From the NCBI GenBank assembly GCA_017399945.1, contig JAFQAQ010000002.1:1-64000 (forward strand): a stretch of 64,000 bases of DNA, read 5' to 3'. A program made the translations under genes and the position numbers. The notes under the pieces were generated by a model. That model was not told the origin of the DNA and searched no databases. It worked only from the letters and a program-made list of their open reading frames with translations. How positions within the stretch are numbered: position 1 is the stretch's first letter; the number at the start of each line of letters is the position of its first letter. Shown here piece by piece: positions 1 through 64,000 of the stretch. Origin of the DNA: Clostridia bacterium. GTDB lineage: Bacteria > Bacillota > Clostridia > Christensenellales > Borkfalkiaceae.

Positions 1-333
1 TATTATGTGTTTATAATAAAATTCCCCACTAATCAACTGCGCATTGTCCTGACCTATACTAAATTGAGTTTTTTTAGGTGCGTTTTTTATGGATATATCC
101 CCACCGCCTAAGGTAATTTGGCAGGCTTGCTCGGCAGGAAGAATCCTTTGTAAATACTTATGGCAAAATTCCGTTTGTTGCTTGTTTTTTTGCGTTTGCT
201 TTTTTGTGTTAAATAACGTGCCAAGCCAATTTATCACGTCGTCAAGATATGCCGACGAGAACAATACGCAAGCAATCACTATTATTGACCAATAAAAAAA
301 TCTTGGTAATATATATGCTAAATAAAGCGCCAT
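1..333 (-). CDS. Hypothetical membrane-anchored protein, partial (runs off the left edge)
   Basis: An open reading frame on the minus strand starts at ATG 333-331 and stays open to base 1, so at least 111 residues are present and the C-terminus is missing. The N-terminus has one hydrophobic segment (about residues 3-27), then a Lys/Gln-rich stretch (about 40-55), then a soluble part with a Gly-Gly-Gly-Asp turn. A GAGGTGG ribosome site precedes the start. The start overlaps the stop of the 23-codon ORF upstream (TGATG), which suggests translational coupling. I do not recognise a family. The plus-strand ORF in the same place is a shadow of this gene. Confidence 0.6.
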   Translation of the reverse strand, partial: MALYLAYILPRFFYWSIIVIACVLFSSAYLDDVINWLGTLFNTKKQTQKNKQQTEFCHKYLQRILPAEQACQITLGGGDISIKNAPKKTQFSIGQDNAQLISGEFYYKHII

Positions 334-404
334 CAAGCCACCTCTTTTTTATCAAAAATAAGGGCAAGTAAGATTATAGTTATATTTTTAATTTTTTTGC
401 TCAT
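333..404 (-). CDS. Possible 23-aa small hydrophobic protein
   Basis: A short minus-strand ORF begins at ATG 404-402. An AAAGGAG site overlaps the stop codon of the upstream gene. It encodes 23 residues with a Lys-rich start (MSKKIKN) and a short hydrophobic core (TIILLALIF), and stops in a TGATG overlap with the next gene. The ribosome site and the coupling on both sides argue that it is translated, either as a tiny membrane peptide or as a coupling leader. No family is recognised. Confidence 0.4.
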   Translation of the reverse strand: MSKKIKNITIILLALIFDKKEVA

Positions 405-410
405 TTCAAC

Positions 411-1079
411 CTATTTCTCCTTTGGAAAACTAACGTAATAATCATGGTAATTGTTATGATAAAAATCAAATTTTTCACAATACGCCAAGTAAAAAAATTC
501 CTGTGTATCGTAATCATATCTAAACAAACACATTGGAATGCAGTATTCTATTTCACGATGAATCAAAGGACTGACTACTTTTGCACCTGTTAGAACATAA
601 ATCTCGTTTTCATAGTAAAAAACTTTACAAACACCTGCATCAAATCTTGTATTATCATAGATTTTTGAATAGTCTAAACCATTCCTTACGTACCACATTT
701 TACAAATATCGTCGTAAACGTCGTTATTTTTTAATATATACTGCGTATTAATTACTGTCCTTTTTTCTCCTTCTCGTATTTCATGCCCAGAAAATGTATC
801 AGAGAATATTTCCAATTCCCTCCCGCGATAAACGATATCAACGCTGGTAGAAAAGTTTGTTACGTCGATATCTCCATTGTATACGCTTATCGAATATCCT
901 TGTTCTTCGACGGGGATTGAATCCATATATTGCTTTGCATATTCCCATTGCTTTCTTATTTCACGTCTTTCACAAGCAGGACCAATTACACCACTGAGAG
1001 GAAAAAACAAAACTAGCATAAGTACAACTAATCTTTTAATAATATTAATTAGGTTTTTTTGTCTTGGAGATTTGTACAT
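411..1079 (-). CDS. Hypothetical secreted or membrane-anchored protein (222 aa)
   Basis: The protein has a basic N-terminus (about residues 1-16) and a hydrophobic segment (about 17-34) ending in a Gly-Pro-Ala-Cys stretch, so it is a signal-anchor or possibly lipid-modified protein. The rest is a soluble extracytoplasmic domain rich in Tyr, Asp and Glu. No catalytic motif is visible. A GGGAG site lies about 14 bases upstream of the start, and a sigma-A-like promoter lies at 1121-1149. It is the first gene of a unit that continues through the 23-aa ORF into the gene cut by the window edge. Function unknown. Confidence 0.6.
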   Translation of the reverse strand: MYKSPRQKNLINIIKRLVVLMLVLFFPLSGVIGPACERREIRKQWEYAKQYMDSIPVEEQGYSISVYNGDIDVTNFSTSVDIVYRGRELEIFSDTFSGHEIREGEKRTVINTQYILKNNDVYDDICKMWYVRNGLDYSKIYDNTRFDAGVCKVFYYENEIYVLTGAKVVSPLIHREIEYCIPMCLFRYDYDTQEFFYLAYCEKFDFYHNNYHDYYVSFPKEK

Positions 1080-1120
1080 ATTGATTAAGATTGCTCCCGT
1101 TGGTTTGCTTTGTTTTTTTA

Positions 1121-1149
1121 ATTATATCATATAGTTTTTTGTATTACAA
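1121..1149 (-). promoter_or_regulatory. Sigma-A-type promoter for the 411-1079 gene
   Basis: Read on the minus strand: -35 TTGTAA (1149-1144), 17-base spacer, -10 TATAAT (1126-1121). The start codon is about 42 bases further on. Confidence 0.55.
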
Positions 1150-1157
1150 TATACTAA

Positions 1158-1190
1158 GAAAAAAAGCACGGAAGTTATCCGTGCTTTTGG
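1158..1190 (-). terminator. Rho-independent terminator after ypeB
   Basis: The stem AGCACGG/CCGTGCT (1165-1171 and 1179-1185) has a 7-base loop and is followed on the minus strand by a U-tract. A T-run on the plus side could also make it work in the other direction. Confidence 0.8.
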
Positions 1191-1206
1191 TTTTTTTATT
1201 TATATC

Positions 1207-2805
1207 TTACATTAGCAAAGTGCCTTCGGTGGATTCTATCACCTTAAACATTTCCACTTGTTTGCCGTTCGTTGCGTCTATATAAACGTAGTAATCACTG
1301 CCGTCGTATTCGCCGTAAAATTCATAGCAGAGTTTTTCGGTGGAGTTGCCCACGGGAACTAACGATAGTCTTACGCTTTTTATGGTTATGTTTTGGTTTA
1401 AGTTATTTTGCGCGTAGGTTTTGGTAATGGAAGGGATGTTTATTACCCTTTGAACGTGGTTTGTATAATAAGAACTTGCTTCTATGCCGATTACCATACC
1501 CGTTTGAGCGCACACTCTAACTTTAATCAAGTCCGAATATACGGTTACCCCTTGGGTAAAGTATGCGTAGTTTATGGTGTATAAATCGTTAGCAAGGTTT
1601 ACCCAGACGGGTTTCATATCCGTGATGCCAAGTTCTTTTAAGAACTTTTCCCCTATGCTAATTGCGTTTTCTTGGGAAATTTCCACTCCGTTACAACTGC
1701 CCGAATAAGAAAACATTATTATTTTTCCACCTTTTTTGCTTATTTGGGCGTAAGCGGTTTGGTCGTTTATTTTTGCTTGTACGTTAAAACACTGTATACT
1801 TGAACTAGTTTCCCCTGCAAGCGTTATTTCTTTTGGGTTAAAACTAGCAAACGCCGAACGGAAAATTTCGGTTGCCTGTTCGCCGGAAATTTCCTCGCCC
1901 ACAAGACCTTTTATCTCCTTTCTATCAAGCCCGTCGGAGAAAGGTCCGTCATAAATAAGTTCTGGATATTCTACCGAAAGGTTTTGCAGTTTGTTAAAGT
2001 TTTCTATAACCAAGTTGCCGTTGCCACCTTCTTCAATAGACGAAAAATTAAAGTCTATGGTCATTTTATCCAAGGTTTCTTTTAGGCTTTGTTTTAGTTG
2101 AAGATTATGCTCGTATAAAGTTCTTAAATCTTGATAGTCTTTTTCCGATAAAGGTTGCCCGTCGATAAGTTTTTTGTTAAGGTATTTTGCAAAGTCGCCT
2201 ATTTGGTTGATAAGCTTGGTGGTGTAATACTTGCTTTGGTCTTCTAACGGAAGTTGCTGAATATCGTTTTCGGCAAGTTCGCTGTTGATTGCAAGGTCGG
2301 TTAAATATAATTGCATTGCGCCCTTATCCGAAGTTGCAAGCGTTTTAGATAAGTTTAAGTCCATATTATCCACTTGCTCTACCGTATCGTAAAAAGATTT
2401 GCTGTACACCGATTCTATCGCTCTATCCGATTTGGTGGGTAAAAGCAAGGTTACTATAAGTGAACAAGCCAAAACTATGGTTGCAATCGATAAAGATATC
2501 ACCGCCGCCAACCACCCGTTTTTGTTTTGTGGTTTGTTACTTTGGGTGCTCCCCCCGTCGTCGGAATATGCGTGTTGGTTTTGGCGCTCTTCTTTTTCGC
2601 GTTGTTTTTTAAGGCGTTTTGCTTGTTGTCTTTGCGCCTTTTTTTGCGCTTTAAGTCTTGCAACTTCTAGCCTATGAAGACGCATTGCGTTTTCCGTTTG
2701 GATTTTTTGGCTAAGTTCTTTTTCCTTTTCAGATTGTTCTTCCAAAAAAGGCGTTCCGTTAGCGATATTTTCAACCTTTTCTACTGCGTTGTTTTTTTGT
2801 TCCAT
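1207..2805 (-). CDS. ypeB: YpeB-like germination protein
   Basis: YpeB is needed for stable assembly of the cortex-lytic enzyme SleB in the spore and is inactivated during germination. This protein follows sleB, as is usual. The start is ATG 2805, which has an AGGGGGGAG site just upstream; a longer ORF start seven codons earlier lies inside the end of sleB and is unlikely. The 532 residues comprise a highly charged Lys/Arg/Gln cytoplasmic coiled-coil region (about 1-95), one membrane segment (about 97-122) and an external region ending in PepSY-type repeats (about 290-530). The charged N-terminal region makes it longer than the roughly 450-residue Bacillus YpeB. It is the last gene of spoIIR-sleB-ypeB, with a terminator at 1158-1190. 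Confidence 0.85.
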   Translation of the reverse strand: MEQKNNAVEKVENIANGTPFLEEQSEKEKELSQKIQTENAMRLHRLEVARLKAQKKAQRQQAKRLKKQREKEERQNQHAYSDDGGSTQSNKPQNKNGWLAAVISLSIATIVLACSLIVTLLLPTKSDRAIESVYSKSFYDTVEQVDNMDLNLSKTLATSDKGAMQLYLTDLAINSELAENDIQQLPLEDQSKYYTTKLINQIGDFAKYLNKKLIDGQPLSEKDYQDLRTLYEHNLQLKQSLKETLDKMTIDFNFSSIEEGGNGNLVIENFNKLQNLSVEYPELIYDGPFSDGLDRKEIKGLVGEEISGEQATEIFRSAFASFNPKEITLAGETSSSIQCFNVQAKINDQTAYAQISKKGGKIIMFSYSGSCNGVEISQENAISIGEKFLKELGITDMKPVWVNLANDLYTINYAYFTQGVTVYSDLIKVRVCAQTGMVIGIEASSYYTNHVQRVINIPSITKTYAQNNLNQNITIKSVRLSLVPVGNSTEKLCYEFYGEYDGSDYYVYIDATNGKQVEMFKVIESTEGTLLM

Positions 2806-2815
2806 ACTCCCCCCC

Positions 2816-3511
2816 TTATACTGCAAAGACGTGGTTACCGATAGTTACGGTAGTCTTTCTAGAAAAAATCCAAGCGCTAGTTGCCGTTGCCGGATTATAA
2901 TAATAAATTGCGCCGTAGGTTGGGTCCCAACCGTTCATTGCGTCTTGCGCAGCCTTTCTTGCCGTGGCGTTTGGCGTAAGGTTTATTTGTCCGTCATCCA
3001 CTGCCGTAAAGGCGTATCTTTGGTATATTACCCCCGACATAGTGTTGGGAAATGCTGAACTTCTAATTCTATTCATAACTACTGCGCCTACTGCCACTTG
3101 CCCAACGTAACTTTCGCCACGCGCTTCGCCGTAGATAAGCCTTGCTAGTAAATTTATATCGGCTTCGCTATACCCGTTTGAACTATTGCTTGACGAACTA
3201 GAAGTAGAAATCCCTAGCGCTTTTAAGGTTTTGTTACCACATATACCGTCTACCACTAGTCCGTTTTTACGTTGAAAGTATTTTATCGCAGATACCGTTT
3301 TGCTTCCGTAAATGCCGTCTACTGCGCCCGTGTAGTACCCCCAACGTTTAAGTTTTGATTGTACGGTTTTTACCGTGTCGCCACGGCTACCTTGTTTTAA
3401 AGTTAAGGCGTAAGCGCTTTGTGGGGCTACGTACCCCGTCGCTACGCTTACACCTACGCCCATTGCAAAAACGCATAGTACAATTGCTATGGCTTTATAT
3501 ATTTTTTTCAT
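2816..3511 (-). CDS. sleB: Spore cortex-lytic enzyme SleB
   Basis: SleB is a lytic transglycosylase that cleaves muramic-lactam-containing cortex peptidoglycan during germination. The 231 residues comprise a signal peptide (about 1-35), a PG_binding_1 domain (about 38-98, with the LKRWGYYTGAVDG repeat core), a Ser-rich linker and a SleB/Hydrolase_2 catalytic domain (about 113-231). The GEARGE motif near residue 130 contains the expected catalytic Glu. The gene overlaps the end of spoIIR by 4 bases (ATGA) and its stop codon sits inside the ypeB ribosome site, so the three genes are probably translationally coupled. Confidence 0.92.
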   Translation of the reverse strand: MKKIYKAIAIVLCVFAMGVGVSVATGYVAPQSAYALTLKQGSRGDTVKTVQSKLKRWGYYTGAVDGIYGSKTVSAIKYFQRKNGLVVDGICGNKTLKALGISTSSSSSNSSNGYSEADINLLARLIYGEARGESYVGQVAVGAVVMNRIRSSAFPNTMSGVIYQRYAFTAVDDGQINLTPNATARKAAQDAMNGWDPTYGAIYYYNPATATSAWIFSRKTTVTIGNHVFAV

Positions 3512-4047
3512 CTTCCCTCCTTAATTCTTTGTTTAAACTCTTTTATAATTTGCACGATTTTACTTTGCAAATTATAATCCGTGCCACCACCCGTAAAACA
3601 CAAGGGCGGATACACCACGCACCACCAATTTTTGCCCGTTCCACTGCCGAGTTCTATTATCAAAGCGTCGTAAATACCTTTTTCTAAGGTAAAATCGCCG
3701 TATACTCTGGTTGGAAACTGCTCGCTTTTTAAGCTTACTTTTGCGCCGTAGTTAAAACCATTTTCTTTTAACGTAGTCTCTACCACCAACTCAATTTCGC
3801 CAAGGTTGTCTAAAAGGGTTGCTTTTGCTTGTCGTTTGGTGTGAATAGTCGAAACCACGGGCGTAAGGTAGTTTACCACTGCGTCTTTAACGGCGTATTT
3901 TACCGTTTGGTCGGTCTGTACGTCGGAGTTTGCACGAATATGTATCCTTAAATATTCTTCGCTTGGAGTTTGGGTTTTTAGGGTTAATCCCACTGCCGAT
4001 AAAAGTATTATGGCTATTACCAAAAAAGTTATGCAAGCATTTTTCAT
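3508..4047 (-). CDS. spoIIR: Stage II sporulation protein R
   Basis: SpoIIR is secreted by the forespore and activates the SpoIIGA protease, which processes pro-sigma-E in the mother cell. The 179-residue protein has an N-terminal signal or anchor segment (about 5-25), the RIHIRANSD motif near residue 34 and the GKNWWCVVYPPLCF motif near residue 138, both typical of SpoIIR. A GGGAG site precedes the start. It is the first gene of spoIIR-sleB-ypeB. Linking the sigma-E trigger and the cortex lysis pair in one unit would be consistent with forespore expression. Confidence 0.92.
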   Translation of the reverse strand: MKNACITFLVIAIILLSAVGLTLKTQTPSEEYLRIHIRANSDVQTDQTVKYAVKDAVVNYLTPVVSTIHTKRQAKATLLDNLGEIELVVETTLKENGFNYGAKVSLKSEQFPTRVYGDFTLEKGIYDALIIELGSGTGKNWWCVVYPPLCFTGGGTDYNLQSKIVQIIKEFKQRIKEGR

Positions 4048-4077
4048 TTTTAATTCTCCCTAAGTTTAAGTACACGG

Positions 4078-4107
4078 TTTATTGACCGATAGTGTAATTT
4101 TTATACC
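4078..4107 (-). promoter_or_regulatory. Possible forespore sigma-factor promoter for spoIIR
   Basis: On the minus strand a GGTATA element (4107-4102) is followed after about 15 bases by GGTCAATAAA (4087-4078). The first element fits the -35 of sigma-F/sigma-G promoters well; the -10 fits only partly. Confidence 0.3.
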
Positions 4108-4132
4108 TTTAACGGTTGCAAAAAACCAAACT

Positions 4133-4168
4133 AAAAAAATCACCCCGACCACTTTGCTGGTTGGGGTG
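4133..4168 (-). terminator. Terminator after azlCD
   Basis: The 11-base stem CACCCCGACCA/TGGTTGGGGTG (4141-4151, 4158-4168; one G-T pair) is followed on the minus strand by seven U residues (4139-4133). Confidence 0.85.
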
Positions 4169-4187
4169 AGTGTTAATAACTTGTATT

Positions 4188-4523
4188 TTATATTATAATC
4201 GGTATTAAATAAGTGATTGTAAGTTGAGTTAGCAATACGCTTATTACGGCTAGTATCGCAACGGTTACTAACGAGCGTTTGCAAAAAGATGCTATAAGCG
4301 CAACGAAAGTTCCTACCGACGCAGATATTACGTTACCCGAACAATATAATATGAACGGAAAGGTCATTGCAGAAAGAACTGCGTATGGTAGATAGTATAA
4401 CAGACTGTTTATAAACGGCGATTTTATTTTCTTTTTGAATATTACCATAGGTAACATTCTTATAAGGTAGGTTACGCCCGCCATTATAACTAGCGCAAGA
4501 ATATAATATAACGTCTTATTCAT
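4188..4523 (-). CDS. azlD: AzlD family branched-chain amino acid exporter, small subunit
   Basis: This 111-residue protein has about four hydrophobic helices and matches the usual length and look of AzlD, including a TYLIRMLP motif near residue 19. AzlD is the small partner of AzlC in export of branched-chain amino acids. The gene overlaps the end of azlC by 8 bases and a strong terminator follows, so the pair forms its own unit. Substrate is inferred from the family and could differ. Confidence 0.85.
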   Translation of the reverse strand: MNKTLYYILALVIMAGVTYLIRMLPMVIFKKKIKSPFINSLLYYLPYAVLSAMTFPFILYCSGNVISASVGTFVALIASFCKRSLVTVAILAVISVLLTQLTITYLIPIII

Positions 4524-5235
4524 CTTGCACCTCGCTTACCTTTACCGGAAAGAAAATCGCGCCGATAATAGACGCTGAAAGGGCGCAAATTATATACGCC
4601 GTGCCTTCGCCTACGTTAAGTCTTAAATAAGGCAAATAATAGAATAAGCAAGATAGCAAAATGCTTATTCCACTCACTATAAATATCTTAAAGTCGGCTA
4701 GTCCTGCGGGAACTACTATTGCAATAAACATTCCGTATAAAGCAATTCCTAAGGATAAAAGCAATATCTCTGGAAGCAGGTTGCCTGCTAGCGCACCGAG
4801 TAACGTGCCAACCGACCAACCCGCCCACGGCAACAACATTAAACCCATAAAATACTTTTTGTTTATAAGTTGTTTTTGGGTTACTGCCACTGCAAATATT
4901 TCGTCGGTAATACCAAACGAGCAAAGCAGTCTATCTTTTAAGGTAAACTTTTCCGATAACCTTTGCGAAAGGGTTATGCCCATCAAAAAATATCTTGCGT
5001 TTATTACCACTTGGGTTAAAACTATTTCAAAAAGAGTGCCGAAAACCACCATAACTGCGCTACCGGCAAACTGACCTGCGCTAGTCATATTGGTCATAGA
5101 CATCAACACGGCAACGAGCGCCGGCAAACCTTGCGACACAACCGACACGCCAAACGCAAAGGATACTGCAAAATATCCTAGCGCTATGGGTACACCGTCC
5201 TTTATTCCCTTTTTGAAAGTAAGCAAGTTTTCCAA
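4516..5235 (-). CDS. azlC: AzlC family branched-chain amino acid exporter, large subunit
   Basis: This 239-residue membrane protein starts with the GIKDGVPIALGYFAVSFAFG region typical of AzlC permeases and has several hydrophobic helices. The start codon appears to be TTG at 5235-5233, with AAGGAG eight bases upstream; there is no better ATG nearby. It probably works with AzlD, encoded just downstream with an overlap, to export branched-chain amino acids or analogues. No dedicated regulator gene is adjacent. Confidence 0.87.
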   Translation of the reverse strand: MENLLTFKKGIKDGVPIALGYFAVSFAFGVSVVSQGLPALVAVLMSMTNMTSAGQFAGSAVMVVFGTLFEIVLTQVVINARYFLMGITLSQRLSEKFTLKDRLLCSFGITDEIFAVAVTQKQLINKKYFMGLMLLPWAGWSVGTLLGALAGNLLPEILLLSLGIALYGMFIAIVVPAGLADFKIFIVSGISILLSCLFYYLPYLRLNVGEGTAYIICALSASIIGAIFFPVKVSEVQDE

Positions 5236-5311
5236 TTTAGTTTCTCCTTGGTATATTTTACCACCACCACTAAATTATTTCAACTAATTTACTTGCCTGA
5301 GTCCAAAAAAC

Positions 5312-5346
5312 AAAAAACCACCCGCGTTTAATAACGAGTGGTTTTT
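5312..5346 (-). terminator. Terminator after ispE
   Basis: A hairpin with AAAAACCAC and GTGGTTTTT arms (about 5312-5321 and 5338-5346) and an imperfect inner stem, with a U-tract on the minus strand. The arms also give Ts on the plus side. Confidence 0.65.
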
Positions 5347-5359
5347 ATTGATTTGTAAA

Positions 5360-6211
5360 TTAGTTTATATTAGTTATTGTTTTGGCTTTAATTAGTCTGT
5401 CGCCGTGTATCTTTTTTAGGTGTTTATAGGCGAAATCTCTTTGTTTTTTTGTTAGGTACACGCCGACGACTGCACTGCCACTTCCCGTCATTACGGCACT
5501 ACCCACTTCTTTAAGGTCGTATAAATTAAATTCTATTCTAGGACAAATTTTTACGCTTGCCGAATATAAATCGTTTTTAAGGCTTGATAAAAAGGCTTTG
5601 TATTCGCCGTGACGAAGAAGAGCTATCGCCTTGTCGCACGATACTAGATAGGTTTTGTTTTGTTTGTCGTATTCGCCGTAACACTCTTTTGCCGTTACTT
5701 GTTGTGGGTGAGAGAGAATAAGTAAATAAAACTGTTTGGTTATATTAAGTGACGTTATTTTATCTCCACGCCCTTCCATTAAGGCGTAGCCACCGTTTAG
5801 CATAAACCTTGCGTCACTGCCTAGTTTATCGGCTATTTCGCCCACGTCGCCTTGCACTCCGTAAAGGCGTTTTAGACCTTTTAACACCCCTGCTATATCA
5901 GCCGAAGAACCACCAAGTCCACCACCCAAGGGTATGCGTTTATCTAAAATTATGTCCACGCCGTTGGTTTTGTATTGTTTTACAAACATTTGCGCGGCAC
6001 GATAAGCGTTGTTATCGTGGAAATCACAATCGGTTATAATTCCCTTTTCTTTTAGGTTAATTTGCCCGTCTTCTCTTTTTATCAAAGTTATTTTATCGGC
6101 AAGGTCTATTGAACATACCAACGACTTTAAGGTGTGAAACTTTCCTTCCACACCCGTTACGTCTAAAATTAAATTGATTTTTGCGTACGCGTTTACTTTA
6201 ACTTTTTTCAT
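5360..6211 (-). CDS. ispE: 4-(cytidine 5'-diphospho)-2-C-methyl-D-erythritol kinase
   Basis: IspE phosphorylates CDP-methylerythritol in the MEP pathway for isoprenoid precursors. The 283-residue protein has the expected N-terminal KVNAYAKINLILDV motif, the GHMP-kinase ATP loop PLGGGLGGSSAD near residue 95 and the C-terminal MTGSGSAVVG motif near residue 240. Length matches the family. It lies 14 bases downstream of the DUF3794-LysM coat gene, so the two are probably co-transcribed. Confidence 0.93.
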   Translation of the reverse strand: MKKVKVNAYAKINLILDVTGVEGKFHTLKSLVCSIDLADKITLIKREDGQINLKEKGIITDCDFHDNNAYRAAQMFVKQYKTNGVDIILDKRIPLGGGLGGSSADIAGVLKGLKRLYGVQGDVGEIADKLGSDARFMLNGGYALMEGRGDKITSLNITKQFYLLILSHPQQVTAKECYGEYDKQNKTYLVSCDKAIALLRHGEYKAFLSSLKNDLYSASVKICPRIEFNLYDLKEVGSAVMTGSGSAVVGVYLTKKQRDFAYKHLKKIHGDRLIKAKTITNIN

Positions 6212-6225
6212 TAGTAACCTTTTAA

Positions 6226-7734
6226 TTATCTTAGTTGTCTATATATTACTATACGTTCTTCTCCACTTAACGGGAACTGCAAGTCTGGGTTTATGGCAAC
6301 CACTTGTTCAGGGCTTACGTTAAGTCTTTTTGCAAGCGACCAAAGACTTTCGCCCACGGTTGGAATATATACCGAAAGAGCGTAATCGTCGGTTTTCTTT
6401 TGACCTAAGGATTTTACACCCTTAACTACTTTTATACAGCAGTTACGATGAGGATAAACGGTAAAATAAACCTTTGCCGAAAGTTCTAGTTCGGTTGCAG
6501 AAACCATTCTTATTTTACCACTTTCTGCAACTGCCCTTACTAAATACGCGTAAGAACAATCAAATCCCGTTTGAAGTTTGCAAGTAAATGGAGTTTCAGC
6601 CTTTCTAGTAAACACCCTGCCGTCTAAATCCTTAAAAAAGGCAGTTGCCGTTAAAAGGCCCGTTAGATTAACGCCGTCGCTACACTCGGTACTCACGATC
6701 TCCACGTTTTCGTTAACGCAAGCAAGTAAAGACACCCCTACGGGAAGTTCGTCTATACCAGCTCTACCGATAATTTCTTGTTCAAAACTACGTTGTTCGC
6801 ACGGCTCGATATACTCTTTTTGTTCGCATTCAAGTTCAACTTCTTCGCTAGTAGAAAAAGCGTCGGTAGCTAAATCGTACGTTTGAGAATAGTAGGCTTC
6901 GCCTGATAGTATAAGCACGATTTCCGCGTCTACCGTACTACCACCGTTTTGTTCGTCCACGGCAATATCCGTCTTAAACGATTTTTCACGCACGGTTGCG
7001 TTCGCCGTCATAGAAGGCATTGCGTCCTCGCAATCAATTTCCGCACGGAAAGGCAAGGTTTTGTTTTTTCTTATTATATCGTTTTTGTCCGAAGATTGCA
7101 AGAGTATTGCCGATAAATGCACTTCTCCGTCCACGATAATACACCCAACGCCACACTGAACGGCAGTTATTCGGGCTTCGGCGCGTTGGCTTAGCACTTC
7201 ACTTACCACGCAGTCAATATCAAACCTTTCGCTAAGAGAGAAGACCGTTTCTCGTTGACCGTAACTTTTCAGCATAGTCACTTCCGAAAGGTCGGCAATA
7301 ATGCTTTGCCCACCCGTAAGCGCGTTTACCGTTTGACTTTCGCTTGTTTGCGCTTCTATTATAACGTAAGCGCCCACCGATAGTTTAACGCCCGATAGGT
7401 CGGCTTCGGTTTTATCCACCCTGCCGTACACGTTAAGTTTTGATATTTCTTTGCTACTCGAAGGTAACGTCGTGGTAAATTCAGCCGAACACTCGTATTT
7501 TTTTACCTTGTCTTCGCTATCTAAATAACACACGAAATAGTTTACTACACCGTTGCATTCAAGCCCGTTGTTTACGGGCGAAGTGCTTAGTATCGCTACC
7601 CTAGCCGACAAGTTTAGCATTTTATTAACGCCGTCAGCCGATATTTCCGTTTTACATTCTACTTTAACGCCTTCTTTTGTGCTCCCCTTTTTTAAGGTTA
7701 AACTAATTTCTTCGTATTTTGGTTCTAACGGCAT
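6226..7734 (-). CDS. DUF3794 (SPOCS)-LysM protein, likely spore envelope assembly
   Basis: The 502-residue protein has repeated beta-rich DUF3794/SPOCS domains over most of its length (about 20-445), a domain found in clostridial coat or exosporium proteins. A C-terminal LysM domain (about 452-500, with VPTVGESLWSLAKRLNVSPE and NPDLQFPLSG) should bind peptidoglycan. This architecture is common in Clostridia beside ispE and other sporulation genes. There is no signal peptide, which suits a mother-cell protein that assembles on the outside of the forespore. The role is inferred from the domains. Confidence 0.8.
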   Translation of the reverse strand: MPLEPKYEEISLTLKKGSTKEGVKVECKTEISADGVNKMLNLSARVAILSTSPVNNGLECNGVVNYFVCYLDSEDKVKKYECSAEFTTTLPSSSKEISKLNVYGRVDKTEADLSGVKLSVGAYVIIEAQTSESQTVNALTGGQSIIADLSEVTMLKSYGQRETVFSLSERFDIDCVVSEVLSQRAEARITAVQCGVGCIIVDGEVHLSAILLQSSDKNDIIRKNKTLPFRAEIDCEDAMPSMTANATVREKSFKTDIAVDEQNGGSTVDAEIVLILSGEAYYSQTYDLATDAFSTSEEVELECEQKEYIEPCEQRSFEQEIIGRAGIDELPVGVSLLACVNENVEIVSTECSDGVNLTGLLTATAFFKDLDGRVFTRKAETPFTCKLQTGFDCSYAYLVRAVAESGKIRMVSATELELSAKVYFTVYPHRNCCIKVVKGVKSLGQKKTDDYALSVYIPTVGESLWSLAKRLNVSPEQVVAINPDLQFPLSGEERIVIYRQLR

Positions 7735-7795
7735 AAGTTTCCTCCACGATATACTGTTTTATACTAATATATAATGGCTAAAAACTTTTTATGCC

Positions 7796-7822
7796 AAAAA
7801 AAAGACGGTTTGCACCGTCTTT
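7796..7822 (-). terminator. Terminator after veg
   Basis: Stem AAAGACGGT/ACCGTCTTT (7801-7809, 7814-7822) with a 4-base loop and a U-tract on the minus strand. Confidence 0.8.
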
Positions 7823-7826
7823 AATT

Positions 7827-8069
7827 TTAGTTTAGTTTGGTTATTTTTACCCTTCCGCACATTATTTCTGAATAAGAGTAGGAAGTTCTTCCGTTATAAC
7901 TTTTATCCACGGGATTTACCTTAAACAAGGCGGGATATACGCCACTTAATATACCCGTGTATTTACTAAATTTGTTTCTACCAAGCGAAAGTATAACTTC
8001 CACTTGACTTTCTTTTAGGTCTTGAACGTAAGTTTTTATTTGGGATAAGGTTATAGTACTTTTTATCAT
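7827..8069 (-). CDS. veg: Veg protein
   Basis: This 80-residue protein matches the small Veg family (formerly DUF1021): an N-terminal helix with an ITLSQIKTYVQDLKESQV-like pattern, then a beta-rich SH3-like part (GRNKFSKYTGILSGVYPALF) and a C-terminal GRVKI strand. In Bacillus subtilis Veg is abundant and linked to biofilm matrix gene expression, probably by opposing SinR; its biochemical role is not settled. No clear AGGAG site precedes the start. A terminator follows directly. Confidence 0.9.
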   Translation of the reverse strand: MIKSTITLSQIKTYVQDLKESQVEVILSLGRNKFSKYTGILSGVYPALFKVNPVDKSYNGRTSYSYSEIMCGRVKITKLN

Positions 8070-8105
8070 AGCAAGGTTATTGCCGTAAAAAAGATTTTTT
8101 ATACC

Positions 8106-8609
8106 TTAAAAATCGTCCTCGTCTTCTTCGTCCTCATCCTCTTCGTCTTCTTCACACTCAAAGTCTCTTTCGTCTATCTCGCCGATATCAAAGTCGTCCG
8201 GTTCAATGGATTCTTCCATTTCGATTTCTTCTTCCTCTTCTTCGTCGTCGAAAAGTTCGGAACCTTCTTCTTCTGCTAGTTTTGCAAGAGAAAGCATTTC
8301 TTCGTCGTCTTTATCTTCTTCTTCGGGTGCGTCGTCCATATATTCTTTCCAGCTTTCGTCGTCGTCAATGTTCTTTTCTTCTTCGTATTGGTTTTTACGC
8401 GCGCAAGAAGAACAAATAGTTTGACCGGGCTTTAAGTAATTTTGATGGCATTTAGGACAAAGTTCCATAAAATCTTGTTCGTCGTCTTCGTCAACGGCAA
8501 ACACGAGTTGAGGTCCTTTTTTAAGTTCTGCTTTACAAACGTCGCAGTATTCTTCCCCTTCTAGAATATAGTTTAGCTCGCATCTAGGGCATAAAACGTA
8601 TTTTGGCAT
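8106..8609 (-). CDS. Zinc-ribbon protein with a long acidic tail
   Basis: This 167-residue protein has two pairs of CxxC motifs in the first part (CPRC/CDVC near residues 7-25 and CPKC/CSSC near 52-70), typical of zinc ribbons. From about residue 75 nearly everything is Asp or Glu. It is probably a cytoplasmic protein that binds basic partners, but no named family is recognised. A CGGAGAA site precedes the start. The reverse strand contains a Ser-rich ORF that is only a shadow of the Asp/Glu codons. Confidence 0.7.
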   Translation of the reverse strand: MPKYVLCPRCELNYILEGEEYCDVCKAELKKGPQLVFAVDEDDEQDFMELCPKCHQNYLKPGQTICSSCARKNQYEEEKNIDDDESWKEYMDDAPEEEDKDDEEMLSLAKLAEEEGSELFDDEEEEEEIEMEESIEPDDFDIGEIDERDFECEEDEEDEDEEDEDDF

Positions 8610-8744
8610 ATGTTTTCTCCGTATATATCATATATATTGTTATAGCGATAGGTTTGTTACTACCGTAAACGCCCTTTATTATATCCATATATACGCTATT
8701 TGTAAACTGTTTTTTAAATTTTTTTTAACCTTTTTAAATTTTTT

Positions 8745-8776
8745 TTATAATAAAACCCACGACGACTGCCGTGGGT
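8745..8776 (-). terminator. Terminator after mazG
   Basis: Stem CCCACG/CGTGGG (8756-8761, 8770-8775) flanked by A/T runs. Downstream on the minus strand the sequence is U-rich but interrupted. Confidence 0.6.
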
Positions 8777-8795
8777 TTATTAGTAAGATTTGTTT

Positions 8796-9230
8796 TTAGT
8801 TGGTTTTATTCCCTTTTCTTTCTTTTTCTATTTGTTTAACCTTTTTCCATAGAGCAAGACTTTCTTCGGGAGTAGTCGGTCTTGGAACGTCCCCAAAAAC
8901 GTGTGGATGACGACGAATAAGTTTTTCGCAAAGAGTTTGAACAACGTCCTTAAAATCAAAATAACCTTTCTCGCTTGCTATTTGAGAATTTAACAAAACT
9001 TGCAAAAGCACGTCGCCAAGTTCTTCTTTAAGGTTATCCATATCCTTATTATCGATTGCCGTTAAAACTTCTTGCGTTTCGTTTTTTAAGCACTCTTTCA
9101 TACTATCAAAAGTTTGTGACCTATCCCACTCACACCCCTCGGGACTGCGAAGAACTGCAACTATTTCTAAAAGTTCTGCTATATCGTGTTTTTGGTTTTC
9201 TATATACTCTTTTCCGTTGTGTTTTTTCAT
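8796..9230 (-). CDS. mazG: MazG family NTP pyrophosphohydrolase, single-domain form
   Basis: MazG hydrolyses NTPs or dNTPs to the monophosphate and pyrophosphate. The 144-residue protein has the CEWDRSQTFDSMKECLKNE start, the metal-binding EELGDVLLQ motif and the LIRRHPHVFGD motif. It is about half the length of two-domain MazG proteins such as that of E. coli, but single-domain forms are common. There is no ribosome site: the sequence before ATG 9230 is A/T-rich, and a promoter at 9240-9268 places the transcript start about 3 bases upstream. A leaderless or nearly leaderless mRNA is therefore likely. Confidence 0.88.
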   Translation of the reverse strand: MKKHNGKEYIENQKHDIAELLEIVAVLRSPEGCEWDRSQTFDSMKECLKNETQEVLTAIDNKDMDNLKEELGDVLLQVLLNSQIASEKGYFDFKDVVQTLCEKLIRRHPHVFGDVPRPTTPEESLALWKKVKQIEKERKGNKTN

Positions 9231-9239
9231 AATAATATT

Positions 9240-9268
9240 ATTGTAAATTAAAATAACTTTTTTTGCAA
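9240..9268 (-). promoter_or_regulatory. Promoter of mazG, nearly leaderless
   Basis: Minus strand: -35 TTGCAA (9268-9263), 17-base spacer, -10 TACAAT (9245-9240). Only 9 bases separate the -10 from the ATG. Confidence 0.5.
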
Positions 9269-9282
9269 CAAAATAATATTAT

Positions 9283-10041
9283 TTATGCTCTCTCTAAAAG
9301 CATTTTATCGGCAACGAGCGCGATAAATTCGCCGTTAGTGGGTTTTTCACTTCCTAAAAAGGCACGAACGCCTAAAATATTGTTTATATTATCAATTCTG
9401 CCCCTATTCCAAGCAACTTCTATTGCGTGACGAATAGCGCGCTCTACCTTTGACGCGCTAGTTTGATATTTTTCGCCTATCATAGGATATAGTTTTTTGG
9501 TTATATTGTTAATAATATCGGGATCTTCAACAGCCATTTTTACCCCCTCCCTTAAAAAAGAATAACCTTTTATATGTGGGGGAATTCCAACGTTAATAAA
9601 GATTTTGCTTATCTTTTCTTCTAAGGAAACTTTATGGAATCCGTCAAATTGATTTTGTGTGGTTTTTTCCTTTTCTGAAAGCACTTCCTTGCACCTTTGT
9701 TTGAGCACGGCAAACGAATAAGGCTTTGCTAAAAAATAGTTTGCGCCCGAAGATATTGCCCTTGCAACGACTTCTTCCCCACACAATGCGCTAAGTACGA
9801 TAATTTTGGTTTTAACTTTTATTTCTTTAAGCTTTCTAATAACGCAAAGCCCGTCGTAACCCTTAACCACCAACCCCGTAATTAAAAGGTCTGGTTTTTT
9901 ATCAGCAACGGCAGTTATTGCCGATATACCGTCGGTAGAAGTCCCCACGATTTCGTACTCTCCGTCACTCGTAAACTGTATCTTTAGTTCATCGTTGGCT
10001 TCTTTGGTATCCTGCAATAAAAACACCGTTCTTTTTTGCAT
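9283..10041 (-). CDS. spo0A: Spo0A sporulation master regulator with a degenerate receiver
   Basis: Spo0A is the response regulator that commits cells to sporulation. I place the start at ATG 10041 (GGAGAG nine bases upstream), giving 252 residues; the longer ORF has a poor upstream extension. The C-terminal DNA-binding domain (about 140-252) is well conserved, including VERAIRHAIEVAWNRG in the recognition region. The receiver (1-120) is not: alignment with Bacillus Spo0A puts Gly at position 56, where the phosphorylated Asp should be, and Gln at position 10 in the acidic pocket. Asp11 and the conserved Lys (106) remain. Activity may therefore not depend on aspartyl phosphorylation. Identity is certain from the C-terminal domain; the mechanism is inferred. 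Confidence 0.93.
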   Translation of the reverse strand: MQKRTVFLLQDTKEANDELKIQFTSDGEYEIVGTSTDGISAITAVADKKPDLLITGLVVKGYDGLCVIRKLKEIKVKTKIIVLSALCGEEVVARAISSGANYFLAKPYSFAVLKQRCKEVLSEKEKTTQNQFDGFHKVSLEEKISKIFINVGIPPHIKGYSFLREGVKMAVEDPDIINNITKKLYPMIGEKYQTSASKVERAIRHAIEVAWNRGRIDNINNILGVRAFLGSEKPTNGEFIALVADKMLLERA

Positions 10042-10104
10042 AACGCTCTCCTTAATTGTTACTATATTTATTTTACAATAAAATATAAAAATAGCAAAAT
10101 AATT

Positions 10105-10133
10105 TTGGACAAAATTATAATTTTTTTGTCGAA
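10105..10133. promoter_or_regulatory. 0A boxes upstream of spo0A
   Basis: A perfect TTTGTCGAA lies on the plus strand at 10125-10133, and a near match TTTGTCCAA lies on the minus strand (10113-10105). They sit about 65-90 bases upstream of the spo0A start, fitting self-regulation. Confidence 0.6.
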
Positions 10134-10235
10134 TTTTGGTCAAAAATAGTATTTTTGAACGAAAATCAATATCGGCGTGATTTTATTCGCAAAAAAGTTG
10201 GGGGTTTTAGGGTTTTAGGTCGGTTTTTTGGGTAA

Positions 10236-10274
10236 ATAAAAACCACGCTAATTGACTTTTTGGAGTTGCGTGGT
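10236..10274 (-). terminator. Terminator after cysK
   Basis: Stem ACCACGC/GCGTGGT (10242-10248, 10268-10274) with a 19-base loop, followed on the minus strand by a U-rich tract. Confidence 0.75.
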
Positions 10275-10300
10275 TATAAGTTTAAGTTTTGGTTTAATAT

Positions 10301-11233
10301 TTATTCGTTTTCAAACAACGGGGTAGAAAAATAACGTTCGGCAGTGTCGGGAAGAACGGTAACCACCGTTTTGCCTTTGCCGAGTTCTTTTGCTAGTTTT
10401 ATTGCAGCCGCAACGTTAGTGCCCGATGATATTCCACATAAAATTCCTTCCTTTTTAGCTAGGTCTTTGGAGGTTTGAAGGGCTTCTTCGTCGGATATAA
10501 TACAAATTTTTTGGTAGATATTGCAGTTAAGAACTGGTGGAATAAGTCCGTCGCCAATACCCATTTGAATATGAGAGCCTATCGTTCCACCTGCTAAAAT
10601 AGCGGCGTTTTCGGGTTCAACCGCCCAAATTTTTATGTTTGGGTTTTGCGCCTTTAACACTTCGCCAATGCCTGTAATCGTACCGCCCGTGCCAATTCCA
10701 GAACAAAATCCGTCTATCGGACCGGCAACTTGTTCTAAAATTTCAAGCGCAGTATGGTGACGGTGCGCAGTTGGGTTTGCAGGGTTTTCAAATTGTTGGG
10801 GAACGAAAACGTTTGGGTTTTCCTTTGCCATTTTAAGGGCTGTTTTAAGGCAGTTATCTATGCAATCGCCTATATTGCCGTCGTCGTGAATTAAAATAAC
10901 TTCTGCTCCGTAGTGGTGCATAAGTTTTCTGCGTTCTTCGCTAACCGAATCCGGCATTATGATAACCGTTCTATACCCCTTTACCGCACCGACGAGCGCA
11001 AGACCGATACCTTGGTTACCACTAGTTGGCTCGACGATAATAGTGTCCTTAGTTATAAGTCCACGTTTTTCGGCATCCTCTATCATATTGAGCGCAACGC
11101 GAGTTTTAATAGAACCACCAACGTTTAAGCCTTCAAACTTAACTAAAATATCAGCGCCGTCCTTGGGGGCGAGTTTTTGTAGTTTTATAATGGGCGTATG
11201 CCCGATTGCTTGTAAAATATTTTCGTATACCAT
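10301..11233 (-). CDS. cysK: Cysteine synthase (O-acetylserine sulfhydrylase)
   Basis: This PLP enzyme makes cysteine from O-acetylserine and sulfide. The 310-residue protein has the PLP lysine in GGSIKTR (Lys43), the substrate loop PTSGNQG (69-75), the phosphate-binding GIGTGGTITG near residue 175 and a C-terminal ISSGTNVAAA motif. Length and motifs fit CysK. No ribosome site precedes ATG 11233; a promoter at 11240-11268 places transcription start at the A of the ATG, so the mRNA should be leaderless. It forms a single-gene unit with a terminator at 10236-10274. Confidence 0.92.
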   Translation of the reverse strand: MVYENILQAIGHTPIIKLQKLAPKDGADILVKFEGLNVGGSIKTRVALNMIEDAEKRGLITKDTIIVEPTSGNQGIGLALVGAVKGYRTVIIMPDSVSEERRKLMHHYGAEVILIHDDGNIGDCIDNCLKTALKMAKENPNVFVPQQFENPANPTAHRHHTALEILEQVAGPIDGFCSGIGTGGTITGIGEVLKAQNPNIKIWAVEPENAAILAGGTIGSHIQMGIGDGLIPPVLNCNIYQKICIISDEEALQTSKDLAKKEGILCGISSGTNVAAAIKLAKELGKGKTVVTVLPDTAERYFSTPLFENE

Positions 11234-11239
11234 ATATAT

Positions 11240-11268
11240 AACATACTATATTTTCTTAAAAAAATCAA
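11240..11268 (-). promoter_or_regulatory. Promoter of cysK, predicted leaderless
   Basis: Minus strand: -35 TTGATT (11268-11263), 17-base spacer, -10 TATGTT (11245-11240), then six bases to the ATG. A TATAGT hexamer just upstream is an alternative -10 but is only 12 bases from this -35. Confidence 0.5.
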
Positions 11269-11304
11269 CCTTTATAAAAAGTTTTTACGTAATAGATAAA
11301 ATTT

Positions 11305-11340
11305 TAAAAAAATATATCCCCACCCTTTTAAGTGGGGATA
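11305..11340 (-). terminator. Terminator after the oxidoreductase gene
   Basis: Stem TATCCCCAC/GTGGGGATA (11315-11323, 11332-11340) with an 8-base loop and an A/U-rich tract on the minus strand. Confidence 0.75.
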
Positions 11341-11344
11341 TAAA

Positions 11345-12586
11345 TTATAGTTCTCTATACTTTTTTAAACTTTCTTCGCTAGGCTTATAATTAACGTCAG
11401 AACTGCACGGTAAGGTAGGCTCGCTTCCGTCACTGCCGTAAAAAGGAGTTAGCCTATCGTTTTCATATTTGATTCTCTCTTCTTCCTTAGTAAAATCGGG
11501 AATTTCATAAGAAGTGCCACCTTCAAGCATTGACCTATGCGCCAAGATTGCAACCGAACTCATATTAACTGCACCGTAAATATCAAACGGGTGTTCTGGT
11601 TGACGATTTTGCTGTATGCACTCCAAAAACATTCTAGTGGTAACGAAATCTCCACCACCGTGACCACTCTTTTCAATAAGTTCTTTTTGCGGGTCCTTCC
11701 ACTCGGCAACGTATTGATAGTGAGTCTTTTGCCCTTCGGGAGTACTCCACGTGTCGTACAACACGTTGATTTTTTCCGCCCAACCTTTAACGCTTTCAAC
11801 TTGTCCCTTAGTGCCACAAAAACGACTGAAATTTTCAGCGCCACCAAACGACGAGTGCCCACAAAACCTAAACACCGAGCCGTCGTCGTTACTGGTAATC
11901 ATAATGCACGCAATATCCCCGACGTGACTTGCAGTTGCAACCACTTTGTCCGTTTGTGGTTTTTTGCTTGCAAAACAACAAACTCTTTTTGGCGTAGCGC
12001 CCGTGTTTCGCATAAGTGGACCGAGCGCGTGGGTTACGTAATAGGATCTTGGAAGATAATTTCTCCAATGTTCTTCAAAATAATTTAGCCCCGCCTTGCT
12101 TTCCTTGGTAAGTCCGTTTCCTGAGTGGTTATATTCTGCTTCGGCGTAAACGATTTTCCCCAAAACGCCACTATCTATAATCTTTTTCATTTCTATATTG
12201 TGTAGCATTTGAGGATAGTTCTCTGCCAAAAAGAATATACTTTTGCTCTTTTCAAAGGCACGTAAAAGTTCAACGCCTTCAGCCATAGTGCCGTTGCTTA
12301 TACATTCACAATAAACGTGAATATTCTTTTTGAAACATTTTATAATATACGGTGCGTGTTCATGGAAAAAGTTTGCCACGATTACTGCGTCTATACCACT
12401 ATCCAAAAACTCGTCGAAATCTGTATAAACGTCCACCTTTTTGCCTAGTTTTTCCATGCCCAACTCGGCACGTTCGGAACGATTATCACAAAACGCAACC
12501 ACGTCGCAAGAATTTTGGTATAGAAAGTTTTTGGCAATATCCATACCCCTACCCAATCCAAACACACCAATTTTTATCTTTTTCAT
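11345..12586 (-). CDS. Gfo/Idh/MocA family oxidoreductase
   Basis: This 413-residue NAD(P)-dependent enzyme starts with a Rossmann fold (KIGVFGLGRGMDIAKNF near residue 4) and has the YCECISNGTMAEG motif near residue 90, equivalent to the EKP region of the family. The C-terminal half is the usual alpha/beta substrate domain. Family members oxidise or reduce sugars, inositols and sugar derivatives; the substrate cannot be read from sequence. An AAGGAGG site precedes the start. It lies 21 bases after the DMT transporter gene and is probably in one operon with it, beside a divergent AraC regulator. Confidence 0.85.
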   Translation of the reverse strand: MKKIKIGVFGLGRGMDIAKNFLYQNSCDVVAFCDNRSERAELGMEKLGKKVDVYTDFDEFLDSGIDAVIVANFFHEHAPYIIKCFKKNIHVYCECISNGTMAEGVELLRAFEKSKSIFFLAENYPQMLHNIEMKKIIDSGVLGKIVYAEAEYNHSGNGLTKESKAGLNYFEEHWRNYLPRSYYVTHALGPLMRNTGATPKRVCCFASKKPQTDKVVATASHVGDIACIMITSNDDGSVFRFCGHSSFGGAENFSRFCGTKGQVESVKGWAEKINVLYDTWSTPEGQKTHYQYVAEWKDPQKELIEKSGHGGGDFVTTRMFLECIQQNRQPEHPFDIYGAVNMSSVAILAHRSMLEGGTSYEIPDFTKEEERIKYENDRLTPFYGSDGSEPTLPCSSDVNYKPSEESLKKYREL

Positions 12587-12607
12587 ATAATTTATCCTCC
12601 TTACCCA

Positions 12608-13474
12608 TTAAACGGGTATTAAAAACAATGCAAGCAGTCCAACGAAAGCAATTGCTACCGATATAATCTGTTTTACGGTAGGCTTGTTTTTGCCAAGTAA
12701 ACTTATCACGGTGGACATTATCATAACCCCGCCGGTTACCATTGGATATTGCACGGACGCATCAACGTGCGCAAGCGCAATCACAAGTAACAAGTTACCA
12801 ATTTTGTTAATAGTTCCAGAAGAAACACAAATGGTTTCACTTATAAAAGTTTGTGGTTTTTCTTCGGCAGATTTTATCCTAAATACCGTTAATAGCACTA
12901 TTAACGAAACGACTATACTAACTATGGTTGCCCACATAGTAAAGTCTGTTGCGCTCGCCTTAGGATAGGGCGAGGAAGTGAAGATTTTTGTAATAACCCC
13001 ACTCATTCCGTTAAAAATAAACACGCCAGCGTAGTATATAAAACCACCGTCCTTACTGCCCTTTTCTATGGTAAAGGCAAGCGAGATTACAATCAGCGCA
13101 AAACAAATTGATTTAGCAACCGCAAGTGGCTCTCCGTAAAAAATTATCCCCTGTAAAAAGGGCAAAACCATTCCACCTAGCATAGAAAAAAGCGAATATA
13201 CCGACAGGTTGGTTTTACCAAGCGCCTTAAACGCGCAAAGGGTAAACAAAAATCCGTTTGCCGCGCTAAGCCCTGCCATTATCAAGGTAAAAGGCGTGTA
13301 TTTAAGGCTTATACCGTTGATTATAAAAAGAAGTATAAGCCCGCCTATTCCACCCGTTAAGGAGAATTGAAAGCTTGTTTTTACACTGCTCCCTCTAAGT
13401 TTTCTATACTCGTCTTTTAGCGCAAAACTTCCGCCGAACATCACTACGGCTATTACTATCAATAAATAATACAC
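12608..13474 (-). CDS. DMT/EamA-type small-molecule transporter
   Basis: This 288-residue protein is almost entirely hydrophobic, with about nine or ten membrane helices in two similar halves, as in drug/metabolite transporters. Substrate is unknown; the operon with a sugar-type oxidoreductase suggests a sugar or related metabolite. AAAGGAG lies 14 bases before the start. The AraC-family gene on the other side of the 133-base intergenic region is the likely regulator. Confidence 0.75.
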   Translation of the reverse strand: MYYLLIVIAVVMFGGSFALKDEYRKLRGSSVKTSFQFSLTGGIGGLILLFIINGISLKYTPFTLIMAGLSAANGFLFTLCAFKALGKTNLSVYSLFSMLGGMVLPFLQGIIFYGEPLAVAKSICFALIVISLAFTIEKGSKDGGFIYYAGVFIFNGMSGVITKIFTSSPYPKASATDFTMWATIVSIVVSLIVLLTVFRIKSAEEKPQTFISETICVSSGTINKIGNLLLVIALAHVDASVQYPMVTGGVMIMSTVISLLGKNKPTVKQIISVAIAFVGLLALFLIPV

Positions 13475-13560
13475 GCGTTTTCTCCTTTACGATAATTTAA
13501 GTTTATACTTTTCGTTTCTTCTTTGCAATAGAATTTTTCTATATATTTATGTAAAATAGT

Positions 13561-13589
13561 TTGATTTTAACCTATTTTTGTAATATACT
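13561..13589 (+). promoter_or_regulatory. Promoter of the AraC-family gene
   Basis: -35 TTGATT (13561-13566), 17-base spacer, -10 TATACT (13584-13589), 18 bases before the ATG. Confidence 0.6.
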
Positions 13590-13607
13590 TTTTGTGGAGA
13601 GATTTTT

Positions 13608-14420
13608 ATGAATAATAACAACGTATGCAAATTCCCATCTTTTCAAACGGAAAAATCCTTAAAAGCAAACTCTTTCGTGTGGGAAAAAAATCCAGAAATC
13701 ATTAAAAACACAAAACGTCTTGCAAGCAACACCTTGATTTTAGTTACTAACGGGCGTGGAGAAATGACCTTTGACGGAAATACTTTTTATACCATAAAAA
13801 CGGGTTATCTTCTTTTTGGGTTTGAGGGAGAAAGGCTTGCTTGTAAAAACTTTTCTAACTTAGAATATGCCTACGTCAACTTTGAAGGTTTGCGTTCGCA
13901 AGAGTTATTCGACCGTTTTGGGATTACCGACGAAAATAGAATGTTTTCTAACTACGATTTTTTAATACCTATTTGGAAAGAAAGTTTGTTTTCTTCCGAC
14001 CAGTCTAACGTTGACCTTGCTTGCGAAAGCATTATTCTGCACGCTTTTTCCACTCTTTCTCACGCAAAACAACTCGGTCACCCGTTAGTTGAAAAGATGA
14101 AAAAACTTGCCAAGGAAAATTTTTCAAGCGCTCAGTTTGGGCTTTCTTCTATCTCAAACCAATTGAAATATAACTCAAAATACCTATCCCATCTTTTTAA
14201 GAGTTATACGAAAACGGGGTTTACCGAATATTTACGCTCGCTAAGGATAAAAAACGCCGTTTCCTTGTTTGATTACGGACTAGATTCGGTTAAGAACGTG
14301 GCAATCTTGTCGGGGTTTAGCGATCCGTTATATTTTTCTTCGGTTTTTAAAAGCGAAGTTGGACTTTCGCCTAAACAATATATAGAAAAAATCCAAAACG
14401 CACCACGTAAAGAAGTATAA
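13608..14420 (+). CDS. AraC family transcriptional regulator
   Basis: The 270-residue protein has an N-terminal cupin-like sensor region (about 15-150) and a C-terminal double helix-turn-helix of the AraC type (about 165-265). The second helix-turn-helix carries the family signature VAILSGFSDPLYFSSVFKSEVGLSPKQY in part (residues about 229-256). It is divergent from the DMT transporter and oxidoreductase genes and probably controls them in response to a sugar or related ligand. GGAGAG precedes the start. Confidence 0.88.
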   Translation: MNNNNVCKFPSFQTEKSLKANSFVWEKNPEIIKNTKRLASNTLILVTNGRGEMTFDGNTFYTIKTGYLLFGFEGERLACKNFSNLEYAYVNFEGLRSQELFDRFGITDENRMFSNYDFLIPIWKESLFSSDQSNVDLACESIILHAFSTLSHAKQLGHPLVEKMKKLAKENFSSAQFGLSSISNQLKYNSKYLSHLFKSYTKTGFTEYLRSLRIKNAVSLFDYGLDSVKNVAILSGFSDPLYFSSVFKSEVGLSPKQYIEKIQNAPRKEV

Positions 14421-14451
14421 GAAAAACTTATATAAAGAGATAAAAAATATC

Positions 14452-14480
14452 TTTTCATTTGTCCGTTTGCGTGATATAAT
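14452..14480 (+). promoter_or_regulatory. Promoter of the CofE-like gene
   Basis: A consensus -10 TATAAT (14475-14480) with a weak -35 (TTTTCA, 14452-14457) at 17 bases. Confidence 0.5.
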
Positions 14481-14511
14481 ATTTAGGTAAATTTAATTTT
14501 AGGAGATTGGT

Positions 14512-15702
14512 ATGAGCCGTTTATTCGGAACAGTTTCAAGGGGCGTACGCGCACCCATCATCAAAAGTGGCGACGATATCGTTAAGGTAGTAACCGATTC
14601 GGTACTTCTCGCATCAAAGGAAGAGGGAGTTAAATTCCATAATAAAGACGTTGTTGCTATGACCGAAGCTATCGTTGCTAGGGCACAAGGCAACTACGCT
14701 AGTATAGACCATATCGCGCTAGACGTTAAAAACAAACTCGGTGGCCAAGACGTTGGCGTTATCTTTCCTATTCTTAGCCGTAACCGTTTTTCAGTTTGTC
14801 TAAAAGGTATTGCTAAGGGGGCAAAAAAGGTTATCGTTATGCTATCTTATCCATCGGACGAAGTTGGTAACCATTTAATTAGCCTAGACGATTTAGACGC
14901 CAAGGGCGTTAACCCTTATACCGACGTGCTTACTGAAAGTGAATATAGAAAACTTTTCGGCAACGCTAAACACACCTTTACGGGCATTGATTACGTTGAA
15001 TATTATAAATCTCTTATCGAAGAACAAGGCGCAACCGCAGAAATTATTTTTGCAAACAACCCAAAAGCTATCTTAAACTACACTAAAAACGTTTTATGTT
15101 GCGATATCCACACTAGATTCCGCACAAAGAGATTGCTCCGTGACGGTGGCGCGCAAAAGGTTTTCGGTCTTGACGATATATTAAACCAACCTGTTAACGG
15201 CAGTGGCTATAACCCCGAATACGGTTTGCTTGGCTCTAATAAATCTACCGAAGATTCAATAAAACTTTTCCCAAGAGATTGTCAACCTATCGTGGACGCT
15301 ATCGCAAAAAATCTTTTTGAAGCAACCGGCAAAAAAGTTGAAGTTATGGTTTACGGCGACGGCGCGTTCAAAGACCCCGTAGGTAAAATTTGGGAACTTG
15401 CAGACCCCGTAGTTTCCCCTGCTTATACCGACGGTTTAGAAGGTACGCCAAACGAACTTAAACTTAAATATCTTGCCGACAACGATTTTAAGGACCTTAA
15501 AGGCGAAGAATTAAAACAAGCAATCAAACAAAAAATTATGCAAAAAGATTCTAATACGGTAGGTCAAATGGGCACTACTCCAAGACGCCTTACCGACCTT
15601 ATCGGTTCGCTTTGCGATTTAACTTCGGGTTCTGGCGATAAAGGCACGCCGATTATTTGGATTCAAGGTTATTTTGATAACTACACCACCGAAGAAGAAT
15701 AA
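14512..15702 (+). CDS. CofE-like (F420-0:L-glutamate ligase family) protein
   Basis: The 396-residue protein resembles the CofE/F420 gamma-glutamyl ligase family: an N-terminal TVSRGVRAPIIKSGDD region, the acidic DGAFKDPVGKIWELADP stretch and a Gly-Thr-Pro-rich C-terminal loop. In archaea and actinobacteria CofE adds glutamate to coenzyme F420. Clostridia generally lack F420, and no other F420 gene is seen here, so this homologue may glutamylate another acceptor. An AGGAG site lies upstream. It is a single-gene unit ending at a terminator shared with the convergent operon. Family fairly sure, substrate unknown. Confidence 0.7.
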   Translation: MSRLFGTVSRGVRAPIIKSGDDIVKVVTDSVLLASKEEGVKFHNKDVVAMTEAIVARAQGNYASIDHIALDVKNKLGGQDVGVIFPILSRNRFSVCLKGIAKGAKKVIVMLSYPSDEVGNHLISLDDLDAKGVNPYTDVLTESEYRKLFGNAKHTFTGIDYVEYYKSLIEEQGATAEIIFANNPKAILNYTKNVLCCDIHTRFRTKRLLRDGGAQKVFGLDDILNQPVNGSGYNPEYGLLGSNKSTEDSIKLFPRDCQPIVDAIAKNLFEATGKKVEVMVYGDGAFKDPVGKIWELADPVVSPAYTDGLEGTPNELKLKYLADNDFKDLKGEELKQAIKQKIMQKDSNTVGQMGTTPRRLTDLIGSLCDLTSGSGDKGTPIIWIQGYFDNYTTEEE

Positions 15703-15712
15703 TCTTTAATAA

Positions 15713-15746
15713 AAAAAATAAAGGACGGAATTTTCCGTCCTTTTTT
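15713..15746. terminator. Bidirectional terminator between the CofE-like gene and the six-gene operon
   Basis: Perfect stem AAGGACGGAA/TTCCGTCCTT (15721-15742 overall) with A-run on the left and T-run on the right, so it can stop transcription from both sides. Confidence 0.85.
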
Positions 15747-15758
15747 CATTTGATTAAA

Positions 15759-16553
15759 TTATTTTTCGGTAATTACGTCCTGCCAAGTTTTGTGGGTTTC
15801 GTATTTGTTATGTTGAGTGTCCTTTCTTTGCGCGTTCTTTCTACCACGTAAAATCAACACGTCCTCGTAACTATCAAACAAGGTCGCCATAACTTCTTGA
15901 TATTTTTGTTCGTCCACCGTCTTGCAAGAGAATATGTCCATAAGCACTTCGCCCGTCTTGTAGTTATAGTGAAGGGCGATATGACTTTCGGCAATTACCA
16001 CGATACCGGATAGGTAAGATGGGTTATCTACCGTGTCCCTTAAAACGTAAGGACGGCAAATGGGGTGCATATTTACCTTATAAGGTATTCTATCTAGCAT
16101 ATCCATATACTCGTCGATAGTGGGGGCTTTTTCGGCTTTTGCCCTAATTAAATAGTGTGGACCAAAGTCTGCCGTTTGGTATATACCCATATCGTTTTTG
16201 TCGAATTCGTCGCGATGGATAGGTTTCATAAAGAATGAGTCGCAAGGGAATTCCCTAGTGAGCAAGGCTTCCAGAGTTTTTGCGTCTGCGAATCCGTCGT
16301 ATAATAAGTCGGCAAAATAACAGCCGTATTTTGGGAAGGTGTGTATAGTAAAGTGTCCACCTTTAAGCAAAACGAAAGCGCTTATGCCTACGTCTTCGGG
16401 TTCTTCGCAGTAATAATAAGGTATAAGTTGTGGGGGCATAATAGCTTTTACGCCCATAATGTTAATTACCTTGTTTATAACTTCGTAAACGTCCATCAGA
16501 TTGTCAATACGTTCGGTACTGCATCCGTAAGAGTCGATTAATATGTGTTTCAT
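15759..16553 (-). CDS. Tandem-duplicated SpeD/AdoMetDC-like pyruvoyl decarboxylase
   Basis: Bacterial SpeD is about 130 residues; this protein has 264 and contains two SpeD-like halves. In the C-terminal half ESH (189-191), His195 and Cys210 match the order and spacing of the pyruvoyl-forming Ser, processing His and catalytic Cys of Thermotoga SpeD (63, 68, 83). In the N-terminal half the equivalent positions are Gly66, His71 and Asp86, so that half has lost the active serine and cysteine. Self-cleavage before Ser190 would give chains of about 189 and 75 residues. Normally the substrate is S-adenosylmethionine for polyamine synthesis, but some SpeD relatives now decarboxylate arginine or ornithine, which would suit the agmatine-deiminase-like gene in the operon. 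It is the last of six genes and has its own AAAGGAG site. Confidence 0.8.
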   Translation of the reverse strand: MKHILIDSYGCSTERIDNLMDVYEVINKVINIMGVKAIMPPQLIPYYYCEEPEDVGISAFVLLKGGHFTIHTFPKYGCYFADLLYDGFADAKTLEALLTREFPCDSFFMKPIHRDEFDKNDMGIYQTADFGPHYLIRAKAEKAPTIDEYMDMLDRIPYKVNMHPICRPYVLRDTVDNPSYLSGIVVIAESHIALHYNYKTGEVLMDIFSCKTVDEQKYQEVMATLFDSYEDVLILRGRKNAQRKDTQHNKYETHKTWQDVITEK

Positions 16554-16568
16554 AACGTTCTCCTTTGA

Positions 16569-17267
16569 TTATTTAATAACGGTAGCTTCCAAGGAGTTGT
16601 CCAAGGAAACGTATTGATATAAATTTTTTTCAGCAACGAAAGTCTTGTCTTCTAAAACGTACACGATACCGTTTTCATCAACGTGTATTACTTCGCCGGA
16701 AAACAACTGTTTATCGCCCAAAGTAAAGCTTTTATCCTGCTGATTCCAAACTGCGTTAGCCACCCCGTCTGCCTGCGCAACCGTATCGACCATCATTGCT
16801 AGCATTTGGTCCATATCCATATCAGTGCCTTGAAGGGTGTTTAGCCAATCGTAAATTTTGCTGTATATTCTACCGTAAGGACAATAACTGTCTTTGTTTA
16901 TCACGTCGGCAAAAAAGGAATTGTCGCCAAGCGCTTTAACGTCCTTTTGAGCTTCGCCTAAAACGTAGATAACGACGTCTAAATCTAGTTTGGTGGATTT
17001 ATAAAGTCCGTTAAGCACGTTTATTACGTTGGATAAGTTAACCGACTTTTTTTGCGCAAGTTGACGCCTATCGCTATTAAGCCATTTTAGGTAAACCAAT
17101 ATAAACTGCGTTTTTAATATTTTATATACTGCGCCCATACCTTGAACGTCACGTCTGCCAAGATTGTATACTCCGAAAACGAAGTTGCGCATTTCTTCGT
17201 TAGCAAACCGTTCGTTTATATATTGGGCGCACTCTCTATAACTTTCTATCTGCATAGTTTTTACCAT
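16569..17267 (-). CDS. Unknown protein of the six-gene operon (232 aa)
   Basis: No family is recognised. The first about 150 residues look alpha-helical (many Leu, Tyr, Asn and charged residues, with FVFGVYNLGRRDVQGMG near residue 29). The last about 60 residues look like a small beta domain (FTLGDKQLFSGEVIHVDENG). There is no signal peptide or membrane segment. It starts within the stop region of the ParA-like gene (7-base overlap) and lies 15 bases before the SpeD-like gene, so it is an integral part of the operon. An internal ATG at codon 5 is an alternative start. Confidence 0.65.
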   Translation of the reverse strand: MVKTMQIESYRECAQYINERFANEEMRNFVFGVYNLGRRDVQGMGAVYKILKTQFILVYLKWLNSDRRQLAQKKSVNLSNVINVLNGLYKSTKLDLDVVIYVLGEAQKDVKALGDNSFFADVINKDSYCPYGRIYSKIYDWLNTLQGTDMDMDQMLAMMVDTVAQADGVANAVWNQQDKSFTLGDKQLFSGEVIHVDENGIVYVLEDKTFVAEKNLYQYVSLDNSLEATVIK

Positions 17268-18154
17268 TCGTAAAGAATCTTCGCTAGTTTTTGATAACGT
17301 TTATAACCTTCTTTTTCGTCGGGGGTTAGTTCGCCTTGACTGCTAAGTTTATACAAAACGCCTTCCTTCCACTTAAATCTAGTTACTTCGTTTATACCAA
17401 AACAATCTTTTTGAACGAAAGCCCTTTCAACTTCTAAATATTCTATATCTTCAAGTCTTCTATCGATATCTTCTACTGCCGCACTTAGCATGGAAACACC
17501 TTCGATTTCAGCGTCCATTGGAACTACGGTAGGCAATAAAACAACCGTTTTATCTCTGCCTGCTTTGCCGTATTTTGCTGCTAGACGGTGCAAGTAGTTA
17601 AACGTACCGATACGGAATTGATGCGTAGGACGCATACAGAAAACTATTTTGTCCGAAAGGTCAACTGCTAGTTTTGCAGTAAATTGGTCGCCTGCTGCCG
17701 AGTCCATAACGATTGCAACTGCGTTGTGATTTACGGCAAACTTGCTAAGCTTGCTCATAACTTCTTCCATAGTACCCAAAATCTTTCTTGGGTCTAATTT
17801 TTCGCTAGTGTCGTCTACTCCAAGGAACATTACCGCATAGTTATCTTCTAAACCGAGCATGTTTCCTACGGGTACGAATTTTTTGTATAAGGGGTGTTCG
17901 GTTATAGGGCCTTGTTTTTGAATTCCCCAAACTTCTTCGCCTTTTAATAATTCTTTTACGTCGAATTTGCCTTCAAAGAATTTTTCTTGACCTAAAAGAT
18001 AGGTCATACCTGCACTTTCAATATCCATATCGAGCAAAAGCACGGGGGCGTTTTTATGCGCGCCACATTCGTCTGCTAAAAACGGAAGGGTGTTAAAACA
18101 AGTGGTAGATCTACCTGCGCCACCTTTATACGAGAAAAAAGTCGTTATATCCAT
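17261..18154 (-). CDS. ParA/MinD-like (deviant Walker A) ATPase
   Basis: The 297-residue protein begins with a strand and the deviant Walker A motif YKGGAGRSTT (Lys10, with the second Lys position replaced by Arg15), followed by VLLLDMDIESAG (Walker A' type) and a VAIVMDSAAGD Walker B-like strand. Such ATPases position proteins or DNA, or switch partners through ATP-dependent dimers. There is no ParB-like gene or visible parS here, so a plasmid-partition role is unlikely; a regulatory or assembly role in the operon fits better. Its start codon overlaps the stop of the 624-aa gene (TAATG), and its AAGGAGG site lies inside that gene's last codons, implying coupled translation. Confidence 0.82.
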   Translation of the reverse strand: MDITTFFSYKGGAGRSTTCFNTLPFLADECGAHKNAPVLLLDMDIESAGMTYLLGQEKFFEGKFDVKELLKGEEVWGIQKQGPITEHPLYKKFVPVGNMLGLEDNYAVMFLGVDDTSEKLDPRKILGTMEEVMSKLSKFAVNHNAVAIVMDSAAGDQFTAKLAVDLSDKIVFCMRPTHQFRIGTFNYLHRLAAKYGKAGRDKTVVLLPTVVPMDAEIEGVSMLSAAVEDIDRRLEDIEYLEVERAFVQKDCFGINEVTRFKWKEGVLYKLSSQGELTPDEKEGYKRYQKLAKILYEW

Positions 18155-20028
18155 TAGTCGTCCTCCTTACCTAAAAGCGAAAATAATCCTTCTTCGCCCT
18201 TAGCTAGTTTGTTTATCCATTGGTCGATAAAATCGGCCGTTTCTTTTTTAAGTTTATCCATCGCTTCTTCTTTGGAGAGTTTTTCGAACTCAACGCCGAT
18301 AGCGTTTTTGGAAATGAAACTGAACAATAGTTTTGGTAATAGTTCTGCAAAATCGGCGTCGAACCCTTGTAAGTTTTGACGAACTCCTTCGTTAGAAGAT
18401 AAAAGTTTTTGCATTGCTTCTAAAAGCATTTTGCCCGATTCTTCTCTTATTGCAGAACGAATTGCGTTTTCTATCTTAAAACTATCGCGAATTTGTTGTT
18501 TTTCTTTTTCAAACTGCTCGGTAAGTTCAGCTTTTACTTCCCTTTTGATTCTTGGGGTAATTTGAGCAGTTATTTGTTCCTTTTGTTGTTCGCGAATTTC
18601 TTGTTGTTTTCTATATTCTTTTGCGTAAGGTTTTTCGTACGTTTTATAGTAAACGTAGAAATCTGAAATTGCTTCTATATAACGTTCGGAAATCTTAACG
18701 TCGTACTTGCCTTTTTCCCATACCCAATCTTCTTCGTCAATCTTTTCAAAAATATCTTTAAATAATTGTCCCATTTGTTTTACGGGATATCTTAAAATGT
18801 AGAAAGCAACCATGTTGTTAACCTTAACTAACGCAGGTAACAAGGCGTTGTCTGAAAGCATTTTTGGGTTAAGACGTTTTATATATTCAAAGTCGCGTTG
18901 TTGATGCTTACTCTTAAAGGGAATATAGAAGGTGTTAACCAAATAGTCCATACCTTCTTTACACAACTGTTCGTATGCCCTTTGCGCGTTTTGTAGGGTT
19001 GCGTTTAAGGTCATAAGAACGTCGTCTGGGTCTTTACGTAAGTTTACGTAACCGTAAATAAATATAAACGCAATGTAAATACCGTTAAATAAAGCGTTTG
19101 AACTGTTAGATTTTATAATATCGTCGTGGGAAACTTTGTTATATCCACTCAAAAATCCGTCGTCTACGAAATAGTCTTTTAATACGTCCTTATAAATATC
19201 CCAAACGTAATCGGCAACGGCAAAGCAGTTTTCTTTCCAAATCTCTTCGATGGGTTTATCGTTTTTATTTCTTTCGTTAATACGGTCTAAAAGTTCTTGG
19301 TCGACTTTTTTAGCATCGTCCTCGGAATCCACGCTCATCTCGTCGCTTACTTGGTCGGCAGTCATCATGATGTTATCTTCAAAGTCGCTATACGCTTCTA
19401 AAACCGAGTAGGTAAAGAACAACGAACCTCTTTCACAACCGGTGGTGTATGCCCAACCCATAGGCTTGCCGTCTTTTACGATAAACGCCGAGTTAAAGTC
19501 GGTTATAATCTTTCTTATAAGGTCTATAATTTTGTCTTGATATTCAGGATTTATATCGATATAACCCGATTTACTTGCCTTTCTAATACCAACTAAAAAG
19601 CTTAGCGCCCAAGTCATTGCGCCGGTGTAGGAATTGTTTCTAGAAAATAGTTTATCCCCACCGTTTACCCTGTTTTCTTCCTTGGTTAGATATGGGTCAA
19701 GGGTAAAACCGTGTTCTTTAATGTTATCAACTATGTAATAGGTGTTTTTAACTAGTTGTTCCTTTTCTTCGTCGGATAGTTCTAGTTTCATTTTGTTAAT
19801 CAACGAAAGAACACCCGTATAACCGTAGATATCGCTTAGCACGCCGGGAGTTTTGTTGTTCGCGTCCGGATAGAACATTTTTATTCCGTCAACTTCTACA
19901 CGGTGTTTTGCTAAACTTTCAAAAATTCTTGAAGAAACCTCAGCCGAGCGCGCGTAGTTTTTAAACACGCTTCCGCCATCTTCTTCCCTATCTCTTAAAA
20001 ATATAATTTTCTCAACGTCTCTACGCAT
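18154..20028 (-). CDS. Unknown 624-aa helical protein of the six-gene operon
   Basis: No family is recognised. The N-terminal about 450 residues are helical, with motifs such as LFSRNNSYTGAMTWALSFL (about 128-146) and GWAYTTGCERGSLFFTYSVL (about 190-210), reminiscent of alpha/alpha-toroid or helical-hairpin enzymes; this is a weak impression only. Residues about 470-550 form a strongly charged coiled coil rich in Gln, Glu, Lys and Arg. The C-terminal about 70 residues are helical again. It has no membrane segment. The AGGAG site and tight spacing place it firmly in the operon between the deiminase-like and ParA-like genes; it could be the scaffold or effector partner of the ATPase. Confidence 0.65.
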   Translation of the reverse strand: MRRDVEKIIFLRDREEDGGSVFKNYARSAEVSSRIFESLAKHRVEVDGIKMFYPDANNKTPGVLSDIYGYTGVLSLINKMKLELSDEEKEQLVKNTYYIVDNIKEHGFTLDPYLTKEENRVNGGDKLFSRNNSYTGAMTWALSFLVGIRKASKSGYIDINPEYQDKIIDLIRKIITDFNSAFIVKDGKPMGWAYTTGCERGSLFFTYSVLEAYSDFEDNIMMTADQVSDEMSVDSEDDAKKVDQELLDRINERNKNDKPIEEIWKENCFAVADYVWDIYKDVLKDYFVDDGFLSGYNKVSHDDIIKSNSSNALFNGIYIAFIFIYGYVNLRKDPDDVLMTLNATLQNAQRAYEQLCKEGMDYLVNTFYIPFKSKHQQRDFEYIKRLNPKMLSDNALLPALVKVNNMVAFYILRYPVKQMGQLFKDIFEKIDEEDWVWEKGKYDVKISERYIEAISDFYVYYKTYEKPYAKEYRKQQEIREQQKEQITAQITPRIKREVKAELTEQFEKEKQQIRDSFKIENAIRSAIREESGKMLLEAMQKLLSSNEGVRQNLQGFDADFAELLPKLLFSFISKNAIGVEFEKLSKEEAMDKLKKETADFIDQWINKLAKGEEGLFSLLGKEDD

Positions 20029-20044
20029 AATTTTTCTCCTAAAA

Positions 20045-21088
20045 TTAGTTTATGTGTTTGGTTAGGCAATGTAGACCACCGCCGCCTAGACTTGCTTCTC
20101 TTCCGTTATAAGCGATAACCTTTCTATCGGGAAAAGCTTTTGCTATTATATCAAGCGCTTCTTTATCCCTTTCCACACCGTATGTTGGAACGATTACCGC
20201 GCCGTTTACTAACGCAAAGTTGATATACGTTTCAAGCACGGGCTCACCTTCTTTTCTTGGGAAACTTCCGTCCTCGTCGATTATACCATCCGAATCTTCC
20301 TTCGTGCGATAATACATATCGGGAAGGGGTAATCTTATGAGTTTATAAGCATTTCCGTCCACGTCCCTAGCGTTTAGTAAGGTTTTCTCTATTTCTCTTA
20401 CGATTTGGTATTGTGGATTATTTTTATCGTCCGTCCAAGAGTGAAGTATGGTGTGGCTATCAACGAATGCTAGCACGTTGTCCACGTGACCACCCGTTTC
20501 GTCTTCTAGTAGCCCGCGTTCTATCCAAACTATTTGTTTTGAACAAGTTGCTTGTTTTAACAGTTGTTCTACTTGCTCTGGGGTAAATTGCGGGTTACGG
20601 TTATCGTTTATTATAGCGTCCTTAACGCAAAACAAAGTGCCGTTTCCGTCGGGAGAGAAATTACCGCCTTCTAAACACAAGGGACATTCCTTTACGGGAT
20701 ACCCGAACTCTTTTGAGAAGGAATAATCCAAAGCGTCGTCATCGTCCCAAGGTTGATATAATTCCCCACCGTACGCGTTAAAACGGAAGGAAGTTATGTA
20801 TTTTTGGTCGCCTAACACAACGCTACTTACCGTATCTCTCGACCAACAGTCGTTGTATTTTACGGGAATAAGTTTAACGTTTTTGTGGAAGGTGTAGTTT
20901 GCTTTTGCAAAATCCATAAGCTCGGGCAACACGCCGAATACTACCGGTTGAAATTCTGCCATAATATTAGCAAGCCCAACCATAAAATCTCTTATGGGTT
21001 TGCAGTCTGCGCGCCACACGTCCTTTCTGTAAGGGAACAAGACCACTGCTGCTCTCTGTTTTTCAAATTCTCCTGGTAAACGATTCAT
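20045..21088 (-). CDS. Agmatine deiminase family (AguA-like) enzyme
   Basis: Agmatine deiminase converts agmatine to N-carbamoylputrescine and ammonia. The 347-residue protein keeps the whole guanidine-modifying active-site set: Trp82 and Asp85 (NDCWSRDT), Glu140 (LEGGNFSPDGNG), His201 and Asp203 (ETGGHVDN) and the nucleophile Cys341 (GGGGLHC). Length fits AguA. Related Porphyromonas-type peptidyl-arginine deiminases share these motifs, so the substrate may be agmatine or another guanidine. No carbamoylputrescine amidohydrolase gene is nearby, unlike typical polyamine operons. It is the second gene of the operon, 32 bases after the TIR gene, with AAAGGAG upstream. Confidence 0.85.
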   Translation of the reverse strand: MNRLPGEFEKQRAAVVLFPYRKDVWRADCKPIRDFMVGLANIMAEFQPVVFGVLPELMDFAKANYTFHKNVKLIPVKYNDCWSRDTVSSVVLGDQKYITSFRFNAYGGELYQPWDDDDALDYSFSKEFGYPVKECPLCLEGGNFSPDGNGTLFCVKDAIINDNRNPQFTPEQVEQLLKQATCSKQIVWIERGLLEDETGGHVDNVLAFVDSHTILHSWTDDKNNPQYQIVREIEKTLLNARDVDGNAYKLIRLPLPDMYYRTKEDSDGIIDEDGSFPRKEGEPVLETYINFALVNGAVIVPTYGVERDKEALDIIAKAFPDRKVIAYNGREASLGGGGLHCLTKHIN

Positions 21089-21120
21089 TTACTCGTTCTC
21101 CTTTGGTTGCTAGTTTAACG

Positions 21121-22896
21121 TTAATATAGCAACTCGCTGTTATGTTTTTCTAGTATTTTCTTTGCTTGTGGGTTAATAGATATTAGATACTTGAAAGATT
21201 CAATCAAAGGTTTATACGCAGGGTCTTCCGTGCCTAAAATATCGTAGGTCATAACCATATCTTGCATAATGCCCGATACTTCTCTTTCGCCTGTGGTGTA
21301 CCACGCGCCCGAGAAACCCGATTCGCCCACGAATAATCCGAACGAATAACATAGTTTAAGTTTTTCTTCGTCGTTATCAATAGGAACTAATATAAGGTTT
21401 TGCAAGGCCTTTGAAACGGTTGTTTCGTCTAAATCAATAAAGTTGCCTTCTTTATCCTTTTCGATTTCCATCCAATTAGCAAGACGCGGGAATTTTTTAT
21501 CTCCACCCGTCTTGTTTTCAGCCGAATAATCTAACAAATAGTTTACTAACTGAGTCGAACGCGCAACCGACAAAGAAATCTTTTTCATTTGCCATTGTTC
21601 TAACTTTTGTAGTTTAAGCAAATATCCGTGCATACGCTTTATAGACTCAAAGGAAACTACGCTATGATTTTCGGCGTTCTCAACGATTTTAACGAACTCG
21701 CCGATAAACGCAATAAAGTCGTCTGACACCGAAACCATCTGGTCGTAAGCACATTTTTCCCTGTCCCCGTTAAGATATGCAAAGAATTCTTCGGGAACGG
21801 TAAAAACGTCGTCGTAATCAGAATAAGCAAAATAATATTGGCTAGAATCCCTTTCAAAAAGTTCGTTTAGCGCGTCTACGTCCTTTTGGTTTTCTAGGTT
21901 GTATTGCAACACGAAGTCTTTTTGAGTCATGCCGTTCATACCGGCAAAGAAGTTGGGGATTTTGTTTCTTAAACTAAACTCTCTACAAATAAGGCTTACA
22001 ACTTCCCTACGGCTAACTTGGTCCTTTTTAATAAAGTGTTCAAGTTTTTTAACCATATTTTTACAATCGGTTTTAAAATCGTCCGTATAATAGTAGAAAT
22101 ACTTAACGCCTTCTTTTAAAGGAGAATAAATCTTTCTTCCGTTCTTTATGGTTTCGTTACCCAAAAGGTTGCTTGCTATTACCATGCAAGAATAGGTATT
22201 GCAGTCGTAATCGAGCACTTCGTTGGATAAAACGTGCATTTCGGTAAGTCTTTCGGAAGATATTTCGTTACTTGACTTTATGTCCTCACTAACCGTACGC
22301 ATAGAACATTTGTTACCAGCGCAATAGGTTACAAGGTCGGTTAATATATCAGACGCCTTTTCTTGACGGAAAGCCGTTTCCACGTTCTTTAATATGGTGG
22401 TTATGTACTGATCGCGAATTTCTTCCGCGTAACTTATCATAACTTCGTCCGAAGTGTTTTCGTCTATACGGCGAACGATAACTTCGGGGGTAATCCCCGT
22501 GAGTTCTTGAACGTCTTCCGGAATATCTTTTTGTTCGGTTTCGTTAAGAAGGAAAGGTATTATAATTCTATCCTTTGGTTTACTACCTTCGTTACCAAAA
22601 AACAAGTCTAGTTCCTTTCTTACTTCTTTTGAGGAGATAGAATGCTTTGAAACTAGCCATATAAACACGCAACATTCGTCTATGTTTTGTTTTATTACTT
22701 GTGGGTATCTGTCACCGCTTATGTTTCTGTCTTTACCGTGCTCGTCGTACATACACCAGTGATTTAGTTTTAAAGCTTCTATACGCTTGGTAAGTTTAAG
22801 CGCAAGCGCCTTGTCTTTACTTGAAATAGAAGTAAACACAACCGTTCTTTTTGCGTTCAAATTCGCAAGCGTTGAATAGAAAGTTACCATATCCAT
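21121..22896 (-). CDS. TIR-domain protein, first gene of the six-gene operon
   Basis: The 591-residue protein has an N-terminal TIR-like domain (about 15-150): a VVFTSISSKDKALALKLTKR first strand and helix, an IWLVSKHSISSKEVRKEL region with Ser83 and Glu95, where TIR NADases have the catalytic Glu, then an IIIPFLLN strand. The rest (about 170-591) is helical and unrecognised; it may sense a ligand or bind the partner proteins. Bacterial TIR domains often cleave NAD+ or make cyclic ADP-ribose signals in antiphage defence, but activity here is untested. No membrane segment. A promoter lies at 23022-23050, with a leader of roughly 120 bases and AGGAG before the start. Confidence 0.75.
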   Translation of the reverse strand: MDMVTFYSTLANLNAKRTVVFTSISSKDKALALKLTKRIEALKLNHWCMYDEHGKDRNISGDRYPQVIKQNIDECCVFIWLVSKHSISSKEVRKELDLFFGNEGSKPKDRIIIPFLLNETEQKDIPEDVQELTGITPEVIVRRIDENTSDEVMISYAEEIRDQYITTILKNVETAFRQEKASDILTDLVTYCAGNKCSMRTVSEDIKSSNEISSERLTEMHVLSNEVLDYDCNTYSCMVIASNLLGNETIKNGRKIYSPLKEGVKYFYYYTDDFKTDCKNMVKKLEHFIKKDQVSRREVVSLICREFSLRNKIPNFFAGMNGMTQKDFVLQYNLENQKDVDALNELFERDSSQYYFAYSDYDDVFTVPEEFFAYLNGDREKCAYDQMVSVSDDFIAFIGEFVKIVENAENHSVVSFESIKRMHGYLLKLQKLEQWQMKKISLSVARSTQLVNYLLDYSAENKTGGDKKFPRLANWMEIEKDKEGNFIDLDETTVSKALQNLILVPIDNDEEKLKLCYSFGLFVGESGFSGAWYTTGEREVSGIMQDMVMTYDILGTEDPAYKPLIESFKYLISINPQAKKILEKHNSELLY

Positions 22897-22953
22897 AGAG
22901 GTAAAATCTCCTATAAATCAAAACTCGTAATATTGTAGGCAAAAGGCTTGCTT

Positions 22954-22982
22954 TTATATACTTTTTACCCTTTTTACCCTTT
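22954..22982 (-). repeat. Short direct repeats in the leader of the six-gene operon
   Basis: The minus strand reads AAAAAGGGT twice in a row followed by AAAAAG, between the promoter and the TIR start. This could be an operator or a slippage-prone tract; no known site is recognised. Confidence 0.35.
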
Positions 22983-23021
22983 TTTAGCGCGCGTGGACGC
23001 ACTTATATAAATACAAAATAA

Positions 23022-23050
23022 AGTATAACATACATTTAATAAAATTACAA
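23022..23050 (-). promoter_or_regulatory. Promoter of the six-gene operon
   Basis: Minus strand: -35 TTGTAA (23050-23045), 17-base spacer, -10 TATACT (23027-23022). It lies just past the terminator of the SIS/kinase operon, so the six genes form their own unit. Confidence 0.65.
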
Positions 23051-23055
23051 GAGAA

Positions 23056-23090
23056 AAATTAAAAACCACGCGGAGTTTATCCGCGTGGTT
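23056..23090 (-). terminator. Terminator of the kinase-SIS operon
   Basis: Stem AACCACGCGG/CCGCGTGGTT (23064-23073, 23081-23090) with a 7-base loop and a U-rich tract on the minus strand. Confidence 0.85.
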
Positions 23091-23103
23091 TTGCTTGGGT
23101 TTA

Positions 23104-23754
23104 TTAATATCCGTACTTTTCGTAATGAACGTCTATTATCTCTTTGTTATACTGCATGCCGTCGGCGTAGTTTGCGCTTTTCAAAATACCCGGAACGTAT
23201 CCTGCTTTAAGCATTTTTTCAACCAAACTTGCAGTTATGCTCCACATAATAAAATCAGAGCCAAAACCACTTGCCGCACCGAACTTTGCTTCAATCCCCT
23301 CCACGTCTAGCATCGCTTCTGCTGCGGGAGCGCAGTTATCTAGTGTAAAGGTAGCAAACTCATAAAGTTTTTTGCCAGATTCATGCACGGGGTCAACTTG
23401 GGTTGCGTATTCCATACTAGTAAGAGCAATTACCTTTATCCCCTTTTGAACGCAGTCGTATGCAAAATCAACAACGGGTTTAGTTCTTCCCGAAACCGAA
23501 CTTACCACGACTACGTCTCCTTTTTTAAGTTCGGTAGTATCCTTATCGTATTTTTTATAAAAAACAGGACCACCGCCACGTCTTATAATATCCATTTCTA
23601 TACCGTGGCAAATGCCCGAAAGATAAATTTTTCCGCCACCTAAAATGGTTTCCATAAAAATATCCGCGCACTTTTCAATGTTTTCTCTTTGGGTAGTCCT
23701 TACCTTATAAAGTAAGTCGCCGATAGCTTGTTGGTATCTGTCTACTAATTGCAT
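23104..23754 (-). CDS. SIS-domain protein (216 aa)
   Basis: The SIS (sugar isomerase) fold is seen in the Rossmann-like core with KKGDVVVVSSVSGRTKPVVDFAYDC near residue 95, a phosphosugar-binding pattern, and in the N-terminal ETILGGGKIYLSGICHG region. Together with the neighbouring 246-residue SIS protein it resembles UPF0309-type proteins, and both probably act on amino-sugar phosphates made by the kinase encoded upstream. It may form a heteromer with its paralogue. An AAGGAG site precedes the start, and a terminator follows. Confidence 0.75.
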   Translation of the reverse strand: MQLVDRYQQAIGDLLYKVRTTQRENIEKCADIFMETILGGGKIYLSGICHGIEMDIIRRGGGPVFYKKYDKDTTELKKGDVVVVSSVSGRTKPVVDFAYDCVQKGIKVIALTSMEYATQVDPVHESGKKLYEFATFTLDNCAPAAEAMLDVEGIEAKFGAASGFGSDFIMWSITASLVEKMLKAGYVPGILKSANYADGMQYNKEIIDVHYEKYGY

Positions 23755-23766
23755 AATTTTTTCTCC

Positions 23767-24507
23767 TTACATATAAAAAATATTATCTTTGTATTCTTCT
23801 ATAACTTTTTTGTTAAACTCGTCACCACCGTCCATATTACCACTCTTAAACACGGGCGGGGTTACGCCACTTTCAAGCAAAAGTTCGTCTGCACGGGCAA
23901 CCACTGCGTTAAGTATTGCAGCGCCCACAGCAGTAGATGTTGCCGAAACCTTTTGGTCAAACCCATCAAGTTCAACCACTGCGTCACCAACGACGCCACA
24001 GTTATCTATCACGACGTCGCCAAAATGATGAAGCATTTTGCCCGACGGGTGACGAGAAGTTACTCCGTTTGCCATCTCTAAACTAGTTAGCACTATTACC
24101 GTAAGACCTGCCTCTTTTGCGCTTTTTGCCATATCGATAGTAACGTTGTTTCTACCCGATACCGAGTGTATTATCATAACGTCACCCTTTTTGGTTTTAA
24201 GCCCATCGAAAATAATCTTTCCGTAATCGGTTAGCCTTTCCATTTTACTGCTAGAAGTAATCGGTGTAATTTCTAGCATCATACCCGGCGCTCTAACGGG
24301 GTTAATAGTTACCATACCACCCGTTCTATAAAACAATTCGAACGCCAAAAGCCCTGCGTGATTACAGCCGAAAGCAAATATGGAATTTTTGGTTTTGTTT
24401 GCGTCTGCTATTATTTTTGCAGCTTTTTCCATAGCTTGCTTTTGCGTAGCGTTAACTTTTTCTAAAATCTTCGTCACCTTGGACATATAAACGTCTAATG
24501 CACTCAT
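23767..24507 (-). CDS. SIS-domain protein, UPF0309-like (246 aa)
   Basis: The protein has the UPF0309/SIS pattern FAFGCNHAGLLAFELFYRTGG near residue 43 (HAxLLAxEL-type) and MIIHSVSGRNNVTIDMAKSAKEAG near residue 113. It is a likely phosphosugar isomerase or lyase. The start overlaps the end of the kinase gene by 4 bases, and its paralogue follows after 12 bases, so kinase and both SIS proteins act in one pathway, most simply amino-sugar salvage. Exact reaction unknown. Confidence 0.78.
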   Translation of the reverse strand: MSALDVYMSKVTKILEKVNATQKQAMEKAAKIIADANKTKNSIFAFGCNHAGLLAFELFYRTGGMVTINPVRAPGMMLEITPITSSSKMERLTDYGKIIFDGLKTKKGDVMIIHSVSGRNNVTIDMAKSAKEAGLTVIVLTSLEMANGVTSRHPSGKMLHHFGDVVIDNCGVVGDAVVELDGFDQKVSATSTAVGAAILNAVVARADELLLESGVTPPVFKSGNMDGGDEFNKKVIEEYKDNIFYM

Positions 24508-25469
24508 CTAATATCTCCTTTATCAAAAAGATAGTTTGCAAAATTTCTTTTAAGTTTACCTTTTACCTTATCAAAAGGCACGCCTGAGCTAGCAAGTCTT
24601 GCTATCACGCACCCAACGATAGGCTCAAAATACGGAAAGCATATTTGAACGTTAGGATAACTTTTTTTAACCGTTTTATAAAAGGTTTTATACATTTTAT
24701 TAAACCCTTTCCACGCACCGCCGGAAACGATTACTTTGCCGACTAAATTATCCTCTCCTATAACTTTTAAGGCAAAATTTACCTGCCCTGCCATATCCTT
24801 GCCTGCATTTTTATAAATTTCAACGGCAACTTTATCTCCTTGTCTAGCAAGTTTTGAAGTAATATAGGTTACCGACGATATTTGCTCGTTAAAATTTTTC
24901 TCTCTTACAAGGGTAACCAGTTCGCGAGAATCCTTAACGCCAAACTTTTCAAAAACTGCTTGTTCTAAAAGGGTTTTCTCCCCGCGGTTTTCGTAGGATT
25001 TAATTGCCGATTTTATACTTTTTAACCCTATGTCGAACCCACCGCCGTCATCACCCAAAACACTGCCTAACCCACCTATAATTTTGGTTAAATTAGGCTG
25101 ATAAACGAACACGTCCGACCCCGTTCCCGCTTGGGCAACCACGCCGTAACTCAGCCCTGCCGAAGCAATTACCGTTTGCCCTTCACTGTAACTTACCATG
25201 CGTTTTACAGATACTCTGTCTGCCACAACGTCCTGCAAAATAGTTACGGACGACGCTAGCGAATAAGTAAATTCTTCAATCTCTTTTACCTTGACGTTTG
25301 ATAAGAGTTCATCAACCAACTCGGTACATTCTTTTAGTATAAGGTCCTTATCCTTTCTAGTTTCGTTTATTCCAGAGCCTTTAACTGCCTTTATTATTTT
25401 AAGGTTTTGGTCGTATAGTATTAAGTTGAGTTTAGTTCCACCACCGTCGGCGGCAAGATAATATTTCAT
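24504..25469 (-). CDS. BadF/BadG/BcrA-type kinase (N-acetylglucosamine-kinase-like)
   Basis: The 321-residue ASKHA-fold protein begins with YYLAADGGGTKLNLIL (phosphate 1 motif) and has GAGTGSDVFVYQ and GGLGSVLGDDGGGFDIG near residue 130-155, as in N-acetylglucosamine/N-acetylmuramate kinases of the BadF/BcrA family. It should phosphorylate an amino sugar that the two SIS proteins then process. There is no ribosome site: a consensus promoter (25477-25505) has its -10 seven bases from the ATG, predicting a leaderless mRNA. Confidence 0.8.
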   Translation of the reverse strand: MKYYLAADGGGTKLNLILYDQNLKIIKAVKGSGINETRKDKDLILKECTELVDELLSNVKVKEIEEFTYSLASSVTILQDVVADRVSVKRMVSYSEGQTVIASAGLSYGVVAQAGTGSDVFVYQPNLTKIIGGLGSVLGDDGGGFDIGLKSIKSAIKSYENRGEKTLLEQAVFEKFGVKDSRELVTLVREKNFNEQISSVTYITSKLARQGDKVAVEIYKNAGKDMAGQVNFALKVIGEDNLVGKVIVSGGAWKGFNKMYKTFYKTVKKSYPNVQICFPYFEPIVGCVIARLASSGVPFDKVKGKLKRNFANYLFDKGDIR

Positions 25470-25476
25470 CTTATCA

Positions 25477-25505
25477 ATTATACCTTACCTGATTTTATAA
25501 TTCAA
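25477..25505 (-). promoter_or_regulatory. Promoter of the kinase-SIS operon, predicted leaderless
   Basis: Minus strand: -35 TTGAAT (25505-25500), 17-base spacer, -10 TATAAT (25482-25477), then TGATAAG and the ATG. Transcription should start one base before the start codon. Confidence 0.7.
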
Positions 25506-25512
25506 TGCTTTT

Positions 25513-25541
25513 TAAAAAAGAACGGAAAAATTTTCCGTTCT
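25513..25541 (-). terminator. Terminator after the esterase gene
   Basis: Perfect stem AGAACGGAAAA/TTTTCCGTTCT (25519-25541) followed on the minus strand by a U-tract. Confidence 0.8.
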
Positions 25542-25546
25542 AAAAA

Positions 25547-26596
25547 TTACCAACCTAGTTTGTTGGTTAAGTTTTTAATTTCAGTCCACATTACTTTATC
25601 GTCCCAATAATGTCCGTTGCCGTGAACGACGAGTTTGCAGTTGTCTTTAACACCTGCCTTTTCAAAAACCTTTTGGGCAGTGGCAAAAGCACGTTTAACC
25701 CCGTCGATTAAAAAGGCAGTGTCGTGCTCGCCGGCAACTACCAAAAGATTTCGTGGAGCAATCAAACAAGTCAAGTCTTGCATATCAAAATATCTATACG
25801 CACAAGGCACGTAGTTACAAGAACAATGATAAAATTGTAAAATCGAACCTTTATAATCACAAAAAGCACAGGAAGGAGCGCTTAGTTTTATGCGTTCGTC
25901 GTAACAAGCGCAATAAAAACTTGCCGTTCCACCACCGGAATTTCCGGTAATGCCAATTTTATCTAAATCACAACACTCAAAGTTAGATAGCATATCGATT
26001 GCACGGCTTACGTCGTGAATACGTTCACCTAAAAGCGTTCTACCTAAGGAAAGCGCAGTCATCGCTTCGTAATAACAAGTGCCGTCGCCTAGCATAACCC
26101 TTCTTTCAAAGGTATTAAAAGCCTTTCTTTCGCCCATTCCACGTTGTTCGATTGCAAGCGCAATATATCCGTTTTTAACCGCTTGAATTGCAAACTGCCC
26201 GTTGCCTAAATCATAAGATAACGTTTCGTGACAAAGGGTTCTTCCAATCGAACTTGCAAAACCCATTTTGTTATGCCCTTGCAAGGTTATCATAACGGGT
26301 AACTTTTCACCTTTTTTAAGGCTAGACGGCACTAAAAGATAACAAGGCACTCTCGCACCCACTTCACTAAAAAAGGAAAACCTTATTTGTTCGTAACCCT
26401 CTTTATCAACCCTTTCTTCAATGATAAATTCTGGTTCGCAAGCGTTTTCTTTAATTACGTCTATACCAAAAAGTTCGATAAACTTTTCTTTTACCTTGTC
26501 TTTCCACACGCCGTAGTCGGCCTTTGGGTTAAAGGATAGTTTAGGTATGGTTTTTTCCGTTAATAAATCGTGGCATAAGGTTCCGTTAGTAGACAT
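25547..26596 (-). CDS. Alpha/beta hydrolase, acetyl-xylan-esterase-like (Abhydrolase_7/AXE1 type)
   Basis: The 349-residue protein has an alpha/beta-hydrolase core: oxyanion strand PVMITLQGHNKMG near residue 100, a nucleophile elbow GITGNSGGG near residue 218, an acid in VVAGEHDTAF near residue 290 and His in VVHGNGHYW near residue 330. No signal peptide, so it acts inside the cell, possibly deacetylating imported glycan fragments. Family members include cephalosporin-C/acetyl-xylan esterases; the true substrate is not known. It has its own promoter (26625-26653) and AGGAG site. Confidence 0.75.
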   Translation of the reverse strand: MSTNGTLCHDLLTEKTIPKLSFNPKADYGVWKDKVKEKFIELFGIDVIKENACEPEFIIEERVDKEGYEQIRFSFFSEVGARVPCYLLVPSSLKKGEKLPVMITLQGHNKMGFASSIGRTLCHETLSYDLGNGQFAIQAVKNGYIALAIEQRGMGERKAFNTFERRVMLGDGTCYYEAMTALSLGRTLLGERIHDVSRAIDMLSNFECCDLDKIGITGNSGGGTASFYCACYDERIKLSAPSCAFCDYKGSILQFYHCSCNYVPCAYRYFDMQDLTCLIAPRNLLVVAGEHDTAFLIDGVKRAFATAQKVFEKAGVKDNCKLVVHGNGHYWDDKVMWTEIKNLTNKLGW

Positions 26597-26624
26597 GGTT
26601 TTCTCCTAAATGTTCGTTAGTTTT

Positions 26625-26653
26625 AATATAACACCTTTTAAGAGATTTGTAAA
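26625..26653 (-). promoter_or_regulatory. Promoter of the esterase gene
   Basis: Minus strand: -35 TTTACA (26653-26648), 17-base spacer, -10 TATATT (26630-26625). Divergent from the luxS promoter 12 bases away. Confidence 0.6.
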
Positions 26654-26665
26654 GATATTTATTTG

Positions 26666-26694
26666 TTGAATTTTACTTTTCAATATGATATAAT
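26666..26694 (+). promoter_or_regulatory. Promoter of luxS
   Basis: -35 TTGAAT (26666-26671), 17-base spacer, -10 TATAAT (26689-26694). Confidence 0.75.
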
Positions 26695-26717
26695 ACAAAA
26701 AAACAAGGAGATAAAAA

Positions 26718-27185
26718 ATGCAAACTTCTTCCCCCAAACGCATAGCAAGTTTTTCGGTTGACCACGATAAAATTGGGGTTGGCATATACCTATCACGCGT
26801 CGACGGAGATATAAACACTTATGATTTACGCACCAGAATACCAAACTCCGGCGATTATTTAGACGACGTTACTATGCACTCGGTAGAACATATGATGGCA
26901 ACCTATTTAAGAAATTCCGACGTTTCCGACAAGGTAATTTATTTTGGACCTATGGGTTGCAGAACGGGGTTTTATCTTCTTACTCGTGGGCTTGAACATC
27001 AAACGGTTTTAAAAGAAGTTAAGATTGCACTTCAAAAAACCATCGACCATAAAGGTGAAATTTTTGGTGGGACGAAAAAAGAGTGTGGCAACTACCTTTG
27101 CCTTGACTTGCAATCTGCAAAGGACGAGTGCAAACGTTATCTTGACGCACTAAACCAAAAAGAAAATATAACCTTTGAATATTAA
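26718..27185 (+). CDS. luxS: S-ribosylhomocysteine lyase
   Basis: LuxS splits S-ribosylhomocysteine into homocysteine and the AI-2 precursor DPD, recycling SAM by-products. The 155-residue protein has the metal motif HSVEH (His54, Glu57, His58), the metal Cys123 in ECGNYL and the catalytic Cys81 in GPMGCRTGFYL. Length matches. It has a consensus promoter, an AAGGAG site and a terminator, and stands alone, with no pfs (mtnN) gene beside it in the window. Confidence 0.95.
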   Translation: MQTSSPKRIASFSVDHDKIGVGIYLSRVDGDINTYDLRTRIPNSGDYLDDVTMHSVEHMMATYLRNSDVSDKVIYFGPMGCRTGFYLLTRGLEHQTVLKEVKIALQKTIDHKGEIFGGTKKECGNYLCLDLQSAKDECKRYLDALNQKENITFEY

Positions 27186-27191
27186 ATATAA

Positions 27192-27223
27192 AAAAGCAGG
27201 CGATAAACCTGCTTTTATTTTTT
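27192..27223. terminator. Terminator between luxS and the ArsB-type gene
   Basis: Stem AAAAGCAGG/CCTGCTTTT (27192-27200, 27208-27216) with U-tracts on both sides; it lies between two convergent genes. Confidence 0.85.
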
Positions 27224-28524
27224 TATAAAATCAACGCCAAAACCCCTAAACTTGCCGTTAACGACGGAATGGAAACTGCCAAGCCGTATTTTATAAAGTC
27301 TAAATAGGAATATTTAACGTTATAACTTTTAAGTAACGCCGTCCACATAATGCCTGCAAGCGCGCCGATAGGGGTTAATATTGCGCCTAGGTTAGAGCCG
27401 ATTATGGTTGCGTAAACTGCTTGGTTTAGGGCAATTCCGTTGAGTGGTGCGATTATCGGGCAGAAAAACACGCTCATTGGGATATTGTTTATTATATTAG
27501 ACGATAAAAAGGACAACGCGCCGTACTTAAACACAGCGTTCTCTCCACCTAAAAAATTTGAGATAAGGTCGGTTACGCCACTAGCTTGAAGTCCCAAAAT
27601 CAAGGTAAACATAGAAAGCACGAAAGGCACTAATTGCCAAGGCGCGCGAACTAGCGTTCTTGTAATTTCTTTCGGGGGACTTTTTTTTATTAGGCATATT
27701 GCCGTCACCCATAAAATTAAACTTATTGCAGAGATCAGGGAAACAAGCCCCATTTCTATATTAACGTAACTACCGATTGCTAATATTATCGTGCATACGC
27801 CAAGGTGAATTAACCCTATTACTAAAAGCAGTTTGTTTTTTATGGTTGCCGTTTGCTCTACCGTTTGGGCAGGTTTTTTAAGTTCTTTTCTAAACAATAA
27901 ATATAACACCAAAAAAGAAACGAGCGCCGAAGCAAGAGTTGGTAAAAACATTACTTTAAGGTATTGTATAAACCCTATGCCGTAAGAAGTTGCAATATAA
28001 ATGTTGGTTGGGTTGCCTATAATAAAGGTCATACTCATGGTGTTTGCCCCAACGAATTCGGTTACTAAATAAGGCAGTGGGTTTATCCTTGCGTTTTTTG
28101 CAAAGTAGCATATAAAGGGTGTAAAAGTTAAAACGATTATATCGTTAGACGTGAACACCGTCAAAATAGAAACAATAACGTATAACCAAACGAAAAGTTT
28201 TAGTTGGCTGTTTTTTGCTAGTTTAAGCGTTTTGCCAGCTAGATAACTAAAAAACCCGATTTCGTCTAGAAAAACCGACAAAACGGTCATACAAACGAAC
28301 AGTACCAATATCTTTAAGGGGTTCATAGCGCTATCTTTAACTATTTCACTAGCCAAAAATTTTATATCTACGCCACCTGAAAGTATAAGTACTATTGCGC
28401 CTAGCAAAACTACCACCCAAGAAGTATCTATCCAAACCTTTTTGATTTTTATTTGGGGATAGAAAAGCACGCATATTATCATTGTAAGGCAGGTTACACT
28501 GCCGACTATAACGGGTAAAAGCAT
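27223..28524 (-). CDS. ArsB/NhaD-type (SLC13-like) permease
   Basis: The 433-residue membrane protein has about 11-12 helices. FTSNDIIVLTFTPFICYFAKNA near residue 115 and FIIGNPTNIYIATSYGIGF near residue 168 are typical of the ion-transporter superfamily that includes ArsB and dicarboxylate or anion carriers. No arsR or arsC is nearby, so arsenite export is not supported; an anion or sodium-linked role is equally likely. It is a single-gene unit with its own promoter (28559-28587). Confidence 0.8.
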   Translation of the reverse strand: MLLPVIVGSVTCLTMIICVLFYPQIKIKKVWIDTSWVVVLLGAIVLILSGGVDIKFLASEIVKDSAMNPLKILVLFVCMTVLSVFLDEIGFFSYLAGKTLKLAKNSQLKLFVWLYVIVSILTVFTSNDIIVLTFTPFICYFAKNARINPLPYLVTEFVGANTMSMTFIIGNPTNIYIATSYGIGFIQYLKVMFLPTLASALVSFLVLYLLFRKELKKPAQTVEQTATIKNKLLLVIGLIHLGVCTIILAIGSYVNIEMGLVSLISAISLILWVTAICLIKKSPPKEITRTLVRAPWQLVPFVLSMFTLILGLQASGVTDLISNFLGGENAVFKYGALSFLSSNIINNIPMSVFFCPIIAPLNGIALNQAVYATIIGSNLGAILTPIGALAGIMWTALLKSYNVKYSYLDFIKYGLAVSIPSLTASLGVLALIL

Positions 28525-28558
28525 ATTTTCCTTTTTTCTTTTGTTTAACGCAGTTAAT

Positions 28559-28587
28559 ATTTTATATCTTATTTATCTTAAAATCAA
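28559..28587 (-). promoter_or_regulatory. Promoter of the ArsB-type gene
   Basis: Minus strand: -35 TTGATT (28587-28582), 17-base spacer, -10 TAAAAT (28564-28559). Confidence 0.55.
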
Positions 28588-28648
28588 CTATTTTGCCCGA
28601 TTGGTTTAATTAACGATAGGTTTTTTTGTATAAAAACACAAAACCCCG

Positions 28649-28677
28649 TTCACACCAACCGGCGATTGTGATATAAT
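28649..28677 (+). promoter_or_regulatory. Promoter of the dNTPase-like gene, predicted leaderless
   Basis: -35 TTCACA (28649-28654), 17-base spacer, -10 TATAAT (28672-28677), then six bases to the ATG, so the start point coincides with the A of the start codon. Confidence 0.7.
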
Positions 28678-28683
28678 AAGTTT

Positions 28684-29877
28684 ATGGCTAACTATAAAAA
28701 TTTATCGCAAGATATAATCAATCAACTTTCACTTAAACAAAAGGCTAACCTTTTATCCCCTTATGCGTTCGACCAAAAAAACGCAATTAGAAGAAACGAT
28801 AACCCACACGATTATTCTACCCTTGTTAGAAACGCGTTTATAAGGGACGTGGACAAAATTCTTAACTGTCCTTACTACAATCGTTATTCGGATAAAACTC
28901 AGGTGTTTTCCTTGTATAAAAACGACGATATTGCAAGGCGCGGTTTACACGTTCAGTTAGTTTCAAGAATAGCAAGGACTATCGGTAACGCTTTGGGACT
29001 TAACCTTGACCTTATAGAAGCAATCGCCTTAGGACACGATTTAGGTCATACTCCTTTCGGGCATACGGGCGAATATATTTTAGACGATATCTATCGTGAA
29101 AAAACGGGCAGAAGATTTTTTCATAATATCCAATCGGTGCGTGTTTTAGATAAGATTTTCCCCCTTAACGTAACCATACAAACTCTTGACGGAGTTGCTT
29201 GCCACAACGGCGAAATGGAACTTGAACGCTATATGCCGACGGGGGAAATTGACTTTGAGCATTTTGATAGGTATATAGAAGATTGTTACCAAAACGGACA
29301 AACGGTAAAAAAACTAGTGCCGTCTACCCTAGAAGGTTGCGTGGTTAGAGTTTCCGATATTATCGCTTATCTAGGAAAGGATAGGTACGACGCAGTTAAC
29401 TCCAAAATAAGTTTGGCGCCGTTTGCTGATTACGGCATAGGCACTACTAACGCAGAGATTATACATAACCTTACCGTAAGTATTATAGAAAACAGTTTTG
29501 ATAAACCTTATATAAAACTAGACAAAGATTCCTTTAACGCCTTAAAAAATTGCAAGGCAGATAATTACGACGCTATTTATAAAAATTCTTCGGTTGAAAG
29601 TTTTGAAGATAACGTAAGGCAAATGATGGATAAACTCTACCATAAACTTTTATCCGACCTTTCTAACGGCGTAACCAATTCGCCAATTTTTACTCATCAT
29701 ATCGAGTATTTGACAAAACCTTATTACAAACGCACTTTCGATTATATGCAAACTGAAAAAAATCAAATGGTGGTCGACTATATAGCAAGCATGACCGACG
29801 ATTATTTCGGGGAATTATTTTCCCTCCTTTTCCCAAACAGTTCCCTATCACTAAAATACAAAAGTTATTTCGAGTAA
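28684..29877 (+). CDS. dGTPase-like HD-domain triphosphohydrolase
   Basis: The 397-residue protein resembles deoxyguanosinetriphosphate triphosphohydrolases: an N-terminal LVRNAFIRDVDKIL and KTQVFSL region, the HD metal motif GHDLGHTPFGHTGE near residue 117, and a later VVRVSDIIAYLGKD motif near residue 220 (HD-domain Asp). Such enzymes remove triphosphate from dNTPs and influence the nucleotide pool and phage resistance. No ribosome site lies before the ATG and the promoter is placed for a leaderless transcript. A terminator follows at 29881-29915. Confidence 0.85.
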   Translation: MANYKNLSQDIINQLSLKQKANLLSPYAFDQKNAIRRNDNPHDYSTLVRNAFIRDVDKILNCPYYNRYSDKTQVFSLYKNDDIARRGLHVQLVSRIARTIGNALGLNLDLIEAIALGHDLGHTPFGHTGEYILDDIYREKTGRRFFHNIQSVRVLDKIFPLNVTIQTLDGVACHNGEMELERYMPTGEIDFEHFDRYIEDCYQNGQTVKKLVPSTLEGCVVRVSDIIAYLGKDRYDAVNSKISLAPFADYGIGTTNAEIIHNLTVSIIENSFDKPYIKLDKDSFNALKNCKADNYDAIYKNSSVESFEDNVRQMMDKLYHKLLSDLSNGVTNSPIFTHHIEYLTKPYYKRTFDYMQTEKNQMVVDYIASMTDDYFGELFSLLFPNSSLSLKYKSYFE

Positions 29878-29880
29878 ATA

Positions 29881-29915
29881 AAAACACAGGTGTTAAACCT
29901 GTGTTTTTGTTTTTT
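29881..29915 (+). terminator. Terminator after the dNTPase-like gene
   Basis: Stem AAAACACAGG/CCTGTGTTTT (29881-29890, 29898-29907) followed by T-rich sequence. The A-run at its left may also serve the convergent MACPF gene. Confidence 0.8.
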
Positions 29916-32900
29916 AAGTAAGTGACGAATTTAGCTGTGTACATGCAACGTACACACCCGTTTTACTATATCCCTTACTATATGAGTAAGCTATATCTAG
30001 ATTCGCGGTTCTAGCGCCTCCATTAACAGAGTTGCCTGACTGCAATGCAGCGTTTTTATTCATTAACCCAGCTATTCCCCCGGCGTTTGAATATGCATCG
30101 TACGCACGATTTGCACCATCACCCCAAGAACAGCCCTTTGAAGTTACGGTAACGTTATTCGTTTTACATCCTGTAATTGAACCGCCTTTTAAATAGCCCG
30201 CAACACCACCAACAGAAGCTTCTACGTATTGTCCGTCATATTTTACCGCTCCTGTTCCGGTTATTTTACTATCTGAAACAGAACAATTTCTAATCTTACC
30301 AGTACTGCTTCCAACAACACCTCCGACAAACACGAATTTCCATTGAGAATCAGGACCATGGTCAGAACGTGCGTAACAATTAATCTCCGAGTTAGTTGTA
30401 GTACAATTTTCAACTACTCCTTTACTCCACACGTCGCCAGCAAAGGGCCCCAAGATTGTAAGCCTTGTTGATTTAACTCCAGTAGAATTGTTTGCTTCGA
30501 CAGAATACTTCGCTCCACTTATTGTTAAATTCCTAATTGTACCGGTAAGGTAATTAACAAAACCATACGCTCTATTGGAGTTCATATCTGCGCTAACACT
30601 AATTGTTAAATTTGTTAACTTATGTCCATCCCCATCGATTATCCCACTAAAAGGTGTTGAAGAAGTTCCAATAGACGCAGGAGTTTTTCCTTTCATATCA
30701 ATATCTTTAATTAGAACGTAATTCCCAGCGAGATTCTTGCTTATTAAATTCACCACTTCGTCAGGGGTTTCTATGTACGTATATCCTACGTATGACTGAG
30801 CCCACTGCGCATATAAAGTGACCGTGCCTGGAATTATACGGTTCCATTTACCATTAGAATCCGTATAACCACTTACACTACTTACAAGTTTTCCACTAGC
30901 ATATGCTATTTGAATTCCACCCGTTGCAGACGTAAACCAACCCTTAAACACGTAGTATTTCGAATAGGTTGTTGCCTTTGCAACGCCTATTTCTTTGGTG
31001 GAACCGTGTTTTGCAGTAATCGTGTTTACCAAATTAAAACTGCCTTTTAGTTTTTCCGAATTGCTTTTGAAGCTTATTGAGTTTGACGTAATCTCCCATT
31101 GAGCATAAAGTTTTACTGCTTCAGAACTAGTAAAAGACCACTTCCCATACAAATCCGTATAACCACTAACGTTTTTAATCAATTGTCCGTTACTATCTGA
31201 GATTTGTAAACCACCAGTTGGAGCAGAATACCAACCTTTGAACAAATAAAAATCTCCAAAAGATTCTGACCTTGCTACGTTTATTGTACTCGTTACACCA
31301 TACTTTGCATTTTGTATTTCTCCAACCACGTTAAACTCGCCACTATAATTATCAACGTTTAATTTATAGTCTAGCATGTAAGAATTTATAGTCCAGTTTG
31401 CCGTTATCTTAACGTCTTTAGCAGGCATTGTAGTTGGAATCTCCGGACTCCAACCCGCAAAAGTATATCCTTCTTTTGTCGGGTTAGCAGGCTTAATTAT
31501 CGTACTTCCGTATTCGCTTGTAATTGCATCGATTTGACTTCCACCAACTGTATCAAAGGTTATCGTATATAAGTTAACCTGCCATAAAGCCATAATCTCC
31601 AAGTCCTTCGCCGGCATACTCGACGGAACTTCTACGCTCCATCCCACAAAGGTATAACCTTCTTTTATAGGATCTGCTGGTTTGGTAACAGGCATTCCAT
31701 ACTCACCGTTAATCGAATTTATAAAACTTCCACCATTAGTATTAAAAGTAATTGTACATATATTAATCTGCCATAGGGCCTTAATTTCCAAATCTTTGGC
31801 TGGCATATTTGATGGAATTTCCACGTTCCAACCTACAAAAGTATATCCTTCTTTTGTCGGATTAGCAGGCTTAATTATTTCACTTTCGTATTCACTTGTA
31901 ATTGCATCGATTTGACTTCCACCATCAGAGTCAAACGTTATCGTATACGAATTAATGGTAAACGTTCCATAGACATTCAAATTTTCAGCAGGCATTACAG
32001 AAGGCAACTCCATTTGTCCATTTACTAACCAACCGCCAAAACTATAGCCCGTTTTGCAAGGTTGAAAAGTTGGTATTTGGTATCCTTTAATAACTTCAAC
32101 CATTCTTTCAACTTGATTATCTACATAATACGTGATTATAAATTTAACTTGTTCAAATCCGCCATCTATTCTTATAGATTCCGCCGGCATAGTTGTAGGA
32201 AGTTCTCCGTTGGCATATGACCACCCTAAAAACACTTTCCCTTGTGTATTGGTTGGATTTGCAATATAATTTATGACTTCGCCATACTTATAGTTTTGAC
32301 TCGTATACAAAGTGCCATCAACGTAATAGGACAAGCTAAAAGTTTTTAAGATTAAAGCCCCTGTTAATTCAACGTCTTTGCTCGGCATCGTGGATGGTAT
32401 TTGTTTGTTCCCATTTTTCCAACCACCGAATTCGTATCCATCCATGCTAACGTCTAGAAGCATAATCGTTTCACCATACTCGTAACTTTCAACGTAATAT
32501 TCTTCTCCGTCAAGTATGTACGTTAAATTATAACTGTTAACATTCCACTTTGCATATAGTCTATACACACTTTCTTGTGGCTTAAACTCTGCAAATTCTT
32601 TTAGATCTATTTTAATACCATTTAGATACCACCCAACGAAAGTATACCCTTCTTTATAAGGTTGAACTTCGGAAACCTTAAAATTTCTTTCAACGTCAGT
32701 ACTTTGGGTTTCTATCTCAAACCCAAATTCGTTGTACACGCAACTCTCTCCGTCAAAATCAACAAACTCTACGTAGGATTTTTCTGTTTTCCATTTTGCA
32801 TATAACGTTGTATCTTGGGTGATTTCAGTTTCAAAATAAAACTTCTGTAATAAATTCGCGTCCTTATACCACCCCTCTAAGAGGTAGTACGTCTTTACAG

Positions 32901-35112
32901 TATTAGGTTCAATTATTTTATATCCTTCTTCAATACTAGTAACCATAGGCGCCACTTCGGTGCCACCGTTAGTTACGAATGAAATGGTGTACTCAATTTT
33001 GTTCCATTTTGCATATAAAGTAATATCTTCTTTCAATAATTTAGCGAAATCAAAAAGAATCGTACACTCTTCATCTTCAAACCACCCACCGAATATATAT
33101 CCCGTTTTTGTCGGTTGCTTGGGTTTTAATACGGTAGAATTATATGCAATGATTGAACTATCTACTTCACTACCACCAACACTGTCAAACGTTACTATCG
33201 GTTTGATTGCCTTCCATTTAGCATACAAGGTCATATTTGAATATACAAAATCTAAATCAAAATCAAATATTTCCGTGTTGTTAGGATCTTTATACCAACC
33301 TTCTAACACATATCCTTCTCTTGATATATTTGGCTCCTCAATAGAATAGCCTTCTAAAACACCGTAAATAGGATCAATGTTCAACCCATTTACGCGCGTG
33401 TTAAAAGATACGTTATAAGAATTTATTACGTATAGAGTAACGTGCTTGCTCACCGATCCAGCGGTAATAGTAACCGTTATATATGAACCGCCCTTTGCCG
33501 TTGGCAAAATTGTTAACAAACCAAACTTATCTATTGTAGCTAAACTAGTATCATCAACTGAATAAGTTTTTACGTATTTATTGGCGTTTTCTGGAAGAAC
33601 GTCAAAAGAAACTTCCATAGTGTCTCCGGCACTAACCTGAATTGTTTGGTTCTTATAATTCTCTATCGAACCTACTTTTATGTTTTCAATACTACTCGGA
33701 GCAATAGAGGGTGTAATGCTATACGTTTCGCAAAGCTTATTATATGATTCACTACCGTATTTTTGGAAATAATTATATAATTCCTGATATCTTTCGTCGG
33801 CTCCTTCAATATTTAAGTCTAGCAACTGCCATATTGGATAAAGTGAATTAGTGTCCTTTATGCCTATAACCACAGGGTAAGCATCAAGAGATTTTTGCCA
33901 ATCATAATATTTTTCATATAGAGTTGATTCATTATTTATACCAAATGAACCACCCCCAGCACTAACTATTGTCTTGTCTACTTGTATACCATATTGTAAT
34001 GCCAAGCTTCTATAATTAAACATTTCTTCAAAAGAAAATCCACCGCCTATGCCAGCAGAAGCCCCTCCATACGCAGCTTCAACATTTGCCTTTAGTGCTG
34101 CTGAAACCTCCGAATAGTTCTCTCTAGTAGTTTCCTTCAAAGTACTATACATAGTGTAATACATACATATGTTTCCACCCATTGCAACACTAGTTAAAAG
34201 GTGCGTACCATATTTATTAAACAATTGCGCTGGCGTAATTGACTTATTATACAAATCTTGCTTAAATTCTGTCGATAAAATTTCTCTATATCTAGCCTCA
34301 CTAGTTTGCAAAATCAACCAATAACTTTGATTTTCAGCGATTATCTCAAGAAAATGTTGTGACACTACGTCTTCCGTTGTCCTAGTAAAGCTAGTAGCCA
34401 ATCCCGCACTGAGTGAAGCAGAAGCCCCTACATTAACACCAATTAGATTTCCTTTAGCGGAAACGTTTACGCCAGCAGTAATGCTTTTAGAATTACCCAT
34501 GTTTTCGCTAAAATCCTCAATAGTCATCCCTTCTATGGTTTCAAATGAATTATAATGCTCGTTACTTTTAAGCAAAGTTTCACTCATTAATTTGTTCATA
34601 TCAAAAATAGGATACGTCATAAGAACGTTTTTGCTTGTAATTGCCGATGCATTAATTATATCAATACCATATCCAAGGAAAGAATTTTTTGTGTTTACTT
34701 CATCAAAAGAACCAAAAGCTCCCTCAACAGAGTCATAATACTCTTCACCCGTATCCGTGTCTCTAACGTAACTTATAGAATCAGAATATGGCGAGGTTTT
34801 ATATCTTACGCCATCCCCATTAGCTTTAACTGCAAGAGTATATGTTCCGTTGCTAAGATCTCTTAATGAAAAACTGTTAGTTTGACTCGTTTCTGTAGTT
34901 GTACCATTGATTAATATAGTATAACCACTAGCATACTCTACACTATTCCAACGCAAGGTAACATCTTTTACGTATAAATTTGTCGGTGTTTCTAACTGAA
35001 TGTTCGTATTGTTGTTTATTACGTTCTGAATATCGTCTGAACTACACGCAACGCCCAACGACAAACACATTACTAGTAAAACCAACAAAATCGATGTCAA
35101 GAACTTTTTCAT
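29914..35112 (-). CDS. MACPF/perforin-domain surface lipoprotein with InlB-type repeats
   Basis: I place the start at ATG 35112 (GGAGGA upstream), giving 1732 residues. Order: lipoprotein signal (1-24, Cys in LGVAC), fibronectin-III-like domain (about 35-105), MACPF domain (about 120-450) with the family hallmark YGTHLL near residue 300 and a Gly-rich AGIGGGFSFEE near 355, a Big_2-like Ig domain (about 470-560), 12 InlB/Flg_new-type repeats (about 566-1445, GWY or GW near each centre, ending in LYAKW or similar), then GLUG-type beta-helix repeats (about 1450-1732). MACPF proteins form pores in target membranes; here the protein would be tethered to the cell surface, with repeats for binding. 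Targets are unknown. It is preceded by a structured RNA and terminator (35128-35334). Confidence 0.85.
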   Translation of the reverse strand: MKKFLTSILLVLLVMCLSLGVACSSDDIQNVINNNTNIQLETPTNLYVKDVTLRWNSVEYASGYTILINGTTTETSQTNSFSLRDLSNGTYTLAVKANGDGVRYKTSPYSDSISYVRDTDTGEEYYDSVEGAFGSFDEVNTKNSFLGYGIDIINASAITSKNVLMTYPIFDMNKLMSETLLKSNEHYNSFETIEGMTIEDFSENMGNSKSITAGVNVSAKGNLIGVNVGASASLSAGLATSFTRTTEDVVSQHFLEIIAENQSYWLILQTSEARYREILSTEFKQDLYNKSITPAQLFNKYGTHLLTSVAMGGNICMYYTMYSTLKETTRENYSEVSAALKANVEAAYGGASAGIGGGFSFEEMFNYRSLALQYGIQVDKTIVSAGGGSFGINNESTLYEKYYDWQKSLDAYPVVIGIKDTNSLYPIWQLLDLNIEGADERYQELYNYFQKYGSESYNKLCETYSITPSIAPSSIENIKVGSIENYKNQTIQVSAGDTMEVSFDVLPENANKYVKTYSVDDTSLATIDKFGLLTILPTAKGGSYITVTITAGSVSKHVTLYVINSYNVSFNTRVNGLNIDPIYGVLEGYSIEEPNISREGYVLEGWYKDPNNTEIFDFDLDFVYSNMTLYAKWKAIKPIVTFDSVGGSEVDSSIIAYNSTVLKPKQPTKTGYIFGGWFEDEECTILFDFAKLLKEDITLYAKWNKIEYTISFVTNGGTEVAPMVTSIEEGYKIIEPNTVKTYYLLEGWYKDANLLQKFYFETEITQDTTLYAKWKTEKSYVEFVDFDGESCVYNEFGFEIETQSTDVERNFKVSEVQPYKEGYTFVGWYLNGIKIDLKEFAEFKPQESVYRLYAKWNVNSYNLTYILDGEEYYVESYEYGETIMLLDVSMDGYEFGGWKNGNKQIPSTMPSKDVELTGALILKTFSLSYYVDGTLYTSQNYKYGEVINYIANPTNTQGKVFLGWSYANGELPTTMPAESIRIDGGFEQVKFIITYYVDNQVERMVEVIKGYQIPTFQPCKTGYSFGGWLVNGQMELPSVMPAENLNVYGTFTINSYTITFDSDGGSQIDAITSEYESEIIKPANPTKEGYTFVGWNVEIPSNMPAKDLEIKALWQINICTITFNTNGGSFINSINGEYGMPVTKPADPIKEGYTFVGWSVEVPSSMPAKDLEIMALWQVNLYTITFDTVGGSQIDAITSEYGSTIIKPANPTKEGYTFAGWSPEIPTTMPAKDVKITANWTINSYMLDYKLNVDNYSGEFNVVGEIQNAKYGVTSTINVARSESFGDFYLFKGWYSAPTGGLQISDSNGQLIKNVSGYTDLYGKWSFTSSEAVKLYAQWEITSNSISFKSNSEKLKGSFNLVNTITAKHGSTKEIGVAKATTYSKYYVFKGWFTSATGGIQIAYASGKLVSSVSGYTDSNGKWNRIIPGTVTLYAQWAQSYVGYTYIETPDEVVNLISKNLAGNYVLIKDIDMKGKTPASIGTSSTPFSGIIDGDGHKLTNLTISVSADMNSNRAYGFVNYLTGTIRNLTISGAKYSVEANNSTGVKSTRLTILGPFAGDVWSKGVVENCTTTNSEINCYARSDHGPDSQWKFVFVGGVVGSSTGKIRNCSVSDSKITGTGAVKYDGQYVEASVGGVAGYLKGGSITGCKTNNVTVTSKGCSWGDGANRAYDAYSNAGGIAGLMNKNAALQSGNSVNGGARTANLDIAYSYSKGYSKTGVYVACTQLNSSLT
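31460..31546. repeat. DNA direct repeat in the MACPF gene, copy 1
   Basis: About 80 bases closely resembling 31838-31925, 378 bases apart (two InlB repeat units). The high DNA similarity suggests recent duplication or gene conversion and could cause repeat-number changes. Confidence 0.7.
31838..31925. repeat. DNA direct repeat in the MACPF gene, copy 2
   Basis: Partner of the repeat at 31460-31546. Differences are scattered single bases. Confidence 0.7.
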
Positions 35113-35127
35113 AAAATCCTCCAAAAT

Positions 35128-35158
35128 AAAAAAGTGCGCCAACCGAAGTCAACGCACT
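35128..35158 (-). terminator. UUCG-loop terminator directly before the MACPF ribosome site
   Basis: An 11-pair stem (AGTGCGTTGAC with GTTGGCGCACT, including G-U pairs) closed by a UUCG loop and followed by six U on the minus strand. It ends about 16 bases before the MACPF start, so MACPF expression needs read-through or regulated antitermination, unless another promoter exists. Confidence 0.85.
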
Positions 35159-35334
35159 AAAAACGCAAACCCCGATTGTCGCCAAACAAAATCGGTATAA
35201 AGCAAGAAAGTAGTTATGCATTACGCCTGTGGAATTTGCATTTTTATCAAATTCTATATGTAATACACAACCAAAAATCGCCTTTTAATATTAAAAGACT
35301 TTCTTGCAATTAACTTATTTGATTTTGTTTGGCG
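35128..35334 (-). ncRNA. Structured RNA upstream of the MACPF gene (6S-like RNA or regulatory leader)
   Basis: A sigma-A-like promoter (35340-35368) puts transcript start at about 35333, the first base of a 14-pair closing stem (CGCCAAACAAAATC at 35334-35321 with GATTTTGTTTGGCG at 35193-35180). Inside lie a second stem GCAAGAAAGT/ACTTTCTTGC (35307-35298, 35211-35202), a small hairpin CTTTTA/TAAAAG (35297-35282), a third stem (35269-35260 with 35224-35215, two G-U pairs) and an apical stem GAATTT/AAATTC. The transcript of about 205 bases ends in the UUCG terminator. Rod shape, length and position of the 5' end resemble 6S RNA, but the bubble is very asymmetric. A competing hairpin (CCGATT/AATCGG, 35195-35172) can break the closing stem, as in a riboswitch or attenuator. 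I cannot decide between these. Confidence 0.55.
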
Positions 35335-35339
35335 TACTC

Positions 35340-35368
35340 ATTCTAACACTATTTAAAATAAATAGCAA
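35340..35368 (-). promoter_or_regulatory. Promoter of the structured RNA / MACPF leader
   Basis: Minus strand: -35 TTGCTA (35368-35363), 17-base spacer, -10 TAGAAT (35345-35340). The +1 falls on the first base of the RNA closing stem. Confidence 0.6.
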
Positions 35369-35402
35369 TCTTTTTTTGCAATATAAGGGGTATTTTGAAA
35401 AA

Positions 35403-35434
35403 GAAAAAAACAGGTAACCGAAAGGTTACCTGTT
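35403..35434 (-). terminator. Terminator after the 23-aa ORF at 35442-35513
   Basis: Perfect 11-pair stem AACAGGTAACC/GGTTACCTGTT with a 4-base loop, followed by a strong U-tract on the minus strand. Confidence 0.85.
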
Positions 35435-35441
35435 GTTTTGT

Positions 35442-35513
35442 TTAGAAATAACTAATTTTAATCTTTTTGCCCATTTTTTTAAGGCATTTAGAAAGTTCTT
35501 GAATAAGATTCAT
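35442..35513 (-). CDS. Possible 23-aa cationic amphipathic peptide
   Basis: This short ORF lies in a small unit between the nfnB terminator (35564-35597) and its own strong terminator (35403-35434). The peptide MNLIQELSKCLKKMGKKIKI is followed by SYF and has seven basic residues in an amphipathic pattern, like small membrane-active peptides. No ribosome site and no good promoter are seen, so it could instead be part of a small RNA or degenerate sequence. Confidence 0.3.
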   Translation of the reverse strand: MNLIQELSKCLKKMGKKIKISYF

Positions 35514-35563
35514 TTTATATCACATAGTTTGTTTTTTGGAATCGTTTATTTTTTTATTACTCT

Positions 35564-35597
35564 AAAAAAGAAAGGTCGTTATTAACCTTTCTTTTTA
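35564..35597 (-). terminator. Terminator after nfnB
   Basis: Stem AAAAAGAAAGG/CCTTTCTTTTT (35565-35575, 35586-35596) with a U-tract on the minus strand, ending the Rnf/Nfn locus. Confidence 0.8.
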
Positions 35598-35600
35598 ATA

Positions 35601-37016
35601 TTATTTGCTTAGCGCTTCGTCAATTGCTTTTGCAGCAGTCTTGCCTGCGCCCATTGCAGAAATAACGGTTGCAGCACCGGTTACTGCGTCGCCACCAGCA
35701 TATACGCCCTTGCGAGAAGTAAGCCCGTCTTCGTTAACTACTATTCCACCGTGACGATTTACTTCTAAACCTTCGGTAGTAGATTTAATCAATGGGTTAG
35801 GAGAAGTACCGATTGACATAATAACCGTGTCTACGTCAATAGTAAATTCGCTACATTCGATAGCAACGGGACGACGTCTGCCTTGTTCGTCGGGTTCGCC
35901 AAGTTCCATCTTAATGCAAGTCATACCCTTTACGAAACCGTTTTTAGGATCTCTTGGATTGTCAGGATTGTTATAACCCAAAATTTCAACGGGGTTGCAA
36001 AGTAGACGGAATTCGATTCCTTCTTCTTCTGCGTGTTCAACTTCTTCACGACGAGCAGGAAGTTCTTCCATAGAACGACGATAAACGATATATACTTTTT
36101 CAGCGCCTAAACGAAGAGCCGTTCTTGCAGCGTCCATAGCAACGTTTCCGCCACCTACTACCGCAACGTTACCACCCTTCATAATTGGGGTGTCGGGATC
36201 GTCTAAGTAAGATTTCATTAAGTTGCTTCTGGTTAAGAATTCGTTTGCCGAGTAAACGCCACTAAGCGATTCGCCTGGGATACGCATAAAGTTTGGAAGC
36301 CCTGCGCCAGAGCCAACGAAAACTGCTTCGAACCCTTGTTCGAATAATTCGTCGATAGTAAGGGTTTTGCCGATAACTACGTTAGTCTCGATTTTAACGC
36401 CCAACTTTTTAAGGGTTTCAACTTCCATAGCAACGATTTTCTTTGGCAGACGGAATTCAGGAATACCGTAAACCAAAACGCCACCAGCAGTATGCAAGGC
36501 TTCGAACACGGTTACTTCATAACCTTTCTTTGCAAGGTCACCGGCACAAGTAAGACCTGATGGACCCGAACCTATAACTGCAACTCTATGTCCGTTGCTT
36601 TGTGGACGAACGGGTTGTTCGGTGCAGAAAGTATTGTGCCAATCGGCAACGAATCTTTCAAGTCTGCCAATACCAACCGATTCACCTTTGATACCTCTAA
36701 CGCATTTTTGTTCGCATTGAACTTCTTGTGGGCACACACGGCCACAAACGGCAGGGAGAGAGGACGATTGCGCAATAATTTGGTATGCGCCTTCAAAATC
36801 TCCTTCCTTAATTTTTTCAATAAATTGTGGGATATGAATTTTAACGGGACAACCTGCAACGCAAGGCATGTGTTTGCAGTTAAGACATCTGTTAGCTTCG
36901 TCAATAGCAACTTGTTCGGTATATCCAAGCGCAACTTCATCGAAGTTACGCGCCCTTACCTTAGGATCTTGAGCGGGCATTGGGTTTTTAACAAGGCTCA
37001 TATTAGGTTTTGCCAT
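35601..37016 (-). CDS. nfnB: NfnB-like NADPH-binding subunit (GltA/glutamate-synthase small-subunit type)
   Basis: The 471-residue protein has two N-terminal 4Fe-4S cysteine clusters (CLNCKHMPCVAGCP near 43 and CGRVCPQEVQCEQKC near 91), an FAD fold (GSGPSGLTCAGDLAKKG near 148) and an NADPH fold (GGGNVAMDAARTALRLGA near 290). Alone it would be called NADPH-dependent glutamate synthase, small subunit, but the preceding gene is NfnA, so the pair is best read as NfnAB, which bifurcates electrons between NADH, ferredoxin and NADPH. It closely follows nfnA and ends the Rnf locus with a terminator. Confidence 0.88.
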   Translation of the reverse strand: MAKPNMSLVKNPMPAQDPKVRARNFDEVALGYTEQVAIDEANRCLNCKHMPCVAGCPVKIHIPQFIEKIKEGDFEGAYQIIAQSSSLPAVCGRVCPQEVQCEQKCVRGIKGESVGIGRLERFVADWHNTFCTEQPVRPQSNGHRVAVIGSGPSGLTCAGDLAKKGYEVTVFEALHTAGGVLVYGIPEFRLPKKIVAMEVETLKKLGVKIETNVVIGKTLTIDELFEQGFEAVFVGSGAGLPNFMRIPGESLSGVYSANEFLTRSNLMKSYLDDPDTPIMKGGNVAVVGGGNVAMDAARTALRLGAEKVYIVYRRSMEELPARREEVEHAEEEGIEFRLLCNPVEILGYNNPDNPRDPKNGFVKGMTCIKMELGEPDEQGRRRPVAIECSEFTIDVDTVIMSIGTSPNPLIKSTTEGLEVNRHGGIVVNEDGLTSRKGVYAGGDAVTGAATVISAMGAGKTAAKAIDEALSK

Positions 37017-37017
37017 A

Positions 37018-37872
37018 TTACTCTACCTCCTTCTTAAAGAGATTGCAAGTTTGTTCGTGTTTATGTCTTTCAAAACCACTATACATTCTACCACGAGACA
37101 TTGCTTCGTCAAAATCAACTTCATAACCGTTAAAGTCAGGGCCGTCAACGCAAGCGAACTTGGTTACCTTTTTGCCGTCAACGTTAAGGGTAAGTCTGCA
37201 ACCGCCGCACATTCCCGTTCCGTCAATCATAATTGGGTTCATAGAAACGGTTACGGGCGTACCGAAAGGTTTAGCAGTTGCAACGACGAATTTCATCATA
37301 ATAAGTGGTCCGATAGTGATAATCATATCGAACTTTTCGCCAGATTCAAGCATTTGTTTAAGTGGAATAGTAACGTTGCCGTGTTCGCCGTAAGAACCGT
37401 CGTCGGTCATTACGCGAAGGGTTTTTGAACAAGCCTTAAACTCGTCTTCAAGGATAAGTAAGTCCTTGTTTCTAAAACCTATAATGCTAGTAACTTCTGC
37501 GCCCATTTCGTGAAGAGCTTGTGCGATAGGCATTGCGATAGCACAGCCAACGCCACCACCAACGATACATACCTTTTTAAGTCCGTTAAGGTGAGTAGCA
37601 ACGCCGAGTGGGCCTACGAAGTCTTGAATATAATCGCCTTCTTCCTTATAGGAAAGTTTTTGAGTGGTTGAACCAACAATTTGGAAAATAATTTTAACAG
37701 CGCCCTTTTCCTTATCAACGCCGGCAACGGTGAGAGGGATTCTTTCACCTTGTTCGTCAACACGAAGGATGATGAATTGACCGGGAAGCGCTTTGTTTGC
37801 AACTAACGGTGCTTCAATTTGAAGTTGTACAACCGTTGGGTTCAATACTTTTTTCTGCAAAATTTTGTACAT
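37018..37872 (-). CDS. nfnA: NfnA-like FAD/NAD-binding, 2Fe-2S subunit
   Basis: The 284-residue protein is of the ferredoxin-NADP reductase/dihydroorotate dehydrogenase electron-transfer type: an N-terminal flavin barrel (PGQFIILRVDEQGERIPLT near residue 31), an NAD-binding VCIVGGGVGCAIAMPIAQAL near residue 105 and C-terminal cysteines for a 2Fe-2S cluster (GTGMCGGCRLTL and KFACVDGPDF near 220-240). Together with NfnB it forms the NfnAB transhydrogenase. It lies 52 bases after the Gx transporter gene; a hairpin (37898-37915) lies between them. GGAGG precedes the start. Confidence 0.88.
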   Translation of the reverse strand: MYKILQKKVLNPTVVQLQIEAPLVANKALPGQFIILRVDEQGERIPLTVAGVDKEKGAVKIIFQIVGSTTQKLSYKEEGDYIQDFVGPLGVATHLNGLKKVCIVGGGVGCAIAMPIAQALHEMGAEVTSIIGFRNKDLLILEDEFKACSKTLRVMTDDGSYGEHGNVTIPLKQMLESGEKFDMIITIGPLIMMKFVVATAKPFGTPVTVSMNPIMIDGTGMCGGCRLTLNVDGKKVTKFACVDGPDFNGYEVDFDEAMSRGRMYSGFERHKHEQTCNLFKKEVE

Positions 37873-37897
37873 ACTTTGCCTCCAAGCAAGAAATTTT

Positions 37898-37915
37898 AAC
37901 GGAAAAGTTTCCGTT
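37898..37915 (-). other. Intercistronic hairpin between the Gx transporter gene and nfnA
   Basis: Stem AACGGAAA/TTTCCGTT (37898-37905, 37908-37915) without a U-tract, so probably an RNA processing or stability element, or a weak attenuator. Confidence 0.4.
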
Positions 37916-37924
37916 TAATACTAA

Positions 37925-38419
37925 TTAAAATTTTATTTTATCTAAACGTTTTACCAAAATACCCGAAATAAGACCAATTACTGCGCCTGCAAGCGTTCCA
38001 CTTACTAGCAGTACTGGAAGGTAATAGGCAACTTGTGCGGTAAGCGTCCATAAACACGCGGCGATAATTTGCCCAACGTTATGGAAAACGCCCCCGACGA
38101 TACTTACCGTAATACAGGAAAAATCCCCTAATTTTCTAAGTAAAATCATACTTAAAAGGCTTACGGTAGCCCCCGCCAAACTAAACGTCATAGTTTGAAC
38201 GTTGCCAAACAGCAAGGAAACTAAAAATATTCTTAAAATACTAACGACAACTGCTTCTTTCCAACCTATTTTATAAAGAATTACTATTATTATAAGGTTT
38301 GGAAGACCTACTTTTATCCCCGGAATTGCAATAAGCGCAGGGATTTGGCTTTCTATATAGGAAAGAATTAATGCAATTGCGATAGATAACCCTAAAAAAG
38401 CAATCTTTTTAGTACTCAT
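37925..38419 (-). CDS. Gx transporter family protein (once called heptaprenyl diphosphate synthase component I)
   Basis: A 164-residue membrane protein with about five helices and the IKVGLPNLIIIVILYKIGW motif near residue 35, typical of the Gx_transp family. Such genes are often found beside ApbE, NusG-II proteins and Rnf or other flavin-based electron-transfer loci in Bacillota, and may import a precursor. The old enzyme name is probably wrong. Part of the locus from the lipoprotein to NfnB. Confidence 0.8.
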   Translation of the reverse strand: MSTKKIAFLGLSIAIALILSYIESQIPALIAIPGIKVGLPNLIIIVILYKIGWKEAVVVSILRIFLVSLLFGNVQTMTFSLAGATVSLLSMILLRKLGDFSCITVSIVGGVFHNVGQIIAACLWTLTAQVAYYLPVLLVSGTLAGAVIGLISGILVKRLDKIKF

Positions 38420-38440
38420 ATCAACTTTCCTTTCGATTAA

Positions 38441-38785
38441 CTAAATCCACGTTCCACCGTCATTAGAAACAACGGTAATGGTAAGACGATTTGGCAAACA
38501 AGTAATCGTTTGGCCGTTTTGGCTGACTTTACCTTGGTTTATACAAAGATGGTCTGGACAATCTGCATAAATTAAGTAGGCTTTGCCATCTTGTATTTTT
38601 AAAACGTTAGTTCCACCGTTAAGTTGATACTCCCCGTCTATTTGCAAGCTATATCTAGCAACTTCTTTTCCTTCAACACGAACGAGCACGTAGTCGCCCT
38701 CTTTTTTAAAAAGTTGCATAAGCGCAAACGAAAGAAGTATTACGGCTAGAATAACGCCGATTACCACCAAATCTTTCTTTTTCAT
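38441..38785 (-). CDS. NusG domain II-containing protein
   Basis: A 114-residue protein with an N-terminal membrane anchor (about 6-24) and an extracytoplasmic NusG-II domain that has the DCPDHLCINQGKVSQNGQTI motif (two Cys) and a final CLPNRLTITV strand with a third Cys. These proteins accompany ApbE and flavin electron-transfer loci; their biochemical role is unclear, possibly cofactor handling. It overlaps the end of rnfA by one base. Confidence 0.82.
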   Translation of the reverse strand: MKKKDLVVIGVILAVILLSFALMQLFKKEGDYVLVRVEGKEVARYSLQIDGEYQLNGGTNVLKIQDGKAYLIYADCPDHLCINQGKVSQNGQTITCLPNRLTITVVSNDGGTWI

Positions 38786-39348
38786 TAGAATTTAAATTGT
38801 AATGCGAGCAACGCAAGAACGATTATACCAGCCGTTAAAAGGGCGATTGGAAGTCCGCGGAAAGGAGCGGGGATAGCGTCTTCGTCAACGGGAACGTCTT
38901 TAAGTTTTGCATAAAGAGTCATGGTCAACATAAAGCCGATACCAACTGCAACCGAAGTTACGATTGCAGTTAAGAAGGTTTCGCTTGCATTGAGAATACA
39001 AAGACCTAAAACTGCACCGTTGATAGCAAACTTTATGAAGTCTGCTTTGCAGTACTTGGACAAGATTTTGCTTGCAACAAGTTGCATTACCGTAACAACG
39101 ATAAGCACAACCACAACGAATACCATAGTTTGCATGTAAGGAACGTTAACTAAAACGTATTTGTTAAGTGGCCAAGTAATAAGGGTTGAAAATAACATTA
39201 CGATAGTAGTGCCAAGCCCTAAGGTAAGTGATTTTTTGGTGGGGCGTTCGTTCTCTAAAACAGCGCCCGTACCAAGGAAATGCAATAATGCGTAGTTGTT
39301 AGAAAGAATACCTGCAAGAAGGATTCCTAAAATTACTTTAAGTTCCAT
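38785..39348 (-). CDS. rnfA: Rnf complex subunit RnfA
   Basis: The 187-residue protein has six membrane helices and the NNYALLHFLGTGAVLENERPTKKSLTLG pattern in part near residue 17, typical of RnfA/NqrE. RnfA and RnfE are inverted paralogues that form a membrane channel with an embedded Fe-S centre. In the usual clostridial order rnfCDGEAB the next gene would be rnfB; here a NusG-II gene follows instead. Confidence 0.9.
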   Translation of the reverse strand: MELKVILGILLAGILSNNYALLHFLGTGAVLENERPTKKSLTLGLGTTIVMLFSTLITWPLNKYVLVNVPYMQTMVFVVVVLIVVTVMQLVASKILSKYCKADFIKFAINGAVLGLCILNASETFLTAIVTSVAVGIGFMLTMTLYAKLKDVPVDEDAIPAPFRGLPIALLTAGIIVLALLALQFKF

Positions 39349-39350
39349 AA

Positions 39351-39971
39351 TTAGTTATTCTCCTTTTCTTGGTCTTCTTCAATAACCTTTTGAAGACCAG
39401 TGATTTTGTTAATTACAGCCATAACGATTGCAAGTACGAGATATCCACCAAAAGCACCTGCAAGAGCGGTAATTTTATAGTTTTGTAAAAATTCGATAGG
39501 CATTCCACAGAAAGTAGCGTTGCCAAGCACTTCACGGATTACTGCGCAAACAACCATAATAACCGTAAAGAATAAACCGGTGATAAGCGCAGTTTTAATA
39601 GAAGTAGAGCCGTCGGAGTTATCTGCAACTTCTTCTGCGTCACGATAAATAACGGCGCTTACCGCTAAGGTGGAAAGGTGAACGCCTAGCATATCAACCA
39701 CGATAGGGAAGAAAGCTTGCATTACCATTGAAATAAGCGATACGAAACCAGTGATTATCAATAGATAAGCAGGCATTTTTGCGTAGTTAGGAATAACCTT
39801 ACACAACGCGCGAACTACCAACGAACTTAAAATCAACGATACGAACACTGCAGCACCCATGCCGAGAGCGGCACGGATATCTGCGCTAGACGCCATAACG
39901 AAGCCTGCGCCAAGCACTAGTAATATAGATGGAGTTCCTTTTAATAAATAGGAAGTCTTAGTCTTTTTCAT
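39351..39971 (-). CDS. rnfE: Rnf complex subunit RnfE
   Basis: The 206-residue membrane protein begins with LLKGTPSILLVLGAGFVMASSADIRAALGMG-type sequence in part, and has the six-helix pattern of RnfE/NqrD. It sits between rnfG and rnfA in the conserved order, with one-base overlap with rnfG. A charged C-terminal tail (about 195-206) faces the cytoplasm. Confidence 0.88.
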   Translation of the reverse strand: MKKTKTSYLLKGTPSILLVLGAGFVMASSADIRAALGMGAAVFVSLILSSLVVRALCKVIPNYAKMPAYLLIITGFVSLISMVMQAFFPIVVDMLGVHLSTLAVSAVIYRDAEEVADNSDGSTSIKTALITGLFFTVIMVVCAVIREVLGNATFCGMPIEFLQNYKITALAGAFGGYLVLAIVMAVINKITGLQKVIEEDQEKENN

Positions 39972-41245
39972 TATTGTTGTCCTCCTTTAACTACATCGAA
40001 AGCAACAAACGCTTCGCTAGTTGCAAGTTTAACTGCCGTTGAAGAAAGAGTTGCGGTTGAAACTAGAACGTCATCGGTTAAAGTTCCAGAAGTAATGCCT
40101 ACGAACTTGTTTTCGTATTCTTTAAACACACCACTGTTAACGTCGCCAAAACCAGCCTTGTAAATTGGTAAATATTCTACGCCGTGTCCGAACAAGAATG
40201 TTTTAACGTCTTGGCTTGCGATTGCGCCGTTTTCATCAATTACCGTACAAATTGCCATTACGTTATCTTTATAGGTTAAAGGACAAGAATAGAAAGCAGT
40301 GTAATCTTTTCCGTTAGATTTAAATGTACAAGCGTAAACAACGTTAGAGAAAGTGGTAAGTTCTATTGCAGTTATATCGCTAGCATCTGCATATTTTGCT
40401 AGAAGCATATTTTGTGCAGCAGTGCTAAAGTCTTTAAGTTGACTTGCAGCCTTTGCTTCTTCTGCAACAGCAACGTTGCTTTCGGTTACGTCTGCACCGT
40501 TCACGTCGTAAACTTTGCAATCACCAGAAGCATTAACAATAGCAAGGAAACTTGCTTCACCACTAGTAATAATGAAAGCGTAGCCAGAGCCGTTTAAGGC
40601 TTTGTAGCCTTCTACGATATTTCCACTAGGAGTAACTGCTTCGCCCTTGAAGTTTCCACCAGAAGTCAAACCAGTGTGAAGGGTTGGTAACATTTCGGTT
40701 AAGATTTGCGCATCGGACTTAACGCCTGCTTGGATTAAATCATTAGAAATCAACACGCCCATACCTGCTTCAACTGCATTCTTAAACGCTTTAGAAGAAT
40801 AGGTAACTCCACCGAAAAGTTCAACGCCAGCAAGAGCAGAGTCTTGACCAAGATAACTATCTAAGTAGCCGTCAGACCACATTTTAGATTCTGAGTGAGC
40901 AACAAGTTTAATTCCACAAATCTTACCAGTCGTGTCCACGCCAACGATGATATCCATTGGAGTAGAGCCGGTATAATCGGAAGATGCCGTACATTCGATA
41001 ACGAAACCTTTGCCACCGTTTTCCTTGCTTACCTTAACGACGTTTGATGGAACGCCGGTTAAGGTTGCAGTAATGTCGGTATAAGATTGTCCACCGGGCA
41101 TAACTGAGTTTAAGCGATCGTTAGCAGCGCCTGCTTGGTTTGCCTCGATAATAGGTCCGGTAATGAAGTTAAGACCGAACATTGCGCCACAGAAAACTGC
41201 TACGATTATAAATAGAATTGCGATAGTAGTTGCAAGTTTTTTCAT
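39971..41245 (-). CDS. rnfG: Rnf complex subunit RnfG, enlarged, two FMN-binding-like domains
   Basis: RnfG carries covalent FMN on the outer side of the membrane. Usual length is about 190-220 residues; this protein has 424. After an N-terminal membrane helix (about 5-28) come a first domain (about 35-190) with GVTYSSKAFKNAV near residue 150 and a second (about 225-420) with STATLSSTAVKLA near residue 400. Both resemble the DxxSGATxSS flavinylation region but neither is exact: the first has Gly-Gly-Val-Thr and the second Ser-Thr-Ala-Thr. Thr in either could take FMN from ApbE, encoded upstream in the locus. Tandem domains may extend the electron path outwards. Confidence 0.82.
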   Translation of the reverse strand: MKKLATTIAILFIIVAVFCGAMFGLNFITGPIIEANQAGAANDRLNSVMPGGQSYTDITATLTGVPSNVVKVSKENGGKGFVIECTASSDYTGSTPMDIIVGVDTTGKICGIKLVAHSESKMWSDGYLDSYLGQDSALAGVELFGGVTYSSKAFKNAVEAGMGVLISNDLIQAGVKSDAQILTEMLPTLHTGLTSGGNFKGEAVTPSGNIVEGYKALNGSGYAFIITSGEASFLAIVNASGDCKVYDVNGADVTESNVAVAEEAKAASQLKDFSTAAQNMLLAKYADASDITAIELTTFSNVVYACTFKSNGKDYTAFYSCPLTYKDNVMAICTVIDENGAIASQDVKTFLFGHGVEYLPIYKAGFGDVNSGVFKEYENKFVGITSGTLTDDVLVSTATLSSTAVKLATSEAFVAFDVVKGGQQ

Positions 41246-42183
41246 TATCTTACACCTCCTAAGGTCTTGTTTTTAGTCCAATCTGCAATAAAAGGAGTGA
41301 GAAGGTTCATAGTAAGAATTGCGATAGAAACGCCTTCTGGGTATGCGCCGAAACTTCTAATTGCAAAGGTTAATAAACCAGCGCCGATACAGAACACTAC
41401 TCTACCCAAGTTGGTTGCAGGGGTGGTTACGTAATCGGTTGCCATAAAGATTGCGCCTAAAAGAAGACCACCTGCAAGAACGTGTTGTAAAGAATATACA
41501 ACGTCAAAACCACCGAATAAGAAATAGCATACGAATACGGTTGCCACGAAAGATGCTGGAACGTACCATTTGATTACCTTACGAATAACGAGATAAGCAA
41601 AACCTAATAAAAGCGCGATTACACAAGTTTCACCAATAGCACCTGCGTGAGTTCCTAAGAAAAGGGTTAATAGACTGATAGAACTTGCCGCCTCAGCGCC
41701 TTGGTTTAAGGTAACCAAGGGAGATGCCGACGCAGTTAAATCAGCAACGGGCGCTGCACCACCACCAACGGTAGTTGCAAAAGTTAAAAGCATAAATACA
41801 CGCGCAGTGATTGCTGGGTTAGCAATGTTTTTGCCAAGTCCACCAAAGAAACATTTAACCACTATGATAGCGAACACAGAACCAACGACACATTGCCAAA
41901 TTGGAACGTCTGCTCTTAGGTTAAGGGCAAGTAAAAGACCGGTAACTACTGCGGATAAATCGCCGATAGTTTGTTTTCTCTTGCAACAAAGGTTAAATAC
42001 GTATTCTGCAAGAACTGCCGAAGCAACGCAAGCAAGTATTACCCAAAGTGCCGAAAGACCGAAGATAACTACACCTGCGATAGTTGCGGGAATCAATGCG
42101 ATTACCACGTCTAACATAATGTTGCGAGTAGACGAGCCTTTTTGATGAATATGAGGGGTTGAGGAAACGTGAAGATTAGCCAT
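41245..42183 (-). CDS. rnfD: Rnf complex subunit RnfD
   Basis: The 312-residue membrane protein has the RnfD/NqrB pattern: SSTPHIHQKGSSTRNIMLDV at the N-terminus, about ten helices, and FFGGLGKNIANPAITARVF near residue 113. The usual SGATPL covalent-FMN site reads ASASPL near residue 150, so a Ser may take the place of the flavinylated Thr. MATDYVTTPATNLGR near residue 248 is conserved. Start and stop overlap the neighbouring rnf genes by one base. Confidence 0.88.
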   Translation of the reverse strand: MANLHVSSTPHIHQKGSSTRNIMLDVVIALIPATIAGVVIFGLSALWVILACVASAVLAEYVFNLCCKRKQTIGDLSAVVTGLLLALNLRADVPIWQCVVGSVFAIIVVKCFFGGLGKNIANPAITARVFMLLTFATTVGGGAAPVADLTASASPLVTLNQGAEAASSISLLTLFLGTHAGAIGETCVIALLLGFAYLVIRKVIKWYVPASFVATVFVCYFLFGGFDVVYSLQHVLAGGLLLGAIFMATDYVTTPATNLGRVVFCIGAGLLTFAIRSFGAYPEGVSIAILTMNLLTPFIADWTKNKTLGGVR

Positions 42184-43532
42184 TATTTGTTACCTCCTTC
42201 TTTTTGTTCAGCTGCATACTTTTTAAGGAAAGCCTTTGCATCCCAATTGATTTGTAATAAATGACGGTTTGCAGGGCAAACGTAGTTACAGCAAGCACAG
42301 TCAACACATTGGCGAACACCCGTTTGGATAAGCAACTTTGCCATTTTATCTTTATCTTTAACGGTCATAGCGCGTGCAACGTCTGCAACTGAAATGCTAA
42401 CGGGGCATTTTTCCATACAACGACCACAGTTGATACAAGCAGACGGTTCGGGAAGAACTGCATCTTTTTCGTCAAAGGCTAACACTGCGTTTGCAACTTT
42501 AACGATTGGATCGTCAACCGAATAAATAGCAGTACCGTTCATTGGTCCACCGATAATAATTTTACCAGGGTTGGATTTAAGACCGGTGATTTTAAGCAGT
42601 TCGCTAACTCTCGTTCCAATAGGAGCGATAAGGTTCATTGGATTTTCAACGGCAGAACCGTCTACGGTAACGATTCTTTCAACGATTGGCATACCGGTAT
42701 TTAGGTATTCAGCCATTTTAGCAAGCGAAGAAACGTTTATGATAAGCGCGCCAAATGATGGGAAACGTCTTCCCGCAACGGCAACTCTACCCGTAGCGTT
42801 GTAAAGCATAACTTGTTTTGCGCCTTGGGGATAAATGGTTTTGAGCTCGTGAATTACCACGTAATCTTTATCAGCAAAAGTGTTTTTAAGAACTTCTATT
42901 GCATCTGCCTTGTTGGTTTCGATACAAATTTTGAAGGTTGCGTTGCCCAAATATTCGTTCATATACTTGCGAAGGTATTCGATACCGTCGGCAATAAGAT
43001 CTGGATGAGCAAGCATCATTCTGTGGTCGCTAGTGATATAAGGTTCGCATTCAGCTGCGTTGATAAGAACGGTGTCTACCTTATAATCAGGGTTGGTTGC
43101 TTCGTTAAACTTTGCCCAAGTTGGGAAAGCCGCGCCACCAAGACCAACTATACCACCCTCTCTAACTGCTTGAAGAAAAGACGCGCAGTCGTTAATCACA
43201 GGTGGTTTAACCGTTTCGCTAACTTCCATTTTTCCATCGCTTTCAATACGGATTGCAATGGTTTCTTTCCCACTAGCGGTGGGGATAGGCGCTATTTCTA
43301 CAACCGTTCCTGAAACGGTTGCGTGCACTGGAGAAGAAAATCTTCCTTCTTCCCTTGCGATAAGTTGACCTACTTTAACGTGGTCGCCAACATTTACGAT
43401 AGGTTCTGCGTCGTGACCAGAATGCATGTTCATCGGTAAAATTACTTCCGATGGCGTTGCAATACGCACGGGTTCGCACCCTGCGGTATTTTTGTTGTGT
43501 GGCACGTGCAAAGATGAAATATCTTTTTTCAA
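42183..43532 (-). CDS. rnfC: Rnf complex subunit RnfC
   Basis: RnfC is the peripheral NADH/FMN subunit. The 449 residues have a biotin-carrier-like N-terminal part, the NAD/FMN loop GGIVGLGGAAFPTW near residue 130 and two 4Fe-4S motifs near the C-terminus (CINCGRCMEKCP near 370 and CVDCACCNYVCP near 408). It is the first structural Rnf gene after apbE. Length is typical for Clostridia. Confidence 0.92.
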   Translation of the reverse strand: MKKDISSLHVPHNKNTAGCEPVRIATPSEVILPMNMHSGHDAEPIVNVGDHVKVGQLIAREEGRFSSPVHATVSGTVVEIAPIPTASGKETIAIRIESDGKMEVSETVKPPVINDCASFLQAVREGGIVGLGGAAFPTWAKFNEATNPDYKVDTVLINAAECEPYITSDHRMMLAHPDLIADGIEYLRKYMNEYLGNATFKICIETNKADAIEVLKNTFADKDYVVIHELKTIYPQGAKQVMLYNATGRVAVAGRRFPSFGALIINVSSLAKMAEYLNTGMPIVERIVTVDGSAVENPMNLIAPIGTRVSELLKITGLKSNPGKIIIGGPMNGTAIYSVDDPIVKVANAVLAFDEKDAVLPEPSACINCGRCMEKCPVSISVADVARAMTVKDKDKMAKLLIQTGVRQCVDCACCNYVCPANRHLLQINWDAKAFLKKYAAEQKEGGNK

Positions 43533-43576
43533 AACCGTATTCCTCCCGTTGTTTTTGTAATGTATATAAAGTTAAA

Positions 43577-44638
43577 TTATTTTCTAATTAAAGCTTGGAT
43601 TCCGTCGGTGTAGTATTGAACGCCATCCGTGGTTATCCAAACGACTTGTACGTTTCCGATTTGGTTTACTAATTTTAAGCCGTCTTCGTAACTCATTGCA
43701 AACAATGCCGTTGAAAGCGCGTCTGCAAGACCACTATCGGCTGTTAATATGGTAACAGAACTAAAATAAGTTGACGGCATAAGCGTATCTTTATCGATAA
43801 TATGGTGATATTTTTTTCCACCTACCGTAAAGAACCTTTCGTAATCACCAGACGTAACGCACGCAACGTCCGAGATTTCTAAAACAATTGCAAATTGTTC
43901 TGAGTTAAATGGATCTTTTATACCCGTTTTCCAACCACTGCCGTCGGGTTTTTTGCCAATGGTACAAATGTTTCCGCCAATATTAAGAACGTAGCCGTCA
44001 GCATTTTGTTGACGGAGTAAATCGGCAGCCTTTTGGGTTGCATAACCTTTACCCAACGCGCCAACGTCAATAGACGCTAATGGGTCGGAAATAAACACCG
44101 TTTGATTTTCCTCGTCGATAATCAACGAATTGATATCCGTATGAAGTGATGCTTGTAAAAGGGTTTGTTCGTCGGGAATTGCCGCTTGCGAAGGATTTTC
44201 CTTTGCGTTCACCCTAGCGTCGTGCCAAGGTTTTAGCACTGCGCCCATCATAACGTTCATTTCGCCGTTAGTAAGAGTATAAAGTTGTTTTGCATAAACT
44301 AAAAAGTCAATCAACTCTTTGTCGACTTTTACGGGGTTTTGCCCAGCGTTATCGTTTATGGTTTTGAGGTTGTTAACCCCAGAATATTCGTAATAAATAT
44401 CAAAAAGTTCGTGATAATGCCCCAAAGTATCGGATACTTGGGCGCATTTGTTTTTAAACTCCTCGTCCGTATCCCCCGCGTAACTATACACGTAGGAAAC
44501 GGTGTCAAAAAAAGAAAAATACATCATCCCTTTGGGTTTAGTATTTTCTCCCCCTAACGGAGTTTTAGGGCAGCCCGTAAAAATAACGAGCAGCCCCAAT
44601 ATCACGTACATAATTATTAGAGATTTGAAACGTTTCAA
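43577..44638 (-). CDS. apbE: FAD:protein FMN transferase (ApbE), lipoprotein
   Basis: ApbE attaches FMN from FAD to Thr in RnfG and RnfD-type proteins. The 353-residue protein has a lipoprotein signal (Cys in VIFTGC near residue 22), the MGAVLKPWHDAR motif near residue 131, SIDVGALGKGYA near 198 and VLNIGGNICTIG near 222, all typical of ApbE. Being the second gene of the Rnf locus fits its role in maturing the complex. Confidence 0.92.
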   Translation of the reverse strand: MKRFKSLIIMYVILGLLVIFTGCPKTPLGGENTKPKGMMYFSFFDTVSYVYSYAGDTDEEFKNKCAQVSDTLGHYHELFDIYYEYSGVNNLKTINDNAGQNPVKVDKELIDFLVYAKQLYTLTNGEMNVMMGAVLKPWHDARVNAKENPSQAAIPDEQTLLQASLHTDINSLIIDEENQTVFISDPLASIDVGALGKGYATQKAADLLRQQNADGYVLNIGGNICTIGKKPDGSGWKTGIKDPFNSEQFAIVLEISDVACVTSGDYERFFTVGGKKYHHIIDKDTLMPSTYFSSVTILTADSGLADALSTALFAMSYEDGLKLVNQIGNVQVVWITTDGVQYYTDGIQALIRK

Positions 44639-44664
44639 ACTTCTATTTTTCCTTTTTTATTAAA

Positions 44665-45729
44665 TTATCTTGCGTTGGTTACAGATTGAGCAACAACTGC
44701 TTTGATGCCGGTAATTTGAATGGTGCAACCTGCAGCAAGAAGGTCATCATCAGCAGAGATAACGTAGCCACTACTTTCAACGGTTTTGGTAGCCATATCA
44801 GCAACTTGGGTAGCAGTCTTACCAACTACGAAGTTAGAGAAAGCAGCAGATTGGATGTACCATTCAAGAACCTTGCCGTCGTTGTTCCAGTCCATCTCTT
44901 GGCCGTAAGCAGCCATGTTGTAGCCTTCTTTAAGTTCACGTTTGGTAGCAACGAATGCTTTTTCTTTGATTTCGTTGTTAGCGTTGATGGTGATTACAGG
45001 TTGAATTGCATCGTTAAGAGAAGCAACGATTTTGCCGTCTATAACAGCAGATGCAGCGAAATCAGTGTACATTTTAACTTCTGTTTCAGTAGATTCTTCT
45101 GCAGTGGTTTTTGCAGCAACACCTAAGGTGAAAGCCTTAGAGGTTTTGAAGGTGAAGCCTTGTTCGTCGTTGCAAGCCTTTACAACTGCGTCGCAGAAAT
45201 CACCGATTTGAATGGTGCAACCAGCAGAAAGAAGTGCTTCGTCAGTAGAAATCCAGTGACCGTTAGCTTCTTTGGTTTCCATTGCGTCGATTTGAGCAGC
45301 GGTCTTGCCAACTGCATATGCTTCGAATGCTTTTGCTTGAGCGTCCCATTCAAGAACTCTGCCGTCTTCATCGTTATCCATCCATCTGTTTCCATCGTTG
45401 ATTTCTGTTTGTCCCATGCCATAAGCAGAACCCAATTCCATTTTGGTTTGGAAAGAGATGGTCTTGTCGAAAGCGCCATTTGTAATCTCCATTTTGTTTT
45501 GTGCACAGTCTAAACGACAAGCAACGATTTTGCCATCAGCATCGGTAACTACGGTTGCAACGGTTGCGTCAACTTGCGCATTGCCGGTTGCAGAACTGTC
45601 CATGTTAACTACGATGCCCATGCCGAGCTTGTAAGTCTTTTCAGCTGCTGGGGTTTCATCATTGCCACCACATGCAGCAACTGCGAAAGCCATGAACACA
45701 CAAAGAAGAATAGTTAAGAATTTTTTCAT
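44665..45729 (-). CDS. Rnf-locus surface lipoprotein with two repeated domains
   Basis: The 354-residue protein has a lipoprotein signal (Cys in FAVAAC near residue 20) and two similar domains (about 80-185 and 255-345), each with a GYNMAAYGQ- or AYGMGQTEI-type start, an acidic D-N-D-G-x-V-L-E-W stretch (like a calcium loop) and (Y/F)AVGKTAAQ- or FVVGKTATQ-type pattern. Proteins of this kind occur beside ApbE and Rnf in Bacillota and may carry electrons or bind metals outside the cell. No SGAT-type flavinylation site is seen. It is the first gene of the locus, behind a perfect consensus promoter (45835-45863). Confidence 0.75.
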   Translation of the reverse strand: MKKFLTILLCVFMAFAVAACGGNDETPAAEKTYKLGMGIVVNMDSSATGNAQVDATVATVVTDADGKIVACRLDCAQNKMEITNGAFDKTISFQTKMELGSAYGMGQTEINDGNRWMDNDEDGRVLEWDAQAKAFEAYAVGKTAAQIDAMETKEANGHWISTDEALLSAGCTIQIGDFCDAVVKACNDEQGFTFKTSKAFTLGVAAKTTAEESTETEVKMYTDFAASAVIDGKIVASLNDAIQPVITINANNEIKEKAFVATKRELKEGYNMAAYGQEMDWNNDGKVLEWYIQSAAFSNFVVGKTATQVADMATKTVESSGYVISADDDLLAAGCTIQITGIKAVVAQSVTNAR

Positions 45730-45834
45730 TGTTTTTGTTCCTTCCTTTTTTTATTTTTCCTTTTTATTTTAATTCTCTTATCCAGTAGATTTTTGCGTGA
45801 AAATTACACTCACACAATAGCCTACTTTAAGTCG

Positions 45835-45863
45835 ATTATATATTATTTTATTGACGTTGTCAA
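45835..45863 (-). promoter_or_regulatory. Perfect consensus promoter of the Rnf/Nfn locus
   Basis: Minus strand: TTGACA (45863-45858), 17-base spacer, TATAAT (45840-45835). A dyad TTGAC-AAC-GTCAA (45863-45851) overlaps the -35 and could bind a repressor. The leader up to the first gene is about 100 bases. Confidence 0.85.
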
Positions 45864-45891
45864 CGCATTTTGCCGGCTTGAAAACATTTAA

Positions 45892-45909
45892 ATAACAACA
45901 AATTGTTAT
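45892..45909. promoter_or_regulatory. Inverted repeat upstream of the Rnf promoter
   Basis: ATAACAA and TTGTTAT separated by 4 bases, about 28 bases upstream of the -35. The dyad fits a LysR-type ATAAC-N8-GTTAT site, and a LysR gene is adjacent. It is not a Rex box, which has the arms in the opposite order. The rest of the 312-base gap (45730-46041) holds the promoter, leader and LysR terminator. Confidence 0.45.
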
Positions 45910-45961
45910 ACCCGTGTTATAGTTTTAGATATACCCTCGCGCTAAAATATAATAAAAAATT

Positions 45962-46001
45962 CAAAAAATAGGCTTTTTGGAACGTCTTGTCCCAAAAAGC
46001 C
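45962..46001 (-). terminator. Terminator after the LysR gene
   Basis: Stem GGCTTTTTGG/CCAAAAAGCC (45971-45980, 45992-46001) with a U-tract on the minus strand. Confidence 0.8.
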
Positions 46002-46041
46002 CTTAAAACTGCATATATCATTTGTTATAACCATATCTAAA

Positions 46042-46965
46042 TTACTTAATAAATTTTCTTCTCGCATCGCAAAGGGCTGTGATAAAGTCCTTATCTAGCG
46101 CGGTAAGTTTATACCCTTTATGATATATCAAAAGGTCTTTATAAACCTTTTTATTACCTTCACACACCCGTTGAACTAAGTTATATCTATCAAGTATTTT
46201 TTGTGATGCGGGAGATACCCACATAAACGTTCTTGGGTTTTCCGAAAGCAAGTCGAATTGGCTTGCCCTTTCAAAAACGAAAATCCTTTGACCGATATTG
46301 TCCGGAAGTTCTTCTCTAAACACCTTGGACATCGAAAGGGTGGGAACGTACGGATCGGCGTGAGCGATTTCTACGTACTGAGAAAGGTCGTCGTAAGTGA
46401 TGGTGGGTTTTGATGCGAGTGGGTTATCCTTGCTCATAATAAGCACGTAGGAAAACTCTGCAACCAACTCACCCGTAAGCCCCTTTTCTTCTAACATAGT
46501 TTTATAATACTTGTCGTAGTTTTCCGAATAACGTATTATTCCTAGTTTGTATTCGTTTTCCAAAAGGGTTTTTATGGTTTTTTTGGAGTTAGTTTCTTTA
46601 TAATAAATTTCCACGTCTGCATTTCCGATATTTTTAGAAAACTCTGCAAGCGCAGAAGAAATATAACAAGCGCGTGGCACGGATATGGAAAACTTGCGTT
46701 TTTTGTGAGCGCCGTCTCTATACGCTTGTTCGATTTTGTCTATTCTATGGATAATATCCCTTGCGTTATCGACGAAAGCTTCTCCGTCGGGCGTAAGCAC
46801 CATACCTTTTGTCGTTCTTTGAAAGATGGTTATCCCTAAGTCTGCTTCAAGTTCCTTTATAGAACGGCTTACGTTGGGCTGCGCCGTCATAAGCACTTCC
46901 GCCGCCTTGTTAAGCGAACCGAGTCTTGCAACTTCAACGGCGTATTTCATATGCAAAATATTCAA
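46042..46965 (-). CDS. LysR family transcriptional regulator
   Basis: The 307-residue protein has an N-terminal helix-turn-helix (about 1-60, with AARLGSLNKAAEVL- and NVSRSIKELEADLGITIFQR-type sequence) and a substrate-binding domain (about 90-300). The start appears to be TTG at 46965, with AGGAGGG upstream; the next ATG, five codons later, has no ribosome site. It is divergent from the SDR gene and also faces the Rnf promoter region across its own terminator, so either could be its target. Ligand unknown. Confidence 0.87.
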   Translation of the reverse strand: MNILHMKYAVEVARLGSLNKAAEVLMTAQPNVSRSIKELEADLGITIFQRTTKGMVLTPDGEAFVDNARDIIHRIDKIEQAYRDGAHKKRKFSISVPRACYISSALAEFSKNIGNADVEIYYKETNSKKTIKTLLENEYKLGIIRYSENYDKYYKTMLEEKGLTGELVAEFSYVLIMSKDNPLASKPTITYDDLSQYVEIAHADPYVPTLSMSKVFREELPDNIGQRIFVFERASQFDLLSENPRTFMWVSPASQKILDRYNLVQRVCEGNKKVYKDLLIYHKGYKLTALDKDFITALCDARRKFIK

Positions 46966-47061
46966 AGACTTATCCCTCCTCGACCTAACTGCGCATTAAA
47001 TTTTATCATAAATCTTTACAAAAATCAACACCAATTGCCCACGCTAAATTTAATTTACCCG

Positions 47062-47090
47062 TTGACATCAACCTTTTTTAATGATACATT
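47062..47090 (+). promoter_or_regulatory. Promoter of the SDR gene
   Basis: -35 TTGACA (47062-47067), 17-base spacer, -10 TACATT (47085-47090). An inverted repeat GTTGA-CA-TCAAC (47061-47072) overlaps the -35, a possible LysR or repressor site. Confidence 0.6.
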
Positions 47091-47128
47091 ATTTATAATA
47101 AATATAATAATTACAAGGAGATACTATT

Positions 47129-47932
47129 ATGGGTTTTCTAACAGGAAAGACGGCAATTATTACCGGTGGTGGTAAAGCAGAGCCTTTAAAGGACGGTTCG
47201 GCTGGTTCTATCGGATACGGAATTGCTATTGCTTATGCAAAAGAAGGTGCAAATTTAGTGCTTACCGGAAGAAACGTTAATAAACTTGAACTTGCTAAAC
47301 AAGAACTTGAAAGCGCTTATGGAATAAAAGTTCTTATAATGCAAGCCGATATCAACGAACGTGAAAACGGCGAAGAAGTTGCAAAAAAAGTTGTGGACGC
47401 AACTATCAAAGAGTTTGGTAGGATAGACGTTTTGATTAACAACGCGCAAGCTTCTGCTTCGGGCGTTACCCTTGCCAACCACACGGTTGAGCAATTTAAT
47501 CTTGCAATCTACTCCGGTCTATACTCAGCTTTCTTTTATATGAAAGCTTGTTACCCTTACCTTAAAGAAACAAAGGGCTCTGTAATTAACTTTGCTTCTG
47601 GCGCCGGTCTTTTTGGTAATTTTGGGCAATCGGCATACGCGGCGGCAAAAGAAGGTATTCGTGGTCTTTCACGCGTTGCGGCAACCGAGTGGGGCCCCGA
47701 CGGAATTAACGTTAACGTAGTTTGTCCTCTCGCTTGGACTTCTCAGTTAGAAAAATGGCAACAATATAACCCCGAAGCCTTTAAGGCAAACGTTAAAATG
47801 CCACCTATGGGACATTTTGGCGATAGCGAAAAGGAAATCGGCAGAGTTTGCGTACAACTTGCTAACCCCGACTTTAAGTATATGTCGGGCGAAACCCTTA
47901 CCCTTGAAGGCGGAATGGGTTTAAGACCGTAA
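47129..47932 (+). CDS. Short-chain dehydrogenase/reductase
   Basis: The 267-residue SDR has catalytic Ser in NFASGAG near residue 153 and YAAAK near residue 168, and the NNAQ motif near residue 108. The N-terminal cofactor loop is unusual: the TGGG and GSIGYGIA parts of the TGxxxGxG motif are separated by about ten extra residues. Substrate unknown. Own promoter, AAGGAG site and terminator; the divergent LysR gene probably regulates it. Confidence 0.87.
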   Translation: MGFLTGKTAIITGGGKAEPLKDGSAGSIGYGIAIAYAKEGANLVLTGRNVNKLELAKQELESAYGIKVLIMQADINERENGEEVAKKVVDATIKEFGRIDVLINNAQASASGVTLANHTVEQFNLAIYSGLYSAFFYMKACYPYLKETKGSVINFASGAGLFGNFGQSAYAAAKEGIRGLSRVAATEWGPDGINVNVVCPLAWTSQLEKWQQYNPEAFKANVKMPPMGHFGDSEKEIGRVCVQLANPDFKYMSGETLTLEGGMGLRP

Positions 47933-47953
47933 AAACTTTTTTGCAATAAAACG

Positions 47954-47986
47954 AAAGCAACTGATTTTCTCAGTTGCTTTTTTGTT
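47954..47986 (+). terminator. Terminator after the SDR gene
   Basis: Stem AAAGCAACTGA/TCAGTTGCTTT (47954-47964, 47970-47980) with a T-tract. The A-rich left side allows use by the convergent gene too. Confidence 0.85.
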
Positions 47987-47992
47987 TTAGTT

Positions 47993-48724
47993 TTAGTTGT
48001 TTAGTATAGCCCAGTTAACGGCGTCGATAACAATTTTTCTTTGTTCGGGGGTAACCGGCTGGTCAAAATCGTTAAAATTATCGTTGGTTATATCTCCACC
48101 GACAAGACTTTTATACCAAGTTAGCGCAAGCAAATATCTTCCAACGCCAAGCGAAACGTGCAAGCCGTCTCTATGCGCTACTTCTATCCCCGTTTGAATT
48201 GCACGAATCAACGCTTGTCCGGAAGGTATTATGCCCGTTGCGTTAATTTCCTTGCACGCTTGCTGATAACTTTTTTTAATATCTTCAAACATTTCAACGG
48301 CAGTTGAATACTTCTCGGAGTTTTGCATGTGCGCGCTTCCGTCTTGATAAGCCCACGTTTGATGCATATATATTTTTGCGTTCGGGCAAAACTTTTTAAC
48401 GTAGTTAGCTAGTTCTGTCAAATACGGTTGATAGGTTTGATAATCCCCACTAAATCTGCTTACTTGTTGAAAGGTTACAACGTCCCACTCGTCACTTAAA
48501 AGCGCTTGACTAATTGAAACCATAAGCCCCGTGCTTTTCCCGTTAAACTCAAACAAATAATTGGCTTTGTTATATCGCATATTGTCGTAATGAGTTTCAA
48601 GCGAACAGCCACCTATATATAGATTGGCAGTTTTTATTTGGTCGCCACGATTTTTTGCCACTTCGTATAGGTATCTTTGCGCATCTTGCGAAAAACTGTT
48701 TCCTATTGATAAAATCTTAATCAT
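47993..48724 (-). CDS. DUF4886 (SGNH-like) protein
   Basis: The 243-residue protein begins with ILSIGNSFSQDAQRYLYEVA, the DUF4886 hallmark with a Ser in the position of the SGNH nucleophile, and has a DGLHVSLGVGRYL motif near residue 192 with the Asp and His of the catalytic site. No signal peptide is visible. It is probably an esterase of unknown substrate. It lies 23 bases after the TIR-RCC1 gene with a GGAG site, so the two are likely co-transcribed. Confidence 0.8.
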   Translation of the reverse strand: MIKILSIGNSFSQDAQRYLYEVAKNRGDQIKTANLYIGGCSLETHYDNMRYNKANYLFEFNGKSTGLMVSISQALLSDEWDVVTFQQVSRFSGDYQTYQPYLTELANYVKKFCPNAKIYMHQTWAYQDGSAHMQNSEKYSTAVEMFEDIKKSYQQACKEINATGIIPSGQALIRAIQTGIEVAHRDGLHVSLGVGRYLLALTWYKSLVGGDITNDNFNDFDQPVTPEQRKIVIDAVNWAILNN

Positions 48725-48747
48725 TTTTACCTTTTTTCTCCGTTTTT

Positions 48748-50592
48748 CTATCTATAATCTTTTCTCTTTCCACAATTCGTGCAAGTTTTTTTAAAAAGAC
48801 CTTTAAACTTTCCGCCACAATGTTGACACAACCGTCTTTTACGAAAATCTTGTTTTTGCCTTTCATTTGCCTTTTGCTCTCTTGCTATTCGGTTGGTTTC
48901 AATATCTTTATATAGTCCGTTTATACCGTCGAACAGTTTCCATTGATAAACGGTGTCGTACCGTTTCCAATCACCCGTAGCAACCACCGTGCCGTCGGTT
49001 TTTAGACCTATCGAATGATGGTCGCCCACCGAAACGGCAATTATATCCGTCCAAGAAGAAACGTCGCATTGGTTGTTTTCGTTATATCCCGCCATAACCA
49101 CCGTGCCGTCTTTTCTTAAACCAAGGCATCTCCCGCCTTTTACCGAAATGGCGATTATATCCGTCCACTTAGCAAGGTCACGTCCAAACCAGCCACCGTC
49201 GGTAGTTATTACCGTCCCGTCGTTTTTTAACCCGATAGATTTATCCACGTCGGTTGCAATAGCAACTATATCCGTCCAACGACTTACTTCGCATTGGTTA
49301 AAATAGTTTTGCCCTACAGCGACCACCGTGCCGTCTTTTTTTAACCCCAAAGAATGCACTTCGCCCGCGCAAACGCTGGTTATATCCGACCAACCAATCA
49401 CGCTACATTGACCAAAATCGTTTTTGCCAACGGACACCACCCTGCCGTCCGATTTTAAGCCCAACACGTGACGAGAGCCCGTAGATATATCGATTATATC
49501 CGTCCACTCGGACACGCCTTTTTGTATTCCGTAAATATCCTTGCCGTTAAAGTTAACCCTTCCGTCTATTTTTAAGGCTAGTTCAAACACCCAGCTAGCG
49601 TAAACGCCCTTAACGTCCGTCCAACTGCGAATGCCTTCTATCCTACCTTTTTTGCCTTCTAGTCCACAAGCAAGCACAGTGCCGTCCGATTTTATGGCAA
49701 GGGTGTTTTGTTCGCCTGCCGAAAGGGTGTTTTTAACCAGCGCGTTTAGCCCTCGTTTTTCTTTTAATGCGTTAAGCTCTCTTTCGCGTTCTAGTCGAAT
49801 TTGTTCTAAACGTTCTTGTTCTTGTTTTTCTTTATCTAAAACTTGTTGCTCTATTTTTTCTTTTGCGCTAGTTAATGCGTTTTCTAAAAATTCAATCTCT
49901 TCCCGTTCGCAAAAACGAATCGCCCATTTATAATTGGAATTTTCAGAAAAGTCAACTGCCTGTTGGCTTAGTTGTTCTTTTGTCGTAAGTTCAAAATCGC
50001 AAAGAAGTTTTATTAGGTACGCCTTGCCAAATTCTGCGTCAATATTAAGCATATCTTCACAAAACTTGTTTGCCGTCGCAAAATCCCCTTGTTCTAACGA
50101 AAGGTTTGCCCTAACCAAAAAGTTTTCTACTTGTTTGTTTTGCGCTTTTTTCTTGGCTTGTTCTGCTTCGGCTTTTCTTTTTAGTTCAAGATGTGCAAAA
50201 TAAACTTCTATTTGTCTTACTAGTTCTTGGTAAGATTGCCGTTCGTCGTTAAAACAATCTATCCATTGCGCTTGTTGCAAAAAATAAGTGTTAGATTCGC
50301 TTATATCAAACTCGTGCAGTCTAAACGGAAGTATCTTCTTTCTTGCGCTAAACGCAAGTGATAATTCGTTGCCACAGTGGGGGGAATTATCCGAATTTTG
50401 CGAAAGAATAAACACAAACGCATCACAACCTTTTATACCGTTTGTGATTTCCGTTGCGAAACTTTCGCCCCCGTGAATATCTTCGGTTGCTATCCACGTG
50501 TTTATTCCGTTTTGTTTTAATACGCTATTAACTAGATCGGCTTGCCCCTGATCCATAGTCGAATAGCTTATAAAGACGTACGGTTTTTGCAT
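48748..50592 (-). CDS. TIR domain-RCC1 repeat-zinc ribbon protein
   Basis: The 614-residue protein has a TIR domain (about 1-135: YVFISYSTMDQGQADLV, then FVFILSQNSDNSPHCGNELSLAF with Glu76 at the NADase position), a charged coiled-coil/TPR-like region (about 135-265), at least seven RCC1-like repeats (about 275-550, with the SLGLKKDGTVVAVG pattern) that should form a beta-propeller, and a C-terminal zinc ribbon (CQHCG and CTNCG, about 590-608). TIR with a propeller fits a sensor-effector protein: the propeller would bind a trigger and the TIR domain would signal or deplete NAD+. Cytoplasmic. Co-transcribed with a DUF4886 gene. AAAGGAC site before the ATG. Confidence 0.85.
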   Translation of the reverse strand: MQKPYVFISYSTMDQGQADLVNSVLKQNGINTWIATEDIHGGESFATEITNGIKGCDAFVFILSQNSDNSPHCGNELSLAFSARKKILPFRLHEFDISESNTYFLQQAQWIDCFNDERQSYQELVRQIEVYFAHLELKRKAEAEQAKKKAQNKQVENFLVRANLSLEQGDFATANKFCEDMLNIDAEFGKAYLIKLLCDFELTTKEQLSQQAVDFSENSNYKWAIRFCEREEIEFLENALTSAKEKIEQQVLDKEKQEQERLEQIRLERERELNALKEKRGLNALVKNTLSAGEQNTLAIKSDGTVLACGLEGKKGRIEGIRSWTDVKGVYASWVFELALKIDGRVNFNGKDIYGIQKGVSEWTDIIDISTGSRHVLGLKSDGRVVSVGKNDFGQCSVIGWSDITSVCAGEVHSLGLKKDGTVVAVGQNYFNQCEVSRWTDIVAIATDVDKSIGLKNDGTVITTDGGWFGRDLAKWTDIIAISVKGGRCLGLRKDGTVVMAGYNENNQCDVSSWTDIIAVSVGDHHSIGLKTDGTVVATGDWKRYDTVYQWKLFDGINGLYKDIETNRIAREQKANERQKQDFRKRRLCQHCGGKFKGLFKKTCTNCGKRKDYR

Positions 50593-50670
50593 TACTAAGT
50601 CCTTTATCTTTCTCTTTTTTTATTATATCATTTTTCCCTTAAAATGGCAATAGTCTAACCTTTTAAACGA

Positions 50671-50701
50671 CAAAAAAGACGGGTAAAGCCCCGTCTTTTT
50701 T
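50671..50701 (-). terminator. Terminator of the giant surface protein gene
   Basis: Stem AAAAAAGACGGG/CCCGTCTTTTTT (50672-50683, 50690-50701), 6-base loop, U-tract on the minus strand. Confidence 0.85.
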
Positions 50702-50710
50702 ATTAGATTT

Positions 50711-53700
50711 TTATTCTGCTGATTGAGAAAAGATTTGTATTAATGCGTGTTCTAAATAATCTGCAACCAATCTATGTCCAGCAGAAGTTAAATGTAGTCC
50801 GTCTTCCATATAATAAAGTCTAGTATCTTCGTCGGATACGTCCATATCTAAATCAGAATACAAGTCAACGCAAGCAACCGAATATTTTTCGCACGCTTGT
50901 TTTATAGCGTTTACGTAATCAACTAACGAATACCCTGCGCCGTTAGGAAGGGTATCTAGGGTGAATTGTTCGCCCGTTGCAGAATTGATTCCGTATCCAT
51001 ATCTATGGGTAGGAGTTGCAAATACAATCTTAGCGTTTGGATATTTTGCTTGTAAGGTAGTGATAATTTGATTTAACGCACCGTAGAAAGAGGTGTCCGT
51101 AGTATCGTTTATACTTCCCAAAGGAGTATCGTAAGTATAGTCGTTAGTACCCATAAAGATAGTAATTAAGTCTGCTTGTGGAATACTGTCGATTCTACTT
51201 ATTAACGAATCTACTCCGTTATTAGCCACGCCACTTATACAACTGTTTTCAAGTCCCATAGCGTTAGTTTCGCCAAGTTCTAGACCTTCTTTTAAGATTT
51301 CCCAGTATTTAGCGTCTTGACAATTAATACCAGCCGTAATTCCGTCTCCTACGAACACTGCCGTTTTATCAGCCAACGGACCTTTTGCGGTTATGATTTC
51401 GCTAGCAACGAAGTATTTAGAGAATAGAACGTTATCTGTGTCACTAGTTATCATAATCATATCTTGTTTAATTTCGCTTTGCGTTCTTACGTCACTGAAA
51501 ATGCTTACCGAATAAATATTACCCTTAAAGCTTTGAACGTTAACGCGCGCGTCGGTTGCAACGTAGAAATTGCTTCCGTCGTATGGAACTAAACAATCTA
51601 ATTGTACGGTTTCAGAAAGAACTCCGTCAATATACAAACTACAACTCAATCCGTCCACAACGAACGCTAGGTGTACGCTTTCTTGGCTTCTTACGTCTGC
51701 CTTAAACTCGTACGAATAAGAAACGCCGTTTACTTTGTACCACAAACGTGGCGCACCGTTAGTATAAATTTCTAAGTTCATCTTGTTAGACGCACCGTTA
51801 TAGTTGCCTAAAATTACACCACCTCTATCGGTAATATTTGGCGATAGTTGTAACAACACTTCGTAAGTTACGGGCGCTTTATCGAACGCTTGTTCTATCT
51901 TGTAGTAAGCGTTTCCACCAAGTGAAGAATCGGTGTTTTCGTAGTTGTTGTTTATAATACCGTCCGACATATAAGGAATAGAATAGTATCCTATTACCTT
52001 GCCACACTTAGCGCAAACGTATTTAGCAACTCCGTCACAATCAGGCGTTGCGTTAGAAACAATCACTAACTTAACGTCGTTATGTAACTTAGCGCCACTT
52101 ATTGGTTTTGCGTTAATAAATTGTGCGCTTGCAAGCGCTTCGCTACTATCAACGAATACCATATCGTTGATAATTTGTTCTTGCGTTCTTGCGTGGTCGA
52201 ACAGATTTACTGAATATATAGTTCCCTTAAAGTATTGGTCGTTACCCGGTCTAAAATCACCACCTACGCTATAACCAAAGGTAGATACGGGCAACGGAAT
52301 AGCAAGTTCTTGCGTTTCCACTAGTTCGCCGTTAATATATAGCCAAGCAATAGTTCCCTCAATACTCAACGCTAGGTGGATAGGTTTGTTAGAACGAACG
52401 TCCGTATCAAACCTGCAATCTACCGTTTGACCGTTATCTCTAAAATAAAGTCTTAATTTACCATTTTTATAAACTTCTAAGCTTACGATTTGGCTATTTT
52501 TGAAGTTGTTGCTTACGATAACGCCCGCACGTCCCGTATAAGAAGGTGATAGTTCAATCACTGCTTCAAAGGTTTGTGGCGTGCCGTCTAAATCACAAGG
52601 TAACGCACCGTAAGTGTTTGCGTTAAAGGTTTGACCGTTAATTGCGTTTTCTGCGCCGTCTGCCGAATAGTATGCAGAGTACAATACGTTTTCGTCGTTA
52701 TTGTCAACGTGAACTATATCCTCCCTAATTTCAGACTGAGTTCTTACGTTGCTAAACAAGTGTAGCGAATAGATAGTTCCCTTAAAGAACTGCGCGTTGT
52801 TTGCACGATAGTCCCCGCCAACGGCAAATCCTTCCGTCACGTTAGGAAGAACGGCTGCCGTTTGGATTGTTTCTTCCATAACGCCGTTTACGTATAAGGT
52901 TGCAGTCGTTCCGTCAACGGTAATTGCTATATGCGTGCGAGCGTTAGAACGAATATCTTTTGCAAACGAATAATCGTATCTTACGTTATTTGCTATATAG
53001 TATAGTCTAATCTTACCACCTGCCAACACTTCGATACTGATAGTATCAGAAGAACTGCCGTTATAGTTACCAACGATAACGCCCGCTCTATCGGTATGGG
53101 TAGTAGGAACGCAAACTTCTGCTTCGATAGTGGATATCGGTTTTTCAAGTTGTTCAATGCCGTTTATTTGGTCGGCGGTAAACTTTAATCCTTGGTTGTA
53201 TTCGCCACCAACGAAAGAAGTAACCTCGTTTCCTAAGAAATATTTAGCGTAAATAACGTCTTCGCCCTTTTCACTCACGTATTCCATATCAGAAAGAATT
53301 TCTTGGGCGTTTCTCACGTCGTCAAACACTGCAACCGAATATATAGTACCCTTAAAGATTGAGGCAACGTCACTTCTATGGTCGCCACCGATAAAGAATT
53401 CTTTATCGACGATAGGCAACCCTTGTTCAACGCCTATGGTTTCGGTTAACTGCCCGTTTAGATAAAGTTTTGCAAGGTTTCCGTCAACGGTTACCGCAAT
53501 ATGAACTTTTTCCGTCGAGCGAATATCCGTGCTAAATATTACGTCTGACCTTACGCCGTTGTTAATATAGAAGAGTCTTACTCTACCATAAGTATAAATT
53601 TCTAGGTTTATTGCGTTTTGGTCTTTATACGAAGAATAGTTACCAAAGATTACGCCACCACGAGTGCCATTTCCGTTATACTGAACGGTGGCTTGTATGG

Positions 53701-56700
53701 TTAACGGCGTTTGGTCTATCTTGGTTGGTAGTTTGGTATCGTTAGTAAAATCACTGCCCGAGTTGGTTTCGGGATTGTACATACTGCCGTTATATTTAGT
53801 TTCTTCCGATTCAACTACCTTGTTACATATAGTACATAATTTATAACGAATACCGTTTTGAGTTGGAGTAGCAACCCTTTCAACTATCCAATCGCCTGCG
53901 TAGTGCAAGGTTTTAACAACTTCTTCTTGCCCACAAATAGAACATTTGTTGTAAATATAACCGTGTTCGGTTGGGGTTGCTTCCTTGCGAGAAGTGTCTG
54001 TAAACGTATGTTCTACTAAATCACCCGTAGTTGAATACTTGGCAAGAGCTGAGAACACGCTGTCGTCTGCGCAAGAGGTTTCTTTAATAACTATTGCAAA
54101 GTTAGATTGGAAATACATTGAGCCTGCGTGTAGATTGCAAGAGTTGATTAAGGATACGTAGTAACGTTGTCCGTTCTTAACGTAGGAGAATTGTAAGTCC
54201 TTGTTGTGAACGGAACCCTTTTCCCATTTATTTATAGACTTAAATCCAATATCTTTACCAACCACTAAATCGTCGAAGGTGGAAGCGTCGAAAGATTCCA
54301 TATTAGCGTAAATCTTATTTTTAGGATTTTTGTTTTTATGGAAAGCGTCTACTAACATATTTTCTAGTTGTCTTGCAAGTGGGAAACTTCCGCTATATTC
54401 GGCAGCGTTCCAAGTGAACACTATGTAGTCTTCCGATTCGTAAAGTTCACGCATGTATTTAGAATATGGATTGTACACTTCACTCCAAGACAACACGTCG
54501 CCTGCAAAAGGCGTGAAATAAAGTTCAAACACGTCGTCTTGTTCGGTTCCTATATAAACTAGTTGTTCGTCTTTTGCGATTTGATCACCTTTTCCTGCTA
54601 GTATTAAATCTATTTGTTTGGTAGTTTCTACGTTTAGTATGTTTTGGAATTCGATTATTTCTTCTTGTCCGTCAAGACCGGTCATTAAACGTAAATAGTT
54701 AACCGAAGTGCGATAGATATATTCGTGGTCGGAAATAATGTTTGCAGTTTGTTGTTTCCAGTTAGCGTTGTATCCCGACGAAGTAATTCCGTCTAAGTTA
54801 GAACTTGAAGTCCAAACGGCGTCTCTATGAATTTCGCCGTTCATGTCAATATAATGTGATACGGCACAAAGTTTAGTGTGCATCATGTCCGTACCACCCT
54901 TACCACCGTCGCTTAACGTCCAGTCAAAGTAATGGAAAGATAAATAATCCCTTACAAACCTATCTTCAGCGTAACTAGGATCACAAGGTTCGTCTAGATA
55001 ATATTCAAAATATTCTATTACGGTTGACGGTAATACCTTTGAATTGGTAATCGGGTATGCGTCCCTATGCGCCAACACGTTAACCTTAACGCCCATTTTT
55101 GCAGCAGAAACAAGCAAGTAAGAAACTCTTACAAACCCAAATTCATCGTAATTTTGATGTGGCAACGCCCTTGCGTAACCAAAATATCTGCTGTTACGGT
55201 TTATGTTTATTGCCGTTTGAACGGAGAAACGATAGGAAGCAATATCAATCTCCACGTTTTCGGTGGGGTATTGTTTTTTGTATTGCATTGCTTGGAAAAT
55301 CAACAAGGCTTCGCCAACCGTCATGTTGTCTGCCGGCGAGTAGTTTGGATATACGAAAGTGTCTACCTTAACCGTTTTGCCGTTGATATTTTCAAAATAA
55401 GTTTCTTCCTTGCTCATAAAGTTAGAACTGTTATCTAAAATCGGGAATTTATCGTAAGTTGCGTTTATAAACCCGTCGCTTGAATTTTGCGATAGGTTAA
55501 ACACGTCGTCAACCGAAACGGGAGTTCTTACTGGTGAGGTTTGTACCTTTTCAACCACGCTATCAAATCCCGGCGCAGTGGGCGCGGTTTCGGTAATTTC
55601 TTCAACCGTTAAACTACCACTTATTGCAACCGTCCAATAATCGCCGTCTATATTACCGTAATCTAAATCTACAAACTTGGATTTATCTATTCTTAATTTT
55701 GCGTTAAAAGTGTTACCCCAAATGATAGAGCCCTTTTGCGCGTGGTTTTGCGATACGGTAGCGCCGATAAGCGTTACTACCGTTCCACTAGTGGTTTCGT
55801 ATATAAATCCACCCGTAGTAGCCTCGTTGTTAACGCCGGTTAGATTATATAGCGACGCTAAACTCTTTCCTGAAATATAAAAACCACCACCCACGCCTTG
55901 CGAAAGGTTGCCGTTAAAGGTACAAGCGTTAACGACGGTAGGAGTGCCGTAGGTGTATACGAACAACCCACCACCGTTTTCAGTAGATTTGTTGTTGTTA
56001 AATTCAGTATTGTAAATTTCGGTAATAGCGCCGTCGTATAAGTAAACGCCACCACCCATGTTTGCGTTGTTGTTGTTAATAAAACTGTTGTGAATAGTAG
56101 TAGTGCCTACCGAATATATGAAACCACCGTGATTTCTTGCAGTGTTTCTAGAAGCAACCACGTTGTTTAACACGACGTTAGCGTTTTCACCTACCGAAAT
56201 ACCACCCGCGTGTTGCGCACTACCGTTTTTAGTAAACAAGCCACCATCAACGGTCAATATTGAAGAAGCTAAGGCAATTGCACCACCTAAACTATCCCCC
56301 GATTTAGTCGTCGAGTTAGCCACGAATGAAACGTCCGTCATATAAACGTCTACGCCTGCCGTTAATAACACTGCGCCACCGTTTTCTTTTGCTACGTTTT
56401 GCTTGAAATCAACCGATTTTAAGGTAAGCACCTTAGTGTCGTTTTCAATACTTCTTCTAGTTGCGTAAATCGCACCGCCGGAAGATGCAGTGGAGTTACC
56501 GTTAAAGGTAGAATCGGAAATGGTTACCTTTGAGTTTCTATCGATATCGCTTGAATAAGAAATATAAATAGCACCTGCGTTTTTAGAAGTCGAGTTTTTA
56601 TCGAAAATAGAAGTTTTTATATCGATAGTTGAACTTCTTACAGATATCGCGCCACCGTGAGAGTCTGCCTTGTTGTTAGCCATAGTAGTGTTAACGATAG

Positions 56701-59700
56701 TTGCCGTTGCTTGACTTATAACGTATAACACACCTGCTTCGCCCGTTGAATAGTTGTCGGTAAAGGTAGAATCTTTAATGGTAAGAATAGACTTGCGTTC
56801 GGCAGTTATTGCACCACCCGAAGCGGCGGTGTTGCCGATAAATTCGCTGTTAACCACGTCTACGACCGAGCCCGATTCGTAGGAAGCGTCCGAACAATAT
56901 AATGAAATTGCACCACCGATGTTTGCACTGTTACCGATAAAGGAACAATTTTCTAGTAGCACAAAACGAGTTACGTACGTTTGAGAAGCCCTAGAAACGA
57001 ACATAGCGCCCCCGCGGGAAGCCGCTACGTTATCTTTAAAGGTAACGTTTTTAACGGTAAAGGTACTTGAAGTATAAACTGCACCACCACTACCCGTAAG
57101 CGCTTGGTTGCCTTCAAAAACAACGTTTCCGTAAAGAACTATGCCGTTTAAGGTTGCCGAACATATTGCGCCACCGTTTACCCTAGCAGTGTTTTCTTTA
57201 AATAAAATTGTAGAAGTAGATTTATAACCAGCGTTAAGCTGAGAAGTTGCTCTGCTTGCCGAATAGTAAACGCCACCGCTTATAGTTGCGTGGTTACTTA
57301 TAAAACTACCACCGTAAATTTTCATTATTGCGTAGTTATATACGATACCACCACGAGCACCTTCGTTGTCTATAAACAAACCGTCGTAGATAGTAATATT
57401 ACCTTCGTTATAGAACACGCCACCGTTGGTGGAGTTTCTTCCTTCTTCGGTAGAAGCGTCTTCAACTTTGATGGAGTTGTTTTGGTATACGCCACCGTAA
57501 ACGTTCAAGCCACCAAAGTCAACGATAGCAACCGAACCACCTACTCTGTTTGCTCTTGAAAAAGAGAATCTTTCAAAAAGAGTTCTTTGGTTATCTACCT
57601 TATGGCAGTTAATAACCGATAGGTTTTCGTATAAATTAACTATACCACCGTTACATACGAAGAATATCGAGCCGTAAACGTCTACCGTCATATTATCTTT
57701 GTTTCCGTCGATAGTAAGTAGTCCCGTAGTGGTAGACTGGGGATTTCCCATGGTAAGCACGTCGTCTGCTTTTATAATAACGGTGTTATTTCCCTCGCTA
57801 TCTTCGCCAACCACGAAGAAATCTCCACCGAAATCACTTGCTCTGGTTAACGTGTAACGAGCAGTGGAGAAAATAGTTACCTCGCTAGTAATATAGAAAG
57901 TACGGTCTATTTCAAAGTCGCTTACTACTCTTATATTTTTATGGCCCTGTAAAATTGCTTGTTCAAGTTGGTCGGCAGTTGAAACTTCAATTGCGCCTTC
58001 AAGATCTCCTGCCGATTCGTTACCCTCTTCCATGAATTCGGGAGCGCTATCGGAAATCGCCTTAACGGTCATCATCCCGTAAAGCGCCTTGTTCCAATAA
58101 TCCGAATCTAAGTTTTCGGTAGATAGGTCTTTTACCTTTTGTTTATTAACGAATAATACCGCCCCCTTAGTGCCGTATGCGATAGGGCCGTCGGTCGCGA
58201 TGTTTTGGTCTACCGTTAGGTCTATAATAGCAACTTGCGTTAATTCGTCTGCAAGATAAACCACGCCACCTCTTAACGCGTTGTTGTTGCTAGTTTGGAC
58301 GTTGTAAAGTTGTGCGTTAGCTTTGTTGTCCGCATAAAGCACGCCACCAAACCTCGTCGCTTGTTGATTTATGAATTGACAAAGTTGTATTTTAGCAACC
58401 GTAGACACGCCCGAAACGTATATAGCACCTGCGTTTTTCTTAGACGAGTTTCCGTCGAAAATAGAAGTGTAAACTTGTGCGTTAGATTGGTTGATAACTG
58501 CCATAGCACCACCGTTTACGCTAGAAACGTTGTTTATAAAGGTCGTTTCGTAAACGGTTATAGCTGATTGACAACCAAAGATTGCACCACCGTCGTTATA
58601 AGAAAGGTTTTGGTTAAAGTTAGATTTTAACGAATAAACTTCGGATAGATAAACGGCAATAGCGCCACCGTTATAGTCGGCTTCGTTACTAGTAAAATAA
58701 GTTTGATTAACGTTTATTTTTGATTGCAAGCCGTAGATTGCGCCACCTTCTAATGCAAAACAGCCTTCAAAGTTATCGCTAACAGAGTTAAGCGAACTGT
58801 TTTCTAAATAGATAGCACCGCCTAAATATCCGCCTGTGTTTTTAATTTGGTTTTCTTTTAATTGCAAGCTAGAATCGATTGCGTATATAAAACCACCGTT
58901 ATTTGAAGTTTGGTCGCCGTTTGCGATAAGTCCTATCGCTTGCACGGTTGATTGGTTAGAATAAATAGCACCGCCGTCGATTGCCGAGTTGTTAATAAAA
59001 GTTGCGCCAACTAAACTAAATTCCCCTTGGTTTAGATATAAAGCGCCACCTAGTTGTGCATAGTTACTTTCAAAAATAGCTAGCGAAATGGAAAGTTCAC
59101 AACTATCGGTTGCAATATAAATCGCACCACCTTCAATTGCAGAGTTATTGGTAATTGTCGAGTTGATTTGGACACTGCCACCTGCTAAATAAATAGCGCC
59201 ACCCTTTTCGGCGTAGTTTTCTTGCAAGGTACAATCGCTGATATTTAATATTCCTTGGTTATAAATAGCGCCACCGTTAACTGCCACGTTGTTGCTGATT
59301 ACGGCTTTTTCAACGTTTAATCTGCCGTAGTTTAATATAACTCCGTTTAAGTTTGACGCGTTGTTAGAAATTTCACATCCAACAAGGTTTGCAGTCGCGT
59401 TATTTTGAACGGTTAACACTGCTCCGTTTTCCGACGAGCAGTTGATAATACTTACGCCTTTATATAAACTTAGTTGAGCGTTTTGCAAAACTTCTATTGC
59501 CGTTTGCGATTGTTTGTTTTGTCCGTCAATAGTAATTAAGTTATCAGTGTTAGCAGTTGAAAGGCCAATGGATAAGTGAACGCCGTTTTCTTGCGTTTCT
59601 CCTTCTAAATCTCCAACTACGAATAATCTTCCCGTAAATTCTTGTGCGCGTATAAACTTGCATTGAGAGGTAGAGAAAATTACGGTATCGTTAGTAACGT

Positions 59701-64000: not shown

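Follow-up and report, generated by a model that had tools for sequence, protein, structure and literature searches.

The six-gene operon encoded in the window (the whole stretch of 64,000 nucleotides analysed here) belongs to a recurrent gene set in which a constant core, consisting of a TIR protein, a large protein with the working name TOR, a ParA-type ATPase and a protein denoted U, is accompanied by enzymes that differ between lineages. The genes are conserved together, the catalytic residues of their products are retained, and the enzyme slot is filled by two unrelated decarboxylases, depending on the type of the locus. We tentatively interpret the set as a rare and patchily distributed conflict system, probably directed against phages or other mobile elements, in which a TIR effector would be combined with a dedicated amine acting as ligand or cofactor of a switch. 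If true, this would be a TIR-based system carrying its own amino-acid-to-amine enzymes and linking NAD+ signalling with polyamine chemistry.

All six adjoining genes proposed in the sequence-only reading were found as open reading frames on the minus strand, with successive gaps of 32, 16, −1, −7 and 15 bases (see the table below). The accompanying proposal of one promoter and one terminator held in part: a hairpin was found at the end of the operon, whereas the promoter is a candidate proposed from its position, sites of its quality being no commoner in the region (30) than in shuffled sequence (28.6 ± 4.8). The first operon gene is preceded by 207 bases and separated from the upstream gene by the hairpin of the latter, and an Rfam search of positions 15000 to 24000 returned no match. 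The GC content of the operon (39.4%) is close to that of the rest of the window (39.7%), so that composition gives no hint of recent import. The converging gene is present in 17 of the 37 genomes searched, its own included; in the relative G016, it is followed by other genes, so that no exact empty site was defined.

Features of the operon and its flanks (positions in the window)
Feature	Position	Strand	Remarks
TIR protein, 591 aa	21121-22896	-	N-terminal TIR_2, E 3.5e-11
Agmatine-deiminase-like enzyme, 347 aa	20045-21088	-	PAD_porph, E 1.8e-87
TOR (working name), 624 aa	18154-20028	-	Core marker; fold not recognised
ParA/MinD-like ATPase, 297 aa	17261-18154	-	KGGVGR type; P-loop SYKGGAGRST
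U232, 232 aa	16569-17267	-	Profile matches to long U proteins
Tandem SpeD-like enzyme, 264 aa	15759-16553	-	AdoMet_dc in two stretches, E 1.9e-25
Terminator-like hairpin of upstream gene	23062-23092	-	13 pairs, then T-rich tail
Candidate promoter, TTGTAA-17-TATACT with TG	23022-23050	-	9/12 matches
Terminator-like hairpin, operon end/converging gene 14512-15702	15720-15743	.	10 pairs

When 84,980 genomes were scanned for the P-loop pattern of the ATPase and the neighbourhoods inspected, 47 loci besides that of the window were found to share the common core of TIR, TOR (600 to 890 aa), ATPase with the motif KGG[AS]GR and U. Of the 58 pattern loci, 45 were examined; a further 2, L034 and L052, share contigs with L006 and L007, and the remaining 11 were set aside. 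Profiles detected the ATPase in 8 of these 11, a weak TOR in L030, a TIR in L038 and a CxxCxxCC protein in L055. L008 was rejected as a system locus, its product being a seryl-tRNA synthetase. TOR adjoins the ATPase in 47 of the 48 loci, and TIR is present in 44, the other four lying on short or cut contigs, while U is a separate gene in 38 and is fused to TIR in type III loci. The ATPase gene of L088 contains an internal stop and TOR of L079 is spread over two frames; some loci may thus be decayed or misassembled. When SpeD alone was searched for in 200 genomes of the order, all 5 matches fell inside a complete operon. The operon is more than a chance arrangement, as many genomes repeat its gene order. 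The expectation that the six genes stay together across distant genomes is therefore borne out for the core but not for a fixed set of six, since the enzymes differ by type.

Four types of enzyme slot were distinguished. Type I, to which the window belongs, combines an agmatine-deiminase-like enzyme, limited to this type (10/48 loci), with a tandem SpeD; type II has the tandem SpeD without the deiminase; type III has a CxxCxxCC protein and a PLP-dependent Orn/Lys/Arg decarboxylase, the latter in 6 of 8 loci (the exceptions are the archaeal L101, which lacks it, and L007, which is cut); and type IV has a radical SAM/SPASM enzyme, with no decarboxylase found in its loci. The types, assigned by hand from the neighbourhoods and including in type IV the cut locus L102, which has no visible enzyme gene but whose ATPase groups there in the tree, follow the ATPase phylogeny with 3 changes for four types, the minimum possible. 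As two unrelated decarboxylases, pyruvoyl-dependent in types I and II and PLP-dependent in type III, fill the slot, we propose that the system makes an amine and that the slot probably produces small amines from amino acids. The association of polyamine or amino-acid enzymes with TIR, suggested from the sequence of this one operon, thus extends to another lineage through a non-homologous second decarboxylase. That unrelated decarboxylases fill the slot across lineages also means that a small number of purified proteins would suffice to test the amine hypothesis directly.

Among the models compared, those of peptide maturases give the type IV enzymes their highest scores, an observation that sits badly with straightforward amine production. 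Together with the name of the PAD_porph family, given for peptidyl-arginine deiminases, it favours a different and quite improbable explanation, namely that the deiminase, the SPASM enzyme and the CxxCxxCC protein modify a protein of the system, thereby arming or disarming TIR. This explanation is at odds with the little room left for a precursor peptide in the window, where the gaps do not exceed 32 bases and the upstream stretch is short, and with the deiminase of the window being nearest to agmatine deiminases. It also fits poorly with the decarboxylases, because the established substrates of the SpeD and OKR families are free amino acids or AdoMet.

The SpeD-like protein is a tandem of two domains, of which the N-terminal one lacks the processing serine and the C-terminal one contains S190, H195 and C210. 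These residues are invariant in all 30 SpeD C-domains compared and are spaced as S63, H68 and C83 of the Thermotoga maritima enzyme, and the C-domain is predicted to be a pyruvoyl decarboxylase. True AdoMet decarboxylases are described in PMC10407285 as all conserving a proline, which we infer to be that of HTxPE; at the column aligned with this residue, none of the 30 C-domains has a proline. Of the AdoMet decarboxylase features, the triad is thus present and the conserved proline, at its inferred position, is absent. In these respects (triad, spacing and lack of the aligned proline), the protein resembles SpeDA and SpeDC, the pyruvoyl arginine and ornithine decarboxylases derived from SpeD (PMC10407285), and the likeness of type I to SpeDA extends to a partner resembling agmatine deiminase, albeit one scoring below the AguA cut-off. 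It differs from them, as far as the same source describes them, in its tandem structure, the presence of TIR in the operon and a host genome without clear SpeE or AguB. With its N-domain degenerate and its C-domain seemingly active, the protein is also the reverse of a SpeD fusion whose C-domain is degraded and which was proposed to model how the eukaryotic enzyme arose (PMC10407285). The residue preceding the processing serine separates the two types, being Glu in 11 of 11 type I proteins (the deiminase is seen in 10 of these loci, L105 being cut) and Gln in 22 of 22 type II proteins (19/19 plus 3/3 new ones), with L087, whose deiminase slot lies off the contig, counted as type II. Gln, Thr, Phe and Tyr are the diagnostic residues of SpeDC (PMC10407285); the comparison with type II concerns the single Gln before the serine.

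The deiminase scores 306.8 bits against TIGR03380 (AguA), below the equivalog cut-off of 381.8, and its best-matching solved chains are named agmatine deiminases. D85, E140, H201, D203 and C341, which we take to be the catalytic residues, are invariant in all 10 sequences, the protein of the window sharing 35 to 65% identity with the other nine. It thus resembles AguA in its whole-length similarity to solved enzymes and its conserved residues, but differs in falling under the cut-off and in that no clear AguB partner was found. Searches of the host genome likewise detected neither a second SpeD nor an OKR decarboxylase, and nothing that was clearly SpeE. The apparent absence of another polyamine pathway from the host would suit a module of gut anaerobes that serves stress responses or polyamine supply rather than immunity, its amine and ammonia countering acid, or its product providing a polyamine, under the control of TIR and the ATPase; the mostly housekeeping flanks and the lack of TOR matches in plasmids and phages (see below) agree with it as well. 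We nevertheless regard such a module as unlikely, given the patchy distribution of the genes, the presence of a TIR domain, the type IV loci, in which no decarboxylase was found, and the host genome itself, in which no enzyme using the product of the decarboxylase or deiminase was found.

The TIR protein consists of an N-terminal TIR domain and a C-terminal region of approximately 430 aa that belongs to no known family and occurs in type I loci, 9 others of which yield whole-length matches. A Glu of the catalytic type (Glu95 in the window) is invariant in the 44 aligned operon TIR domains, making these proteins candidate NADases; TIR enzymes of this sort serve in cell suicide. TIR NADases drain NAD+ or produce signals such as His-ADPR, and also catalyse base exchange (PMC12847820). 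One rather unlikely scenario is depletion by several effectors, whereby growth of infected cells would be arrested by the combined loss of NAD+, drained by TIR, and of arginine (or another amino acid or AdoMet), drained by the decarboxylase and deiminase. The enzymes indeed share an operon with a TIR that has the catalytic Glu, and lineages differ in their amino-acid- or AdoMet-using enzymes as would be expected of interchangeable effectors; freely shuffled effectors, however, would not track the ATPase tree as the enzyme set does, and the pyruvoyl ornithine decarboxylases of the SpeD family are slow (kcat/Km of 113 to 3600 per M per s; PMC10407285), hence poorly suited to rapid depletion. It is also conceivable, if improbable, that the amine released by the decarboxylase, with or without the deiminase, is joined by TIR to ADP-ribose, yielding a signal for the complex of TOR, ATPase and U, by analogy with His-ADPR of type II Thoeris but with a purpose-made acceptor.

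In Pfam, NCBIfam and PADLOC, no match of TOR or U232 falls below E 0.03, and TOR has no significant match in the PDB, so two core families are without a match in any library searched. The C-terminus of TOR appears coiled-coil-like by eye, and a profile search detected distant relatives in L140 and L141; an alpha/alpha-toroid fold, guessed from repeat-like motifs, was unsupported by any search. Long U proteins (740 to 840 aa) are encoded at type II loci and at four type IV loci, and their N-terminal part of ~200 aa corresponds to U232, with profile matches near residues 10 to 230 (E 2.8e-57 to 1.1e-33). A split-protein relationship between U and the TIR C-terminus, hinted at by an alignment, was discarded after profile comparison (0.4% probability). 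K10, G12, D42, D44 and D151 of the ATPase are invariant, two distant homologues included. At two distant ATPase loci, L141 and L142, the ATPase gene is followed by a CHAT protease gene, with no TIR visible at either.

Under the reading that we tentatively prefer, a conflict system with its own amine, TOR, the ATPase and U would form an ATP-dependent complex for sensing and switching which, once triggered, would allow TIR to split NAD+, as its conserved Glu suggests, and the cell would stop. The enzyme slot would supply the system with a small amine. In the window, the SpeD C-domain may act as an amino-acid decarboxylase, most likely converting arginine to agmatine, which the deiminase would turn into N-carbamoylputrescine, whereas the type II product would most likely be putrescine from ornithine. 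Serving as ligand or cofactor, the amine would set the state of the complex and tie the switch to amino-acid or amine status; we hypothesize that TIR or the ATPase senses this amine or guanidine.

The view that no system of this composition is known agrees with our searches, as the six-gene set matched no PADLOC-DB 2.0 system and no title listed in searches of open-licence papers indicated one. The operon shares with anti-phage TIR effectors (Thoeris ThsB and SpbK, among others) a TIR with catalytic Glu, and ThsB models matched weakly (best E 3.9e-6). Unlike in Thoeris, where ThsB is adjoined by a ThsA with SIR2-SLOG, TM or macro domains, no ThsA was found among the six proteins (E 0.1), and TOR, U, the ParA-type ATPase and the metabolic enzymes are added. 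The ATPase matched best the NCBIfam model NF047398, 'KGGVGR-motif variant' (E 2.9e-15; 57.1 bits against a cut-off of 90). Some KGGVGR-motif ATPases are encoded beside radical SAM enzymes and the TIR-like protein FxsC, and the likeness comprises the P-loop type, the nearby TIR and the SPASM enzyme of type IV. The operon differs from Fxs systems, which unite FxsC with an FxsA precursor and an FxsB maturase, in its sub-threshold ATPase, the lack of a visible precursor gene and of a radical SAM gene, the unmatched TOR and U, and a TIR matching FxsC_Nterm with an E of 0.0023 (17.9 of 130 bits). NTP-dependent conflict systems likewise combine a constant core with exchangeable effectors, including TIR and CHAT, but those described in the available part of PMC7159879 employ other NTPase classes (MoxR/vWA, GTPases), and the word deiminase is absent from the main text of that source.

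TOR was detected in 3 of 61 relatives and, in further sets of 391 and 398 genomes, in its own genome only; SpeD was present in 5 of 200 genomes of the order. The largest cluster of shared flanking neighbours contains 7 of 263 genes, and the neighbours are mostly housekeeping genes. The suggested location in defence islands has found no support so far: of the 123 flanking genes used, out of the 146 nearest, no more than 11 match PADLOC models, a raw count without a control set that is distributed over ten models with 1 or 2 members each. TOR had no match in plasmid and phage collections, which, like the housekeeping flanks, speaks against the defence reading. Among viral contigs, the SpeD scan gave no match, the ATPase alignment scan gave a single one, to an unrelated KGGVGR protein, and the P-loop pattern occurred in one contig, with no ATPase among its listed open reading frames. 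The SpeD of the window matches 4 phage records at 27 to 29% identity, and the two annotated ones are named SpeD genes.

The operon in the window is a genuine TIR/ParA-ATPase system carrying a variable amino-acid enzyme module, and this system is not listed in the searched libraries and open-licence papers. All 6 open reading frames of the sequence-only reading were recovered at their positions on the minus strand (see table), with intergenic gaps, in order, of 32, 16, −1, −7, and 15 bases and ribosome-binding-like sites recognized by eye upstream of 5 starts. The gene upstream of the operon has its own terminator-like hairpin (13 pairs), and another shuts the operon off from the converging gene; the promoter proposed in the same reading is weak, with comparable sites being equally frequent in shuffled sequence. 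Pfam, NCBIfam, and PADLOC named 4 of the 6 proteins: TIR, PAD_porph/agmatine deiminase, KGGVGR-type ATPase, and AdoMet decarboxylase family (SpeD, matched over 2 stretches). The 624-aa protein, denoted TOR, and the 232-aa protein, U, had no significant match in these libraries, and a TOR profile of 44 sequences yielded nothing better than E 0.3 against solved structures and no consistent family against Pfam. Searches of open-licence papers listed none on TIR domain with agmatine deiminase, on KGGVGR, or on the combination of TIR domain, adenosylmethionine decarboxylase, and defense systems, and the titles and abstract openings of the papers listed by further searches (including PMC10407285, PMC9992855, and PMC7159879) do not indicate such a system.

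TOR is encoded in 3 of 61 close genomes, the window's own included, and also adjoins the same ATPase in the other two. Since the P-loop SYKGG[AS]GRST is common to all 3 ATPases, a collection of 84,980 genomes was scanned with the pattern [ST]YKGG[AS]GR[ST]T (the DNA pattern also admits a few other residues), yielding 58 loci. Of these, 45 were extended and, with L006, L007, and the window, form a set of 48 loci selected by the ATPase P-loop alone, whose genes were sorted by iterated profiles. Named hosts are chiefly gut Clostridia, together with Erysipelotrichaceae, Bacilli, Treponema, Fibrimonadales, and a Methanomethylophilaceae archaeon. TOR adjoins the ATPase in 47 of the 48 loci, the exception (L102) being a 4-kb contig. 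TIR is present in 44 loci (in L090 and L091 recognized by eye); its catalytic Glu is invariant in 44/44 aligned operon TIR domains. U has a gene of its own in 38 loci, and a joint comparison of 7 type III proteins shows it fused with TIR (profile match 94%); the contigs of L107 and L110 are cut before it. The system is rare: TOR was found only in the window's own genome among 391 genomes of the class (three-row profile; a second match was false) and among 398 of the phylum. A search with SpeD only in 200 genomes of the window's order gave 5 matches (2 known and 3 new), all within a complete operon; thus, the outcome that would have refuted the sequence-only reading, homologues lying mostly apart, did not occur.

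The loci fall into 4 types by enzyme slot. Type I (11 loci including the window; 10 complete, L105 cut) reads TIR-deiminase-TOR-ATPase-U(short)-SpeD, and type II (21 loci, 3 cut) TIR-TOR-ATPase-U-SpeD, with a CxxCxxCC gene additionally present before TIR in L082 and L085. Type III (8 loci) reads TOR-ATPase-U/TIR-CxxCxxCC protein-PLP decarboxylase, with the CxxCxxCC protein in 7 and the decarboxylase in 6 of the 8 (L007 is cut; archaeal L101 has no decarboxylase). Type IV (8 loci, 2 cut) reads radical SAM enzyme-TOR-ATPase-U-TIR, with TIR placed first solely in L108; amino-acid-kinase genes, adjoining L109 and perhaps L110, may be part of this type. Overall, SpeD occurs in 30 loci, deiminase in 10, CxxCxxCC in 9, radical SAM in 7, and PLP decarboxylase in 6. 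Types II, III, and IV each form one side of a branch in the tree of the ATPases, a placement not shown for type I, and the 4 types jointly need 3 changes, the minimum possible; therefore, the core and its enzyme set are passed on together. Flanking genes are seldom shared: of 263, no more than 7 group into any one cluster across loci.

The SpeD C-domain retains Ser190, His195, and Cys210 in 30/30 sequences, with the spacing of the T. maritima residues S63, H68, and C83 (PMC10407285). In the N-domain, Gly replaces the serine in 11/11 type I and 9/19 type II sequences. According to PMC10407285, a proline retained by true AdoMet decarboxylases is not conserved in arginine decarboxylases, and Gln is one of 4 residues diagnostic of ornithine decarboxylases. 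None of the 30 C-domains has a proline where they align with that of HTxPE, presumably the residue concerned. The residue preceding Ser is Glu in 11/11 type I and Gln in 19/19 type II sequences and in the 3 new ones; we infer that the latter is the diagnostic Gln. The deiminase, seen in 10 of 11 type I loci, therefore accompanies the Glu form and was not seen alongside any Gln form, in line with what the arginine/ornithine distinction of PMC10407285 would predict. The type III enzyme is a PLP Orn/Lys/Arg decarboxylase unrelated to SpeD (OKR_DC_1, E 1.1e-71 for L095; nearest solved chain 2x3l), and its gene overlaps the preceding one in 4 of 6 loci. Two unrelated decarboxylases within one family of systems are the best evidence that amino-acid decarboxylation is the reaction the system requires. 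In the window's genome (93% complete), SpeE gave only a marginal match (22.6 bits, 182-aa frame), N-carbamoylputrescine amidase was not apparent (2 nitrilase-fold proteins of 45 to 53 bits, one within a longer fusion, were judged unlike it), and neither another SpeD nor a PLP decarboxylase of the Orn/Lys/Arg family was found. The product therefore lacks an obvious onward use there.

Agmatine is a classical ADP-ribose acceptor. TIR enzymes perform base exchange and form His-ADPR, as described in PMC12847820. Immunity with a putative dedicated amine is the most likely function. Counting against defence are the flank content, the failure to find TOR in plasmids or phages, and the ordinary GC content of the operon. 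Among 123 flanking genes, 10 PADLOC models match, with 1 to 2 members each and a raw, uncontrolled total of at most 11 genes, and the 25 Pfam families shown of 130 are mostly metabolic.

Four of 11 set-aside pattern loci (L140 to L143) were retrieved. In L140 (Desulfuromonadales), the genes of a distant TOR and the adjoining ATPase precede those of a 241-aa protein and a CxxCxxCC protein; L141 (Thermoplasmata) combines a distant TOR (93.7%) and ATPase with a CHAT/C25 peptidase and a protein related to the 241-aa one of L140; and in L142, whose upstream side is lost at the contig end, a CHAT protein follows the ATPase. No TIR was seen in these three. The replacement of TIR by CHAT beside related ATPases (2 loci) looks like the effector exchange of conflict systems. 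L143 has TIR and a kinase-like gene without TOR, its 709-aa protein having been ruled out as such.

Coordinates of the operon genes and of other features in the window and in loci of the P-loop scan (L-numbers)
Source	Position	Strand	Feature
Window	15759-16553	-	Tandem SpeD
Window	16569-17267	-	U
Window	17261-18154	-	ATPase
Window	18154-20028	-	TOR
Window	20045-21088	-	Deiminase
Window	21121-22896	-	TIR
Window	29914-35142	-	1742-aa lipoprotein-like ORF, MACPF-like N-terminal part, InlB-type repeats (by eye)
Window	48748-50592	-	Second TIR protein, 614 aa, RCC1-like repeats (by eye), unlinked to operon
Window	50711-62071	-	3786-aa ORF resembling a surface adhesin, with repeats (by eye)
L079	14231-15926 (oriented)		Short type III decarboxylase gene (353 aa); end overlaps antisense ORF resembling Cas9 start (by eye)
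L109	358-1206	+	Amino-acid-kinase gene adjoining radical SAM gene, type IV
L110	4356-5234	-	Gene adjoining radical SAM gene, type IV; kinase reading from size and place only
L140	5646-6776	+	Card1-type CARF endonuclease gene, upstream of distant TOR/ATPase genes
L141	1851-6706	+	TOR-like, ATPase, CHAT/C25 peptidase, 270-aa protein common to L140
L143	1043-6287	-	Alphaproteobacterial TIR, kinase-like, 709-aa genes on contig of KGGSGR ATPase
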